A stretch of DNA of 64,000 nt from Quercus robur (lineage: Eukaryota > Streptophyta > Magnoliopsida > Fagales > Fagaceae): positions 31,081,530-31,145,529 of the forward strand of contig NC_065543.1 in the NCBI RefSeq assembly GCF_932294415.1. The letters run 5' to 3'. The notes beneath the pieces are model-generated. The model was not told the origin of the DNA, made no database searches, and worked only from the letters and a program-made list of their open reading frames with translations. Position 1 is the first letter of the stretch; each line of letters opens with the position of its first letter. A program made the translations under genes and the position numbers. Shown in pieces: positions 1 to 64,000 of the stretch.

Positions 1-984
1 AGTTTGCTCGAGAGTGTGCAAGAAAACAGAGACTCGCGGCTGGGACTTGCGGGTGACTCGCGGCTGCAAGCCGCCAGAAGCAGCACACGTGCCAAGCATG
101 CTGGAAGATGAACAGTCATGCTAGTTGGAGCACTACAGGACAAAACAGGACAACTGGCCATACGGTTAACTCGCGACTGGATCTCGCGACTTAGTCAAGC
201 CGTGAGGTCAAGCCGCGAGCCACCCCTGTTTTTGTAAAACCTGACGTTTCACATTCCTCTCCCACTCCAGTATAAATACCCCTTTTACCCACGATTGAAA
301 GAGAGCTTCCAGAGAGAATTTTGAGAGAGAAACCCTAAAGAAAAACCAGATTGTATCACCCACAATCTCTACCTTAGAGTCTCTTCAAATTCCTCAACTC
401 TCTTCCTCTCCATTGTCAAATCCTTGAGAGGCATTATACCAAACCTGGTTCTCACCATCATCATCACTGTGAGTCAGCTGTTTGGATTTCTGGGAAGCAG
501 TTAGGAAGGAACCAATCTTCATTGGTTGATGCTACGGTCTAGTAGCGGAATCCGGGAAGCTAGAAAAGAAAAAGGTTCGGCGCAACCTCGTTGGAGCAAG
601 AAGCTTGGAGGGCTTAGGTGCACTGGGTAGATTAGGCTTGGAGGGTCTATTGTTGTCCTTGTATCCCAACTGTATTTTCTAGTGGATTGCTTACCGCTTG
701 GAGGGCGGCGGAGAGGTTTTTCGCCGAGGACTTCGGTTTCCTCTTCGATAACACATCGCGTGTTGTCTTTGTGTTTGCATCTTCCTTCCTCTCTATCTTT
801 GCCTATTTATTATCTGCTGTGGATTTTATTTTGTTATGGCTTAGATAATATTAAACCAATCTCATATTATAGCATATGTTAAGTTTCCGCACACTAGTTG
901 TTTGACATATTGCTTGAATTGGTCAAGTTGTTATTTGGGGGTCTAAACGTTCAAAGGTGTTTTGTACACGTATTTGAACTTTCA
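1..984 (+). repeat. 5' LTR of element A (partial)
   Basis: It aligns base for base with 6962-7945 and ends TTTCA immediately before the primer site. About 126 bp of its left end lie outside the window, judging from the right LTR. It contains a TATA box (271-278) preceded by CG-rich TCGCGA-type motifs, which is the expected U3 promoter layout. Confidence 0.93.
271..278 (+). promoter_or_regulatory. LTR TATA box (element A family)
   Basis: TATAAATA sits in a pyrimidine-rich context. The same box is at 7232-7239 in the right LTR and 26568-26575 in the solo LTR. A cluster of TCGCGA, CTCGCGG and GCCGCGAG motifs lies 50-250 bp upstream. It is conserved in all three LTR copies, consistent with the U3 core promoter. 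Confidence 0.65.
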
Positions 985-986
985 AT

Positions 987-998
987 TGGTATCAGAGC
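987..998 (+). other. Primer binding site of element A
   Basis: TGGTATCAGAGC starts two bases after the LTR end. This is the standard initiator-methionine tRNA 3'-end complement used by plant Copia elements. Confidence 0.9.
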
Positions 999-1053
999 GG
1001 GTACACTGCTATTGGTTTCATTACCATTGTGTGATCCTTGACTCCCTTTTGAG

Positions 1054-2995
1054 ATGGATAGGTCTCAATCTCTAAATGCACCTCCATATTTTGATGGTAG
1101 TAATTATGCTTTTTGGAAGGTTCGCATGAGAGCTTTTCTGTGTTCTATTGATGAATCCGTTTGGGATGCTGTTGAGATTGGTTGGACCAAACCTGAGGCA
1201 GCCAAATCCACATGGGATAAGGCAGCACTTGCTGCATCTAATGCTAACAGTAAAGCACTCAATGCTATTTTCTGTGGTGTGTCTCCAGACGAATTTCACA
1301 GGATTTCTCACATTACCATTGCCAAAGAAGCATGGGAGATTCTGGAAACCACTTATGAAGACACGAAGAAAGTGAAAGACACCAAGTTACAAAATGAGTG
1401 AGGATGAGTCTTTTGACTCTTTCTATGGAAAGCTAAATAAGGTGGTTGTCAGTAAGTTCAACTTGGGGGAGAAAACGGAGGACTCAAAGATTGTAAGGAA
1501 GATCCTTCGATCATTGTCGGAAAGTTTTCGCGCTAAAGTGACAGCAATTGAAGAGAGCAAGGATCTTGATGACATCAAAGTACAGGAGCTGGTTGGTTCT
1601 CTGCAGACTTATGAGATGTCGCTGCCCAATCAACGGAAGAGTAAATCCCTTGCTCTAAAGACCATTAATGAGAAGGTGGAAGATCAAGACTCATCGGGAG
1701 AAGATGTGGTTGTCAAAGATGTAGCCTACCTTGTCAAAAATTTCAGAAAGTTCTTGAAATTCAAAAATAATGGCAAATTTGATGATAAAAGAAAATTCCA
1801 TAGTTCTGGAAGGGAGAAGAGGGATTTCAAAAAGAAAGATGGAAAAGAATCCCAACCCACACAAGGTGTCACTTGTTTCGAATGTAACAGGCATGGACAC
1901 TTTAAGAAGGAATGTCCGAATTATTTGAAATCGAAAGGTAAAGTGTATGCCACGACCTTGAGTGACTCGGATTCGTCTAACTCATAATCTGAAGAGAGCT
2001 GTGATGGAGAGGGGAACTATTCAGCTTTTATGACTATTGCTCATGTTGAGTCTTCGGATGAGTTAAATCTGCTTGTACGAGACCTTGGAGAATATAGTGA
2101 TGATGAATCACTAGGAATTGTTGAAGAATCAGATGCTGAAGAAGATGAAAGCACAGCAAATCTTCAAGAGAATTATAACTCACTCTTGGAGAAGTCGGGT
2201 GAGTACACAAGGGTGACCAAGGCTGCTGTGAGAAAAATGAAGAAGGTTGAGGAGGACTACAAAAGTCTCCTAATTCGATATAGGGAGGCCAAATGTGAGA
2301 TAGAAACACTGAATGGTGAGTTGTCCGAAGCTTACACAAAAGTGAGATTTCTTGAGAATGAGGTTGTGCAAGCGAATGCCAAAATAGAGAGGGTCACCAC
2401 CAAGAAGCTAGATGATGTTATATCATCTCAAAAGAGCTTTTCAGACAAATCCGGATTGGGATACACCGGAGGAAGTAGTTCATCTGGAAATGTCACTAAA
2501 GAAGTGAAGTTTGTAAAGGCCAAGGATCCAGTTGTAGATGACCTTACTAGTAAGAAGCTCGAGGTGGAGGAGAAGAAGAATGTGGTGAACCAACGGATGC
2601 TGAATCCCCGTAATCAGTCTGTGGGCAGGTCTGAATCTCGTGTCAAGTCACATCCACGACCACAAAGAGGTCCTAGAGGAACTTATGTGTGCCATTATTG
2701 CGGACTTCAAGGGCATACTCGACCAAATTGCCAAAAGCTGAGAGCAAAGAACAGTGCAACTCCTCAAAGGTCAGGAGGACCCAGAAATGATAGGAGAATT
2801 TGGGCAGGTGATCAATCTAGAGATCAAAATGGAGATCCCGGAATGATGAACGTGATGAAGATGATTGGTGCATTCACCAACTGCTTGGAAAGCTTCTCAC
2901 GAAGGTTTGAAAGCCCTAACTCCCGTACCCAATCCTATAAGGAAATCACCCCAAACGCAAGTGACGTGTGGGTGAAAAAGGGCACTCATACATAA
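1054..2995 (+). pseudogene. gag: Copia-type gag of element A, broken by one frameshift and one stop
   Basis: The ATG at 1054 opens a Copia gag (UBN2-like): FDGSNYAFWKVRMRAFL near the start, then an alpha-helical capsid-like region. The frame is lost near 1390-1401, apparently by a short deletion after the VKDTKLQ stretch, and resumes at 1394. A CCHC knuckle (CFECNRHGHFKKEC) lies at about 1876-1917. A TAA at 1985-1987 interrupts an acidic Ser/Asp-rich linker that continues in the same frame. The rest (to 2995) has a predicted coiled coil, a basic segment, a second knuckle (CHYCGLQGHTRPNC, about 2692-2733) and ends near VWVKKGTHT. A two-knuckle, coiled-coil gag fits SIRE-type Copia elements. 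It would coat and package the element RNA in virus-like particles. With these lesions this copy probably cannot make full-length Gag. Confidence 0.85.
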
Positions 2996-4030
2996 GCATT
3001 ACAACATGTCCATGCATTAATATTTCCTATGCTTTGCGACAATGTTTGTTTGGTTTGCTTGCTGTTTTTGATGTTGGTTGTTTGCTTGTCTACTTGTGAA
3101 TATTTTTAATTTTGTTTTATCAATCTTTTTGTTTCTTGTGTCAAAAATCCAAAAATCACATAAAAAATTAGAAAATCAAAAAGCTTGATTGACTTTGTTG
3201 AGTTTTGTCTCAAAACTTGTTTTGCCTTGTACCTTTGTGCTAATGGCTTTGTGCATTTTCGAGCATTGCTTGTTTTCATGCACTTATATCACTGTGGGAA
3301 AAATCTTGAAATCTATGTGATTGTTGTAAATAGATCTTCAAACTTGTCATGAATGATTAGTGAATGGTTATGTTGATCTTGAGACATGCATAGACTTGTG
3401 TCTATATATCTTCCCACTCTTTATTTTTTGTTTTGCTAAAAAGAGCTCACCAAATGCAAATCTCCAAATGAAAAGAGATATTGAGCTGCAAAAGCCTGTC
3501 GCACATTCTAGTATTCGACTAGGAAAAAGGGTAAGTGACTTTATATTAAAGTGAACTGTTTATTCAAAAAGCCAAAGGCTTGTTCATTAAGATGAAATGT
3601 CAAATATCACTCTCACAATGAGAGGTGATTGCCTCAAAAGATCAAAAAGATCAAATGTTATGATTAAAGTGGAGTAAAATGTTAAGCTCCAAGTCATGTT
3701 ATCAAGTTTTGTGGGAGGTCATATATACATATTTCTATAATTGAGATAGGTCACATGATCTAGTGCTAATTGTGTATGCCTTGGTTGAATCGATCATTGA
3801 AGCTTCACATTAGACGAAGGACTATCTCATTGTTGATATCCACACACAACACACAAGTTTATGTTCAATAAATGCCATATTCATTTGTGTGATTGTACTT
3901 GTTGAAATGTGTTTTCACATGCTCAATCTTTGTTAATTCAAGCACAAAAAGATTTTTGAGTGTTTTAGGTGTTTTTGGAAAGTATTTTGTTTAAAAAATC
4001 TGAAAATTTCAAAAATCCTGTTTTGCCCTG
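2996..4030 (+). other. Non-coding internal region of element A
   Basis: AT-rich sequence where pol would be expected. I see no protease, integrase or reverse transcriptase motifs and no convincing ORF. Short repeated phrases (TTTTGTGT/TTGCTTG types) are present without clear periodicity. Confidence 0.6.
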
Positions 4031-4315
4031 TTTTGGCGGCTATATCACGGGTATGTCAAGTCGCGAGCCTCAGTCGCATCTTCGCTGGTCATTTTTGGCG
4101 ACTTGTTCGCGAGTGGAAGGTCCAGTCGCGAGGTTCACTCAGAGATTTTCGTGGCTCAGCTCGCGACTCACTCGCGGGTAGACCTTCCAGTCGCGAAAAA
4201 CACTTAGAAAAATTTTTCAAATTTTTGTTCTTGAGTGCTTTGGCGGCTTGAGCTGGCAGCTTGAGCTGGCGACTGTGTGGCGACTTAATCAAGTCGCGAA
4301 AAACGTGTGTTTTGC
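4031..4315 (+). promoter_or_regulatory. TCGCGA motif cluster upstream of the captured ORF
   Basis: At least six TCGCGA hexamers occur within about 250 bp of otherwise AT-rich DNA (for example AGTCGCGAGCC, AGTCGCGAGG, CTCGCGACTC, AAGTCGCGAAAAAC). The same motif family lies upstream of the TATA box in the LTRs of this element. It is followed by a leader, an intron and the ORF at 4935, so an internal promoter is plausible. That function is inferred. Confidence 0.4.
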
Positions 4316-4471
4316 AGAAACAGGAGCAGTTTTTAAACCTTTTTTCAGTTTTCCCTCGAACTTTTGTGACTATTCATCTTCTCTCTAAACTATCTCCCTC
4401 CCAAACACTCCGTGCTCCCATTTCCAATCTCCATTGTTGCATTCTTTTAGCTCAAAATCTTCAAGTCACAG

Positions 4472-4934
4472 GTATGGGTTTTCAGATTTGCACTCTTCTC
4501 TACTTGTTTTTGTGCTTTTCCCTTTGATTTGTCGCATATGCTTGTGATTTAGAAATGGGTTTGTGTTTCGGATTTTGCTCCTTGTTCATGCTTAGCTTGC
4601 GAATGCTGCTGCTAGAATTTGATTTGATCTTAGTGTTTCCTTATTGCTCTTCATCCTGTGCTTAGCTAAGTGATTATTTCATTTTATCTGAACTTTGAGC
4701 TGTTGTGTTGTTTCAAAATGTTCCATTGGATATTGTGTGTTTTTACTGTGCTGAATGTGCTTGTTCTATTGTGTTAATCTGTTGGGAGCTTCTGTTAGTC
4801 TCAAAATACTGATTGTGTGTCATATCATTTTTTTCCATTATATGTCTCAAAGACATATATCTGCCTTTAGGATAGTTTCTCCATGTTGTTCATGTGTTTT
4901 CTATACTGTTGTGGCCTTTTCTGATTGTTCACAG
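4472..4934 (+). other. Predicted 5'-UTR intron of the captured ORF in element A
   Basis: The donor is AAGTCACAG|GTATGG and the acceptor is GATTGTTCACAG|ATGGCT, with a T-rich interior. Splicing would place the ORF's ATG immediately after the junction. Leader-like pyrimidine-rich sequence precedes the donor (4370-4470). Predicted only. Confidence 0.6.
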
Positions 4935-5894
4935 ATGGCTCCCTCACCTCAGAAGAAGAAATCTACTGCAAAGAAGGCTGACAAAAGATTAAAAATGGAT
5001 TCTAAACTGTTTAGGTCAGTTCATCACTTTGAGAGATACAAGGATAACTTCTTGAATGCAGGAATTATTCAAGAAAGATTTGTAGATTTGGAGGACTTAA
5101 GACAAACCTTTATCCCCAGCTGTTTTGAAGGAAAAGGATGGGAAAAGCTTCTGAGCGATTTCCCTGTTGTGTGTGAACCCCTGAGTAGGGAATTTTACTC
5201 AAATTCTGTGATAAAGGAGAATGAATTAAGTTGCTGGGTTAGAGGTAAAGAATTCGTTTTGGATGCTCATGTCATAGATGATGTACTAGGGCTTGAAGGA
5301 TTGGAAGATGAGGAATTTATCAATTACAAGGATAGGAGTGTTTCTATTGAAACTGTTCAACAAAGGATAGGTGGGCAAAGAGAAGGAAAATGTTTGAATA
5401 CCACTGCCTTTCCAGTGGACATGAGGTATCTAACAATAATCATGATGTTTAACCTCTATCCCATTAAGAAATTGACTACAATCAATTGTGCTAGAGCAGT
5501 TTTCCTGATGGATCTCAAAGAAAAGAATTTCATAGACATAAGTTCCCACATATATGACACCATTGTGGATGAGACAAGAACAACCTCCAGGCCAAAATTG
5601 ATCTTTCCCAGTTTGCTAATGAGGATTTTTAGAAGGAAGGGTGTTCCAATCCCTCAAGACATCAGTCCCATGTCCACACCCTCTGCAATTAACAAGCTTA
5701 CCTGCAAAAGGATAAGTGTTAGGCTTCCCGGAGAAGAAGATGAAGGTGATGAAGGAGAGGGTGTCCCAATGGAGACTGAAGCAGAGGCTGCAGGTCATGC
5801 ATCAACCTCCACACCCAGGAGGAGTGGCAAAAGGTCTAGAGCATCAACTTCTTCTGATACACCTCCAGATGCTTTCCAAATCATTCTGGAATGA
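4935..5894 (+). CDS. Putative plant transposon protein domain ORF carried by element A
   Basis: The start is the ATG at 4935, right after the predicted splice acceptor; a longer open frame begins in the intron at 4755. The 319-residue product opens with a basic tail (SPQKKKSTAKKADKRLK). A helical domain follows, with REFYSNSV, CWVRGKEFVLDAHVIDDVLG, a middle segment around MRYLTIIMMFNLYPI, and FPSLLMRIFRRKGVP. This order resembles the Pfam family of putative plant transposon proteins (PF20167-like; recognised by eye). The tail is acidic, then Ser/Arg-rich with a possible nuclear signal (RRSGKRSRAS). The TGA at 5892-5894 looks like a mutation: the same frame continues as a coiled-coil-like tail to a TGA at 6009-6011. 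Function is unknown. It is not a retroviral enzyme and sits where pol or env-like genes would lie. Confidence 0.7.
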   Translation: MAPSPQKKKSTAKKADKRLKMDSKLFRSVHHFERYKDNFLNAGIIQERFVDLEDLRQTFIPSCFEGKGWEKLLSDFPVVCEPLSREFYSNSVIKENELSCWVRGKEFVLDAHVIDDVLGLEGLEDEEFINYKDRSVSIETVQQRIGGQREGKCLNTTAFPVDMRYLTIIMMFNLYPIKKLTTINCARAVFLMDLKEKNFIDISSHIYDTIVDETRTTSRPKLIFPSLLMRIFRRKGVPIPQDISPMSTPSAINKLTCKRISVRLPGEEDEGDEGEGVPMETEAEAAGHASTSTPRRSGKRSRASTSSDTPPDAFQIILE

Positions 5895-6011
5895 CTTGAT
5901 GGGATCAGAGAAGTCCAGACTGAGCACTCTGACAGGATGAGAGCCATGCAAGACCAGATTGATGTATTGTCTGCAAAACTTGACAGCTTCACCACTCAGC
6001 ATGACCAGTGA

Positions 6012-6835
6012 CCCTTTGGCCATTCCGGTCAAAAAGGGGGAGAAAGATGTTATTGATGATGAAAAGCAGAAAAGCAAATCTTAAGGGGGAGTAATGTGTT
6101 GAGGGGGAGTTGTCAAAGTTATCAAAATCAGAAACTTTGTTTATATATGCTTATGTTTTGGGTGTTTTGGTGTATAGTTGTTTCTAACTCTTATCTTATA
6201 CTCTTGGTTTAATCTTTAATATATTGATGATGTTATTCAGGATGTTTTTGAATTTGTACCCATGTGCTTTTGTAAGCTTTTAGGGTTAATGTTTTATGCA
6301 TAGATTAGTAAGCTTTATGGTATGTACCTTGCTTAATGCAGCCTTTATGCTATGTTGAAATCAATACTTTAATCTAAATGTTCTGCATTTTGGTTTATGT
6401 ACTGTCACTCTTGTGCCCTTGTAGGATTGTTCCTAGATACATATGCCTTGTGTGTTATGCATTGGTTGAGTGTTGAGCATACAAGTGTCTTGCCTTGTGC
6501 TTGTTAACTTGTATGTCCTTGTATTCATCCCAAGTGTGAATGAGCACTGTGATCACTACCTTGTGGTGTTCACTTGGTTGATCAAGCCATGGTTTGCTTC
6601 TTAAACTCCATCTTTGCTTGATCACATATTGCCTGTTTCATATGCATTTATAATTTTCTGCTTACAATGATCATGGTGTATTGTTGTGTTTCAGGAGTAT
6701 TATGTTCATATGATTCAAGTGCTTCACAGCTTCTAGAGTTAGGTGTGAGTGAGTTTTGTTCAACTGTTCCCAACTCACATGTTAAGTCTAGAGTCTGTTT
6801 TAGGGTTTTGTCATGGAATAGCCAAAGGGGGAGAT
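6012..6835 (+). other. 3' non-coding region of element A with repeated polypurine tracts
   Basis: No ORF is supported. AAAAAGGGGGAG occurs at 6031-6042, AAGGGGGAG at 6083-6091, GAGGGGGAG at 6101-6109, and the terminal tract AAAGGGGGAG at 6824-6833 abuts the LTR. The last is the functional polypurine tract by position; the others may be extra plus-strand priming sites. Confidence 0.65.
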
Positions 6836-7945
6836 TGTAAGGTTGAATTTATTCAACCATCTAATTGGCTTTATTCTGTGCCAAATTTGCTTGTAATTCA
6901 GCATTTAGTAACCCTGTATTTAGGTGGGTTTGTTGTAAGGGTAGTGAGTGAGATAGAGTGAAGTTTGCTCAAGAGTGTGCAAGAAAACAGAGACTCGCGG
7001 CTGGAACTTGCGGGTGACTCGCGGCTGCAAGCCGCCAGAAGCAGCACACGTGCCAAGCATGCTGGAAGATGAACAGTCATGCTAGCTGGAGCACTACAGG
7101 ACAAAACAGGACAACTGGTCATACGGTTAACTCGCGACTGGATCTCGCGACTTAGTCAAGCTGCGAGGTCAAGCCGCGAGCCACCCCTGTTTTTGTAAAA
7201 CCTGACGTTTCACATTCCTCTCCCACTCCAGTATAAATACCCCTTTTACCCACGATTGAAAGAGAGCTTCCAGAGAGAATTTTGAGAGAGAAACCCTAAA
7301 GAAAAACCAGATTGTATCACCCACAATCTCTACCTTAGAGTCTCTTCAAATTCCTCAACTCTCTTCCTCTCCATTGTCAAATCCTTGAGAGGCATTATAC
7401 CAAACCTGGTTCTCACCATCATCATCACTGTGAGTCAGCTGTTTGGATTTCTGGGAAGCAGTTAGGAAGGAACCAATCTTCATTGGTTGATGCTACGGTC
7501 TAGTAGCGGAATCCGGGAAGCTAGAAAAGAAAAAGGTTCGGCGCAACCTCGTTGGAGCAAGAAGCTTGGAGGGCTTAGGTGCACTGGATAGATTAGGCTT
7601 GGAGGGTCTATTGCTGTCCTTGTATCCCAACTGAATTTTCTAGTGGATTGCTTACCGCTTAGAGGGCGGCGGAGAGGTTTTTCGCCGAGGACTTCGGTTT
7701 CCTCTTCGATAACACATCGCGTGTTGTCTTTGTGTTTGCATCTTCCTTCCTCTCTATCTTTGCCTATTTATTATCTGCTGTGGATTTTATTTTGTTATGG
7801 CTTAGATAATATTTAACCAATCTCATATTATAGCATATGTTAAGTTTCCGCACACTAGTTGTTTGACATATTGCTTGAATTGGTTAAGTTGTTATTTGGG
7901 GGTCTAAACGTTCAAAGGTGTTTTGTACACGTATTTGAACTTTCA
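6836..7945 (+). repeat. 3' LTR of element A (complete, 1110 bp)
   Basis: It starts TGTAAGG directly after the polypurine tract and ends TTTCA, so it is TG...CA bounded. It matches the left LTR and the solo LTR at 26172-27280. It contains the TATA box at 7232-7239. Confidence 0.93.
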
Positions 7946-8165
7946 TCTACATCTTCCTTCATGGCCTTCACATGCTGCTTAGCAGATCTTTTTAGCTTCT
8001 GCTTTTTGGGCAGGAAAAGTGGATCCACGTTCAACTTATGAACAATGAAGTTAGGATCAATATCGGGCACCTTTATGGACTCCACGCGAATATATCCAAA
8101 TTCTGCACCAAGGCCAAAAGCATAGCAACTCGATCCCCCAATGGTAGACTCTTTCCGATCTGAAA
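7946..8165 (-). pseudogene. Gypsy reverse transcriptase N-terminal fragment cut by element A
   Basis: Read on the minus strand this gives LVQNLDIFAWSP, then after a frameshift VPDIDPNFIVHKLNVDPLF and PKKQKLKRSAKQHVKAMKE. That is the start of a plant Gypsy RT domain (FAWS...PGIDP...HxLNVDP). It stops exactly at the end of the element A LTR, so A inserted into it and the remainder lies left of the window. Confidence 0.75.
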
Positions 8166-8411
8166 ATACCTATCTTTATATGGAAGGATCCAAATCTGTA
8201 TTAGCTCTTTCGCACGATGTTAGTTTTTTTTTTGCTCATTGCGGGTTCCATATTATTATTATTATTTTTTTACTATAATACTTTAAGCAAAAAAATAAAT
8301 CAGCTTATTTTATTCAGTTTTTAACTTTTATAGTACTTTCAATAAAATTTTATTTTAGCAAAAACCTAATTAAGTCGTTCCCAAATGGACACATCAAGAT
8401 TGTAATTCATG
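8166..8411. other. AT-rich spacer
   Basis: Poly-T and TTA runs with no recognisable coding. The last five bases (TCATG, 8407-8411) are the left target-site duplication of element B. Confidence 0.6.
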
Positions 8412-9005
8412 TGTTGGTGCAAACACAATAATAATGGAAACAACACAAAGAGAAACTGAATAGTATTTCTAAATATTATTAATTTAAAGAGAGAAATATC
8501 ACAACACTATTTGGACTGAGGCACGGCACTCGCTCTCTTTAAGGAGATTCAAACCCTTAGTTGGCTAATCTTTGTAACCGGTGCAAACCTTTTCTAACTT
8601 GTCTCCCCCAGGATACAACTACCCAACAAATGTTGTATAGCTAGAACAACTTCTATACAAAATGTTCAAGCCCAAAGCTCCACTAGAGGAACACCTTTCT
8701 TTGGCCCGAAATCTCTCAAGTATTTAGGAATATTATTGAATTCACTCTCTCACACAATACTCTTTGCTTTTAACTATTTTCTTCATTCACTCTTGATATA
8801 AAATTAGTCCATAGCATAGCTATATATATAGTCTTCCAACCCTTCACATAACCTACATATTATTTATTAGTTTAGAAAACTTCTCTTAATTTATTTAATT
8901 TAACTTACATACAAGTAACTCTTTCTTTAACAAATTATAACTCATCTCTTTATTCATTTTCAGTTATTTTGAGTTTCAACATATTTAATTTAAAATGTAC
9001 TAACA
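8412..9005 (-). repeat. 3' LTR of element B
   Basis: 594 bp, directly repeated at 13580-14173. In element orientation the polypurine tract (9006-9016) abuts it. Confidence 0.92.
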
Positions 9006-9016
9006 TTCCCCCACTC
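9006..9016 (-). other. Polypurine tract of element B
   Basis: On the minus strand GAGTGGGGGAA lies immediately before the 3' LTR. Confidence 0.8.
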
Positions 9017-9598
9017 ATTTTAATATTAAATTCAGAAAATGAGAGATTACTAGGCAAAGAGAGATTATTACGCATCATGAAGGCGTGCTCTGCATTGAAC
9101 CTTCACTTAGCGAAACAACAATCTCTACTCCAAAGTCAGTAGTAGTCTCCGACTTGAACTATGACCGCTTTAGGGAAATAAAGTATTACTTCCCACACAT
9201 AATGATCCAGGTGTTGACATGAGCTTTTATAGCTAGCACTTTACGGCCGTGTGCTGATCCCAGTTTCATGAGTGTATTTGAGATTAAGTCCAAATCTCAT
9301 TGGGAGCGGCCCCACCCCCACACTCACATAGGTGAAATTTTGTCAAGGGTGTTCCTGTCATTCTGACACCCCACTCATATGAGCTACAAATTTCATTAAG
9401 AGTTTTTTACTCAACCTTTCCACATTACATGATAAATGCACTTACATCATAGGGATGAACAATTAAAAAATTATTTACAAAATAAATAATTAAAAAAATT
9501 AATATTGCATTTCTTACGACCATCGTATGATTCGTTTTTCCCATTGAACCCAATTCTCAGGATCTCTAGTCCTTGGGTTGGGTATCCTCATACATGGC
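9017..9598 (-). other. 3' untranslated part of element B
   Basis: The stretch between the end of the RNase H remnant and the polypurine tract. No coding is seen; it has AT-rich and C-rich patches only. Confidence 0.55.
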
Positions 9599-11431
9599 TC
9601 ATGATTCTATGAACTTTAGTCCCATCCCCCTCAATGTATTCCAGACCCTATCTTTTGCCAAGGCCTTGGTAAATGGATCTACAAAATTATCATTAGATTT
9701 AATATAATCCATAGTTATGATGCCACTACTCAAATAAGATCGCACAGTACTATGCTTTCTTCTTATAGGTCTGGATTTATCATTATAATAACAGTTTTTA
9801 ACTCTACCAATTGTGGTAGTGCTATCACAATGAATTAATATAAGTGGAATTGGCTTTTCCCAAAGTGGAATTTCATATAACAAATCTCTAAGCCAACTTG
9901 CCTCTTCACTAGCTTAAGCTAATGCTATTAATTCAGCTTCCATTGTTGAATTAGCAATTATTGTTTGCTTTTTAGATTTCCAACAAATAGCACAACTACC
10001 TAAGGTAAAAATATAACCAGTGGTAGAGAGAGAATCACCTGACAAAGTATTCCAATTGGCATCACTAAAAGCTTCAATCACAGCAAGGTACTTTTTATAA
10101 AATAAGCCATAACTTTTGGTACCAATTAAATATCTCATGACTCGCTGAATAACTAGCCAATAATCTTTACTAGGCTTGCTAGTATATCTGCTAAGCACTC
10201 CTACTGCATATGTAATATTAGGTCTTGTACAATCAATAGCATAATGCAAACTACCAATGATACTAGCATAATCCTTATGATTAAAAATCTCATCATCATT
10301 ATTCACAGAAAATAAATGAACACTAGAATCAAAAGGAGTAGCTACACTTTTGTGATCATGAAAATTATATTTTCTCAATATTTTCTCAACATAATGTGAT
10401 TGATCAAGATATATTCCATCACATGTTTTTGTAATTTTCATGCCCAAAATGAAATTAGCCTCACCAAGATCTTTCATATCAAAATGGCTTTTTGACATAT
10501 TTTTTTTCACATTTATAACATGCATATTTGAGCCAAAAATCAACATATCATCCACATAGAGGCTAATAATAACATGTAAATTATTCCATCATTTAGAATA
10601 AATACATTTATCACATTCATTTGATTTATTACCATTCTCAATCATGCAAGAATCAAACTTTTCATGCCACTACTTAGGTGCTTGTTTTAAGCCATATAGG
10701 GATTTAGTTAGCTTACATACCTTGCTTTTTTGTCCAGGCTCTACAAAGCCTTCAGGTTGATCCATATAAATCTCTTCCTCTAGGTCCCCATTTAGAAAAG
10801 CATTTTTTACATCCATTTGATGAATTTTCAAATAAAAAATTGCAGCAATAGCAATTAACAATCTAATAGATGTAATTCTTGTTACCGGAGAAAATGTATC
10901 AAAGAAATCAAGATCAGCTTTTTGTTTAAAGCCTTTTGCAACAAGTCTAGCTTTAAACTTATCTATTGATCCATCCGGTTTCAACTTTTTTCTAAGGACC
11001 CATTTACAACCTATGGTCTTACAACCCGGTGGAAGATCTACTAATTTCCAAGTTCTATTAGAGATTAGAGATTCCATCTCATCATTTACAGCCTCTTTCC
11101 AAAATATAGCATCAAGTGATGTTAAAGCCTCTTTTAAATTTTGGGGATTTTCCTCAATGTTAAAAACATAATAATCAGGACCAAAATCCTTTTCAACTCT
11201 AACTCTTTTACTCCTTCTAGGTTCCATTTCAAAATTTTCTTGATTTTGTAAATGTGAAGTAGAAGAACTAGGTTGTGACAAAATATTTTCTTCACCCCCA
11301 CTATTTTTCAATTTAAAAGGAAATTTTTCTTCATGAAAAATTGCATCAACAGATTCAAAAATTATTTTGTTTTCAAGATCAAAAAATCTATAGGCTACAC
11401 TATTAATCGCATAACCAAAAAAAAAACACAA
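9599..11431 (-). pseudogene. Copia reverse transcriptase and RNase H remnant of element B
   Basis: In reading order: an integrase tail/linker (FFGYAINSVAYRFFD, ESVDAIFHEEKF, a basic RRSKRVRVEKD patch), then RT from TWKLVDLPPGCKTIGCKWV through ARLVAKGFKQK, QMDVKNAFLNGDLEEEIYM and KSLYGLKQAPK. The catalytic YVDD (complement of 10547-10558) is kept, followed by SHFDMKDLGEANFILGM. RNase H spans EAFSDANW, NSTMEAELIAL, IHCDSTTTIG and the closing DPFTKALAKDRVW. At least three breaks separate the open blocks (around 10560-10670, 9884-9914 and before 11431, beside an 8-base A run at 11418). It would copy element RNA into DNA if intact. Confidence 0.88.
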
Positions 11432-11439
11432 GTAGTAAC

Positions 11440-12579
11440 TCTTATACCTAATTTAGTTATTTTAGGGTTAGTAAGCCTTACAAAAGCAAGACAACCCCAT
11501 ACTCTCAAATATCCCAAATTTGGCTTATGTCCTTTTCATATCTCAAAAGGTGTGGTGTGTGACTTTTTATGTGGCACCCTATTCAAAACATGACATGCAG
11601 TTAAAATAACTTCACCCCAAAAATATAAAGGTGCACCAGATTCAATTAACATGGCATTTGTTAACTTAGTTAAAGTTCTATTTTTTCTTTCAGCCACACC
11701 ATTAGAAGCAGGTGAATATGGTGCAGTAGTTTTATGGATAATTCCCAAAGACTGAACAAATGAGTTGAATGCACTTGATTCATACTCACAGCCTCTATCA
11801 CTTCTTATTCTTTTTATTTTTCTACCAAATTGATTTTCAACTTCTTTTGAAAAATCTTGAAATTTTTCAAAAGCATCACTTTTATTTTTCAACAAATAAA
11901 TAGTTGTATATTTTGAGAAATCATCAATAAATGTGATAATATATCTATTTCCTCCACGAGTTAAAATTCCCTCAAATTCACATAAATCAGGGTGAATTAA
12001 CTCAAGCAATTTGGTATTTCTAACAACACTTTTATGAGGCTTTTTTGTAATCTTAGCTTGACTACAAGTTTCATATTTTTCAAAATCTTTTGACAGTCTT
12101 AGAATTAATCCTAAACTACTCATGATTTCCATATATCTACTATTTATATGACATAAACGAGCATGCCAAAAATTAATAGAAGAAAGCATATAAACTGAAC
12201 CGGTAGATGCTTTATTATTCTCAACATTCAATTTAAACATTCCATCACAGGCATAACCCTTGCCCACAAATGATCCCTTTTTAGTGATTACATAATTATC
12301 AAATTCCATAGTTTGCTTGAAACTAGCCTTGTTAACCAAAAAACTTGACATCAAACTCTTTCTCATGAATGGAGTGTAAAGTACATCTTTCAATGTTAGC
12401 ACACATCCAAAAGTGAATTTCAATTCAACCTCACCACTCCCAAGAACCTTGGTTTTGCTAGAATCACCAAGCATAACAATTTTTTCTTCCTCAAAAGGAG
12501 TGTACAACTTGAACCAATTTTTGTCATAGCAGACGTGCCTATTAGCACCAGAATCTGCCCACCACCCTTCAACATATTA
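11440..12579 (-). pseudogene. Copia protease and integrase remnant of element B
   Basis: The protease active-site motif [14 protein letters not shown] lies at about 12530-12570, in frame with the upstream gag across a TAA stop. The pre-integrase region follows, with a zinc-binding-like WHARLCHIN...CSQAK; the first Cys of the usual CxxC pair is Tyr (KYETCSQAK). The integrase core has [34 protein letters not shown] and [15 protein letters not shown], so DDE residues are recognisable. The frame is lost near 11536 after [10 protein letters not shown]. Copia order (protease-integrase-RT) is clear. Damage to the HHCC finger and the frame breaks make it non-functional. Confidence 0.85.
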
Positions 12580-13559
12580 CACCATATTGATGTCTGTAAT
12601 CATAGCCACTAAAGGCTCTTCGGTTACGTTAGCCTGCGAGACAAATTCACATTTCCGAAATTTGTAAAATCGAGCAATATGCCCACTCTTGCCACAAATA
12701 AAACATGATCTATTAAATTGATCTTGTGAAGGGGGTCCTTGGTTCTTATTGTAATTTTTATTCGAGTTTCCCCTTCCTTGAGGTCTATTATTATTTTTAA
12801 AGGCTCTCTTTTTAGGCTTCAATTGACCATTTCTAGGAAAATGATTTTTGGGCATATTATTATTGGTTGAAATAAGATTTACCTTGTGGTGGAATTACCA
12901 TTGCTCTCTTGTGTCATGAGTGCATCTTGTCCTCTAGCCTCCTCCTCCACACGGATGCGTGTGATCAAAGTCTCCAAGGATGTCTCCTTTTGTTTGTGCC
13001 GTAAAGTCTTTTGGAACTCCCTCCAAGATTGTAGTGGTTTATCAATTATGCCAGCTACCACCAAATTGTCTTCAATCTTTATGCCTTCGGATCTCAATTC
13101 TGTCACAATCATTTGGAAGTCTTGGGCTTGATCCACCACCAATTTTCCATCCACCATTTGGTAACGGAAAAATCTACTAGTAGCATACTTCTTTGCACCA
13201 GCCTCCTCAATATCATACTTGCTTTGTAAAGCTTTCCAAATTTTCTTGGCAGAATTATAAGTTGTATCATAATAATCATAGAAATGATCAGCATGACAAT
13301 TCAAAAGATAAGAGCAACAATTATATTCATCTTTTGTATACTTATCTATTTTTTCTTAAAGGAGACTAAATTCTTCCTCACTCATCTCATCGGAAGAAAC
13401 CTTTGATGGATTCTTGTCAGTGAGAATGTAGGCAACTTTGAGAAGACTCAAGTAGAAGAGGACATTTCCTTTCCACCTTTAGAAGTGGGCTCCCTTAAAG
13501 CGAAAGGGCTTGTTGAGATCTCCAATAGGCTCATTTGGTTTCTCTTGTGTAGGCTCCAT
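12580..13559 (-). pseudogene. gag: Copia gag remnant of element B
   Basis: The ATG is the complement of 13557-13559, only about 20 bp from the LTR. The product starts [19 protein letters not shown], then [19 protein letters not shown], with in-frame stops near the start (after GAHF and after SLL). The open block [20 protein letters not shown] to [10 protein letters not shown] is a typical Copia gag helical domain. A basic Asn-rich region leads to a CCHC knuckle (CFICGKSGHIARFY) whose last Cys is Tyr. The frame ends at a TAA (12577-12579). Confidence 0.85.
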
Positions 13560-13579
13560 GTGTTGAATCTCCTTAAAAT

Positions 13580-14173
13580 TGTTGGTGCAAACACAATAAT
13601 AATGGAAACAACACAAAGAGAATCTGAATAGTACTTCTGAATATTATTAATTTAAAAAGAGAAATTACACAACACTATTTAGATTGAGGCGCGACATTCG
13701 CTCTCTTTAAGGAGATTCAAGTCCTTGGTTGGCTAATCTTTGTAACCGGTGCACACCTTCTCTGACTTGTCTCTCCCAGTATACAACAGCCCAACAAATG
13801 TTGTATAGATAGAATAGCTTCTGCACAAAGTGTTCAAGCCCAAAGCTCCACCAGAAGAACACCTTTCTTTGGCTCGAAATCTCTCAAGTATTTAGGAATA
13901 TTATTGAATTCACTCTCTCACACAATACTCTTTGCTTTTAACTATTTTCTTCATTCACTCTTGATATGAAATTAGTCCATAGCATAGCCATATATATAGT
14001 CTTCCAACCCTTCACATAACCTACATGTTATTTATTAGTTTAGAAAACTTCTCATAATTTATTTAATTTAACTTACATACAAGTAACTCTTTGTTTAACA
14101 AATTATAACTCATCTCTTTATTCATCTTCAGTTATTTTGAGTTTCAACATATTTAATTTAAAATCTACTAACA
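13580..14173 (-). repeat. 5' LTR of element B
   Basis: 594-bp direct copy of 8412-9005. The right-hand TSD TCATG follows at 14174-14178. No primer-site sequence is visible at its inner edge. Confidence 0.92.
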
Positions 14174-14178
14174 TCATG

Positions 14179-14258
14179 AATTCATGAGTGTTTGTTTGGG
14201 AATTGTTTATTTCTAGTTTTTTTTTTTCATAATGTGAGATAAAAAGTTAAAAGTTGGC

Positions 14259-14290
<32 letters not shown>

Positions 14291-14682
14291 AGTTAGATTA
14301 TTTGAAAGAAAGTTGAGACGAAAAGTAATGTAGGACCCACAAACAATATATAAAATAAGCAAAAAACCAACTTATAATCTAATGACATGCTTCTGCCCAC
14401 TACACTAACTTTTGAAATTGCTTGTGTTTCCATCAAAGGGATTGAGGCATAAGCTAGAAGAATTTTCCCTAAATAAATAAATTTTCAAGTGGGTTATCTC
14501 CAAATAATACTTGAACAATCATGACTAGAGGTAAATCTTTAGTGTTTTTTTTTTTTTTTTTTTTTAATAGAAGAATGGTAAATCTTTAGTTTATTTCGTT
14601 ATTTTCATTTTCTCACATAAAAGAACTATGAAAATTGATTTTTTTTTCCAAAAAAAATTGTTATTAGATCCTTTAATTTATA

Positions 14683-14717
<35 letters not shown>

Positions 14718-15454
14718 TCTTACTTTCAAATAATAAAAATAAAAATTCTACCTCAGATAAAATGCTTCAAAAAATCAGTCTTTTTTTAACAAAAAATTCT
14801 AAAGATAACAAATACTTCAAAACTGAATGTGGAACATTAGGATGTAAAGTATAATCAATGAAATAGTTTAAGGTAGTAAAGTATAATTTTCCCTAACTTA
14901 AGCTCCCAACCATTAATAAATTAAATGATTTATAAGTGTAAATTGATTTGATTGAGTGACAATTACAATTTCATAGATAAAAAATGGAGCTAGATGGTCA
15001 AGCTCAAAATCTTTGTTCTTTTCCGCAAGAATATATTATTTTTGACAATATTGGGCTCCTTGCAGCCAAATTTCCAATGCACAAACGGACATGAAGAGAT
15101 ATTTTTACATATTTTTTCTACATTCATGAGGTGGAATGGATTGAATTAAGTCAGTCCAAATTGAACCATTACTATAGGTTACATCACCAACTTGAAATTA
15201 CCAGAAACTAATCAGATAGGGACCAATCTACCTACGCAATATTTGATATTTCTACGGGCAGGGCCTGAACTCATTGTCCTCTTTAACCCTTTGTTTTTCT
15301 TTTTGTTATTTTCTCCCCTTCCCGTTTTGTTCTAGGACAAGTATGGACCATCCAAACTCAATTAGGATAAAGTTCCACTAATCTATGCTCCTCCTTTGCT
15401 TCCTCATATTCTTTTCCTTTTGGCTTTTACTCTATTTAATGTCGAATCTTTAAT
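14179..15454. other. AT-rich intergenic spacer
   Basis: Homopolymer A (about 14261-14284) and T (about 14547-14564) runs and a (TA)n tract near 14690-14716. No gene or element boundary is supported. Confidence 0.6.
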
Positions 15455-15590
15455 GGTCCGTTTGGATTAAGGGAGAGAGAGGAAGAGTAGAGTAGAATAG
15501 ATTTAGTCTAAAATTAGTCTATTTTCAGCCAACTCTACTCTACTCCCCTCCACTTCTCCACCTTCCCCCTTCAATTCAAACATGCCCTGA
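15455..15590. mobile_element. MITE-like inverted repeat
   Basis: The left arm GGTCCGTTTGGATTAAGGG...AGAGTAGAGTAGAAT is mirrored by the right arm CTCTACTCTACTCCCC...TTCAATTCAAACATGCCC as an imperfect inverted repeat. I could not fix a target-site duplication. Probably a small hAT-like MITE. Confidence 0.45.
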
Positions 15591-15626
15591 CACTTTTCAT
15601 TCAACCAAGAAAAATGGGTACAAAAT

Positions 15627-16023
15627 GAACAAGGTTTCTCTCCAAATTAGTTTGGAGAGAAATCATTCAAACTTCTTTTAAATCTTTTTAATGTATGTGA
15701 ATTTTGAAAATCTAACCGTTACTTTACATATTATTTATATTCTTTTCATACATGTTAATTTTTTTTTCAAATCAAATATTATTTACTATTCAATCAATAA
15801 ACTTATTTTTAATGCATAATTTTATAATACAAAAAATTAAAATTTAAACATTTGATTGATGACATAACTATTGATCTTTGATTTTTTTTGAAATTTTGCA
15901 AGAATAGAAGATATAATTAGAACATACAATCCAACGGTTAGATTTTAAAAATTCACATCCATTAAAAACATATAAGAGTTTGAAGGTTTCTCTCCAAATT
16001 ATTTTGAAGAGAAACCTTTCTCA
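15627..16023. mobile_element. Mutator-like MITE with long terminal inverted repeats
   Basis: A 397-bp element flanked by a 9-bp direct repeat GTACAAAAT (15618-15626 and 16024-16032). The arms are about 85-90 bp each. The left begins AACAAGGTTTCTCTCCAAA and runs to AAAATCTAACCGTT; the right is its near reverse complement, ending TTTGAAGAGAAACCTTTCTC. No coding. A 9-bp TSD with long TIRs is the Mutator (MULE) signature. Confidence 0.8.
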
Positions 16024-16032
16024 GTACAAAAT

Positions 16033-16527
16033 ATTCCATTGTTCCTAATTCAATTTAATAAGCTTATGTATATAACATTTTTCATAAATTTTTTTCACAA
16101 TTATTGACATAGTTGAAAATGATATGTGACCTACATGATAGTAATAGTAATATTAATTGCTTCAATCATAACTTGACAAATTATAAAAAAACTAACTTGT
16201 AACCCCGTGCATATGCATAGATACACTTAAAGATATACAATAAGATGCATAATATAATTTCTATATATATAATTTAAATACTATTAACAATCATTTTTAT
16301 ATTTTGTTAACTCTTTAAAAAAATTTGTAAGGATATTACTAGGTATAAAATGTAAATTGTCCATGTTTTATTATTATTATTATTGTGAATCACTTTTTTT
16401 CTTTTTTCTTTTTCTTTTTTTAGGATTCATTTATTCTAAACTTTTTGGTTTTTGTACTTAATAACTTACTTAGATGAATATTTATAATATGGTATCACAT
16501 TTGATTCTAAAATTAAGAAATAAAACT
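16033..16527. other. AT-rich spacer
   Basis: No coding seen. It ends with AAACT (16523-16527), the left target-site duplication of element C. Confidence 0.55.
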
Positions 16528-17325
16528 TGTAAGGACTAAATTTGGATTGGACCCAATATAGGATTGAGTTTTAGCCCAACGAGCCCAAGCAATGAATTTG
16601 TAGAACATAGGTGAAAAAACTAGTTATATTCAGTAAGAAAGACAATAATAGTTGTTTATTTAAGAGAATCAAACACAAGTAAAGTAAGAAAATCTGTCAT
16701 CGGCACAATCCGAGGAGCTATGTTATAATGTTAAGTTGATGATCAAGGTTACAAAAGTTCAAAGGATTATTACAAAGATTTCTTGATTTTTCGATCCCCC
16801 TCTTTAGGCCACCTTTCCATGCTATATATTATAATTTTGGTACCATCTCCACCACACACGTGTAAGTTAGGTTCTAGGAACTCATTCTTGTCCCATAAAA
16901 CACCTCCTAGAACCTTCAACTAGCAACTGTAAGGCTGCTTAATCACTGTTCAGGTATCACTTCCACATTAATGCAGCCATAGAGTTAGCTAGGATGCATT
17001 TAATGTGGAGGTAGCAGCTTTTGTAGATATTTGTTGCCTCCCTCTACTCCTCCCTTATCCAATGTCTGACTTCTAACCGCGATGCAACCTTGAAGGATGT
17101 TCAAGATGATAGGACATTCCTACTGACCTCAGATCTCTATTTCTGAGATGACTTTTCTCATTGGACATATTTTGGACTATTATATACAATCCTTATTTCT
17201 TCTTCTTCTACCATTCTCATAATAACCTTATTTGACCATCCTCGGACTAGTAAATATCCTCGGATTGGGCCATAGGCCCAATTCATACAGTTTTAATAGT
17301 ACCTTCTAGCTAACTGGCCCCTACA
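16528..17325 (-). repeat. 3' LTR of element C
   Basis: 798 bp, starting TGTAAGGACT on plus and ending CCCCTACA. It aligns over its whole length with 28120-28917. Confidence 0.92.
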
Positions 17326-17823
17326 ATAGCCCCTTAAAATCTTGTTTTTCAACTCCTCGGGAGGAAAGAAGGATTTTGATATCCTCAGCCCATCTCGTTT
17401 ATGGTTATACCTTGTCTACCCGAACTCCCAAGTGTCTTTTTACCTGCTTAAGGCATGCTCCTGACGCTTCGGCGTCCAGAGCATGTCATCATTAAATTTT
17501 GGCGATACTCTTGTCCCCCCCACATTCAACGGCACGATGCAAATCCAACGGTGGAGGATTTCCTGGGTTTACGAGCAGGAATTTTCCCGCTTGTAACTTT
17601 TGTGCCACTATAAATAGCTTTTAAATCAATTCTCTTTCCCTCTTTCAACAATCACACAGTCTTAGAGTTCATACACTGAACCTGTCACTCTCTCTCACTT
17701 CCCTATGCGTCTACAAATACTAAAAATTTGTCCGAAGACCTTCTTTTCAAACCTGTAAGTTTCCTCAAACCCTCTTAGTTTTCGTTTCAAACTTGTTAAT
17801 TTCTCTTCAAAACTTCTTAGAAA

Positions 17824-19463
17824 ATGGGTAAGTTCAAGCGTTTAGTTGAATCCGAGGAGGATAGAGAAAGGTTTAGGGCTAAGAACAGGATCCTACCAAC
17901 AGTGGATATAAGATACATTGCCCAAGGGGAATAGGTAGACGTTAGGAAAGAAGGAGAGGTGGTCATCCCAATGATCGCCTTCATAGAGGGAGGGATGACC
18001 ATTCCCATGAGTAATATCATAAGGAACTATCTTAAGTTCTTTAGACTATCTCCCACACAATGTGCCCTAAATATGTTCAGGGTATTAGGGAGTATAGAAG
18101 CCCTAAATGACAGAATGAACTTGAATTTGACCCACCATAATGTGAACTGGGTATACAACCTACACCATTTGACGGGGCAGGGATATTACCTTAAGTTAAG
18201 GTATCCCAAAATAAGGTTAATCCAATGCCTCCCTACATCGAAAAAAGGGCTAAAGGAGGATTTTTTAATCTTTTCTAGGGATTGGCATGATGGCCTATCC
18301 TGTTCGACTAAGGAAGGAACACCAGGTGAGGGTATAGTCGTAAATTTATGCACCTTGGCTTATATTTCCCTTTTGTTTCACATTATCTCTGCTTCTGACA
18401 AAATTTCCTTCCATTTTAATGATTTTGCAGACAGACATTCTACCAAACCTTGGCTCAACTTAGTCAACAGAGAGAGCCTAGATAGAATTCTACGGTCTGA
18501 GGTGTTCGTAAACGAAGCCAACGATCAATTGCGAGCAGCGCATGTAATCCTTGGGTACACACCTATTTCCTTTGCATTTCAAGCCCCCAAGTGTGTGATA
18601 AAAGCCAACGATCCTCATCTCCCCCGTATTAGTGTAGCCTACAAAGGATTCATCGTTCCTGAGGGTATTTCAATTCCTGAGGGTACACCCTTTACTCAAC
18701 CACTCTTTGTAGGCATCCCTTCAACAGGATCATCATCATTCCAACCCATTCTTAAGGAAGAGGAGGAAGAAAAAGAAAAAGAAGAAGAAGAAAACCCAAA
18801 GGGGATTGTAGCTTCGTCAGACTCCTCAAACGAATTTGAGGTGTCAACCAACCTCTATCTCCCGAGAGTACATCGGCTAACCTTGACTACCAGCAACAAG
18901 TAGACGTCATCACTTTGGATGAAATGGGTATCCAAAGGATATCCCAAAGAAGTTTACTGGACTTAATAGAGTCTCAGCCCAGAAAAGATGTACCGGGGAA
19001 ATCCACTCAGCCCAAACTTCCCCCTCCTCCTCCCAAATCTCCTCTTCCTCCTCCTCAGTCGTCTTTGCCATCCAGACCTGAACCTGCTGACCCGAAAAGA
19101 AAGAGAGAGAAGAAAGGCAAGGAGGTAGTGGAAGCAGGGAGATCTCGCCCTGTGCATGAAGACGAGACCCAACGAGCTGCAAAGCAACAAAAGACTGGCC
19201 AAACATGGCAGAGAGGCATGGAAAGGGGAGATAATCAGCCACCTGAGCTTTAAGCTTGGCTTCCAACTCCAATGCTTAATGGTGAACCCTTGAGGGATAA
19301 TGCATCCATCAGGGATTTCCATGGAGGTGCTGGATGCCATGTGGCGTCGGCTTTGGAGGAGGCTTTATTACTCCTCACTGATATGGCCGAGCTGCGGTCT
19401 ATCAGGAAGAATGAGGTTTTCCTTAACCTCAAAAGATATCTAGGCATGGTATAATGCTATCCC

Positions 19464-19529
<66 letters not shown>

Positions 19530-20441
19530 TGTAAGGTTACTAACCCTTTTCTTTCAGGCTGTCCAAGCTACTTTCAGGGTTGAGGAGATAACCAATTCCT
19601 GCTATCGGCAGTTGGACGACGAGAGGACTAGGCACGTAGCAGCTGTGGAGTCGTTCAACATCGCCGATCAGTCCAATAAATATTTAAGGAATAAGCTGAC
19701 TGAGGAGGAAAGGGCCAGAAAAAGTGTTGAATCAGCTCTGGAGGGCGCTTAGAAACAGGTCGAGGATCAAAGGCAGCTCCTGCGTGATGCCAAGGAAAAG
19801 TTGGCTTCTTCAAAAGAGCAAATAGCTGCCCTCCGAAAGAAATTAGAAGAAGCACAAAAGCTTAAAGATCAAACCGAGAGGTTGAAAGATGAGGCTAAGA
19901 AGGCAAAAATGGAGGCTGAGAAGGCTCGGGATAAGGCTGAGCAACATGGTTACGACGTTGGCGTAGCCGAGACTGAGGAAACCCTTAGGGCAGAGGTCCC
20001 TGCCGTGTGTCGAACCTACTGTGCTCAAACTTGGGATGAAGCCCTTAACCGAGTTGGGTTGAGGCTTCTTCCGAGCTAAGAAGACTAGAAAACATCTACT
20101 ACCCACCAACCATATAAGCCTCGGACCTTCCTTCCATTCAAGGTAAAGCAGCCTCTACAGTTGCTGACCCTATTGAAGAAACACAGCCTCAAAATCCTCT
20201 TCCTCCCAATCAGCAGGAGCAAGCAAAAGAATCTGAAGCTCCTAAGGAAATCTCCTCGGATAAGGCTGCAGAGGTTCCACGAGATGGGGCAGCTTCCCAA
20301 GGTTTTGAACAGGCCTTAGCTTTAGTTACCATGCCTGCCGAGGAAGCCCCTAAGGAGAAAGAGAAGGTGATTCCTACTGAAGCAGCTAAACAAGCTAGCA
20401 AGACCTCCAAGAATAGGCTTCAGATAAAATTGAAACCATGA
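17824..20441 (+). pseudogene. Antisense accessory gene of element C (putative gypsy-type transposon domain protein), decayed
   Basis: A plus-strand gene lying opposite to gag-pol. The ATG is at 17824, with an in-frame TAG at 17932-17934. The N-terminal domain includes IPMSNIIRNYLKFFRLSP, NWVYNLHHLTGQGYYLKLR and FLIFSRDWHDGL, resembling the putative gypsy-type transposon (Transposase_28-like) family. An acidic tract then a frameshift near 18780-18860 lead to a Pro-rich/basic segment (PPPPPKSPLPPPQ, PKRKREKKGKEV). A predicted intron (19449-19557, ATG|GTATAA...TTTCAG|GCT) is followed by a long Lys/Glu/Ala coiled coil (19800-19960), a conserved VAETEETLRAEVPAVCRTYC block, another frameshift near 20057 and a final TGA at 20439-20441. 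Role unknown; a nuclear protein is suggested by the basic patches. Confidence 0.72.
19465..19530 (+). repeat. (ATT)n microsatellite in the antisense gene's intron
   Basis: About 66 bp of uninterrupted TTA/ATT repeats between the predicted donor at 19449 and acceptor at 19557. Likely length-variable. Confidence 0.95.
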
Positions 20442-20934
20442 ATCATCATTTTTGTAATGTAGTTACAATTTCTATAATGAAATTTCCTTTTTCTAAGACA
20501 TGTTTTAATGAAATATGCACTTTACTTTCTCAAGTTTGTATGGGTTATTTTCTTCATTCATACAGTTTTCATTTTGACTGTTCTTTGTTTGAACATAACC
20601 ATATACCATAAAAGTGCGAAATTGCTTACACAAGGGAAAACAAAATTTTTACATATTTTTAATTGATAATCGGAGTGGATCAAAACTATTAAATCCACAG
20701 TACTATTAAGACATACTTTGAATCTATCAACTCTAACAAGTTTTCCAACTTTGAGAAAATATTCAAACGTTTGACCAAACAATAGCCAAGTCCAGGGCAC
20801 CCAAAAATGCTTTAAGTGATGCTCATGGGCTTACTTCAGTTTACATCTTTGCTGGGTGATAACAAACCTTGTGATCCAAGAGAAGAAATTAGGAGTTTAC
20901 TTCTTTTAAATGCTTGGGCTAAAGTTTGACTAAC
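20442..20934. other. Non-coding 3' region of element C
   Basis: Trailer of the antisense gene, AT-rich, with no supported ORF. It leads into the 81-bp repeat. Confidence 0.5.
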
Positions 20935-21501
20935 ACTTCAATAGATGCCATAGTGTATTAATTTCCACTGAGTTTATGGTTCGAGGGACCTAACATGACT
21001 CAGTTTCTGTTTAATACTTCAATAGTTGTCAAAGGGTATTAATTTCCACTAAGTCTGTGGTCCAAGGAACCTAACATGACTTAGTTTCTATTTAATACTT
21101 CAATAGATGTCAAAGGGTATTAATTTCCAATAAGTTTGTGGTCTAAGGAACCTAACATGACTTAATTTCTGTTTAATACTTCAATAGATGTCAAAGGGTA
21201 TTAATTTCCACTAAGTCTGTGGTTCAAGGAACCTGACATGACTTAGTTTCTGTTTAATACTTCAATAGATGCTAAAGGGTATTAATTTCCACTAAGTCTG
21301 TGGTCCGAAGAACTTAACATGACTTAGTTTCTGTTTAATACTTCAATAGATGTCAAAGGGTATTAATTTCCACTAAGTCTGTGGTCTGAGGAACTTGACA
21401 TGACTTGGTTTTTGTTTAATATTTCAATAGATGTCAAAGGGTATTAATTTCCACTAAGTCTATGGTCCGAGGAACCTGATATGACTTGGTTTCTGTTTAA
21501 T
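20935..21501 (-). repeat. 81-bp minisatellite in the 3' region of element C, seven copies
   Basis: The phrase ACTTCAATAG (one variant ATTTCAATAG) starts at 20935, 21016, 21097, 21178, 21259, 21340 and 21421, with a partial eighth copy at 21502. The spacing is exactly 81 bp each time. Each unit also carries GGTATTAATTTCCAC and ACATGACTTAGTTTCTG. Copies differ by a few substitutions. No stable coding sense in either strand. Confidence 0.95.
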
Positions 21502-21589
21502 ACTTCAATAAATAGGGAAACACATGATACATGATTGGAATGAATTAAAAAATGAACTAAACAGGACTATTTTTATTAATAATAATACC

Positions 21590-22910
21590 TCTTTAGGTTG
21601 TTTACATTCCAATGATGGAGTACAGTTTTTTCATCTAGATCCTCCAAATAGTACGCACCTATTCTTGCCACCGAAGTGATGCAATACGATCCTTCCCAAT
21701 TAGGCCCTAACTTTCCCTAAGCTAGATTCCTGGTAGTACCCAAAACTTTTTTTAATACCAAATCTCCTGGTGCTAACGGCCTTAGCTTTACATTGGTATC
21801 ATAACCTTGCTTGAGCTTGTGCTGGTAATAGGCCAATTGGACCATTGCATTCTCTCTTCGTTCTTTAATCAAATCTAAACTCTTTTCTAGCAGCTCATTA
21901 TTGCCATCCAAAGTGAATGCATTTGTTCTCAGCGTTGGAAAACCAGTTACCAGAGGAATTACAGCCTTGGCCTCATACTTCATTGAAAAGGGGGTTTCTC
22001 TTGTTGACCGATGAAGTGTTGTTCAATGCGTCCAAAGGACATGTGGTAATTCCTCCACCCATCCTCCCTTTGCATCGTCCAACCTCTTTTTAAGTCCATT
22101 CACTATAACCTTATTGACAGCTTCAGCTTGCCCATTTCCTTGTGGATAGGTTGGAGTGGAATATCTATTCTTTATCCCCAGATCACAACAGTACTTCCCG
22201 AAAGCTTTGTTATCAAATTGAAGGCCATTGTCCGAGATGAGAGTATAGGGAACCCCAAATCGAGTAATGATATTCTTCCAGATAAACCTCTTGACATCCA
22301 TATCTCTGATATTAGCCAAAGGTTCAACTTCGACCCATTTGATGAAATAGTCTGTGCCGACCAACAGATATTTTTTATTTCCTACTGCCTTAGGTAAAGG
22401 ACCTACAATATCCAAGCCCCACTGAGCAAAATGCCAAGGGCTAGAAAGAGGATTAAGAACTCCTCCGGGCTAATGAATGTTTGGCGCGAATCTCTGACAC
22501 TGATCATATTTTTTAACATAGTCTTGTGCTTCCTTTTGCATGCTCGACCACCAGTATCCTTAAGTAATGGCTCAGTGAGATAAAGATCTTCCTCCTATGT
22601 GACTTCCACAAATTCCTTCATGTAGTTCTTCCAGGAGTGATTCTGACACCTCGGGATGTACACAAAGCAGATATAGTCCAAAAAAAAAGCGTTTGTACAA
22701 CTTTTTATCCTTTGATAGCCAAAACTGAGGAGCTTTCCTTCGTACTTTCTCAGCTTCTGACTTCTCCTTAGGCAATATGTCCTTTTCCAGGAATAGCAAT
22801 ATAGGATCCATCCAGCTCGGCCCTACCCTGATTTGATGGACTTGGAGCAGGTCTCTCTTTATTGGGGTAGGGGTGCATAGGTCTTCGACAAGTATTACTC
22901 GGGGCAAATC
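21590..22910 (-). pseudogene. Gypsy integrase remnant of element C
   Basis: Minus-strand blocks: an upstream zinc-finger region (about 22572-22907, ending ELHEGICGSHIGGRSLSH), the catalytic core (22023-22415, with MDIVGPLPKAVGNKKYLLV, the Asp motif TLISDNGLQFD and the Glu motif TYPQGNGQAEAVNK), and a C-terminal part (21717-21983, with RRENAMVQLAYYQHKLKQGY and LAPGDLVLKKV) trailing towards 21590. Stops and frameshifts separate the blocks. All three acidic catalytic positions look preserved but the protein cannot be made whole. Confidence 0.85.
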
Positions 22911-24866
22911 CTGTGCCGAGGAAGTGGCAAGGGTAGCCAGGGAATCTGCATGGGTATTTTCACTTATAGAAATATGCGATAAGTCAAAAGATTCAAATAT
23001 GTTTGTATGCGCCTAACTTAACCCAAATATTCCTACATTCTTGCATCTCGGGCTTCCAATTCTCCCTTTACCTGGCCTACGACCAGTCTTGAATCTGAAA
23101 ACATTTCCACTGCCTTTCCACCCATTTTCTGTGCCATCGCCATTCCCATCAACAAAGTTTCATATTCTGCTTCATTTTAAGTAGTCAAGAACCCCAACCT
23201 CAATGATTTTTCAATGGTGATCTTCTCAGGAGATATCAGAACCAGCCCCAATCCTGATCCCTATTGGTTTGTTGCTCCATCCACATATACTTTCCAGGGT
23301 GAAGGGTTTTGTGTGGAGATCAGGCCAATCGATTTTTCATCCATGCCATGCTGTTTTACCTCTACTTCTTCAGGAAGTTCAGCAAACTCGGCTACCAGGT
23401 TGGCGAGGACCTGGCCTTTTACAGAGGTACGAGGTATATACTTGATATCAAAAGCTCCTAGAATCATGCCCCATTTGGCAATCCTTCTGGTATAATCCAC
23501 ACTCCAAAGTATTGACTTAAGTGGAAACTGAGTTAGGACAACCACGGTGTGTGCTTGGAAGTAATGGAGAAGTTTTCGTATAGCATTACCGCCAAGATGG
23601 CCTTCTCCAGTGGTAAATAACGCACCTTGGCTTCATGAAATGACTTGATCACGTAATAAACTGGCCGTTGTATGCCACTGTCTACTCGTATCAAAACAAA
23701 ACTTAATGCATGAGAGGCTACCGCCAAGTAGGCAAACCGAACCTCATCCACCTCCGGATTGGACATGATAGGTGGCCGAGATAGGTACTCTTTAAGCTGT
23801 TGAAATGCTACAGCACACTCCTTGATCCATTCAAATCCTTTCCATTTATGCAGCAAAAGGAAGAAGGGTTTGCATCTATCTGCTGACCTGGATATAAATC
23901 GATTCAAAGCAGCAGTCATCCCGATCAGTTTTTGGACCTCCTTAGGATTCCGAGGTGGTTGCAAGCCGTTAATGGCCTTAATCTGATCAGGGTTCACCTT
24001 AATTCCCCTGTGAGTCACCATGTAGCCCAAAAACTTACCCGAACCTACACCAAACGAACACTTGGAAGCATTCAGACGCAACTTATGCTTCCTCAAAATT
24101 TCAAAAATGTTCGTAAGGTCTCCCACATGCTCAGATACAACCTTGCTCTTTACCACCATATCATCAATATAGACTTCAATGCTCCTGCTCAACTGTGGTT
24201 CGAACATTTTAGTCATCATCCGTTGATAAGTAGACCTTGCATTTTTCAAACCAAAAGGCATCACTTTGTAATGATAGTTTCCAGTGGGAGTAACAAAAGC
24301 TCTCTTTTCCTAATCGTCCAGTGCTAGTGGTATCTGGTGATATCCTTGAAAAGCATCCAAGAAACTTATCTGAGGATGGCCTACCGTCGCATCCACCAAC
24401 TAATATATCCGAGGCATAGGGAAAGGGTCTTTTGGACACGCCTTATTGAGATCTGTGAAGTCTACACACACACGCCATTTCCCATTTTTCTTTTTCACCA
24501 CCACCGTGTTAGCTAGCTACTAAGGATAGAAAACTTTCTTGATAGCCCCTGCTTGTTTGAGCTTTGTTACCTCATTTCTGACAGCCTCAGCGTGCTCTTT
24601 GGACGGACACCGAAGTGGTTGTCTCTTTGGAGTGATGGAAGGGTTAACATTCAAATGATGACAAATAAAACTTGGATCTACACCTGGAGCTTCGTAGGCA
24701 CTCCACGCAAACACATCAACATTTTTTCTATGAAATTCAATAATTGCTCCCTCTCTCGTAGAGGCAATTGAGCCCCAACCTGAAAGAACTTCTCCGAATC
24801 ATCACCAACAATTACTTTTTCTAGATCTTCACATTTCGCTTCATCAGCTGGTCTATTGAAGAGCAA
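22911..24866 (-). pseudogene. Gypsy reverse transcriptase / RNase H remnant of element C
   Basis: In reading order: GVPTKLQV and FAWSAYEAPGVDPSF (about 24660-24714), an interrupted palm/fingers region, then MPFGLKNARSTYQRMMTKMF, catalytic YIDD (in EVYIDDMVVKSK), FLGYMVTHRGIKVNPDQIKA, RT-linked RNase H (PVYYVIKSFHEAKVRYLPLE), a connection domain (WGMILGAFDIKYIPRTSVKG) and the start of a second RNase H (WKVYVDGATNQ) that degenerates before 22911. The two RNase H modules support the Tat lineage. Several stops are present. Confidence 0.85.
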
Positions 24867-25058
24867 TGCCAGAGTTTCTAATTGTTATAAACCATTCTCA
24901 GCAATGGCCGAGATTTCAGCCTCAGGTCGATGTTGGATGGCCGCTACCAGGCATTGTCTGGCAGTAGATTGACTTCCTAATATTTCCAAAACCTGGCCTC
25001 CAAAGGGATATTTCACCTTTTGGTGAAGAGTGGAGGAGACAGCTCCTAGGGTATGAAG

Positions 25059-26171
25059 CTAGGGTCTACCCATGATGGTCGTATATAGAGAGAAAGCATC
25101 TACAACAATGAAGTCCACCTCCACCACATCCGAGCCAGTCTGCACGGGTAATCTGATCTGACCCTTCGGAATGACTATCTTACCTTCAAAACTCACTAGA
25201 GGAGAACTGTAGGCTGTTAAATTCTCAGGTTTCAAATTTAGCACCTTATATAGGTCAAGATACATTATCTCAGCTACGCTGCCCTGGTCGATCATCACCA
25301 TTTTCACATCGTACCCACCAATTCTAAGTGTAACCACCAAAGCATTATCGTGAGGCTGTATGGTTCCAAGTTTGTCCTCATCTGAAAAACCTAACACCAG
25401 TGGGATGCCCATCTTGACTCTCTTTGGCATTGAACCAAATTCCTCAACTGGATAACGAGATGCTGACATTACTCTGGAGGGGCAAGATCTGGTCCTCCCT
25501 GGGGCAACAAATATGACATTTATCGTGCCTAGAGGGAGTCTCAAAGAAGCATCTCCCTGAAACTCCGAACCCGTTTGGCTTCCCCGGCCACTAGAATGAT
25601 GCAAGAGTTGCTTTAGTTTCCCTTTCCAGACCAGTTGGTCTACATGGTCCCACAAGTTTCTGCAATCCTCAGTAGTGTGTCCATGGTCCTGATGATATTG
25701 GTAATAAAGGTTTTGATTACACCTCATAGGATCTCCTGCCATCTTGTTCAGCCATTTGAAGAACGACTCGTTTTTAATCTTCTCTAGAACCTGTTGTACT
25801 AGTTCTCGGAACTCAACATTAACCACCTTGGTGTTGGCAGATCTTGGCTGCCCAACAAAGTCTTTCCGAGGTCGGTTATTATTATACCGGTCCGACATGA
25901 AATCCCTCCTCTCCTGAGGGATCACCTTAGCCTTTCCTTTCCCCTGCAATTGGTCTTCTTCTACCTTTTTGTACTTGTCAATCTAATCCATAAGTTGACG
26001 CACACTGGTAATAGACTTACCAGTCAGAGATTTCCTTAAATCATGCTCGGCTAGAAGGCCAGCCTTAAAAGTACTAATGGCCACATCATCATAGTCTCCA
26101 TCTATTTCGTTAAACATCTCCCAGTATCTATCCGAGAAGGTCTTCAGAGTCTCCCCCTCTCGCAAAGACAT
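25059..26171 (-). pseudogene. Gag C-terminus and protease remnant of element C
   Basis: It continues the gag interrupted by the solo LTR: SLREGETLKTFSDRYWEMFN, then FKAGLLAEHDLRKSLTGKS and a stop near 25983. A longer open block (25059-25949) has RRDFMSDRYNNNRPRKDF, a Tat-type zinc finger (YYQYHQDHGHTTEDC) with its first Cys replaced by Tyr, and an aspartic protease region with the active-site-like VMIDQGSVAEIMY and VDAFSLYTTIMGRP. Confidence 0.85.
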
Positions 26172-27280
26172 TGTAAGGTTGAATTTATTCAACCATCTAA
26201 TTGGCTTTATTCCGTGCCAAATTTGCTTGTAATTCAGCATTTAGTAACCCTGTATTTAGGTGGGATTGTTGTAAGGGTAGTGAGTGAGATAGAGTGAAGT
26301 TTGCTCAAGAGTGTGCAAGAAAACAGAGTGTCGCGGCTGGGACTCGCGGGTGGACTCGCGGCTGCAAGCCGCCAGAAGCTGCACACGTGCCAAGCATGCT
26401 GGAAGATGAACAGTCATGCTAGCTGGAGCACTACAGGACAAAACAGGACAACTGGCCATACGGTTAACTCGCGACTGGATCTCGCGACTTGGTCGAGCCG
26501 CGAGGTCAAGCCGCGAGCCACCCCTGTTTTGGAAAAACCTGACGTTTCACATTCCTCTCCTCTCCAGTATAAATACCCTTTTAACCCACGATTGAAAGAG
26601 AGCTTCCAGAGAGAATTTTGAGAGAGAAACCCTAAAGAAAAACAAGATTGTTTCACACACAATCCCTACCTTAGAGTCTCATCAAATTCCTCACTCTCTT
26701 CCTCTCCATTGTCAAATCCTTGAGAGGCATTATACCAAACCTGGTTCTCACCATTATCATCTCTGTGAGACAGTCGTTTGGAGTTCTGGGAAGCAGTTAG
26801 GAAGGAGCCAATATTCATTGGTTGATGCTACGGTGTAGTAGCGGAATCCGGGAAGCTAGAAAAGAAAAAGGTTCGGCGCAACCTCGTTGGAGCAAGAAGC
26901 TTGGAGGGCTTAGGTGCATTGGGTAGATTAGGCTTGGAGGGTCTATTGCTGTCCTTGTATCCCAACTGTATTTTCTAGTGGATTGATTACCGCTTGGAGG
27001 GCGGCGGAGAGGTTTTTCGCCGAGGTCTTCGGTTTCCTCTTCGATAACACATCGGGTGTTATCTTTGTGTTTGCATCTTCCTTCCTCTCTATCTCTGCCT
27101 TTACATTATCTGCTGTGGTTTAATTTTATTATGGCTTAGATAGTTGTTTAACCAGTTTCATAGTATAGCATATGTTAAGTTTCCGCACACTAGTTGTTTG
27201 ACATATTGCTTGTGTTGGTTAAGCTGTTTTTGGGGGTCTAAACGTTCAAAAGTGTTTTTGTACACGTTATTGAACTTTCA
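26172..27280 (+). mobile_element. Solo LTR of family A inside the gag of element C
   Basis: 1109 bp, TGTAAGG...TTTCA, co-linear with the element A LTR (TATA box at 26568-26575), with scattered substitutions and small indels. A direct repeat GACAT flanks it exactly (26167-26171 and 27281-27285). No internal region is present. It formed by LTR-LTR recombination after insertion into the older element C. Confidence 0.95.
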
Positions 27281-28056
27281 GACATAGATAATAAGGAACC
27301 CAAAGACCGAGGAAACCTGTTACAAGTGATAAAGCGAGCGCCAAAGGCCCGGGTGAGCTTCTTAAAAGAGTCAATGGAATTCGCCCTTAAACCATTGAAC
27401 CACCTCATCGCCACGGGGCCCAAACTAGATGGAAAAACCTTACACATCAAAGCCTTATCTTTGAAATGAACGGCCATCCTTTGATTGAAGTGACTAACAT
27501 GTTCCACCGGATCTGTTCAACCATTATAAATGGTGAATGTGGGTTGATGGAATCGTCGAGGAAGACTCGCGCCTTCTATGTTTCGTGTGAAGGGTGATTT
27601 AAAGATTTGACTCAACGCCTTGTTCATGGCATCATTCCCCAGGCCTTTGCGAGGCGGGCTCTTATATCTACGTCTATGGTGGTATTCCTCGTTGTGGGAG
27701 AAAAACTCGCTAGGCAAAGTTCTGGATCTCCGTTTATAACTAGCAGCATCTATCTCCTCGAAGGATAGCTTAGAGTTGGGCGATGAATGTCTTCGTCGTG
27801 CGTGGCGCAATTCCCTTTTCAACTCATCGATTTCACGTTACATGTCTCTATCGTTCTTTGCATGGGAAACACGACTCTTCCCTTAAGACTAGCTTTTAAT
27901 AGTATGCGCTGCGTGCGCATTTCCCTCATGATCTCCTCTCCGTTCGAGGCTCCTACACAGATTGCTATGTTGAGACCCCCTTGATTCTGCTTGGTGTAGA
28001 TTCGTATCCACCTGGTGTGGACCTGTCGCTGCCTGGTGTGGACCTACTTGTTCCAT
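27281..28056 (-). pseudogene. gag: Gag N-terminal part of element C
   Basis: The start is the ATG at the complement of 28054-28056 (MEQVGPHQAATGPHQVDTN...), about 45 bp past the primer site. A charged Arg/Ser-rich region (RRRHSSPNSKLSFEEIDAAS, HHRRRYKSPPRKGLGNDAMN) leads to the capsid-like domain (FHQPTFTIYNG, EHVSHFNQRMAVH, FPSSLGPVAMRWFNGL). The frame breaks at least twice (stops near 27517 and after TIKS) and the block is cut at 27281 by the solo LTR, resuming at 26171. This is a gag type I associate with Fagaceae Gypsy elements (recognition only). Confidence 0.85.
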
Positions 28057-28102
28057 CTTAAACGTTGCACCCAAAATACTTTCAGAATAGACCAAGTTCT
28101 TC

Positions 28103-28117
28103 CCACAGACGGCGCCA
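28103..28117 (-). other. Primer binding site of element C
   Basis: On the minus strand TGGCGCCGTCTGTGG begins two bases after the 5' LTR. It is a TGGCGCC-type primer site found in plant Gypsy elements; the exact tRNA was not checked. Confidence 0.75.
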
Positions 28118-28119
28118 AT

Positions 28120-28917
28120 TGTAAGGACTGAATTTGGATTGGACCCAATATAGGATTGGGTTTTAGCCCAATAAGCCCAAACAATGAATTTGTAGAGCGT
28201 GGGTGAAAGAATTAGTTTTATTCAGTAAGAAAGACAATAACAGTTGTTTATTTAAGAGAATCAAACACAAGTAAAGTAAGAAAATCTGTCCTCGACACAG
28301 TCCGAGGAGCTATGTTATAATGTCAAGTTGATAATCAAGGTTACAAAAGTTCAAAGGATTATTACAAAGATTTCTTGGTTTTCTGATCCCCCTCTTTAGA
28401 CCACCTTTCCATGCTATATATTATAATTTTGGTATCATCTCCACCATACACGTGTAGGTTAGGTTCTAGGAACTCCTTCTTGTCCCATCCAACACCTCCT
28501 AGAACCTTTAACTAGCAGCTGTAAGGCTGCTTCACCACTGTTCAGGTATCACCTCCACATTATTGCGGCCAGAGAGTTAGCTAGGATGCATTTAATGTGG
28601 AGGTAGCAGTTTTTGTAGATATTTGTTACCTCCCTCTACTCCTCCCTTATCCAATGTCTGACTTCTAACCATGATGCAACCTTGAAGGATGTTCAGGATG
28701 ATAGGACATTCCTACTGACCTTGGATCTCTATTTCTGAGATGACTTTTCTCCTTGGACATATTTTGGACTATCATATACAATCCTTATTTCTTCTTCTTC
28801 TACCATTCTCATAATAACCTTATTTGACCATTCCCGAACTAGTAAATATCATCGAATTGGGCCATAGGCCCAATTCGTACAATTTTAATAGTACCTTCTG
28901 GCTAACTGGCCCTCACA
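28120..28917 (-). repeat. 5' LTR of element C
   Basis: 798-bp direct copy of 16528-17325. The right TSD AAACT follows at 28918-28922. Confidence 0.92.
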
Positions 28918-28922
28918 AAACT

Positions 28923-29490
28923 CTTTAAGAATAAATAATTTATAACACATGGCGCAAAATTGGAACTCTAATTTGGAATTATAATTTGAGTTTCTCTCAG
29001 CTTCACCTATTATTATTATTATTATATAGATTTTGAAAAAAAAAAAATATTGGCAAATAAGAGAGAATCTAATCCCAATCAAGCCAATTATTGGCAAGTA
29101 AACAAATAATTTCAGTGACAAGTACAAATTAGAACCAACAAAAACTTATCACATAAGATTTACTGTGAAAGTGTTGTAAAAAATATTGTGAATGTAGTTT
29201 TTTTTAATTAAAATTAGATGACCTATAACTCACTATATCGTTACCACAAGTGCTTCACAAATTTGTTAAAAAATATTATTAGTAAAAATTTAAAAATTTT
29301 ACTATTGGGAGATTTTAAAAATATGGTTGAGTATTTGAAAAAAAAAATAGCCATTAGAAATAAATGATGGAAGATTGAAAAAGCAAACAAAGAAAGATTA
29401 AAAAGAGAATGAAGGAATAATATTATTATTAGTGCAAAGGAAAGTAAAGAAATAATGTCTTAGAAATAATATTATTATAATGAATGAAGA
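28923..29490. other. AT-rich spacer
   Basis: Low-complexity A/T with short ATT runs. No gene or clear element ends. Confidence 0.55.
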
Positions 29491-30341
29491 AATAATGTCT
29501 CGAGATCTATGCCAGACATATCTTCATGGGATTATGCAAACACTTCTTGATATTCTATTAGAAGTTCTTTCAAATCTTGCATTTCTAGTGGATTTAAAGT
29601 GGAACCAATTTTAATTCAAAGTGGATTCTCACAATTTTCCTAATTAAGAGTTTCAAGCATTGGTTTCATAGGTTCAATTTTTCTTGTCAATTGTTTATTA
29701 ATTTCATTTTCAAATTCAAGGAATCATTTAACTGTAAAATTTAAATATTATAGGACACATCAAAATAAGCCAAATCTAAATTCATCTTATTAAAAATATT
29801 GAAAAGTACATTAGAACTTGCATTATAGGATGTTTTTTCTATGACTTTAGAAAAACCAACTTAAGTCCAAATGCTAGTGTGCCCATAGCAAGTATGATGA
29901 ATGTAGGTGGATCACTTGGCTCCTCATAGATGATGGTTGGCACATTCCCCTCCATCTTAGGGGTCAATAGTGTCGTCATTGCTTCAACATCCATGTAGTC
30001 CATCCAATCAACTTACTCTTAAACCTCCTCAATCACCACCCTAGACTTTTCCTTGAAAGTGAGCTTCTCTTCAAAGAATATCTTCCAACCAGGGCACATC
30101 CTGCCCCTTTGTCCGTCCAAGGTTCAGAAAAGGGAAAATTTCCTCCTTCCCTCACAAAGTTCCTATTGAGGGTACTATGGGCATAAGTGCCCAAGATGGG
30201 CCTTTTCGGGTTTCCCAAAAATCCTTGAGAAGTACACCTCAACCTAAAGTGAACTAGGTGAAGGATGTAAGTTGAGTCGTTACCTAGATGAGGTCTAGGA
30301 ACTATATGCATAGCTCCCTTATTGTTCAAACTGTTGGACAT
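29491..30341 (-). pseudogene. Degenerate Gypsy gag-pro/RT fragment
   Basis: The minus strand near 29495-29640 reads PLEMQDLKELLIEYQEVFA, stop, SHEDMSGIDLET, i.e. the start of a Gypsy RT (FAWSxxDMPGIDP). Upstream pieces (29850-30341) include LTPKMEGNVPTIIYEEPSDP and PRPHLGNDSTYILHLVHFR. Many stops. No LTRs identified, so it is an orphan fragment. Confidence 0.5.
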
Positions 30342-30583
30342 CCTAGTCCAAATTGTTCTACATACAAATAAAATTATAAGAAATTCTTAAAACAGAGAAA
30401 AAAGATCATAATTTTTTTGTACTTACCCGAAATACTGACTAGCATATTACATGTTTATATATTAGATAATGTATCATGTCCATCGATCTGTACATTAGAG
30501 AGAATCTAATCCCAGTCGAGCCAAATCCAAGAATTCAATTTGATTGGGGAAAAAAATCCTGTGTATTTTTCTCTATTCATCAG

Positions 30584-31018
30584 TCACTCTAAATTTATGT
30601 CATGAAGATCCTGAAGAAGCTTGCTTGATGAAGAATGGTCTCCGCTGGTCTCATCCTTACTTTGGACAGAAAAAGAGGAATCAATCCATAGCCCATTCAT
30701 TGACATGTCTCTGTGTGTTTGACTCTCATGCAAAAAAGTGGAGCTCACGTGTGTTTGGCTGTCGTGTGAAAGCTTCTCAAAAGCTTTAAACCTTGGATCC
30801 AGGTTTGTTTCACTGCGCTTTATTATTGGTGCTTGAACCGCACATTTTCCTTCAATCATACTTACTACGGAAGACATTGATGGCCTGAGAGTGGGAGAGG
30901 GGTTGGTGCATAAAAGAGCCAAGCTAAGCATCCTCATTGCCTCTTCAGAGGAGTAGCTTGAACCAAGCCTTGGATCCACAAGTTCGAGTAGGTTTCCTTG
31001 CTCTTGTAAGACATAGGC
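30584..31018 (-). pseudogene. Kinase gene exon 24: kinase C-lobe end and C-terminal tail
   Basis: It begins AYVLQEQGNLLELVDPRLGS after an AAG|GCC acceptor, continues through RMLSLALLCTNPSPTLRPSM (kinase subdomain XI Arg) and ends in a Ser-rich tail with DLHDINLE and TGA (30584-30586). 145 codons including the stop, open throughout. Confidence 0.88.
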
Positions 31019-31248
31019 CTTCAATTGCATGTAAAAGAGCAAAGATAAATATTCATGATGTCATGCATACTTGCCAAGTTGGTAAGCAGAGAAGATGATA
31101 AGCATGAAAGTGTATTAATGTATATACAAGATAGAAAAGAATTTCTATATCTTCCCAAATTAAGCAACCTTTTATTCACTGTAAAGAAAATATAACAGTA
31201 ACAATTGTTAACAAAAAAGGATCCTCTAAGAATGACATAAATATTTAC

Positions 31249-32858
31249 CCAGTCCAGAAGATAAACAAACTCCTCCTTTGGCCTATAATCGGTGTTGCTT
31301 TTCCCACTAACAATCTCCAAAACAACTACTCCAAAGCTATAAACATCTACTTTATCGGTCAAGTAACCCCTCATTGCATACTCAGGAGCCATATAACCTC
31401 TGAAAAAAACAGATGGCACTAGATAGTGAGTATGTGTGCCAGGTAAGAGAGGCTTTCTAATATCCCATTACAAAAACATCTAAAACATTTTCTAAATATA
31501 AGTGTAAGGTTTTCTGCTCGCATATTAGACAGTATAAAAATGAAAGTGCAACGTATTGTATCACAACACTGCTACAATATTAAATGGCAAAATAAAAATT
31601 CCAAGTCATTGTTGGTTAAGTCTTATTATACACATTATATATTAAATCCAATGTGCTCTCTCTGACCCCGAAAAAAAGTGAGTTTTTGAGCATTTGGTAT
31701 GATTTTTTTAACAAGAAATGATGGACAAAATTTCTCTCCAAATCAAGTTGGAGAAATCTCTTTCAACTTTTTACATGGTTGTATAAAATGACTATCTACG
31801 TGTATTAAATCACATGATTCATTAAATAATATAAACAAGTCATGTGAATATTAAATAATTTATGTAACTAAAAGTACTCATGGATAGTTTTTCATGTTGC
31901 CACATAGTGGGTTGGAGGAACTTTCCTCTAACCCAATTTGGAGAGACACTCTGTCCATAGAATTATTTGTATTGTTTGCACTACCTATGTTAAAATTTAT
32001 TATACCAAAAACCAGTTGTATTTCAAGAAGCTAAATAAAGGTGGAGAGAGAGAGAGAAAAAGAACTCACATTGTTCCGGCTATTTATGTACTAATATGCG
32101 TCTGCTCTCCTTCATCAAGCTTAGCTAAACCAAAGTCAGATATCTTGGCATTTAGATCCTTATCAAGGAGCACATTTGTTGCCTTTATGTCTCTGTGAAC
32201 AATTTTCAACCTTGATTCCTCATGAAGATAAGCTAACCCCCTGGCTATTCCCAAGCATATCTTCCTCCTTGTTAGCCAATCCAAATGTAGCTGGTGCTCC
32301 TCACGACCTAAAATTGGAAACCGGGGGAGAGAGTTTTCAACAATAAGTCTTACTCTTGATATATATATATAAAAGGTGGATGTTAGTGAAGGACTTACCA
32401 AAAAGTGCACGGGCAAGACTGTTGTTTTCCATGTATTCATATATTAGTAACAACTGGTTTCCTTCAATACAACATCCATAAAGCCTCACAAGATTTGGAT
32501 GTTGCAATGCAGATATCATGCCTATCTCAGTAACAAATTCACGGTTCCCTTGCTTCGATTTGGACAATAGCTGCTTAACAGCAATTAAAGCACCATCTGA
32601 TAGTACACCCTAAGAACAAGAAAAGCAATTTCATAATCATATTTTTACTATCTTGCATTAGTACTCACACCAATGACATGGCCAAAATGTTGCTAGGATT
32701 AACACCTGCCAATAATAAATATCAATAATCCATAATTACCTTGTAAACTGGGCCAAAGCCCCCTTCACCTATTTTATTTGCAGGGTCAAAGTTCCCAGTG
32801 GCAGCTTTAATATGTCTTGAAGTAAAATAACCAGTTTGTAAATCTAGACCACGTAGTT
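31249..32858 (-). pseudogene. Kinase gene exons 20-23: protein kinase domain with a stop in the activation segment
   Basis: Exon 20 (32740-32858) carries the Gly-rich loop IGEGGFGPVYK. Exon 21 (32399-32609) has the ATP-binding Lys in IAVKQL and [15 protein letters not shown]. Exon 22 (32070-32307) has the catalytic loop HRDIKATN and DFG in [12 protein letters not shown], then HIST followed by TAA (complement of 32084-32086) where relatives have an Arg before IAGT. Exon 23 (31249-31399) has [11 protein letters not shown] and [16 protein letters not shown]. All core catalytic residues are present, so the loss is by nonsense, not by active-site decay. The stop removes the APE-side half of the kinase. 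Confidence 0.9.
31726..31957. mobile_element. MITE-like inverted repeat in intron 22
   Basis: The left end ATGGACAAAATTTCTCTCC and right end TTTGGAGAGACACTCTGTCC, read in reverse, share ATGGACA...TCTCTCCAAAT, with about 40 bp of imperfect inversion. It resembles the arms of the Mutator-like MITE at 15627-16023. TSD not resolved. Confidence 0.45.
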
Positions 32859-34158
32859 CTGTAAGAAGATAAAAAAAAAAGTTAGAAAATTTCCAAGAGA
32901 AAGAATAATAGAAAGGATAGATGATAAAAGGCAAACATATTGTTTTCATTACAAAAGTTTGCATGAAGTTCGTTTTTCACCCATAAACTTTAATAAGTTA
33001 TTTTTTTGTCCCTAAACTATTGAAACGTTACACTTTTGACCATAAATTTCAAGATGATTTTTTTTTTTGTTCCTTAACTACTGAATAAAATTACCTTTTC
33101 CTCTATAAAAATATCTTTCATATGATGCGTTTAACCAATAGTTTCATACCGCATGTTCACCTTGTGTTTGTGTCCTTTTCCTTCTTCTTTTTTTGCTTGA
33201 ATGTAATGGCCAAGGTCAAACATCTCAAATTCTCTAATGCCAAAAATAGTACCACCTAGTTAGACAAATATGATAAAAACAAGAGTGGATGGAAAGACAT
33301 AATGTGTAATGTTTTAAATAGATTAGAGACAAAAAAATAAACTTGAAGAAATATTTTGAATGAAAACAATACTTTTGCTATGATAAAATGTATTTCCACA
33401 AGGTAAACAATGATAAGAGCATAGAAAAACACACATCCATAAAAAAGAAGGATCACCATGTCTTTCTATTGGAATGTTAAAGATCGATTAAACCAAAATA
33501 CAGTTGATTATGAATCTTTGCCAAGTGTTGATTTTGCATCATCTTCTCGATGTATCATATCAAAAAACACTTATAGTTGTGAATAGGCAATACCAAATAT
33601 AAGTCGAAATGAGAATGAGGATCCCACAATAAATTAATCATTGCACAGTACAATGCCTATGCCTAGTGTTGCCCTTCTGCATTGGTAAAAGAGCTGAACC
33701 TTCTATTAGCCAATATTACCATTAAGGAGCAAAGTGTTCTTTGATTTTTTCCTGTAACTGGATCCTTTAGAACCACAAGAATCCTTTAGTTAAAATGGGA
33801 TTCCAACTCAACACCATTTTTTGAGATTTTGACTTTTGAGAAGAGTTTCTCTTTGGAGAGCACAATATGATGAAAGTTGTAAGTTGTGTTCAGGGGCAGT
33901 TATTGTCTATCATTGGCCTCTGTGGTAGAATTAGTCGGGGGCCTGAGTGGCAGCAATTTACCATGTGGCAGATGTTATTGATTCGAGTTTGCTTATCCTC
34001 AACTCATGAACTTAGCTGAAGCAAAGCTATATGATATTACCCAATTTTTCCAATACAGTAGTTTGATATAAGATTTATAGTTCTTATATAGAAGCAATGT
34101 TTCAGGGAGTCAAATCTATTATGGCACTAGATCTAGTATTTTGCTGTGTGTGTGTGTG

Positions 34159-34195
<37 letters not shown>

Positions 34196-34451
34196 TAGGT
34201 GGTGGATTGGCTTGAATGCCAAAGCTATAGAAAAAGATCCCGGAGCATTTATCTGTGTAGTGTATATGTGAGTGCATGTATGAGTGAGAGTAATTAATGA
34301 CCATGAACTGCTAATGACAAAAAAAAAAAAAAAAAGCATAGACACATCTTCTTATTCTATTTCAAACTTGCAATTTGTAACCATCAAAAAGTCCCTAGAC
34401 GGTACTTTCTCCACATCTTTTTTTTATTAAAAAAAATGTGATTGATCTTAC
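32859..34451 (-). other. Intron 19 of the kinase gene
   Basis: 1.6 kb of AT-rich sequence. It includes poly-T tracts and a (GT)n(GA)n microsatellite near 34145-34196. No element ends seen. Confidence 0.6.
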
Positions 34452-34586
34452 CTTTATCTTCAAGGACTTTCTTCCCTAGGTAACCCTTCATCCGAAGAAA
34501 CACCAAAATCAATACAAGGATCACACATGATGCAAGTACAATGCCAACAATAGCTCCAACTGATAGGCCCCCGCCAACATCAAAGT
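34452..34586 (-). pseudogene. Kinase gene exon 19: transmembrane segment
   Basis: Reads DFDVGGGLSVGAIVGIVLAS then a hydrophobic run to LVLILVFL, followed by the basic stop-transfer RMKGYLGKK. A single helix that would place the kinase in the cytosol. Open, phase 1 at both ends. Confidence 0.9.
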
Positions 34587-34663
34587 CTATAAAAGGAGAG
34601 GAATCACGTACATGCAAGTTAATGACAAAAAAGGTAGAAATCCTAAATTGCAGGAAAACTTAC

Positions 34664-35388
34664 TTGGTGTCACTTCAATGGCAGAAACAAGAGGTCCATA
34701 GACACCTTTGACAGGAATGGAAGTAGTTCCTTTCCCTGCCCAGTAAAAATGAATCTCCAGAGTGCTACCACTTACAAGAACATTATCAAATTCCTTAATG
34801 ATGGGTATACCAACACCTCGAGCTTCCTCCACAATGTTGAAGTCCTTCAACTCCAACTTTCCCTGGAAAAAATAAAAATTAAAAAGGAAAAGGAAATGTC
34901 AAATTAAAACTCTGCAAGCTCCAGCGGGAAGATGAACATCCTCTCTCTTTCAAAACAAGAAAATCTTGGAAGGCATCATATAACAAGCTATATTTTAATC
35001 ATGAAAATCCTCCGTCAACTCACTTGAATTGAGACATTAAATATGCGCCTCCCCAGGCTGCTAAATGTCTGGTCATTAGAGAACATTATTTCAGCAAAGT
35101 GGAGCTTTACTTTGTAACTTCCCTTTCGCAAGCAAAGGCCATAGTACCTATGTGATAAAGGGGCAACTCGAGCTGTCTCATAGATACCAGTCACATTCAG
35201 AGAAAATGTATTCTGTGCATGGTATGGAGTATTGTCCTCGCCCATGAAGACCCCTGTGCTGCTATAACCCCATTCTTCAGAAATAGAACTAAAAAATTGT
35301 GATTGCCCATCTAGAATTATGTCCTGTTCATATTCATTCCCCTCAAAGTTTATTTTTTCTCCTCCACAATTAATAAACAAGGAATAAT
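34664..35388 (-). pseudogene. Kinase gene exons 17-18: malectin-like domain
   Basis: Exon 17 (35024-35388) opens YSLFINCGGEKINFEGNEY and runs through EEWGYSSTGVFMGED, YYGLCLRKGSYKVKLHFAEI and LGRRIFNVSIQ. Exon 18 (34664-34862) gives GKLELKDFNIVEEARGVG, EIHFYWAGKGTTSIP and VYGPLVSAIEVTP. This is the extracellular malectin domain characteristic of LRR-VIII kinases, presumed carbohydrate binding. Both exons are open. Confidence 0.9.
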
Positions 35389-35502
35389 CTGCAGTTATAA
35401 GAGTAAGTGTGTAATACAAACATTCCATCAGTGTCACAAGTAACTTGAATAGTAAATTACTAAAGTTCACAAAAGCACAATCTGATATGTATCTTTACTT
35501 AC

Positions 35503-36378
35503 GTTTTGGTTTTTTCGAACAGGGAAGGCCCTTCTTCAAGCACCAAGGAATTCTAGAATTTGAAAAGTTTAGTTCCAATCAAATAATTTTGTTTTGATGC
35601 ATTTTGAGCAGGCAGAGTAAACGTGTCTTTGGAAGTTAAAAAACTTACAAGTTGCTCTCCACAGATCAATAACTGGAAACCAAATTCCTGTTTCATAATA
35701 AAGATACATTGTTGGCAGTACAAGACAATGAATATGTTAGTCATTTCTACAGTTTACTTAGCATTGATATAAGAGAAATTAATAGTTTTTTTTTTTTTTT
35801 TTGCCATCCTTTTTTAGGAATAGCTTTAACTACAAAAGTGATTAATACAGAAGAAACTTACACATGTGACCGTGTCCCACAATTAATCTGAGGTGACCCT
35901 GAAAAATTGTTGTAAGATATATCCCTGAAATACATTTCATCATGACATTATGAAAAAAATTCTTAACTGGGAAAGAATGAGAATTCAAAAGGCTCACAGT
36001 TCAAACACATGACTCACACAAGATCTCACAATTAAAAACAAGTGCATTGACAAATTTAGAGCCTAATGAAATAAAGATTCTGGACTTAAATTAGACCTAC
36101 CAATTATTTTTGGTGTACTCCAATACCCATTTCGGCACTTCTCCACTTAATGAGTTGTTGGTTAAGTACCTACATCCATAAAATGTTTGTGTCAGGTCTT
36201 TTCCTGCCAAATGAGTAGTCACAGTGAAGGATCCAAATAGGGACAACTTGAGAAATAAATTAAACATAAAACATTGCGTAATTGAACTAATTTTTGCACT
36301 GTGCCATACATGTCATTTAGCTCTTGATTCCAAAATGTATCTAGAATTGAACCACTCAAATTATTGAAGCTCAGGTCT
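35503..36378 (-). pseudogene. Kinase gene exons 12-16: last LRRs and linker to malectin
   Basis: Exon 12 (36310-36378) DLSFNNLSGSILDTFW; exon 13 (36101-36169) YLTNNSLSGEVPKWV; exon 14 (35862-35924) DISYNNFSGSPQINCG; exon 15 (35649-35687) NLVSSY, then TGA at the complement of 35666-35668, then SVESN; exon 16 (35503-35552) PWCLKKGLPCSKKPK with the conserved Cys pair. The TGA sits in the short Ser-rich linker exon and would end the protein before the malectin domain. Confidence 0.87.
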
Positions 36379-36984
36379 CTACAAGAAAATAAAATTTTCA
36401 TATTATCAAAAATATATAAATTACAGAAAATGGAATTCAATTCATTAAACAAGATTTATATTTTATTTTGTTGTACTATAATATTCGGGCAAAATTTGAT
36501 ACTCCAAAATGCAGTTTGTTGCAGCAATAAAGCCATCAGCACAAAGTTTAGTAGTAATTATTACACTTTTTTCCCATTAAATGTTGAGAAAAATTACCAT
36601 TCAATCCGTGAAATATAGGCAATAGGCAGATTTCAAAATAAAATGCATAAACAGTAGAATTTATTGAATTGAAATTATTCAATTGCCACTGGATTGCCAC
36701 AAGTCCATCTAGTATCTTGAAGTCCTCAAAATAAAATATTCTATCCATGAAATAAATAATGAGAAACAAGAAGCAAAAACATTAGAAAGAAAAGTTCAAT
36801 GAGAGAGAGAGAGAGAATAAAGAATAAATAGATAAATTGTGGTAAAGTTAGCCTAGTTTTAAAAGAGAGAACAATTTCATTTTCAGCTACATGATTCCTT
36901 TTTATGATAATAAGAAACTTTCTTGCTAAAAATAGCATACAAAATAATTGCAAATAAATCAAGCAACCCTTTTTCCTTTCTCTA

Positions 36985-37060
36985 AGAACAAAAGGACCCG
37001 CGGCGGCCGGGGGGGGGGGGGGGGGGGGGTGTGTGTGTGGTGAAGAAGAAGAAAGATTAA
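36985..37060. repeat. GC-rich patch with a 21-base G tract in intron 11
   Basis: CCCGCGGCGGCC is followed by 21 consecutive G (37009-37029) and GTGTGTGTG, inside otherwise AT-rich intron DNA. It could be a G-quadruplex-forming microsatellite or a sequencing/assembly artefact. Confidence 0.6.
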
Positions 37061-37584
37061 TAATCTTAACATGCTTAACCCCCCATATTACATCAACAAG
37101 AAGTTAATCCCAAACCAACCTCTATCATGGAAGGAGGATAATTATCACTAAGTTTGGTCGATTAATTAGTAGACAGATATTAGAAATAATGTGATGCTTT
37201 ATTCCTTTATGCGTTTGGTTTCCCTATAAGTATGGAAAAAACTGTTCAATTCCCTATTGATAGAATTAAACCTATATCAGATATCCATATGCCGTCTGAC
37301 ATCTCTTTCATTGAATAAAAATCTCGAAGTTTATATGTTGGTAGCTGTCAATCATCTCAAAATAATGAACAATAGTGTTAACAATCAATAACAACATGAA
37401 CAACAAATTGAAACTCCATTTTGTTCATCTCAAGTCACTTCATCATAACACTTGTCAGAATAAACCATATAAGATGTCTCATAATGACAGAAGTCAAAAC
37501 ATAAAAGAGTAATCAAACTAGATATAGAAAGAGAAATTCCCAAGTAAGACGTCTCTATGAGTATACCCATTTTAAGAAACTTAC

Positions 37585-40001
37585 AATCGCTTCATAGATT
37601 CTAACTCTCCGATGTAACTTGGGATGAAACCAGTGATTAAGCAATTTCTTAGAACTCTAAGGCACAGGAATAAGACAAAAATCAGAAAGTTAACAAAACT
37701 GAAAAGTTAATTACATAGGATTATTTGTTGCAAGAAAACAAGTAAAAAATATAACTTACAAATATTTTAACTTTTTCAAATCCTTCAAATCAGGAAATCC
37801 AATACTCAATCCTTTCAAATCAGATATCCTCCTGACAAACATGAAAGATTAGAAAAATCATTTGTGCCATCTTCGTACATTTCACATTTTGTGCCAATGT
37901 ATAAGACCGCCTAAGGAGCATGCACTCACAGCTCAGTTAAATTTGACAACAGGGATATGGTGACAGGGATGGGGCCCTCCATGAACGTGCCTTGCATATC
38001 ACTGCAAGTGATTAATATTTCCTTAGAAAACCAAAAAAAAAAGGTTTTTAAGTCAAAACTCCAAGAGGAAAAAAATGGCAGATAAAATTAATTAAATACA
38101 ATACTTACAGTCTATCAAGTTTGCTCCACTTCCCAATAAAACCGGGTATCTTCCCTGATATTGCAGTCCCATCTATTCTACTGCAGGCAGTATCTCAAGT
38201 TTAGGAATTTTGGTATTCTAAAAGCTATATGTCCAACTAATCATGTCAAATTGAATTACTTACAAATCAGTTAAGTTCGTTAATTTTCCAAACGTTTCTG
38301 GTATTGTGCCTGTAAAATTGTTTGCATTAAGAACACTGCAAGATAAAGAAATGTTTGGTCATACATTTCCACGAGGCAAGGCAGCAAAATATTGTGGAAG
38401 CCTATAAAACAAGGTGCTGATGGTTAACATAGATACTATGTGTAAGGCATAGTCACAAATGACATCAAAAGCAAGTTAGCCATCCATACAGATATGAGTT
38501 CAAACTTGAAATATCCAAAATGAATGACAAATACAATCTTCAGTTTCATTGAACTCAGAGAAGACACAAAACCATACTAGTATCTGAATGAGATATACTT
38601 TTCCATGAACATGAATAACAGCTCGTTTGAGGAATTTATCTTGAAAAAATGCATTTGCATCCTAAAAATCATACAACTGTATCAAACTGAAGAAAAGTTA
38701 AAAACTGGTAGAGTTAATAGAAATTGAAGGAAAGATTACAGACCCCTGGATATTGTTAAAATCAATGAATTAGCTCATCATATTTAGCAATTATCTTCTA
38801 TGGTTCTACTCAATGTGTTTCATTGCCCATTATGAATTACAAAACATTTTTTTTGCAAAAAAGATACTGCAACTTATTAAACCAGAATGCATTATTAGTG
38901 AAATATTATTTCCCAAGCAGAGGAAAAAAAAATACAAAGAAGAAATTAAAATGGAAAATAAAGGCAAAAGTCTTACAGTCTCTTCAAGTTGCTCAAATTT
39001 CCTAGGTTTTTAGGAAGATGTCCATCAAGCTGATTAGCTTCCAAAACCCTATAAAATGCAACTTAAACTGTAACCCAGGTTGTACACCATTCTTCTTTTA
39101 ATTAAGCAATAAAATCTACGTCAAGACTTACAACTCCTCAAGTGAACCAATCTCACCAATTCCCTTAGGAATTTCACCACTTAACTAGTTTCCTAAAAGG
39201 GACCTGCAGAATACCAACTGTTAGGAAATGACCAACTTGTTGATCCCTTTGGTCAACACCTATATGACAAATAATAAAGGCTCTCATACATACAAATGCA
39301 AAAAATAACTTACAGAATGACAAGAGGGAGCTGAGAGAAACTAGAAGGAATTGATCCACTGATGTGGTTGAAACTAAGATCACTGTTAAATGAAAGAAAT
39401 ATCATTTGGTCTTTCTCAATTTCAAGGTCATAAGACAAAAAGGCCAATCTTTGATGAAGTCAAAATTTATATAAAATGGACTACATATTGTTTGGAAAAG
39501 GCTTACCAAGTTCCTTAATGATTGTATTAATGTGAATATCTACTCAGAAAACATAAAAGTATTTTTCATGGTTAATACAATATGGTTGGCACGGTGCATC
39601 AGTGTGTGCTTGGACTTGGCAACTAAATCTAGAAGATATATATGAACTTGCTTGGTAGAATAATATACGCTTAGTTGGTTTTTGAGTATCCGATAGAAAT
39701 TAAATGTTTTTGTTGTTTTAATGGTAGTTAGCCATATCGTCATCAATTTAATAACAAGTAATGCTCTTAATTTTTACAAATTCTAAGAAAGCCAACTGAA
39801 ATCCTATGAGAAATATGGTAGTGTACAAAATAAATGAAGAATGTGCAGACACCTCAATAACTGCTCTTCATAATATGATGAGGTTAATTAACTTCTTAAA
39901 TGCAGAAAAAACACAAATGTTTCTCTTACAGTTCTTGTAGATTAGTAAGATTTCCAAAATTAAATGGTAGAACTCCGCTTAGATTAAGACGCTTCAGCTG
40001 A
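37585..40001 (-). pseudogene. Kinase gene exons 3-11: LRR array of one-repeat exons
   Basis: Nine exons of 72 bp (one of 69 bp), each encoding one LRR with the same intron phase, e.g. QLKRLNLSGVLPFNFGNL (39930-40001), DLSFNHISGSIPSSF (39314-39382), VLEANQLDGHLPKNLGNL (38977-39048), VLNANNFTGTIPETFGKL (38264-38335), RIDGTAISGKIPGFIG (38109-38180) and VLRNCLITGFIPSYIGEL (37585-37656). Exon 5 (39132-39203) reads SLLGN, TAG, LSGEIPKGIGEIG; the TAG is the complement of 39185-39187, where an LRR Gln is expected (CAG to TAG). Donors are mostly GTAAGT-like. Confidence 0.9.
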
Positions 40002-40650
40002 CTGTCATAGCAAATAAAGAAAAAAGCAGAAAATATTGAGACAAAGAGAATAAGAAACTGAATGCAATAAGAATCAGCATATATAGAGACTACCAGTTTA
40101 ATTAACTTTTCAAATTTGATTTAAATCTATTGAAGCTTTATGATGGTGGGTGAGATTAGGAACTTCATTGGAGGGACAAAGGAAAGATTAAGTTGCTTAA
40201 AGTAGGCTAGGGGCGTTTCAACTCTTCAATAGACACTCTTGGAAAATACCTCTAGGTTTACACTTATATTGGATTATCTAAACCAAATACAGATTACACT
40301 TGCTTGCCTATTTATAGTTAGATAAGGATGTATGCTATTAGCTAGTTTAAAGCCATAGGCTCTTGGCCCATGTGCAACTAACTAGGCTCCTATGTAACTA
40401 ATTAGGCTCCTAGCTTATCCTAAACAACCTTTGTTACAACTAGTACAAGCTTGTTAATTGTTACTAAAGCTCAAGTACTAGAATAAACAAGCCAGGTAGC
40501 TAGGATGCACTGCATCAGTTCAATCCAAAAATTTCCCATAAAAATAAGTTTTTTCCATCCAGTTGCGCGATGGTGTATTTTATGTGCAACAAGTATATAT
40601 ATATAGGCTCTAGTACTAGGTAACCCAATTTTTTTCCATCACTTAATACA
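40002..40650 (-). other. Start-side part of intron 2, possible unclassified repeat
   Basis: AT-rich, with repeated GGCTCCTA phrases (40384, 40405) and short direct repeats near 40370-40420. It looks repeat-derived but I cannot assign a family. Confidence 0.4.
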
Positions 40651-40666
40651 TAGGCTCCATTTCATA

Positions 40667-40697
<31 letters not shown>

Positions 40698-43430
40698 TAA
40701 GTAATAAACTTCATTGAAAAAAGTATAAGGAAAAAAAAAAAGACAAAACAAGGCACACATGCAGTGTGCTACAAGGCAACAAAGAAAAAAAAAATAAACA
40801 AAAATGGAAGTACAAATATCAAGCATATCAAGAAGAGAAACGAAAGTAACAACACCCAAAGCATTTTCCCATTGAAACAAAGTCCGAAAGAAAAAGAGCT
40901 TCAACTCATGAATCGATCTTCATTCCCTTCAAAAGTACATTTATTCCTTTCCCTCTATATGACCTACATAAGACAATGAAGGATCATGCTCCAAAGCACC
41001 TCTGTTATGAGTCTATTAAACTTGCTTGACCAACTCACTATAAGTTCCACAACACTATGCGGCATGACCCAATGAACCCCAAAAAGGGATCATACCATTT
41101 TCCATAACTCTTGAGCTACTAGCAATGTAGAAGTAAGTGATCACTAGTCTCCTTGTTCCTCTTACATATGCAATACCAATCCATCACCACCAGTTTTCGC
41201 CTCCTTAAATAATCAACAGTTAAAATTTTCCCTAACGCTACTGTCCAAATAAAGAAACTGACCTTTGTAGGCACCTTTGGTTTTCGGAAAAAATTTCAAA
41301 AGAATAGGTGATTAGAAGCTGTAAAGGTTTATAATAAGAGAGAATGTTAAAAACACATCGAGGAGAAAATTTCCAGCACATTTTATTCACCCCATTCCTT
41401 CTCAAAGAACCTGCACATATAAGGTCCACAAAAGAAGCAACTGATTCTGACTCCAAATCTTGAACCGGCTGAATAAAACTAATATTCCAATGGAAAGTGA
41501 CCCAGAAGACAACAGCAACTCAGCCATTGAAGCTTCCTTGTCACTAGCAATATTGAAAAGCTCTGAGAAAATATTCTCCAAAGGAAGTCCCTCACACCAA
41601 AGGTCATCCCACCCCTTCTTGATATAATTTCACAAACCAACCCTCTAGGGCCCTACACCCTATAAGAACACCAACCCAAACATGCTACCATATTTAGTAT
41701 CAATTACCCTTCTCCACAAGGCATTCCTTTCCATAGCTATCGCCACAATCATTTCCCCTACAAAGACTTATTAAATAAAACCAAATCCCAAACACTCAAT
41801 CCCCCATTTTGAACTGGTAAACAAATAGTCTTTCGACTTTACCAAGTGATACTTAAACTCATCTCCTAATCCTATCCACACAAAATCCCTTTGTAATTTT
41901 TCATTACATCTAGAAATATTCACCGGGATAGAAAACAGAGATAAGTACAAGGTAGGCAGGCTGGAAAAGGTGCTCTTTATTAAAGTGATACAGCCCCCCT
42001 AAGAAAGATATAATCTTTTCCACCTAACCAATCACCGCTCCATTTTCTCCAACACTCCAATCCAAAGTTATTTTGCCGTAAAGCAGCACCTAAGGAAAGA
42101 CCCAAATAGGTCCTAGGTAACTTAGCTACTTTGCTTCTAAAAATACCAGCCAATGCTTCTACATTGAGAGCATCACCAACTAGAACCAATTTAGATTTCC
42201 CAAAATTTATCTTCAGACCTAAAATAATCTGAAACTAAACAAAAACTGGTTTCAAATGCCAAATTTGCTCTGGATCCGCTCCACAAAAAATCGAAGTGCC
42301 ATCTGCAAAGAGGAGATGAGAAATCTCTAAACATTTCCAGGCGTTTGCACCCTCCAAGAAACCTGAAATAAAGTTGCCAATCCTAGCCCTCTCAAACATC
42401 TGGCTAAAGGCATAACAATAACAAGCAAGTGAGGGGATAAAGGGTCTCGCTGTCTCAATCCCCGTGAACTATCAAAGAATCCACCTTGACTACCATTCAC
42501 AAGCACCAAAAATGAAACCGTGGAAATACACAAGAATATCCACTACCTCCATTAAGCACCAAACCCACACTGTCAAAGCAAATACGACAAGAAATTCCAA
42601 TGCACAAGATCATACACTTTCTCCAAGTCTGCTGCACAATACTCCTGGTAATCCTGATTTAAGGCAGCTATCAAAGCATTTATTGGCAATCAACACTGAG
42701 TTCAAAATCTGTCATTCTTTGACAAAAGCATTTTGAGGCTTAGGCACCACTTTATCAAGCACCTTTTCAAGCCGAATGGCCAAAACCTTTGTTAGGATCT
42801 TATAGACCCAATAATCAGACAAATCGGCCAGAAATCCTTAGTCTCCACAGGCCCAAGTTTTTTTGGGATGAGAGTGATGAAGGTAACATTGAGACATTTT
42901 TCAAAATTACCATGAGCATGGAGATAATGAAATACCTTCATAATATCTCCCTTCAGAATGCCCCAACAAGATTGGAAAAAAGCCATCATGAACCTATCAA
43001 GATTGGAGCTTTATCCCCATTCATATTGGATAATACCTCAAACACCTCATCCTCTGTTAAACATCTTTCCAGCTAGCTACACACATCATCTTCCAAAACA
43101 GGAAAAAAAAAAAATCATCCCATCCAAGTTTCCAACAAAGGCCTATGAACTCTAGACTCTAAATAAATAGTCTGATAAAAATCCACTATCTTCTCTTTGA
43201 TGGTATCCTGATTAGTGATCTCCCCCTATCCACCACTAATCGCCCTATGATGTTGTTGTGGCGATGAGAGTTTGCAAGTCTATTAAAGAACTTTGTATTT
43301 TTATCCCTTTCCTTCAAACATAGTAGTTGAGATTTTTGCTTGCAACTAATTTCCTTCATCAACACATAATTCTCTCTATATCCACTTTGGCCTGATCACA
43401 TTAGCGTTGTTCCCCCTCTAGCAAACAGCA
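40651..43430 (-). mobile_element. 5'-truncated LINE (non-LTR retrotransposon) in intron 2
   Basis: Minus-strand RT blocks in order: LKERDKNTKFFNRLANSH (about 43300), NVTFITLIPKKLGPVETKDF (about 42800-42890), [15 protein letters not shown] with [14 protein letters not shown] (42430-42510), the catalytic region LLFADGTSIFCGADP (about 42290-42320), then LNVEALAG and KLPRTYLGLSLGAAL (42060-42170), and a 3' tail near 40662-40900. Order and motifs are those of plant L1-type LINEs. The catalytic FADD is FADG, with many frameshifts. It ends near a (TA)n tract at about 40668-40691. TSD not found. Confidence 0.82.
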
Positions 43431-43780
43431 ATTTGTTCTCTAATATTTGTGGAGATGGTATAGAGGTTTGTGTTGGTGGTGGTGGTGGTGGTGGTGGTGG
43501 AGGAGGGTGAGAAGTTGGTGAGGGGGAGAAAAGACCTCATGACCTCATTCCAAAGGCAATATTATTGATAATTAAAGGTCAAGTTGTGTGTAACCTACCA
43601 TTTTTTGTCTGCAACTACTATTATTGCATCTATAGTAAAGAATCATGCTAAAATATTTGCAAACTCCTATTTTTAGAATCTAACTATAAATGAACTGCAT
43701 AAATAAATATTTGTAAACATTTTATGTGCATTATTATCAAGAAAAATTTGGAGAATGTGAAAGAAAAACAAAGCTCATAC
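43431..43780 (-). other. Intron 2 sequence next to exon 2
   Basis: A (GGT)n microsatellite at about 43473-43500, then AT-rich DNA up to the donor of exon 2. Confidence 0.6.
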
Positions 43781-43951
43781 ATGTGTGTGATGCTGCAAAC
43801 AGTGCCTCTGCTGAGAGAACAGTTGCATGTGACATGCTTAGCATGTCTTCTGTAATGAATCTCTTGACATTTCCCTTAATACTGCAGAAATCTTCATTGA
43901 TCTTCCAATTTAGGTTTTTTAATTTTGAGTTTATTGCTTCAAGAGCTTTCA
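43781..43951 (-). pseudogene. Kinase gene exon 2: N-terminal cap, frameshifted
   Basis: The acceptor CCAACAG|TGAAAG joins exon 1 phase to give VKALEAINSKLKNLNWKIN and EDFC. Further on the family's VTCNCSLSRGTVCSITH is readable only in another frame, and the donor ACACAT|GTATGAG fits exon 3 in that frame. Exon length 171 is one base short of keeping the frame, so a single-base deletion lies between the two blocks (about 43830-43890). Confidence 0.82.
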
Positions 43952-45196
43952 CTGTTGGCTACAAAGTCAATTAGTAATATGCATTTATATACATATTAAG
44001 GAAGTTATAGAAAAAAATTTTAAAAACAAATTAGAGAACATCCAAGTGAAAAAGGAAACAAAAAGCCAAAAAAATTGTTATAATCATCTTATTGAAAAAA
44101 AAGAAAACATATATTATGTAGCACAGTTTTCTAAGAAGCCATATGACATGTGAGTGATTAGATAACTAACATTTGTACATATACTTCTTCAATAATCACA
44201 TCCGTCTTTGTAAATGCATGCATATCACTGGGTCCCAAAAGAAAGTAATCCATTGGGTCCCAAAGTAAAGAAAGAATCCAAGTATGATCCTCTTTTTTTA
44301 TCTAACTCTTGCAAAAGTTAAAACACCATATTTTTATTTGAGTAAATTTCAATTCATATTTTATAGTTTGACCCTATCACAATTTAATTTATAAAGTGAA
44401 TTGCTACATTTTGATTTGGATTCTGTCCAAATTTACAATTTCTAAAAGGAGAAAGTTTGTGTAATAATTGAAAGTTTGTATACTAAACTATAATAGAATC
44501 AAACAAGAGTGGGTACATTTGTTTCTTTTTATTTAATAAACCCACATGAAATGTACATAGTCACACCCTTTCATACATCCTTTCTCACAACTATCTGACA
44601 TGGTCAACTTTGAATGGTGGGTCCATATAAAAGTGAAGCAGTCTATCATTATCTACCGTATAAATTGATAGTGGAAAAGATTGTGGTCCTAGAACTTCTC
44701 TATAGACTAAGATAATAATTAGTGTCATTTCAGATTTCAATTCCAACATGCTTAATAATCAAACGAATCTTTGACATGTTAGTATATCACATTGTCAAAA
44801 ACTAAATTGAATAACATTTTTTTTTTTAATTCCTGGTCTGACCAAAAGATATTTGTTGGGCATGATAGTCAAAATAGTGGTTGGAACATCAAGCTATAAT
44901 GTCAAGCAGATTCTTATTGCAAGAAAATTAATAACCGTTTACATTTATTAAAAAATATATATGAAAGAAAACAAGGAATTAATACCCGTCAAACAAAATC
45001 TAGTCAAGTCAACAAAAATCAAATTAATTGATGTCAAGTTCAAGTTATCTAAATAAAGTGATCCAAGCCAAAAAAAGAAGAAGAAGAAGAAATTTAAATT
45101 CATTTAATATCACCAACCATTACGTACAGACATAACATAACTATTCCAACATGCAATTTCACAACTTACTAATTTATATGATTGTGAGTGGCTGAC
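43952..45196 (-). other. Intron 1, exon 2 side
   Basis: AT-rich, no ORF or element boundary seen. Confidence 0.6.
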
Positions 45197-45848
45197 AAAA
45201 AGTAGTGAGTCTATATATGCAAAAAGGGTCCAACCTTCACATAAGTCAACAAGTTATGAAATTATATATATATATATATATATATAAGGTGTGTGTTTGT
45301 AGAAGTATTATATTTCCGACTTCTATTAATTATATTTTGATACAAAATAAAATTTCTACTCTAACCTAATCTAAGTGTATATATGTGTGAAGCTCCCTCC
45401 TAGATACTTGAACCCCGGCCCTTACCCCCCACACCCCACAAGCACTTATACTTGTAGAGTAACCAATGCACCAAGGGTGTGTGGTAGTACTTCTATTAAT
45501 TATATTGAATATTCCTCCAACCAACTTACATAAATACTTTCTCCCAAAAAAAAAAAAAAAAACTTACATAAATAGATTGAATTTTCCTAATAAATCAATG
45601 TGTACATTAAATGAAATAATTTTTTTAATGATAACATTACTTATTTAAATAAATTAAAAATAATACTACAGACACAAACTATTTTTAATATTTTACATTA
45701 TTTTTACAATAAAAGTAAGGAAAACAAGGAAGTCAATACCTACCCGAGGCCATTTTAGTTTAGTTAATGGAATGACATATTTCGATACCGTTTAATACTG
45801 GTGTATCATTTCAGATTTACCGCTATTTTATATAATATATATTATATT
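45197..45848. repeat. 652-bp tandem duplication, copy 1
   Basis: AAAAAGTAGTGAGTCTATATATG starts at 45197 and again at 45849. The two units align through TTTACCGCTAT...TATTATATT, apart from a segment of about 70 bp (around 45320-45385) missing from copy 2 and small changes. Short A5 microhomology lies at the junctions. Confidence 0.9.
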
Positions 45849-47565
45849 AAAAAGTAGTGAGTCTATATATGCAAAAAGGGTCCAACCTTCACATAAGTCA
45901 ACAAGTTATGAAATTATATATATATATATATATATAAAATAAAAAAAATAAAAGGTGTGTGTTTGTAGAAGTATTATATTTCCTATATGTGTGAAGCTCC
46001 CTCTTAGAGACTTGAACCTCGACCCTTACCCTCCACACCCTACAGGCACTTATACTTGTAAAGTAACCAACGCACCAAGGGTGTGCAGTGATACTTCTAT
46101 TAATTATATTGAATATTCCTCCAACCAACTTACATAAATACTTTCTCCCCTAAAAAAAAAAAAAAAGAAACTTACATAAATAGATTGAATTTTCCTAATA
46201 AATCAATGTGTACATTAAATGAAATAATTTATTTAATGATAATATTACTTATTTAAATAAATTAAAAATAATATTACAGACACAAACTATTTTTAATATT
46301 TTACATTATTTTTACAATAAAAGTAAGGAAAACAAGGAAGTCAATACCAACCCGAGGCCGTTTCAGTTTAGTTAATGGAATGACATATTTCGATACTGTT
46401 TAATACTGGTATATCGTTTCAAATTTACCGCTATATTATATAATCTATATATATATATATAAAACCGAAATCTTTGCTGGCACCACAATTTTCCACGTCA
46501 GCACAATATTTAAAAAATAAAAAATAAATAAAAATTATAACTCCTCAAAACCCTAGCACCCTTACCCCTCTCTCAAGTTAAGAAATATAAAGTCACGGTT
46601 TCTGCAAACTCTCTCTCTCTCCAGACGTAGGAAGCCCTAAAACATTCAAGATCTACAATGCACAGTATAGATTTTAGCTTATAAAGTTCAGCTTTTGTAA
46701 GGCTAGTGTTGTTTATATATTAATTAATACATAGTACTTTGTTCACCATTGAATACTCATATAATCAATTTCCAATTCAGTGTTCAAGAATTAAACCAAA
46801 ATTCTAACTATGCTATCATAAAATATTATTATTAGTATGAATTTTATGGAGTTGCGGTGTTCCAGAATTAAACCAAAATTATTTTAAATTATCTATAATA
46901 TTTTGTCCTCTGAAAATTTTATCTCTTTGATTTTATTATATTGTGTTTCTTAAGCTATAGAGAGATTTTCTTTGGTTTCTGCAAACTCTCTCTCTCTCTC
47001 TCTTCAGATGTAGGAAGCCCAAAACGCACGGTATAGCATTCAAGATCTACAACTCACGGTATAGATTTTAGCTTATAAAGTTCAGCTTTTGTAAGATTAG
47101 TTTGTTTATATATTTAGTCCTTACATTTAGGTTTAGGTTTAGGTTTAGGTTTTAAGAGATTTATATATTACTACTATGTGGCTAAATTTCCTGTGACATT
47201 AGTTTTATGTTTTTAACCAAATACATCAGGAAAGCAAGAGAAGGCGCATAAATATTTAGTCCTTACGTTTAGGTTTAGGTTTTAAAAGATTTATATATTA
47301 CTACTATGTGGTTGAATTTCCCGTGATATCAGTTTTATGTTTTTTTATTTATTTATTTTTAATTTGTTTTATGTAAAGTTAGTTTGTTTACATCAGTTCT
47401 TTATCTCAAAGATAAGACTTTTATTTCTACCGCAAGAACTATTTAGGTATATATCCCTTGCAAGCACACATGAACTTAAATTGTCTTTTAATATATGCAT
47501 GCTTTATTATTTTCTAATAGTTTTCCCGTGCATCGCACGGGTTAGCGACTAGTATATATTATATT
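45849..47565. repeat. Tandem duplication copy 2, split by a Helitron
   Basis: Second unit, with the Helitron (46444-47552) inserted 13 bp before its end. Removing the Helitron restores exactly the junction sequence of copy 1 at 45835/45836. Confidence 0.9.
46444..47552 (+). mobile_element. Non-autonomous Helitron
   Basis: It starts TC after a host A and ends CTAG before a host T. A hairpin CCCGTGC-ATC-GCACGGG (47525-47541) lies 7 bases upstream of CTAG. 1109 bp, no Rep/helicase coding. It contains two internal direct repeat pairs: GTTTCTGCAAACTCTCTC near 46600 and 46977, and TTTAGTCCTTAC plus TTTAGG repeats near 47116 and 47257. The paralogous empty site in the tandem duplication confirms both ends. 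Confidence 0.9.
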
Positions 47566-48402
47566 AAAAACTATAAAATTTCAAACTCATATTTCACTAA
47601 TTATGTCAAATCTCAAACTTAAAATATCACTGCCAATAATAATAATATTGACAATAAACATTTTTAAGAATATATTAATATAATAAGTCATTGCTGTACA
47701 TATCTTTACATTGAAAACTAAAAAGTTGCATTCAAAAAAATAAAATAAAAATAACCTGAAAAAGCTAAAAGGTTCAATTGATGTGATGCAATTAATGCAT
47801 CACATAAGATGGAGCTCAAAACTGAAAAAGAAGTAAAAGCTGAACCATTCAACCCATCTTTTATTTAAAAAAAATATAAGTTTTCAACATTTTCAAGGCT
47901 AGTCACGTGTAAAAGAGCTTAGGAAATTTCAAATAAGATACAAAACAAAGAAAGAAAAACCATGTAGCAATGTTCATTGTTCAGCAAAAAAGAGAAGAAA
48001 TCAGAGCAGTGGAGAAGGACAACAGACAAGAAGAAGAAGAAAAAAAAAAAAAAAAAAAAAAAAAAGGAAGAAGAAGATCTAATTGGTGATGTCAATGTGG
48101 TGGCAACTTGTTGCACTGGGGTTTGTTCAAATCATGCATTTCTTCTATTTTTCCTTCTAGTTTTTGTACCAGCCAAATTTCTCTTTTCCGGCCAAAACGT
48201 CCAGTATACTCCAGTATGGCTGGTTTTGTCCGATATGGGCCGGTATCATTTTGAAGGTGTTTCGGTAACGGTTCATCGACCGGAACAAAAAATTTCAGCC
48301 ATATCGGCCAGTATGGTACGGTTGAGGGAAAATGTGAAAGTTATCAACTATTTTACAATATTTTTTTAAAAATTATTAACGTAGTAAGTGGTTATTAATA
48401 GG
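47566..48402 (-). other. Intron 1 spacer
   Basis: AT-rich, with a run of about 25 A near 48040-48065 and a short GGCC/GGTAT-repeating patch (48190-48330). It ends with ATAGG, the left TSD of element D. No gene supported. Confidence 0.55.
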
Positions 48403-49648
48403 TGTGAGAGTGTCTTTTTTTTCGGGATACTCAGGCCCAAGGATCCCGAGCCTGAATAAAAAAGAAAGGATTTGGTGGACTGGGCCTTGACTCACCGCAG
48501 CTAAATGGCTGTTTAAGAATCAAGTGAATGCAGAGAAATGCTCCTGACAAAAAAGATGACAAACAAGGATATCGAGGAGTGCCAGAAATTAACAACGTAA
48601 GCTTAGAAAGAAAAGAAAAGCAGGATTAGCAAGACGATAAAAAAAAAAGTACTGTGGGGATCCTGGGAATTATGAAACAGTATTTCATTAAAGCATTATC
48701 TGTTTGATTACAACAAGCTTACTAGGACGTGATACAAGGTCCAATCGAGCTCAAAAATTGCAGCCTTGAATGGCTATTTCAGCCTTCAAAACTTGCGAAG
48801 TTTGATTCTCGTTGGATCCGAGTATGTACCATAGTTGCTTTTTCAGGATATCGGGAAGCAATATTTGTTTTCCCTTAGTATTCTCTTTCTGCCTGGACTT
48901 TCTGATAATTTTTTCTAGGGAATCTCTTCTTTCTATTGTTCCTTTCTTTTTTTCTCGCTGCTTTCTTCACAACCCATCCTCTCCTTTTATAGTGGAGTTT
49001 TTCTGGGCGTCTTGGGGAACCGTTGGTTCCCCTGTTTTGGTCTTTTGCAAACAGAGTAGGTTCTGTCCTCATCATCTCGGTAAGTCCCCTTTTCCGTTTT
49101 CTTTCATTCTTTCCTTCTCTTGGTTCTGATTCCTTCGAAAGCTTCTGGTTGGCCATCCTCTTTGGGATGTGCTGAGGTATGCTCTTCTCGGCATCCTCAC
49201 TTCTGGCGTCTTTTACCTTTCTGTTTCTTTCCTATTTGGGCGGAATCCTGTTCTGCTCTTTTGAAATTGTTTTGTTATCATTCTTCTTCCTTGTCTTGGT
49301 TCCCCGACGCCTTTTCTGTCTGTGCCATGAAGGGTCGCTTGTGTTCTTTTGTTTTTCTTGTTTTCTTTTTCTGTCTTCTTTCTATCGATCTGTCCTGGTC
49401 TTCTTTTTCTTGGCGCTTATTGATGGTGCCTGAGGATCCTTGCGTTTTATACTTTGCTGTGACATTCTCTCTCTCTTTTTTTTTGTTGCTTTTCCTTTTC
49501 TGGGCTTCGGGATCCTCAGGGCCTTTCGCATAATCCCTTTGGACTTGGTCTGAGTTTTCTTTTTTTTTTTTGGGCTTAACTCACTCTTTCTTGGGCTCAG
49601 CTTATTCTTTCTTGGGCTTATTTTACTGTGATTTTTTAGACCTCAACA
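48403..49648 (-). repeat. 3' LTR of element D
   Basis: TGTGAGAGTG...CTCAACA, near-identical to 60820-62066. Open frames within it (for example 49120-49533) occur in both LTR copies and show no known domain. Confidence 0.95.
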
Positions 49649-49660
49649 TTTAGCCCCCCG
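49649..49660 (-). other. Polypurine tract of element D
   Basis: On the minus strand GGGGGGCTAAA directly precedes the 3' LTR. Confidence 0.8.
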
Positions 49661-50125
49661 AGCTCGTGGGTTGCCTGAAGCCCACGCGTGAGTGATTTAG
49701 GTTTCCTTAGGTTTTTGTGGGATCCCAGCTCCCTTACGCTGCTTTTGGTCGCTTCCCTTCTTTTTTTTTTTTTGCGTGTTGTGTTCTTTTATAATTATTA
49801 CTTTTCGCAGCTTCCTCTTTACATGGGACGTGGCAGTTGAGTATTTGAGATAAAACTCTTCTACCCACTTATCTCGTTTCCCATTGCTTCTCATTAATAA
49901 CTGCTGATTAACCCCCTCTTCAAATTAAATTTTTTGCAACTGGCGCGTCTTTTCATAAACTGTTTCTCCCAACTGCTACTTGCGCCTTTATTGTAGTCGT
50001 TTCACCTTATCATTTTGCTTCTCTGAACTTTTTTCATTCCCTGAGTTTTTCTTCTTCTCTGTTACTCTGGTCTTCCCTTTTTCGCACTTTCAATTTCTTT
50101 TCTTCTCAGAGTGTGTGCTGTTTCC

Positions 50126-53100
50126 ATGGCTTCTTCTTCTTCTCGAAAGAGGAGAGAGCGTACCCCCAGTCCTTCTGAGGGGGAAGGTTCTTCTGGTTCT
50201 GCTCCGAGCGATTCCCGCGAGGTTGCTGAACGTCCGGCCTTCCCTTTACGGGATCCTTGGTATTCTCTCAGTTTATTTTTCCCTCATATATCTCATGGTG
50301 AGGCTCCTCCATCCCCTCACGTTTGGCTATTTTCTGGCCAAGCGGGTTTCGCTGGTTCCGCCCAGGTTCCTGACCCTAGAGAGATTTTTGATCTCCAGAT
50401 CAGACAAGGAATCCGAGAGGCGGTTCCTATTTTCTTCGATTTTGTTCCGGGAAAGATTCAGGGTTGGCCTATATGGGTAGACAAAGAACTGTCTGATGCT
50501 GAGTTTGTGGGTCGTTTGGAGCGCGCCGGCATCCTAAAGGCAGTGGCTATTTCCAGAAACCTTGAGGGTTTCAGAGACGCCAAAGGGCTCAGGCATCTGG
50601 TACGTCGTTGGTGTCCTTCCCTTCACACTTTTTTCTTTTCTACTGGTGAATTGACAATCACCTTGGAGGATGTGGTTAATAACTTCCTCCTCCCGGTGTT
50701 TGGTGAAGAAAATCCCTTTGATATTGATCTTTCTGGTGAGGATCTCGTGGTGGAAGAGAAATTATTTGGTCATTTTGGTGGTCGCTCCGCCTCTCCTGGT
50801 GGTAAGCCGGCTAGGATGGGGAGATGGGTGATGACCCTCTCTCGTGAAAAGGATAAGGAAGTGAGGTGGGCCGGTTTCCTGGCCTTTTGGCTTAGTAAAT
50901 TTTTGTTCAGTGAGTTCCCTAGGTACGGAGTTAAGTCTTCATTTTTTCCGTTGGCAATCAAGTTGGCTCGGGGTACCCAGTATCCTTTGGCCCCTCTGTT
51001 CTTGGGTCATGTTTATTCTCAATTGGACCAGCTTCATGGAGATGAGGCTGAGGGTGACTCTTGCTATGTGATCACTTCATCTCTTCACTGTGCCATTCTT
51101 CAGATTTTCATGTGGGACCGTTCTGCAGCTACTTTGGCTAAGTGTAGAAATTTGAAGTTTGTGAAGGACAAGTTCCAAGGATCCCCCGACATAGTGAAGG
51201 GTCTTTGTGGCAATTCTACTGATGCCTTTCCCATTATTTTTCGTTGGATTAGCTTAAAAGGTGGTGGCCTCAATCTTGTGGAGTTGTTTGACCAAGCAGG
51301 GAGCTTATGTTGGAGATCTCCTCGTGAGTTTGGTCCTGGCTTTGTGTGTGATTCTGTGTTGTCTTCTTTTTTATCTTCAACAGGTAATACCTTCGACCTG
51401 CGCCGTGGTGATGATGGCAGTCTGGCTTATCTTGCCTGCATTAGCCCCTCCTGGCTTCCAGTGCCCTCTTCAAGTGGCCCAAAGTACACTCATTATTCAG
51501 CACACCGGGTGCTCCGACAGTTTGGTTTTGATCAAGACATTCCGCCAGTTTTCAAGGATGTGGTGCCATCCCTTCCTTCCTTGGATCCTTTCTTGAGGCT
51601 GCAGGCCTTTTCTTATTGGTCGCGGAGGAGCCCCCAGTTCGTAGTGCCTAACTCCCAGAGAGGAGTCTTTGCTTCCAGTGGCTATACCGGTTATTGGAGA
51701 AGAGTACAAAAATCTTTTGTTGACTATGTTGGCACTGGTACAATTCGGGAAGTCTCGAATTCTAGCATTGTTTCTGCTCCGACAGCTAATAGACGTTTAT
51801 CCCTTCCTACTGCTGGGATTGTTTCTGCTGCTGCAAGCAGTAAGACTGGGTTTGCAGAGTGGCATTCCTCCAGGGGAGGTTGGGTGACTTACGGGCAGGA
51901 TTTTCCTGAGGCCTGGCTGGGTGACAGTCTTATCATTGGTACCTCCTCTAGGGTGCCCATCAAAAAGGGTGCAACAGAGACAATTAGTGCTGCTACTACT
52001 AAAGGTAAGGATGTTAAGTTGAAGAAAATGAAAGCTGCTGATGTTGGCGAAAGTGCAAGGGGTGTGGAGATAGGCTCTGAAGCAAAAAGAAGGAAAACGG
52101 GGAAATCTCAAGCACACTTGGCATCTCACGAAGGCAAGGATGTCAGGGAACCTTTAGTTTCAAGGACCCGGAAGAAGACCAAGGTAGAGTCTTCTTTTCC
52201 CCAGGTTCCTGTGACTGCTTCAGTCCATGGTTCTTTAGGATCCTCTGGTTTGGTATCCCAGCCTCCTTTAGGACCCTCTGGGCGTACTCGTAGTAAGCAA
52301 AAGACTTCCAGAGAATCTGTAGAGAGAGAGAGAAGGGCAAGACTTCTTTCCTTCTTCTCTCTTTTTTTTGTTGCATTCATTTTCTATCTTTGCTGACGAG
52401 TGGTGATTTCCTTTGCAGTCCAAGCGCAAGTCTGATTATAAGAAGGGTAAGAGCCAATCTTCTGGAGACGACGTGGTACGTGTGTTCCCCCTTCTTCTAT
52501 TCTTTCTGTGTTGCTAGCATTCCTGCTGTTTTTTTTTTTTACTTAGTATTGCCTTCTCTGCTTCTCCTTTCTTTAGGTGGAGGTATCCCCTCCTGTGACT
52601 GGCAAGGCTCTGGGGGAGGAAGCTACCACAGCTCTTTCTGTCATTTTTCCTGTTATGGGGGAGGAGCCCCCTACTGATGACCCCGCTGAGGAAACTGGGC
52701 AGCCGATGCAAGGTTCCCAGGATTCTCAGGATCCCAAAGCTTCTAGGGTCCCATCATCTCAAAGTCCCCATCTTGCACGCACTCCTAGTCCTATCAGGAC
52801 TGTGTTTCCTCAATCCTTGTCAGATAAGGATGCTTTGGGAGACACTCCTTTATCCAAACAAACAGGTAAACCTTGTTTCTTTTGAAGTGGCGTTATGCTT
52901 TACTTTCTTTTCCAGTTTCTCTTGAGTTCCTTCTTTTTCCTTTTAGGTCAAACCAGTGAGAAACCTGCTCCCAGTGTTGCCTCTTCTTTAGAATCAGAGA
53001 GCTCAGAAGGTGAGTGTAAGCTGCTCCATCGTGTTTTCCTTTTTCTTTCCCCCCTTTCTCTTTTTTATATATATGGCGAAGCCCCCTGCATCTATCCCTT

Positions 53101-54006
53101 CCTTTAGCCAATTTGCCATCGGTCCTTCACCTTTTCTTCAACTTGCCTTATGTTCCTTCCCAAAATCTTCGGGGACGTCAGGAGATCAGGAAGAAGAGGT
53201 TCTGCCTCAAGAAACTGGAACCGGTTTGTTTCTTCTAAATCTGTTCTTCCTTTTCTTTTTCTTCTCTTTTTTTTTTCTTTTTGAATATTGATACAGGCTT
53301 TGCAGGTTCTGAGCCTGTTATCCCTGAAGGAATTGTGAGACCTGTTGAAGTTGCTGACCTTCATCCAGAGCAAAAGGCTGCAAGTCCTCAGGTTTCTGCA
53401 AGTGGTGACGCGATGATGGGGGATGCCTCGAAGGTGGCTGCCTCAGATCTTGATTCAAAGCTTTCTTCTTTCCTGGCTCGCTTCGATCTTTTGGAATTCA
53501 ACAGTCTTCCTGCCAGCCACTTTCATGTCTTTGGGTCTTCTTATGGCAGCTTCCTGCGCTTCTCTGTTCCTGTGGAGGGCTTGCCACTGCTAGAGAGCCT
53601 GCTCAAGAGTCACGGGGATTTTACCAGTGGCTTCAGGGGAGGCATTTTTCTAGGCAATATTTTGATGGAGTTGCTGTGTGCTGTGCTAATTTCTCTAAGG
53701 AATTCCTCTGTTGATTCGTTGTCTGAAGAAAAGCTTCTGGGATGGAGAGGGGTGGTGCAGGACCTTCTAGAGGCCAAGTTTAATTTGTCTTTCCTGCTGG
53801 ATCACTTGCGTCTGCTGGCTCATATGCTGTTTCAAAGGCAATCATTCAAGAGTATAGACACTGAGATAGTTGTTGCTGAGGAAGCTTTGGCTCATGCTCA
53901 CAAAGTTTTACAAGATTTGAAAGTCAAGCGGCAGAGGATCCTTTCTTCTTTGGCTGTTCCTGCCATTTCTCCAGATGCTTCTCTGTTGGCCGGCCTCATT
54001 CCTTAG
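50126..54006 (+). CDS. Antisense plant mobile domain (PMD) gene of element D, six exons, about 1117 residues
   Basis: Exons 50126-52318, 52419-52475, 52577-52865, 52947-53009, 53182-53223 and 53297-54006 give one uninterrupted frame of 3354 bp with matching phases. Introns are short (77-173 bp) and T-rich with GT/AG ends; the first donor (TCT|GTAGAG) is the weakest. Start is MASSSSRKRRERTPSPS. Residues about 60-420 form the PMD: ELSDAEFVGRLERAGILKAV, RRWCPSLHTFFFSTGELTIT, LEDVVNNFLLPVFGEENPF, FLAFWLSKFLFSEFPRYGVK. The tail is Ser/Lys-rich with nuclear-signal-like SEAKRRKTGK and SKRKSDYKKGK, ending in a helical, probably coiled-coil segment (VVAEEALAHAHKVLQDLKVK). Host PMD proteins (MAIN/MAIL1) are nuclear and affect transposon silencing; whether this one does is unknown. 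It converges on pol. Confidence 0.85.
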
Positions 54007-54800
54007 CTTTTTTTTTTTCACTCATATGAACAATTTGGGGTTGTATAATTTTTTTTTAAAACATTGCTCTGCTCTTTGCTTTCTCTTTTGTGCTTCAAAA
54101 CTGCTTCTTATTTCTTAGTATGTGAATCTGCCTTTTTCCTTGGATATATATTGCCTTTACTTTCTCGTGACTCTTTTCTTTTCTGAGTCCTGGACCATGG
54201 TTCCCACAGGCTTCACTGTAAGTTCTGGTCCAGGTACCTGGTGATTTATTGTGCAAGTACTGAACTGGGTACACTAGTATCCTTTTCTATGTATGTTTTT
54301 TTTTTTGAGATATGGTCCCAGTTCATGAACTTTGACAGGTTCCCCCTTTGCCAAGTGCTAGGCTAGGTATCCTAGATATTTTCTTTTATTCTGTGATCCT
54401 AGACCTATGCACTTGGGACTGTTTGTGGGATATCCGAAATTATTTGTGAGGTGGATCCTGGGCCATATGTAAAAGGGTATTACACATTCTCCCTTTTTTT
54501 TTTACTCAGGTATCCTTCCTTGAATTTATCCATATTTGGTCTTTGTAGTAAAGAAAAACTTAAATGCTGCAGAAACAGGAATTCCATTAAAACATGATCA
54601 TTTTTTTTTAGGAACAAAATAAAAAGTCTATTGGCGCAGCATTGACCACAAAGTGTCAATCTATCACATGTTCCTGAACAAAATTATCTTAGACCAGAAT
54701 TCTTGATAAAGGCTGAAAATAAAAAGACAAAAATAAAAAGGAACTTAGCGGATAGTGAAGCTGGTGAAAGGACCCTGAGGTACTGGGGGTCCCCTTGTCC
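54007..54800. other. Convergent intergenic region of element D
   Basis: Between the ends of the antisense PMD gene and pol. T-rich, no ORF. Repeated phrases around GGTCCTAG/GGTATCC (54220-54460) but no clear tandem period like the one in element C. Confidence 0.55.
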
Positions 54801-57800
54801 TTATGCATAATATTGCTTCAGCCATTTCCCGTTTATGGGTTCTGTCAGGACTGTTCCATCTTCTTTGGCAAGGTAATAATATCCACTTTCATGAGCTGCA
54901 TTGATGATGTAGGGTCCTTCCCATTTTGGGGTGAATTTGGAAGGCCCTGGCAGGTTCCTCCTCACGTGCTCCGCCATCCTTAGCACTAATTGCCCTTTGG
55001 TGAACACTCTTGGGCGTACTGCTTGTGCATATGCTCTGGTCATTCTTTGCTGGTATCTTTGGCTCCTTTTCTTGGCCAGTTCCCTTTCTTCTTCTACTCC
55101 TTCCAGATCTACTAATCTCTTTTCATTGCTTGCGTCTTCACTTTCTCCCTAATTTTCCTCAAGAACTACCCTTGGTGTAGGAATGATTAACTCCACAGGG
55201 CTGATGGCCTCTGTTCCATAAACCAGGGAGAATGGGGAGAATCCTGTGGCTGTCTTTACAGAGCTCCTACATGCCCAAAGCACATCTGCCAAATGGTCAC
55301 TCCATTTTCCTCCATACTCATGCTTCATTTTCTTAAGGATTTTTAATATTACCCTGTTAGTAGCTTCAGCTTGGCCGTTTCCTTGTGGGTAGTATGGGGT
55401 AGATCTTCCCTGCTTGATGTGGTATGCTTCAGTTAATCCCTTCACATCTTTGTTTATGAATGGGGTTCCATTGTCGCTGATCAATCTTCTGGGGATCCCG
55501 AATCTTGTAATGATGTGGTCTCGAATGAAATTTGCTACAGCTGCTCCAGTAGCTTTTTTCAAAGGGATGGCCTCTACCCATTTTGTAAAGTACTCCGTGG
55601 CTGCCAGGATCCATATGTAACCATTGGATGGAGGATTTATGGGCCCTATGAGATCGAGCCCCCAAGTATGAAAAGGCCATGGTGTCGTCATATCCTGTAG
55701 GACATTTGGGTGAGTGTGAATCGCATCCCCTAGGACTTGGCAAGCATGACATGTTTTGACCAGCTCCTCAGAGTCTCTTTTCATCGTTGGCCAGTAATAC
55801 CCCAACAACAGTAACTGCTTGTGCAGCCTTCTCTTCCCTGGGTGACTTCCGCAATCTCCAGAGTGCACCTCTCTGACTACTTCTCTAGCTTCCTTCGGTC
55901 CCAGGCATCTGAGGGGATCCCCGTGGTATCCTTTTTTGAACAAAATGTCGTTCTGCAAGAAATACCTGCACGCTAGTTTCTTGAGCTTATGGGCCAGTTC
56001 CTTGTCGGTTGGCAGGATACCCTGAGCCAGGTATCCTATGAAAGGAACCCGCCAATCTTCCGTAACAAACACAGCGTAGCTTTCTTCTTTATCGATTGCC
56101 AAACGACATTCCTTACATTTCCCCTGTATGACTGCTGCTTCCCTGTCCATATCTGGCCAGTAATACCCCATGCGTTGCATCCTCCTGTATAGGCTGACTT
56201 TTTCTGCAACTCCACATGTTTGGGCGTGTAATTCTTCTAATTTCAACTTTCCTTCCTTCTCGGCGATACATCTAGACAGTATTCCTCCTGGCAATCTTCT
56301 GTACAATTCTCCTTCTATCTGAGTGTAATCCATTAGCTCTTTGATGTTCCCTCTAGGGTTTACCTCTTTCATCCTTTCTTTGACTTCGTCCCTCCAATCC
56401 CACTGTTTGGATCCCCCTGGGTACATCCCTTGGAGGATCCTCACAATAGAATGTTCCTGCCTTCCTATTTTTATCAGTGTATCTCTCCCATCAAATGGTA
56501 TTTGGGATCCCAGGGTGGCGAGAGCATCTGCGAACCTGTTTTCACTTCTTTGAGTGTATTCTATGCTGAAGGTTTGAAACTCCATTTCCAGTCTTTGTGC
56601 CCAAGTCCTGTAGGCTGCTAAGCTTTGTTCCCGTAATGCAAAGTCACCTTTTACTTGGGAGACTACAAGATTAGAATCTCCTAGCACTCTCATGTGTTTC
56701 ACTCCTATGCTGAGTGCTATAGTCAACCCAGTCAAGTATGCCTCATACTCAGCTGCATTATTAGAGCATGAGAAACCAAGCTTGAAGGACAGGGGCATGA
56801 CATCCCCATTTTCACAGCTTAGCACAATTCCTACCCCATTTGAAGTTGCTGTAGCTGACCCGTCAAACCTCATAGTCCATCTCTTCCCTGGGATCTCCAT
56901 CACTGCTACCTCACCAGGGATTTCTTCGCTCAGCGGGCCTTCTTCCTTCCCTGGGAATTGAGCTAGCAAATCTGCTATGGCCTGGCTCTTTACAGCCTTG
57001 GGAGTTCTTGTGCCTATATCATATTGTGAGAGCAATACTAGCCATTGTGACATCCTTCCCATGAGGAGGGGCTGGTGCAGGAGTGCTTTTATGGGGTGGG
57101 ACTTGGTTACCAAGAGGATTTGGTGAGCTGAGAAGTACCTCTTCAACCTTTGGGAGGCATAAACGATTACTAGGCAGGCTTTCTCTATCCTGGGGTACCT
57201 GGTCTCGGTATCCTTGAGTGTTCTGCTTACATAATATATAGGCTGCTCATTTCCTTGGTCATCTTCTTGTGCCAGCAAAGCTCCTATTGCCTGAGAGTTC
57301 GATGCTAAGTATAGCAACAGAGGTCGCCCACGTACTGGTGCCTGGAGGGTGGGCAGATGGTTCATAATGCTTTGAATTCTTTGAAAAGCTTCCTGCTGCT
57401 CTGTTCCCCAGGTGAATTCATTTCCCTTTTTCAGTAATTTTGATAAGCCTGCCGTAGCTGAGGCTAAACCAGGCACAAACCTCCTGATATAGGAGACTCT
57501 TTCCAGGAAGCTTTTGAGTTCTCTAACAGTAGTTGGTCTTCTCATCGTGGCAATAGCTGTGGCCTTGGCTGGATCCACGCTTATGCCTTTGTGATGTACC
57601 AGGAACCCAAGGAACTTTCCAGCAGACACTCCAAAGGCGCACTTCATGGGGTTCATACGTAACTTGTATTTCCTGCATCTTTCAAAGACCTGCTCAAGTA
57701 CTTGGAAATGTCCTGTTCTGGTTTTCGACTTGACCACAATATCGTCTACATAATCTTCCATCTCCTCATGCATCATGTCATGGAAAATGGCTGTCATGGT

Positions 57801-58532
57801 CCGTTGATACGTAGCCCCCGCATTCTTGAGGCCAAAGGGCATTACAGTGTAGTAAAAGTTCCCAATCGGAGTTCTGAATGCCGTCTTTTCTGCATCTTTG
57901 GCTGCCATGCGAATTTGATTGTACCCACTGTACCCATCCATGAACGAGAACATTGAGTTTTCTGTAGCTGAATCTACAAGGAGATCGATATTGGGCAAGG
58001 GGAACTCATCTTTAGGACATGCCTTGTTCAAGTTGCGAAAGTCTACACAGCAGCGGATTTGACCATTCTTCTTCTTCACAGGTACAATGTTGGACAGCCA
58101 TTTTAGGTGTTGGATGGGTTTGATAAAACCAGCTGTTAGTAATTTCTTGACTTCTTGGACTATTTGAGCTTCTACCTCAGTGTGGAAGACCCTGGCTGGT
58201 TGGACTACTGGCCTCACCCCTGGTTCCACATTAAGAGAATGAACTACCAACTCCGGGTCTAGACCAGGCATCTCATCATAAGTCCATGCAAACACATCTC
58301 TGTATTTTTGAAGTAAGGCTACCAGTTGTTCTCTTTCTTGAGCCACCAATTGACTGCTAATGAAAACAGGTTTCCGGGATCCTGGTTCTGTTCCCAGGTC
58401 TACTTCCTTCAGTTCTTCCTCGGGCTGAATCTGGGCCTCCTTAACTGGTTCTTCTGGGATTTCTTCTTGGGCCATCATGCAGCTTGGTGGTCCGGGACCT
58501 TCCTGCACAATGCATTCGGGTCCCGCGCACCT
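54801..58532 (-). CDS. pol: Pol polyprotein of element D (RT, two RNases H, integrase), one internal TAG
   Basis: In frame with gag-pro after a TGA. RT: DVFAWTYDEMPGLDPELVVH, VDFRNLNKACPKDEFPLP, MPFGLKNAGATYQRTM, catalytic YVDD (EDYVDDIVVKSK), FLGFLVHHKGISVDP. RT-linked RNase H: PIYYVSRTLKDTETRYP. Second, archaeal-like RNase H: MRFDGSATATSNGVGIVL, CSNNAAEYEAYLTGLTIAL, LGDSNLVVSQVKGDF. Then two H2C2-like modules (ELHAQTCG...CKECR and VHSGDCGSHPG...CHACQ) and the integrase core (WGLDLIGPINPP, RLISDNGTPFINKD, YYPQGNGQAEATNR). A TAG (complement of 55149-55151) follows RVVLEEN. The same frame continues through RQRMTRAYAQAVRPRVF... and KWEGPYIINAAHESGYYY to a final stop at 54801. Apart from the TAG it looks complete, and all catalytic residues are present. 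Confidence 0.93.
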
Positions 58533-60758
58533 TCACAAACGATAAATTAGCCTTCCCCCAGGTTCCCGCACCACCACACATTCTCGGGATCCTGAAGAGC
58601 TGGGCTCCCTCTTTTGTCTTTTTCTTTCTAAAAGGTTTCTCAGGTCACGGGTGCCCCTTCCTCCTTCTTCTTCTTCTAGGATAGGTGCCCCCGGGGTCCC
58701 TGGGGTGGGGTTCTCATCATCTGGCTCCAACTCATCATAAAACATCGTTTCTGCAAAGTTCACTTCTCCCTGGCTGAAAGGATTATGATTGGCAGGGATC
58801 CTTATGGGCCTCCCATTCAGTCTCCCTTTAATGCATTGATGGAACGTGGATGGAATAAGGCGATGTTTATGAAGCCACGGGCGTCCCAGCAGCACGTGAT
58901 AAGAAACTTCTGCATTAATCACATGAAACCTTGTCAAAGCTACTATTGGCCCTACCCTTAAGGCTAGCTGCACGTATCCTTCTGTTGCTTCCACCGATCC
59001 TCCAAATCCTGTTATCTCCATGGGGGTCCCCAGGATCCTTCTGTCAGCTAAGCCAACAGCTTCCAAGGTACTCAAAGCTATGAGGTTGAGTGATGCCCCT
59101 GTATCCACCAGTGCTCTCCTGACTTGAACGCCGTTTATGGTGGCCATTAGATAAAGGGGTCTACGGTGGTCTGGGTGCTCAATCTCCATATCCTCATCAG
59201 TGAAAGTTATTGTATTGGTTGTCTCCAGGAAAGCTCGACTAGCATGTGACTCAGCTGTAAAACATTCCATCCCTGAATCTGCTGCTATACTCATGAGAGA
59301 CTCTGTGGCTACTCTTCTTGCTTCTGGTCCGAATCCTAGTTGATTGAATAGTGACCTGAACTTAGGATTCTTCTGGAGGGTCTTGACTGTACTCGGGTGG
59401 AAGGATCCTTCAGATTCTCCTGCCTCTGCTGGGTTCCCATGTATTACTACTGCTACCACCCCTTTTCCTTTGTGGTTAGGTAAGGGGTTCCTCTGCACTT
59501 CTGGTTCCTTCTGAGTGAGTTCCAAGGTTCCTTCCCTCAACTTTTTGTGGAAGAGCCTGCGAAGGGTCCAGCAGTCCTTAGTGGAGTGCTTCACATAATT
59601 ATGGATTCTGCAAAATAAAGGATTCTTCCTTTCTTCCTCGGTTGGTGGCCTGGACACAGTGAATGGCCTGACAACCCCATCTCCAATCCATTTGTCTAGG
59701 ACATGGCTTAGCTCCTCAGCTGTGCATGGGATCACTGGCGGTTCCTCAAACACCTTCCCATCTGGTCTCTTCCTTTTCTCTCCTGCTGATGCTGTCATAG
59801 CTTGGGATGCGGGCAGCCTTTTTGTTCTCATAGTTTGCGCTGTCCTTCTGGTTCTCTGTAGCAGGTCAGCAAACTGTGTGATACATAAATTTTCAAGGTT
59901 GAGCCTGTAATCAAAAAGCATGTTGGCTATACAGGTTTCCACGAGCTCCTTTTCTTCATGGTCTCCATAGCAGTCTAGAGACACATCTTCGAATCTTTTA
60001 ATAAACTGAACAGGATCTTCTCCAGGTCTCTGCCTCACCATCTGCAGGTTCTGGAAAGTGATTTTGTCTTCACCAGGGTAATATTTGGCGCAGAATTTTT
60101 CCATCATCTCATCCCAGGTCTTGATGGACCCGGGTCTCAGCGTGGTGTACCAGGTGTATGCCCTATCTACCAAAGATTTGGCAAATTCCCTTAGACATAA
60201 TTCTTTATCTCCTGCATAAGGGCCCATAGTGTGGACAAACCTGCTCACATGTTCCACGGCACTTCCATTCCTTCCATCGAAAGGATGGAACTTTGGGGGT
60301 TCGTATCCCTTAGGATATGGTTTGCCAAGGAGTTCTGGAGGGAACGGGGGATCCCGAGAGAATTGCTTGGGGATCCCTGATAGTTTTTCCCTTTCTTGCT
60401 CCAAGAGGGCATTGACGTCTGCCAGTGTCAAATACTGAGGGTTGGCTCTTCCTCCTACTACTGACCCTCCTTCTGGCTGGGTCCCATCTTGGTGGCCAGT
60501 AGGGGGAATGTTGTCTCTGACTTCCTGTGTCCTGCCTTCTTTGAGAAGACGAACTTCTTGCTCCAAATCCTTTAACATTGCTGTCATCCTGGCCATTAGG
60601 TCTGGTTCCTGTCTTGCGTGTCTTTGTTCCGACACAACCTCCTGTTCCACCAAGGGTATCCCACCTCCTTGCCTGGAGACTTCCTCGTTTTCTCCTACAG
60701 GCTCAGAGGCCGTAGGTGGCACATTGGTTCCTTTGCTGTTTCTTTGTCTTGGAGGCAT
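58533..60758 (-). CDS. gag-pro: Gag-protease of element D, intact
   Basis: I start it at the ATG complementary to 60756-60758 (MPPRQRNSKGTNVPP), about 40 bp past the primer site; the longer frame up to 60857 runs into the LTR. Gag has a basic, coiled-coil-like N-terminus, the retrotransposon gag domain (FHPFDGRNGSAVEHVSRFVH, WYTTLRPGSIKTWDEM, RPGEDPVQFIKRFEDV) and a Tat-type zinc finger (FCRIHNYVKHSTKDCW). The protease follows with active-site VDTGASLNLIAL and VLLGRPWLHKH. It ends RLIYRL then TGA (58533-58535). Pol continues in the same frame after the stop, so either UGA readthrough or a recent nonsense change is involved. No other lesions seen. Confidence 0.93.
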   Translation of the reverse strand: MPPRQRNSKGTNVPPTASEPVGENEEVSRQGGGIPLVEQEVVSEQRHARQEPDLMARMTAMLKDLEQEVRLLKEGRTQEVRDNIPPTGHQDGTQPEGGSVVGGRANPQYLTLADVNALLEQEREKLSGIPKQFSRDPPFPPELLGKPYPKGYEPPKFHPFDGRNGSAVEHVSRFVHTMGPYAGDKELCLREFAKSLVDRAYTWYTTLRPGSIKTWDEMMEKFCAKYYPGEDKITFQNLQMVRQRPGEDPVQFIKRFEDVSLDCYGDHEEKELVETCIANMLFDYRLNLENLCITQFADLLQRTRRTAQTMRTKRLPASQAMTASAGEKRKRPDGKVFEEPPVIPCTAEELSHVLDKWIGDGVVRPFTVSRPPTEEERKNPLFCRIHNYVKHSTKDCWTLRRLFHKKLREGTLELTQKEPEVQRNPLPNHKGKGVVAVVIHGNPAEAGESEGSFHPSTVKTLQKNPKFRSLFNQLGFGPEARRVATESLMSIAADSGMECFTAESHASRAFLETTNTITFTDEDMEIEHPDHRRPLYLMATINGVQVRRALVDTGASLNLIALSTLEAVGLADRRILGTPMEITGFGGSVEATEGYVQLALRVGPIVALTRFHVINAEVSYHVLLGRPWLHKHRLIPSTFHQCIKGRLNGRPIRIPANHNPFSQGEVNFAETMFYDELEPDDENPTPGTPGAPILEEEEGGRGTRDLRNLLERKRQKREPSSSGSRECVVVREPGGRLIYRL

Positions 60759-60799
60759 TCTCTGTGAAGGGATTGTTTCTTCCTTCTTCTTTGCCCAGT

Positions 60800-60816
60800 C
60801 CCCAGCGGAGTCGCCA
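60800..60816 (-). other. Primer binding site of element D
   Basis: On the minus strand TGGCGACTCCGCTGGGG starts three bases after the 5' LTR. It is a type reported for Ogre/Tat elements (thought to match an arginine tRNA; not verified here). Confidence 0.8.
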
Positions 60817-60819
60817 AAA

Positions 60820-62066
60820 TGTGAGAGTGTCTTTTTTTTCGGGATACTCAGGCCCAAGGATCCCGAGCCTGAATAAAAAAGAAAGGATTTGGTGGACTGG
60901 GCCTTGACTCACCGCAGCTAAATGGCTGTTTAAGAATCAAGTGAATGCAGAGAAATGCTCCTGACAAAAAAGATGACAAACAAGGATATCGAGGAGTGCC
61001 AGAAATTAACAACGTAAGCTCAGAAAGAAAAGAAAAGCAGGATTAGCAAGACGATAAAAAAAAAAAGTACTGTGGGGATCCTGGGAATTATGAAACAGTA
61101 TTTCATTAAAGCATTATCTGTTTGATTACAACAAGCTTACTAGGACGTGATACAAGGTCCAATCGAGCTCAAAAATTGCAGCCTTGAATGGCTATTTCAG
61201 CCTTCAAAACTTGCGAAGTTTGATTCTCGTTGGATCCGAGTATGTACCATAGTTGCTTTTTCAGGATATCGGGAAGCAATATTTGTTTTCCCTTAGTATT
61301 CTCTTTCTGCCTGGACTTTCTGATAATTTTTTCTAGGGAATCTCTTCTTTCTATTGTTCCTTTCTTTTTTTCTCGCTGCTTTCTTCACAACCCATCCTCT
61401 CCTTTTATAGTGGAGTTTTTCTGGGCGTCTTGGGGAACCGTTGGTTCCCCTGTTTTGGTCTTTTGCAAACAGAGTAGGTTCTGTCCTCATCATCTCGGTA
61501 AGTCCCCTTTTCCGTTTTCTTTCATTCTTTCCTTCTCTTGGTTCTGATTCCTTCGAAAGCTTCTGGTTGGCCATCCTCTTTGGGATGTGCTGAGGTATGC
61601 CCTTCTCGGCATCCTCACTTCTGGCGTCTTTTACCTTTCTGTTTCTTTCCTATTTGGGCGGAATCCTGTTCTGCTCTTTTGAAATTGTTTTGTTATCATT
61701 CTTCTTCCTTGTCTTGGTTCCCCGACGCCTTTTCTGTCTGTGCCATGAAGGGTCGCTTGTGTTCTTTTGTTTTTCTTGTTTTCTTTTTCTGTCTTCTTTC
61801 TATCGATCTGTCCTGGTCTTCTTTTTCTTGGCGCTTATTGATGGTGCCTGAGGATCCTTGCGTTTTATACTTTGCTGTGACATTCTCTCTCTCTTTTTTT
61901 TTTGTTGCTTTTCCTTTTCTGGGCTTCGGGATCCTCAGGGCCTTTCGCATAATCCCTTTGGACTTGGTCTGAGTTTTCTTTTTTTTTTTGGGCTTAACTC
62001 ACTCTTTCTTGGGCTCAGCTTATTCTTTCTTGGGCTTATTTTACTGTGATTTTTTAGACCTCAACA
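60820..62066 (-). repeat. 5' LTR of element D
   Basis: 1247 bp, near-identical to 48403-49648. The right TSD ATAGG is at 62067-62071. Confidence 0.95.
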
Positions 62067-62836
62067 ATAGGTAAAAAAATAAAATATTAATAGTAAAAGT
62101 ATAGGAGAACCATTAAAAATTAGTTACAACAATTATTTGTAAAAATTTTGTAAAATCGTTTGTGTAAGTAGAATTACTATGTAAATGGTTATATTAATGG
62201 TTACATAATGACTTAAAAAAAATTTATTAAAAAAAAAAATTTGCAGCAGTAATAGGGACCAGGATCATATCTCATTCAGTAGACATATTGCTGATAATTA
62301 ACATTTTTTGGTTCTCACTTCTCAGGGCATAAAATTTTTGAAAGAGATGAGCCCGTCCATTGAAAGTGAAGAAGAATTTAATCGATTTGGATTTTAAATT
62401 TCTAGTGACCCAAGAATTCTATAGAAGGAAACTATTACGAAATTTTGGAGGAAAACATTTACGAAAGGAGATTCTTCCATCGTGATTTGGAGGAAAACAT
62501 TTCCATAATAACCCAATGGTTGATTGCATAGACAAAACATAAATTCAAGAAAAAGAACAGAACATTTATGCCAAAATTTCGTAGTAGTTGTCACTAGAAA
62601 TTTAAAATCCAAATCGATTAAATTCGAGGAGCAATTCACTCGATTAATTTATTTTACCAGTAGAAAACACAGAAAAGTCTTGCAAGTAATTAACATAAGA
62701 AGAAGAGTCGAAAATCAAACACAATTCCCAAGAAATTGTATTCACGGAAAACAAAACAGCAAAACATAAAAGATTATGCAGAGGAGAACAAATTGTTCAG
62801 TTAGAGACTAGTAGTGTTATATGGGAAAGTACATAC
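62067..62836 (-). other. Intron 1, exon 1 side
   Basis: AT-rich. It contains the 36-bp perfect inverted repeat listed separately. No coding. Confidence 0.6.
62374..62625. repeat. 36-bp perfect inverted repeat with 180-bp loop
   Basis: The left arm 62374-62409 (GAATTTAATCGATTTGG...CTAGTGAC) is the exact reverse complement of 62590-62625. The loop has a doubled TTTGGAGGAAAACATTT (near 62443 and 62479). No TSD resolved. Possible foldback element or hairpin-RNA source. Confidence 0.85.
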
Positions 62837-62963
62837 CTTCATTTTGTGGCAAAATTTGAGCGTCCGTTCCAAACTGGGTGAAGCAATTCAAAACGAAAAT
62901 GACAAGAACAACAACATGGACAACCTTGGATTCTGAAATCCCAAGTCCCATCGTTTTCCTCAT
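62837..62963 (-). pseudogene. Kinase gene exon 1: signal peptide
   Basis: From ATG (complement of 62961-62963) MRKTMGLGISESKVVHVVVLVIFVLNC.. in outline; a second Met (MGLGIS, complement of 62949-62951) may be the true start. A hydrophobic core (VVHVVVLVIFVLNC) is followed by TQFGTDAQILPQNE and donor GAAG|GTATGT. With exon 2 it yields QILPQNE joined to VKALEAINSK, exactly the family's mature N-terminus. The link to exon 2 across 18.9 kb is inferred from phase and sequence. Confidence 0.8.
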
Positions 62964-63392
62964 ATAAAAATACTACTTAAACTGCCACAGTACACCTATA
63001 AATACATTGAAGAGCGAGAGGTTGGAGGGAAAGAGTAACAGAAAAAGGCACCGCCTGGGTTTAAAAAGATTAGCAAAAATAAACTTTTTCGTCCCCTACA
63101 GGTTGGGCTGATTTTCATTTTGGTCTCAATTTTGATTTTACTACTATTTTGGTTCCCAAAAAAGAAAATCAATTCTATTTTCACCTCTATAGTTAATTCA
63201 CTAACGAAAAACTCTTACTTGTCAAACAGAGTGCCCAATTGACATATTAAATGTTGACGAGATTAAAAAAATAATAATAATAATTTATTTGGCATTTAAA
63301 AATGCATATAAATTACTAATAAATTTAATTGCTTAATTTTAATTTAAACTGAAAATAAAATTTTGATTTGAATTAAAATTTTAATTTCTCAA
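62964..63392 (-). other. Presumed upstream region of the kinase gene
   Basis: No ORF. AT-rich, with a polymorphic-looking A/T repeat near 63255-63290. A core promoter could not be fixed. Confidence 0.4.
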
Positions 63393-63567
63393 TTATACTA
63401 GGAACACAACTTTTGGCACAATTTTATGCCACAATTTGCCATGTGACGAATTGTGATTGGTAAGGGTATGTCAGTGGGCCATGTGGAGACACACCCTTAC
63501 CAATTACAACTCACCATGTGGTGAGTTGTGGCACAAATTTATGCCAAAAATTATATTCCTAGCATAA
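63393..63567. mobile_element. MITE with long terminal inverted repeats
   Basis: About 175 bp. The left arm TTATACTAGGAACACAAC...TGATTGGTAAGGGTATGTC is mirrored on the right by GACACACCCTTACCAATTAC...ATTCCTAGCATAA. Arms of about 80 bp with several mismatches and almost no loop. TSD uncertain. Confidence 0.75.
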
Positions 63568-63804
63568 TTCAAATACTAAATCGACAATTGTATATACTAT
63601 ACCCAAAAGTTGGAAAAATTGGGTTTGTGTTTATAGTTTAGCATGAATGTCTACTTGTTTATATTATAAATTAATGGATTTTACTAATGTGTGTTATAAG
63701 GGCACACAATAGTAAATCAATTTTGGAAAAAATTTATCAAAAATTGACAACTTTTTTAATTTTTAATAAATTTTTTTAAAAAAATAAATTTCTTAACTGG
63801 ACCC

Positions 63805-64000
63805 TGTGAGAGTGCCTTTTTTTGTGACACTCAGGCCCAAAGATCCCGGGCCTAATAAGAGGTTTGGTGAACCAGGTCTTGACTCACCGCAGCTAACAAG
63901 CTGTTTAAGAATCAAGTGATGCACAGGGGATGCTTCCTACAATACAAGTAAAATGACAAATAAGGATATTCGTATGGAGAGGCATGCCAAAACAACAAGA
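63805..64000. repeat. Start of a diverged D-family LTR, cut by the window end
   Basis: TGTGAGAGTGCC...CAGGCCCAAAGATCCCGGGCC, then GGTTTGGTGAACCAGGTCTTGACTCACCGCAGCTAA, clearly homologous to 48403 onward but with many differences. It belongs to another, older relative whose body lies to the right. Confidence 0.85.

Follow-up and report, generated by a model that had tools for sequence, protein, structure and literature searches.

An antisense, six-exon plant mobile domain gene under purifying selection in a young Gypsy retrotransposon of Quercus robur

The window, the whole stretch of 64,000 nucleotides of Quercus robur DNA that was analysed, contains a Ty3/Gypsy element of the Tat clade, Ogre/Retand type (48403..62066, minus strand), delimited by its LTR pair, its target site duplication and the order of its Pfam domains. 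The target site duplication ATAGG is present in matching copies at 48398..48402 on the left and 62067..62071 on the right. Comparison of the two element ends by blastn placed the 3' LTR at 48403..49648 and the 5' LTR at 60820..62066, both on the minus strand. Over 1248 columns, the LTRs show 2 mismatches and 3 indels of one base each, and the duplication is intact, in agreement with the recent insertion that an earlier note on this DNA had claimed. A PBS-like stretch starting with TGG (60799..60816, minus strand) adjoins the 5' LTR; the PBS of Ogre elements is reported to be complementary to tRNA-Arg (PMC9289625).

The ORF list, Pfam matches and copies define a gag-protease (gag-PR) frame, open from stop to stop (58533..60908), and an open pol frame RT-RH-aRH-INT (55149..58532), both on the minus strand. 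The two frames are in the same phase with one stop codon between them, which is present in all 15 copies examined. A spliced intron separating the gag-PR and pol ORFs is a trait of the Ogre subclade. In the window copy, a premature stop interrupts the C-terminus of the integrase, which continues in the same frame at 54801..55148 (minus strand; ORF list and copies); 14 of the 14 other copies examined are free of it, a lesion to be set against the active cargo suggested in the earlier note. Neither the conserved gag-PR/pol stop nor this window-specific one was mentioned in that note. Along the element, Pfam matches follow the order RVT_1, RT_RNaseH, RVT_3, Integrase_H2C2, rve. RT_RNaseH (403-504) and RVT_3 (556-673) lie in one frame, which identifies the additional archaeal-type RNase H (aRH) of the Tat clade. 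In addition, RVT_3 precedes the integrase (879-1049), and an aRH between RH and INT is described as the mark of the Ogre and Retand lineages (PMC6317226). Antisense TRP28 (PF04195), reported in 97% of recent Retand clusters (PMC11963269), was absent from the Pfam matches of the spliced protein described below at E up to 1, so that this Retand trait was not found. Judged by its sequence, the element is thus a young Tat-clade Gypsy retrotransposon, of Ogre/Retand type by its pol domain order.

A gene encoding a plant mobile domain (PMD) lies on the plus strand, antisense and convergent to pol. Its exons, defined by reading frame and copies, are located at 50126..52318, 52419..52475, 52577..52865, 52947..53009, 53182..53223 and 53297..54006, the sixth including the stop codon. 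Joined, they give 1117 codons and a stop, with GT-AG introns. A leader (49649..50125, plus strand) extends from the 3' LTR to the antisense ATG and by its position is the presumed site of an antisense promoter; among 29 copies it has 26 gap patterns, and internal substitutions reach 12.8 per 100 bp. From the single sequence the exon chain is not unique, with 30 GT-AG chains of equal length in the intervals tried. Comparison of copies settled it through splice sites, exon lengths and gap patterns: 29 of 30 loci have GT-AG ends on each of the five introns, exon lengths equal those of the window in 28 of 30 while intron lengths vary, and 2 gap patterns fall in 3354 exon bp versus 67 in 527 intron bp (29 distinct loci). 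The gene is complete in 18 of the 30 loci, without stop or frameshift and with all splice sites. A chance open frame is ruled out by the exon/intron gap pattern and by the wrong-frame control given below. The copies thus show that the six-exon gene convergent to pol is real. This confirms the single, stop-free 1117-codon frame and its antisense placement in a young element, both proposed in the earlier note. In the element-sense RNA the five introns lack GT-AG ends, and antisense introns can therefore survive reverse transcription.

The spliced protein matches the PMD profile PF10536 over residues 136-524 (50531..51697, plus strand; E 1.8e-32) with 113.3 bits against a cut-off of 34.9, so that the clear PMD of the earlier note holds in a profile search. 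The nuclear-signal-like patches also stand: three basic patches (residues 7-12, 654-662 and 734-742) are largely conserved, being identical in 28, 23 and 27 of 29 copies, respectively. A second conserved domain, weakly PEARLI-4-like, occupies residues about 931-1076 in exon 6 (53443..53880, plus strand). It was found by phmmer in 65 of 82 relatives, and in none of 120 proteins from the search with a genic oak PMD. With PEARLI-4 (PF05278), the window's C-terminal piece scored 22.9 bits, below the cut-off of 29.9; four of four pieces of the domain matched with E of 1 or below, the best at 3.8e-6, and among 37 full-length rows two matched at E up to 0.01. A region search of a large protein set with this domain covered 5213 candidates, none of which matched at E up to 0.001, a null that reflects the limit of word sharing, because the domain is present in known relatives.

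The gene belongs to a multi-copy family. The full-length copies listed number 36, that of the window and 35 others with 95-98% identity, and exon 6 occurs in at least 150 places. In a PMD tree, the window protein clusters with 81 relatives (support 1.0), and 61 further PMD rows fall outside this clade; this genic-type side comprised every second row of P0082-P0202 (61 of 121, P0082 being from the first search), and named PMD-A references and Arabidopsis MAIN lay outside the tree. The branch between TE-type and genic-type PMDs measures 1.09, and the window piece shares 20-24% identity with genic-type rows. Relatives occur in Fagus, and PMD genes are present in the same genome beyond this element family too. 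Two viral-contig stretches fitted a pattern of exon 1, but neither is a relative. PMD frames are reported in 57% of Ogre elements, with no orientation given for them there (PMC6317226).

Substitutions among 29 distinct copies were counted after dropping L036 (a copy of L035) and columns inserted relative to the window; changes on codons that were already stops were left out. The copies compared were the best-scoring ones, a choice that favours intact genes. On internal branches, the PMD gene shows 171 synonymous (S) and 56 nonsynonymous (N) changes and no stop, and on terminal branches 255 S, 269 N and 12 stops. For the PMD alone, internal branches hold 75 S and 5 N, with dN/dS of 0.02-0.03. 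A tree that included introns gave 169 S and 57 N on internal branches. A tree-free test, leaving out positions with more than two bases, compared 138 S, 64 N and 0 stop among shared variants with 137 S, 191 N and 12 stop among singletons (Fisher p 2e-10 for the whole gene, 1e-6 for the PMD part); the C-terminal part alone showed no significant excess in this test (p 0.83). In two wrong frames used as controls, N prevailed among shared variants. In 15 copies, internal branches held 69 S and 18 N for pol, and 89 S and 25 N for the PMD gene. Constraint on the PMD gene is thus close to that on pol, and its PMD part is more constrained than pol taken in its entirety. In the rate comparison over 29 copies, the terminal rate for 54801-55500 was set aside, as this region lies at the ends of the fetched loci. 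Overall, the dN/dS comparison among copies that the earlier note had suggested shows, from substitution patterns, purifying selection on the six-exon gene along lineages that transposed.

VANC21 is the anti-silencing protein of VANDAL21, a Mutator-like transposon of Arabidopsis. The VANC21-DNA complex, PDB 9LNJ, was the only strong fold match of our better structure model, aligning VANC21 residues 305-616 with protein residues about 109-469 (50450..51532, plus strand) over 279 residues at 6% identity. This single model is moderate (mean pLDDT 58.9, with 217 of 568 residues reaching at least 70), and helical folds can reach high Z by chance. The fold search with a poorer model (pLDDT 38.5) gave no VANC21 match and nothing useful. 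At the sequence level, the VANC domains DUF1985 and DUF287 had no match in the spliced protein at Pfam E up to 1, and VANC21 was not among the rows of the PDB profile searches, which thus gave no sequence-level link. A PDB sequence search with the first 531 residues had no match; profile A3 gave eight rows, the five displayed being low-complexity linker matches, and the PMD-only profile A5 gave two weak unrelated ones. DUF1985 itself has two sub-threshold matches in the same genome. The main domain is thus predicted to fold like the DNA-binding part of VANC21, a protein reported to bind a motif of 9 bp that is frequent in its element and to cause demethylation there (PMC5735166).

A short palindrome is dense in the oak element as well. 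GGATCC occurs 27 times in 12,417 bp of the element, versus 5.2 expected (z 9.8; the 400 commonest words of each length were examined, simple words excluded), whereas no non-simple 6-mer exceeded z 6.3 in 100 simulations. Between 48626 and 54800 there are 12 sites, which are retained in 97.3% of 28 other copies, above matched 6-mers (stratified p 0.0007). The window copy lacks two further positions that are occupied in 25 and 20 of the 29 copies. Outside the element, the window holds 12 GGATCC in 50.3 kb, with no enrichment; nor is there any in a single control, L053, a PMD-bearing stretch of a different kind (2 versus 1.1 expected in 4.5 kb), in which no match to the C-terminal domain was found. 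GGATCC is possibly a target of the PMD protein. We give about equal weight to a cause unrelated to this protein, such as a packaging or priming signal, another host factor or mutational bias. Such a cause would suit sites spread over the LTR, coding and non-coding parts, the rise of GGAACC/GGTTCC (25 versus 9.7, z 4.9) and the similar ratio of GCCGGC (only 3 occurrences), but fits poorly with the retention above matched 6-mers and with the lack of enrichment outside the element and in L053.

We propose, at somewhat less than an even chance for the whole, that this is the element's own antisense accessory gene, whose product would act in the nucleus, bind element DNA and counter silencing of its family. 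The proposal draws on exon/intron conservation, selection, the predicted fold, GGATCC and the basic patches. The gene would be transcribed from a promoter in the leader and its transcript spliced, the introns being tolerated during reverse transcription of the element. The product would enter the nucleus, bind short sites in its own element, possibly GGATCC, and counter silencing via its C-terminal domain or, by an alternative route, by forming dimers with host PMD proteins of the MAIN/MAIL type or by displacing them. Transcription, splicing, nuclear entry, binding and counter-silencing are steps that we infer. The role of silencing modifier, already suggested in the earlier note, may now be considered together with the VANC21 fold match. 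The use of PMD proteins by TEs against silencing has been put forward before (PMC8616336), as has the same idea for MULEs (PMC5418596).

Rather unlikely, in our judgement, is a nuclear accessory protein of retrotransposition that serves nuclear entry, chromatin targeting or integration and plays no part in silencing. DNA binding and internal-branch selection about as strong as that of pol would fit this, and the products of other antisense ORFs are described as nuclear or as carrying DNA-associated domains (PMC7264820, PMC11963269). However, the fold match is with an anti-silencing protein, and integration needs no dispersed motif throughout the element. We know of no interaction with integrase or gag, which also counts against this explanation.

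We find it unlikely to a greater degree that the protein is a silencing mimic, titrating or poisoning the host MAIN/MAIL/PP7L complex through PMD-PMD contacts with no DNA recognition of its own. It shares its PMD with host proteins, MAIN and MAIL1 are reported to interact with each other and with PP7L and to silence TEs (PMC7156037), and counter-silencing by TE-encoded PMDs has been suggested (PMC8616336). Yet TE-type and genic-type PMDs are distant, and a general titrator leaves the conserved motif unexplained. A function of the antisense transcript itself, by dsRNA or transcriptional interference with gag-pol, is very improbable: the arrangement is convergent and antisense RNAs regulate other elements (PMC7264820), but the codon-level selection on the PMD, with the exon frame kept while introns change freely, largely refutes it. 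A recently captured host gene or passive passenger is scarcely credible, for although PMD genes also exist outside this family, the earlier note's cargo, if taken to mean a captured gene, is contradicted by 36 copies, Fagus relatives, a separate clade with an extra domain, the Ogre PMD frames and purifying selection, and passive cargo is ruled out by dN/dS, copy number and the tree.

The proposed anti-silencing gene makes testable the function of Tat-type antisense genes and that of the PMD. The predicted fold points to a mechanism that can readily be assayed, through DNA binding and through sequence-specific demethylation, and the conserved GGATCC palindrome offers a first candidate target. 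Antisense placement would account for the persistence of a gene with five introns in an element that passes through RNA, as these introns lack GT-AG ends in the element transcript. More speculatively, and with less confidence than in the proposal itself, the PMD could be a DNA-binding domain of VANC fold, and the gene a long-carried, intron-bearing antisense anti-silencing gene of Ogre-type Gypsy elements, each family being marked by a different dispersed and conserved target, GGATCC in this case. The VANC of Mutator-like elements, Gypsy PMD and host MAIN/MAIL would then form one superfamily on both sides of an arms race. If true, this would unite VANC anti-silencing, PMD silencing proteins and retrotransposon accessory genes.

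Among known systems, MAIN, MAIL1 and MAIL3 carry the same domain but are host genes that promote silencing, which for MAIN and MAIL1 weighs against an anti-silencing role here. Among the 120 proteins found with a genic oak PMD, to which this comparison was confined, none has the C-terminal domain of the window protein. VANC21 is likewise a TE-encoded accessory protein with a short motif dense in its element. However, VANDAL21 is a DNA transposon and the window element an LTR retrotransposon; the VANC21 motif is a 9-mer found mainly in non-coding tandem repeats, whereas the candidate palindrome occurs in coding and non-coding parts alike, which weighs against the parallel. The antisense ORFs of Retand, Grande (gene23) and RIRE2 similarly lie between pol and the 3' LTR, are conserved within families and are suspected of a nuclear role (Vicient and Casacuberta 2020; Vicient 2025); in Retand they encode TRP28 (PF04195), whereas the window gene has a PMD and no TRP28 match. 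The PMD-encoding Ogre elements described by Neumann et al. 2019 (PMC6317226) are also of the Tat clade; their aRH lies between RH and INT, and their PMD frame is separate from gag-pol. A further parallel is with the Gypsy-only PMD-A1/A2 clades of Ikeda et al. 2017 (PMC5418596), as the window PMD groups with its relatives apart from genic-type PMDs. The ORFs predicted in the 2019 survey were unspliced and 250 codons or longer. Compared with these Ogre and PMD-A reports, the oak element adds a six-exon structure demonstrated by its copies and a second conserved domain.

The antisense PMD gene (50126-54006, plus strand) is almost certainly a functional protein gene of the Tat-clade Ty3/Gypsy element that carries it. 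It comprises six exons and 1117 codons on the strand opposite to the element, between the 3' LTR and pol. In the intervals tried, 30 GT-AG chains gave the same 1117-codon length; hence, splicing is fixed not by the single sequence but by the copies. A DNA search of the oak genome (785.7 Mb, with the window on its contig 39) identified at least 36 full-length copies, namely that of the window and 35 others sharing 95-98% identity, plus two partial ones, a lower bound since 38 of 480 candidates were scored. Thirty loci were compared, 29 of them distinct (L035 and L036 are duplicate element loci). GT-AG dinucleotides were present at all five introns in 29 of the 30 loci, exon lengths were the same as in the window in 28, and the frame and splice sites were complete in 18. 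Across the 29 loci, only 2 gap patterns fell in 3354 bp of exons versus 67 in 527 bp of introns; the 477 bp leader contained 26 and the 794 bp 3' region 97. Exon 6 was found at 150 or more places in the genome, with an internal stop in 11 of these (best-scoring 150 of 774 candidates). The earlier note had read an intact six-exon gene here, and this observation stands, on stronger grounds than that reader could show.

Substitutions were mapped by parsimony on a tree of the 29 distinct copies, in which internal branches represent ancestors that transposed and terminal branches mostly decay after insertion. The analysis draws on the best-scoring copies and takes no account of recombination between them, and transitions are raised by methylation. 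Internal branches carried 171 synonymous (S) and 56 nonsynonymous (N) changes and no stop, with a dN/dS of 0.11-0.16 (kappa 1 to 11.7), and terminal branches 255 S, 269 N and 12 stops (0.35-0.52). Selection along the internal branches, for which the earlier note had proposed dN/dS across copies as a check, is purifying and not neutral. By part, internal counts were 29 S/7 N for residues 1-135, 75 S/5 N for the PMD (0.02-0.03), 43 S/29 N for the linker (0.23-0.33) and 24 S/15 N for the C-terminal part (0.21-0.34). For pol, 15 copies gave 69 S/18 N/0 stop on internal branches (0.08-0.12) and 159/140/19 on terminal ones; on the same copies, the PMD gene gave 89 S/25 N/0 stop (0.09-0.14) and 149/168/9. 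The whole PMD gene is therefore about as constrained as pol. The PMD is more constrained than pol as a whole, whereas the counts do not imply an excess over the RT part (8 S/0 N on internal branches, 15 copies). A tree-free test agreed: variants in at least two copies comprised 138 S, 64 N and no stop, and singletons 137 S, 191 N and 12 stops (Fisher p 2e-10 with stops grouped under N). In each of the two wrong frames, shared variants were mostly nonsynonymous (153 N and 41 S; 141 N and 37 S). Applied to each part, this test reached significance in the N-terminus, the PMD and the linker, whereas the C-terminal part did not reach it (p 0.83). What is new is the proof, from comparison of copies, of a selected antisense PMD gene with six exons; the kind of gene was already known. 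Later papers cite Steinbauerova et al. (2011) on PMD in Gypsy elements, and the antisense position may already be described there.

The element (48403-62066, minus strand) is delimited by LTRs of 1246 and 1247 bp, which differ over 1248 aligned columns by 2 mismatches and 3 indels of one base each, and by an ATAGG target duplication at both flanks. LTR divergence K is 0.0016 (2 substitutions at 1245 sites; 95% range 0.0002-0.0058). With annual per-site substitution rates between 1.3e-8 and 2.5e-9, insertion would date to about 62,000 to 321,000 years ago (point estimates with wide limits). The gag-PR and pol frames are open, in the same phase, and separated by one stop codon (58533-58535) that all 15 copies examined have in identical form, which suggests readthrough or splicing rather than decay. 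The window copy carries a premature stop close to the integrase C-terminus; none of the 14 other copies examined has it, and 11 of these carry other stops within the examined stretch. Pol shows the order RT, RNase H, second RNase H (RVT_3), integrase; with the lineage rule on RNase H order versus integrase in a passage of PMC6317226, this makes the element of Ogre or Retand type. In the pol frame (55149-58532, minus strand), a second putative integrase H2C2-zinc-binding-like stretch was seen by eye at residues ~780-830, upstream of the profile-matched one. At 63805-63969, a fragment shares 78% identity with the initial 170 bases of this element's LTR in its plus-strand orientation. Elsewhere in the oak genome, at C2:17817184-17833449, C4:28997756-29010934 and C35:15182988-15196171, same-orientation copies lie ~12.4-12.5 kb apart, close to the element length minus one LTR; these are likely tandem arrays formed by recombination between LTRs.

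A protein search, which scored just those 7984 candidates with the most words in common, listed 82 relatives of the gene product at 27-41% identity (70 Fagus sylvatica predictions, 11 from JGI, 1 from NCBI). A tree of 143 PMDs places the window's domain and 81 relatives in one clade (support 1.0), parted by a branch of 1.09 from 61 other PMD rows (60 from the search with a genic oak PMD query, plus protein P0082). The exon-6 part (residues 926-1117) was found in 65 of the 82 relatives by phmmer (E down to 2e-26) and in 67 by profile, versus none, by either method, of the best 120 of 1007 genic-type PMD proteins. The 15 relatives missed by both are all shorter than 1000 residues, 11 being JGI frames of 766-899, and may stop short of that part. 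The C-terminal part gives a weak match to PEARLI-4 (PF05278), with the window below cut-off. This second conserved domain of the antisense gene is a new point. Genic-type PMD genes also form a cluster on oak contig C37 (13.17-13.42 Mb), with 8 near full-length and 2 partial PF10536 matches.

According to passages of PMC5735166, the 9-base motif to which VANC21, the anti-silencing protein of Arabidopsis VANDAL21, binds occurs densely in VANDAL21 itself; unusual short words were therefore sought here. Among the non-simple 6-mers looked at, GGATCC had the largest excess, in coding and non-coding parts separately. Counting a single LTR, it occurs 27 times within 12,417 bp, versus 5.2 expected from a second-order Markov model. 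Its z of 9.8 compares with a top value of 6.3 for any non-simple 6-mer over 100 simulations; GGAACC/GGTTCC, next in rank among non-overlapping words, reached 4.9. Outside the element, the window contains 12 in 50.3 kb. By reading frame, the sites split 6, 6, 3 in gag-pol and 2, 0, 2 in exon 1. The 12 sites in 48626-54800, to which the conservation figure is confined, were kept in 97.3% of 28 other copies on average; for other 6-mers matched in G+C, the figures were 85.7% in coding and 78.5% in non-coding sequence (p 0.0007 by stratified resampling). GGATCC is also present at two positions where the window copy lacks it, in 25 of 29 copies at one and in 20 at the other. A PMD-bearing stretch of a different kind had 2 versus 1.1 expected, and eight genic PMD loci of ~4.1 kb had 0 or 1 apiece. 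A conserved palindrome enriched in the element is new; that the PMD gene product binds it would be a guess. An older, different Gypsy element (~20850-28420; pol-like stretches at 26-42% identity), containing a repeat whose 7 register copies from 20850 are spaced 81 bp apart, showed no PMD match and, by 4-kb bins, no GGATCC excess.

The predicted structure tips slightly towards the PMD being a VANC-fold DNA-binding domain, and an anti-silencing role of the gene product can be proposed tentatively. No paper on the VANC21-PMD fold link, or on a spliced antisense PMD gene with a C-terminal domain, was found in the literature searched, outside which lie most subscription journals and, for the fold link, the paper behind the VANC21-related PDB entry 9LNJ. 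In passages of earlier work, 57% of Ogre elements are reported to contain PMD frames (PMC6317226), and among the atypical domains of plant Gypsy consensuses PMD is the one found most often (PMC9289625); the Gypsy-only clades PMD-A1/A2 (PMC5418596) and antisense aORFs in other Tat elements (PMC7264820, PMC11963269) are also described. Anti-silencing use of PMD was proposed, for MULEs, in a passage of PMC5418596, and a passage of PMC8616336 presents TE-encoded PMDs as a counter-silencing strategy and mentions VANC21. Beside these known systems, the predicted link between the PMD and VANC21 folds is a new point.
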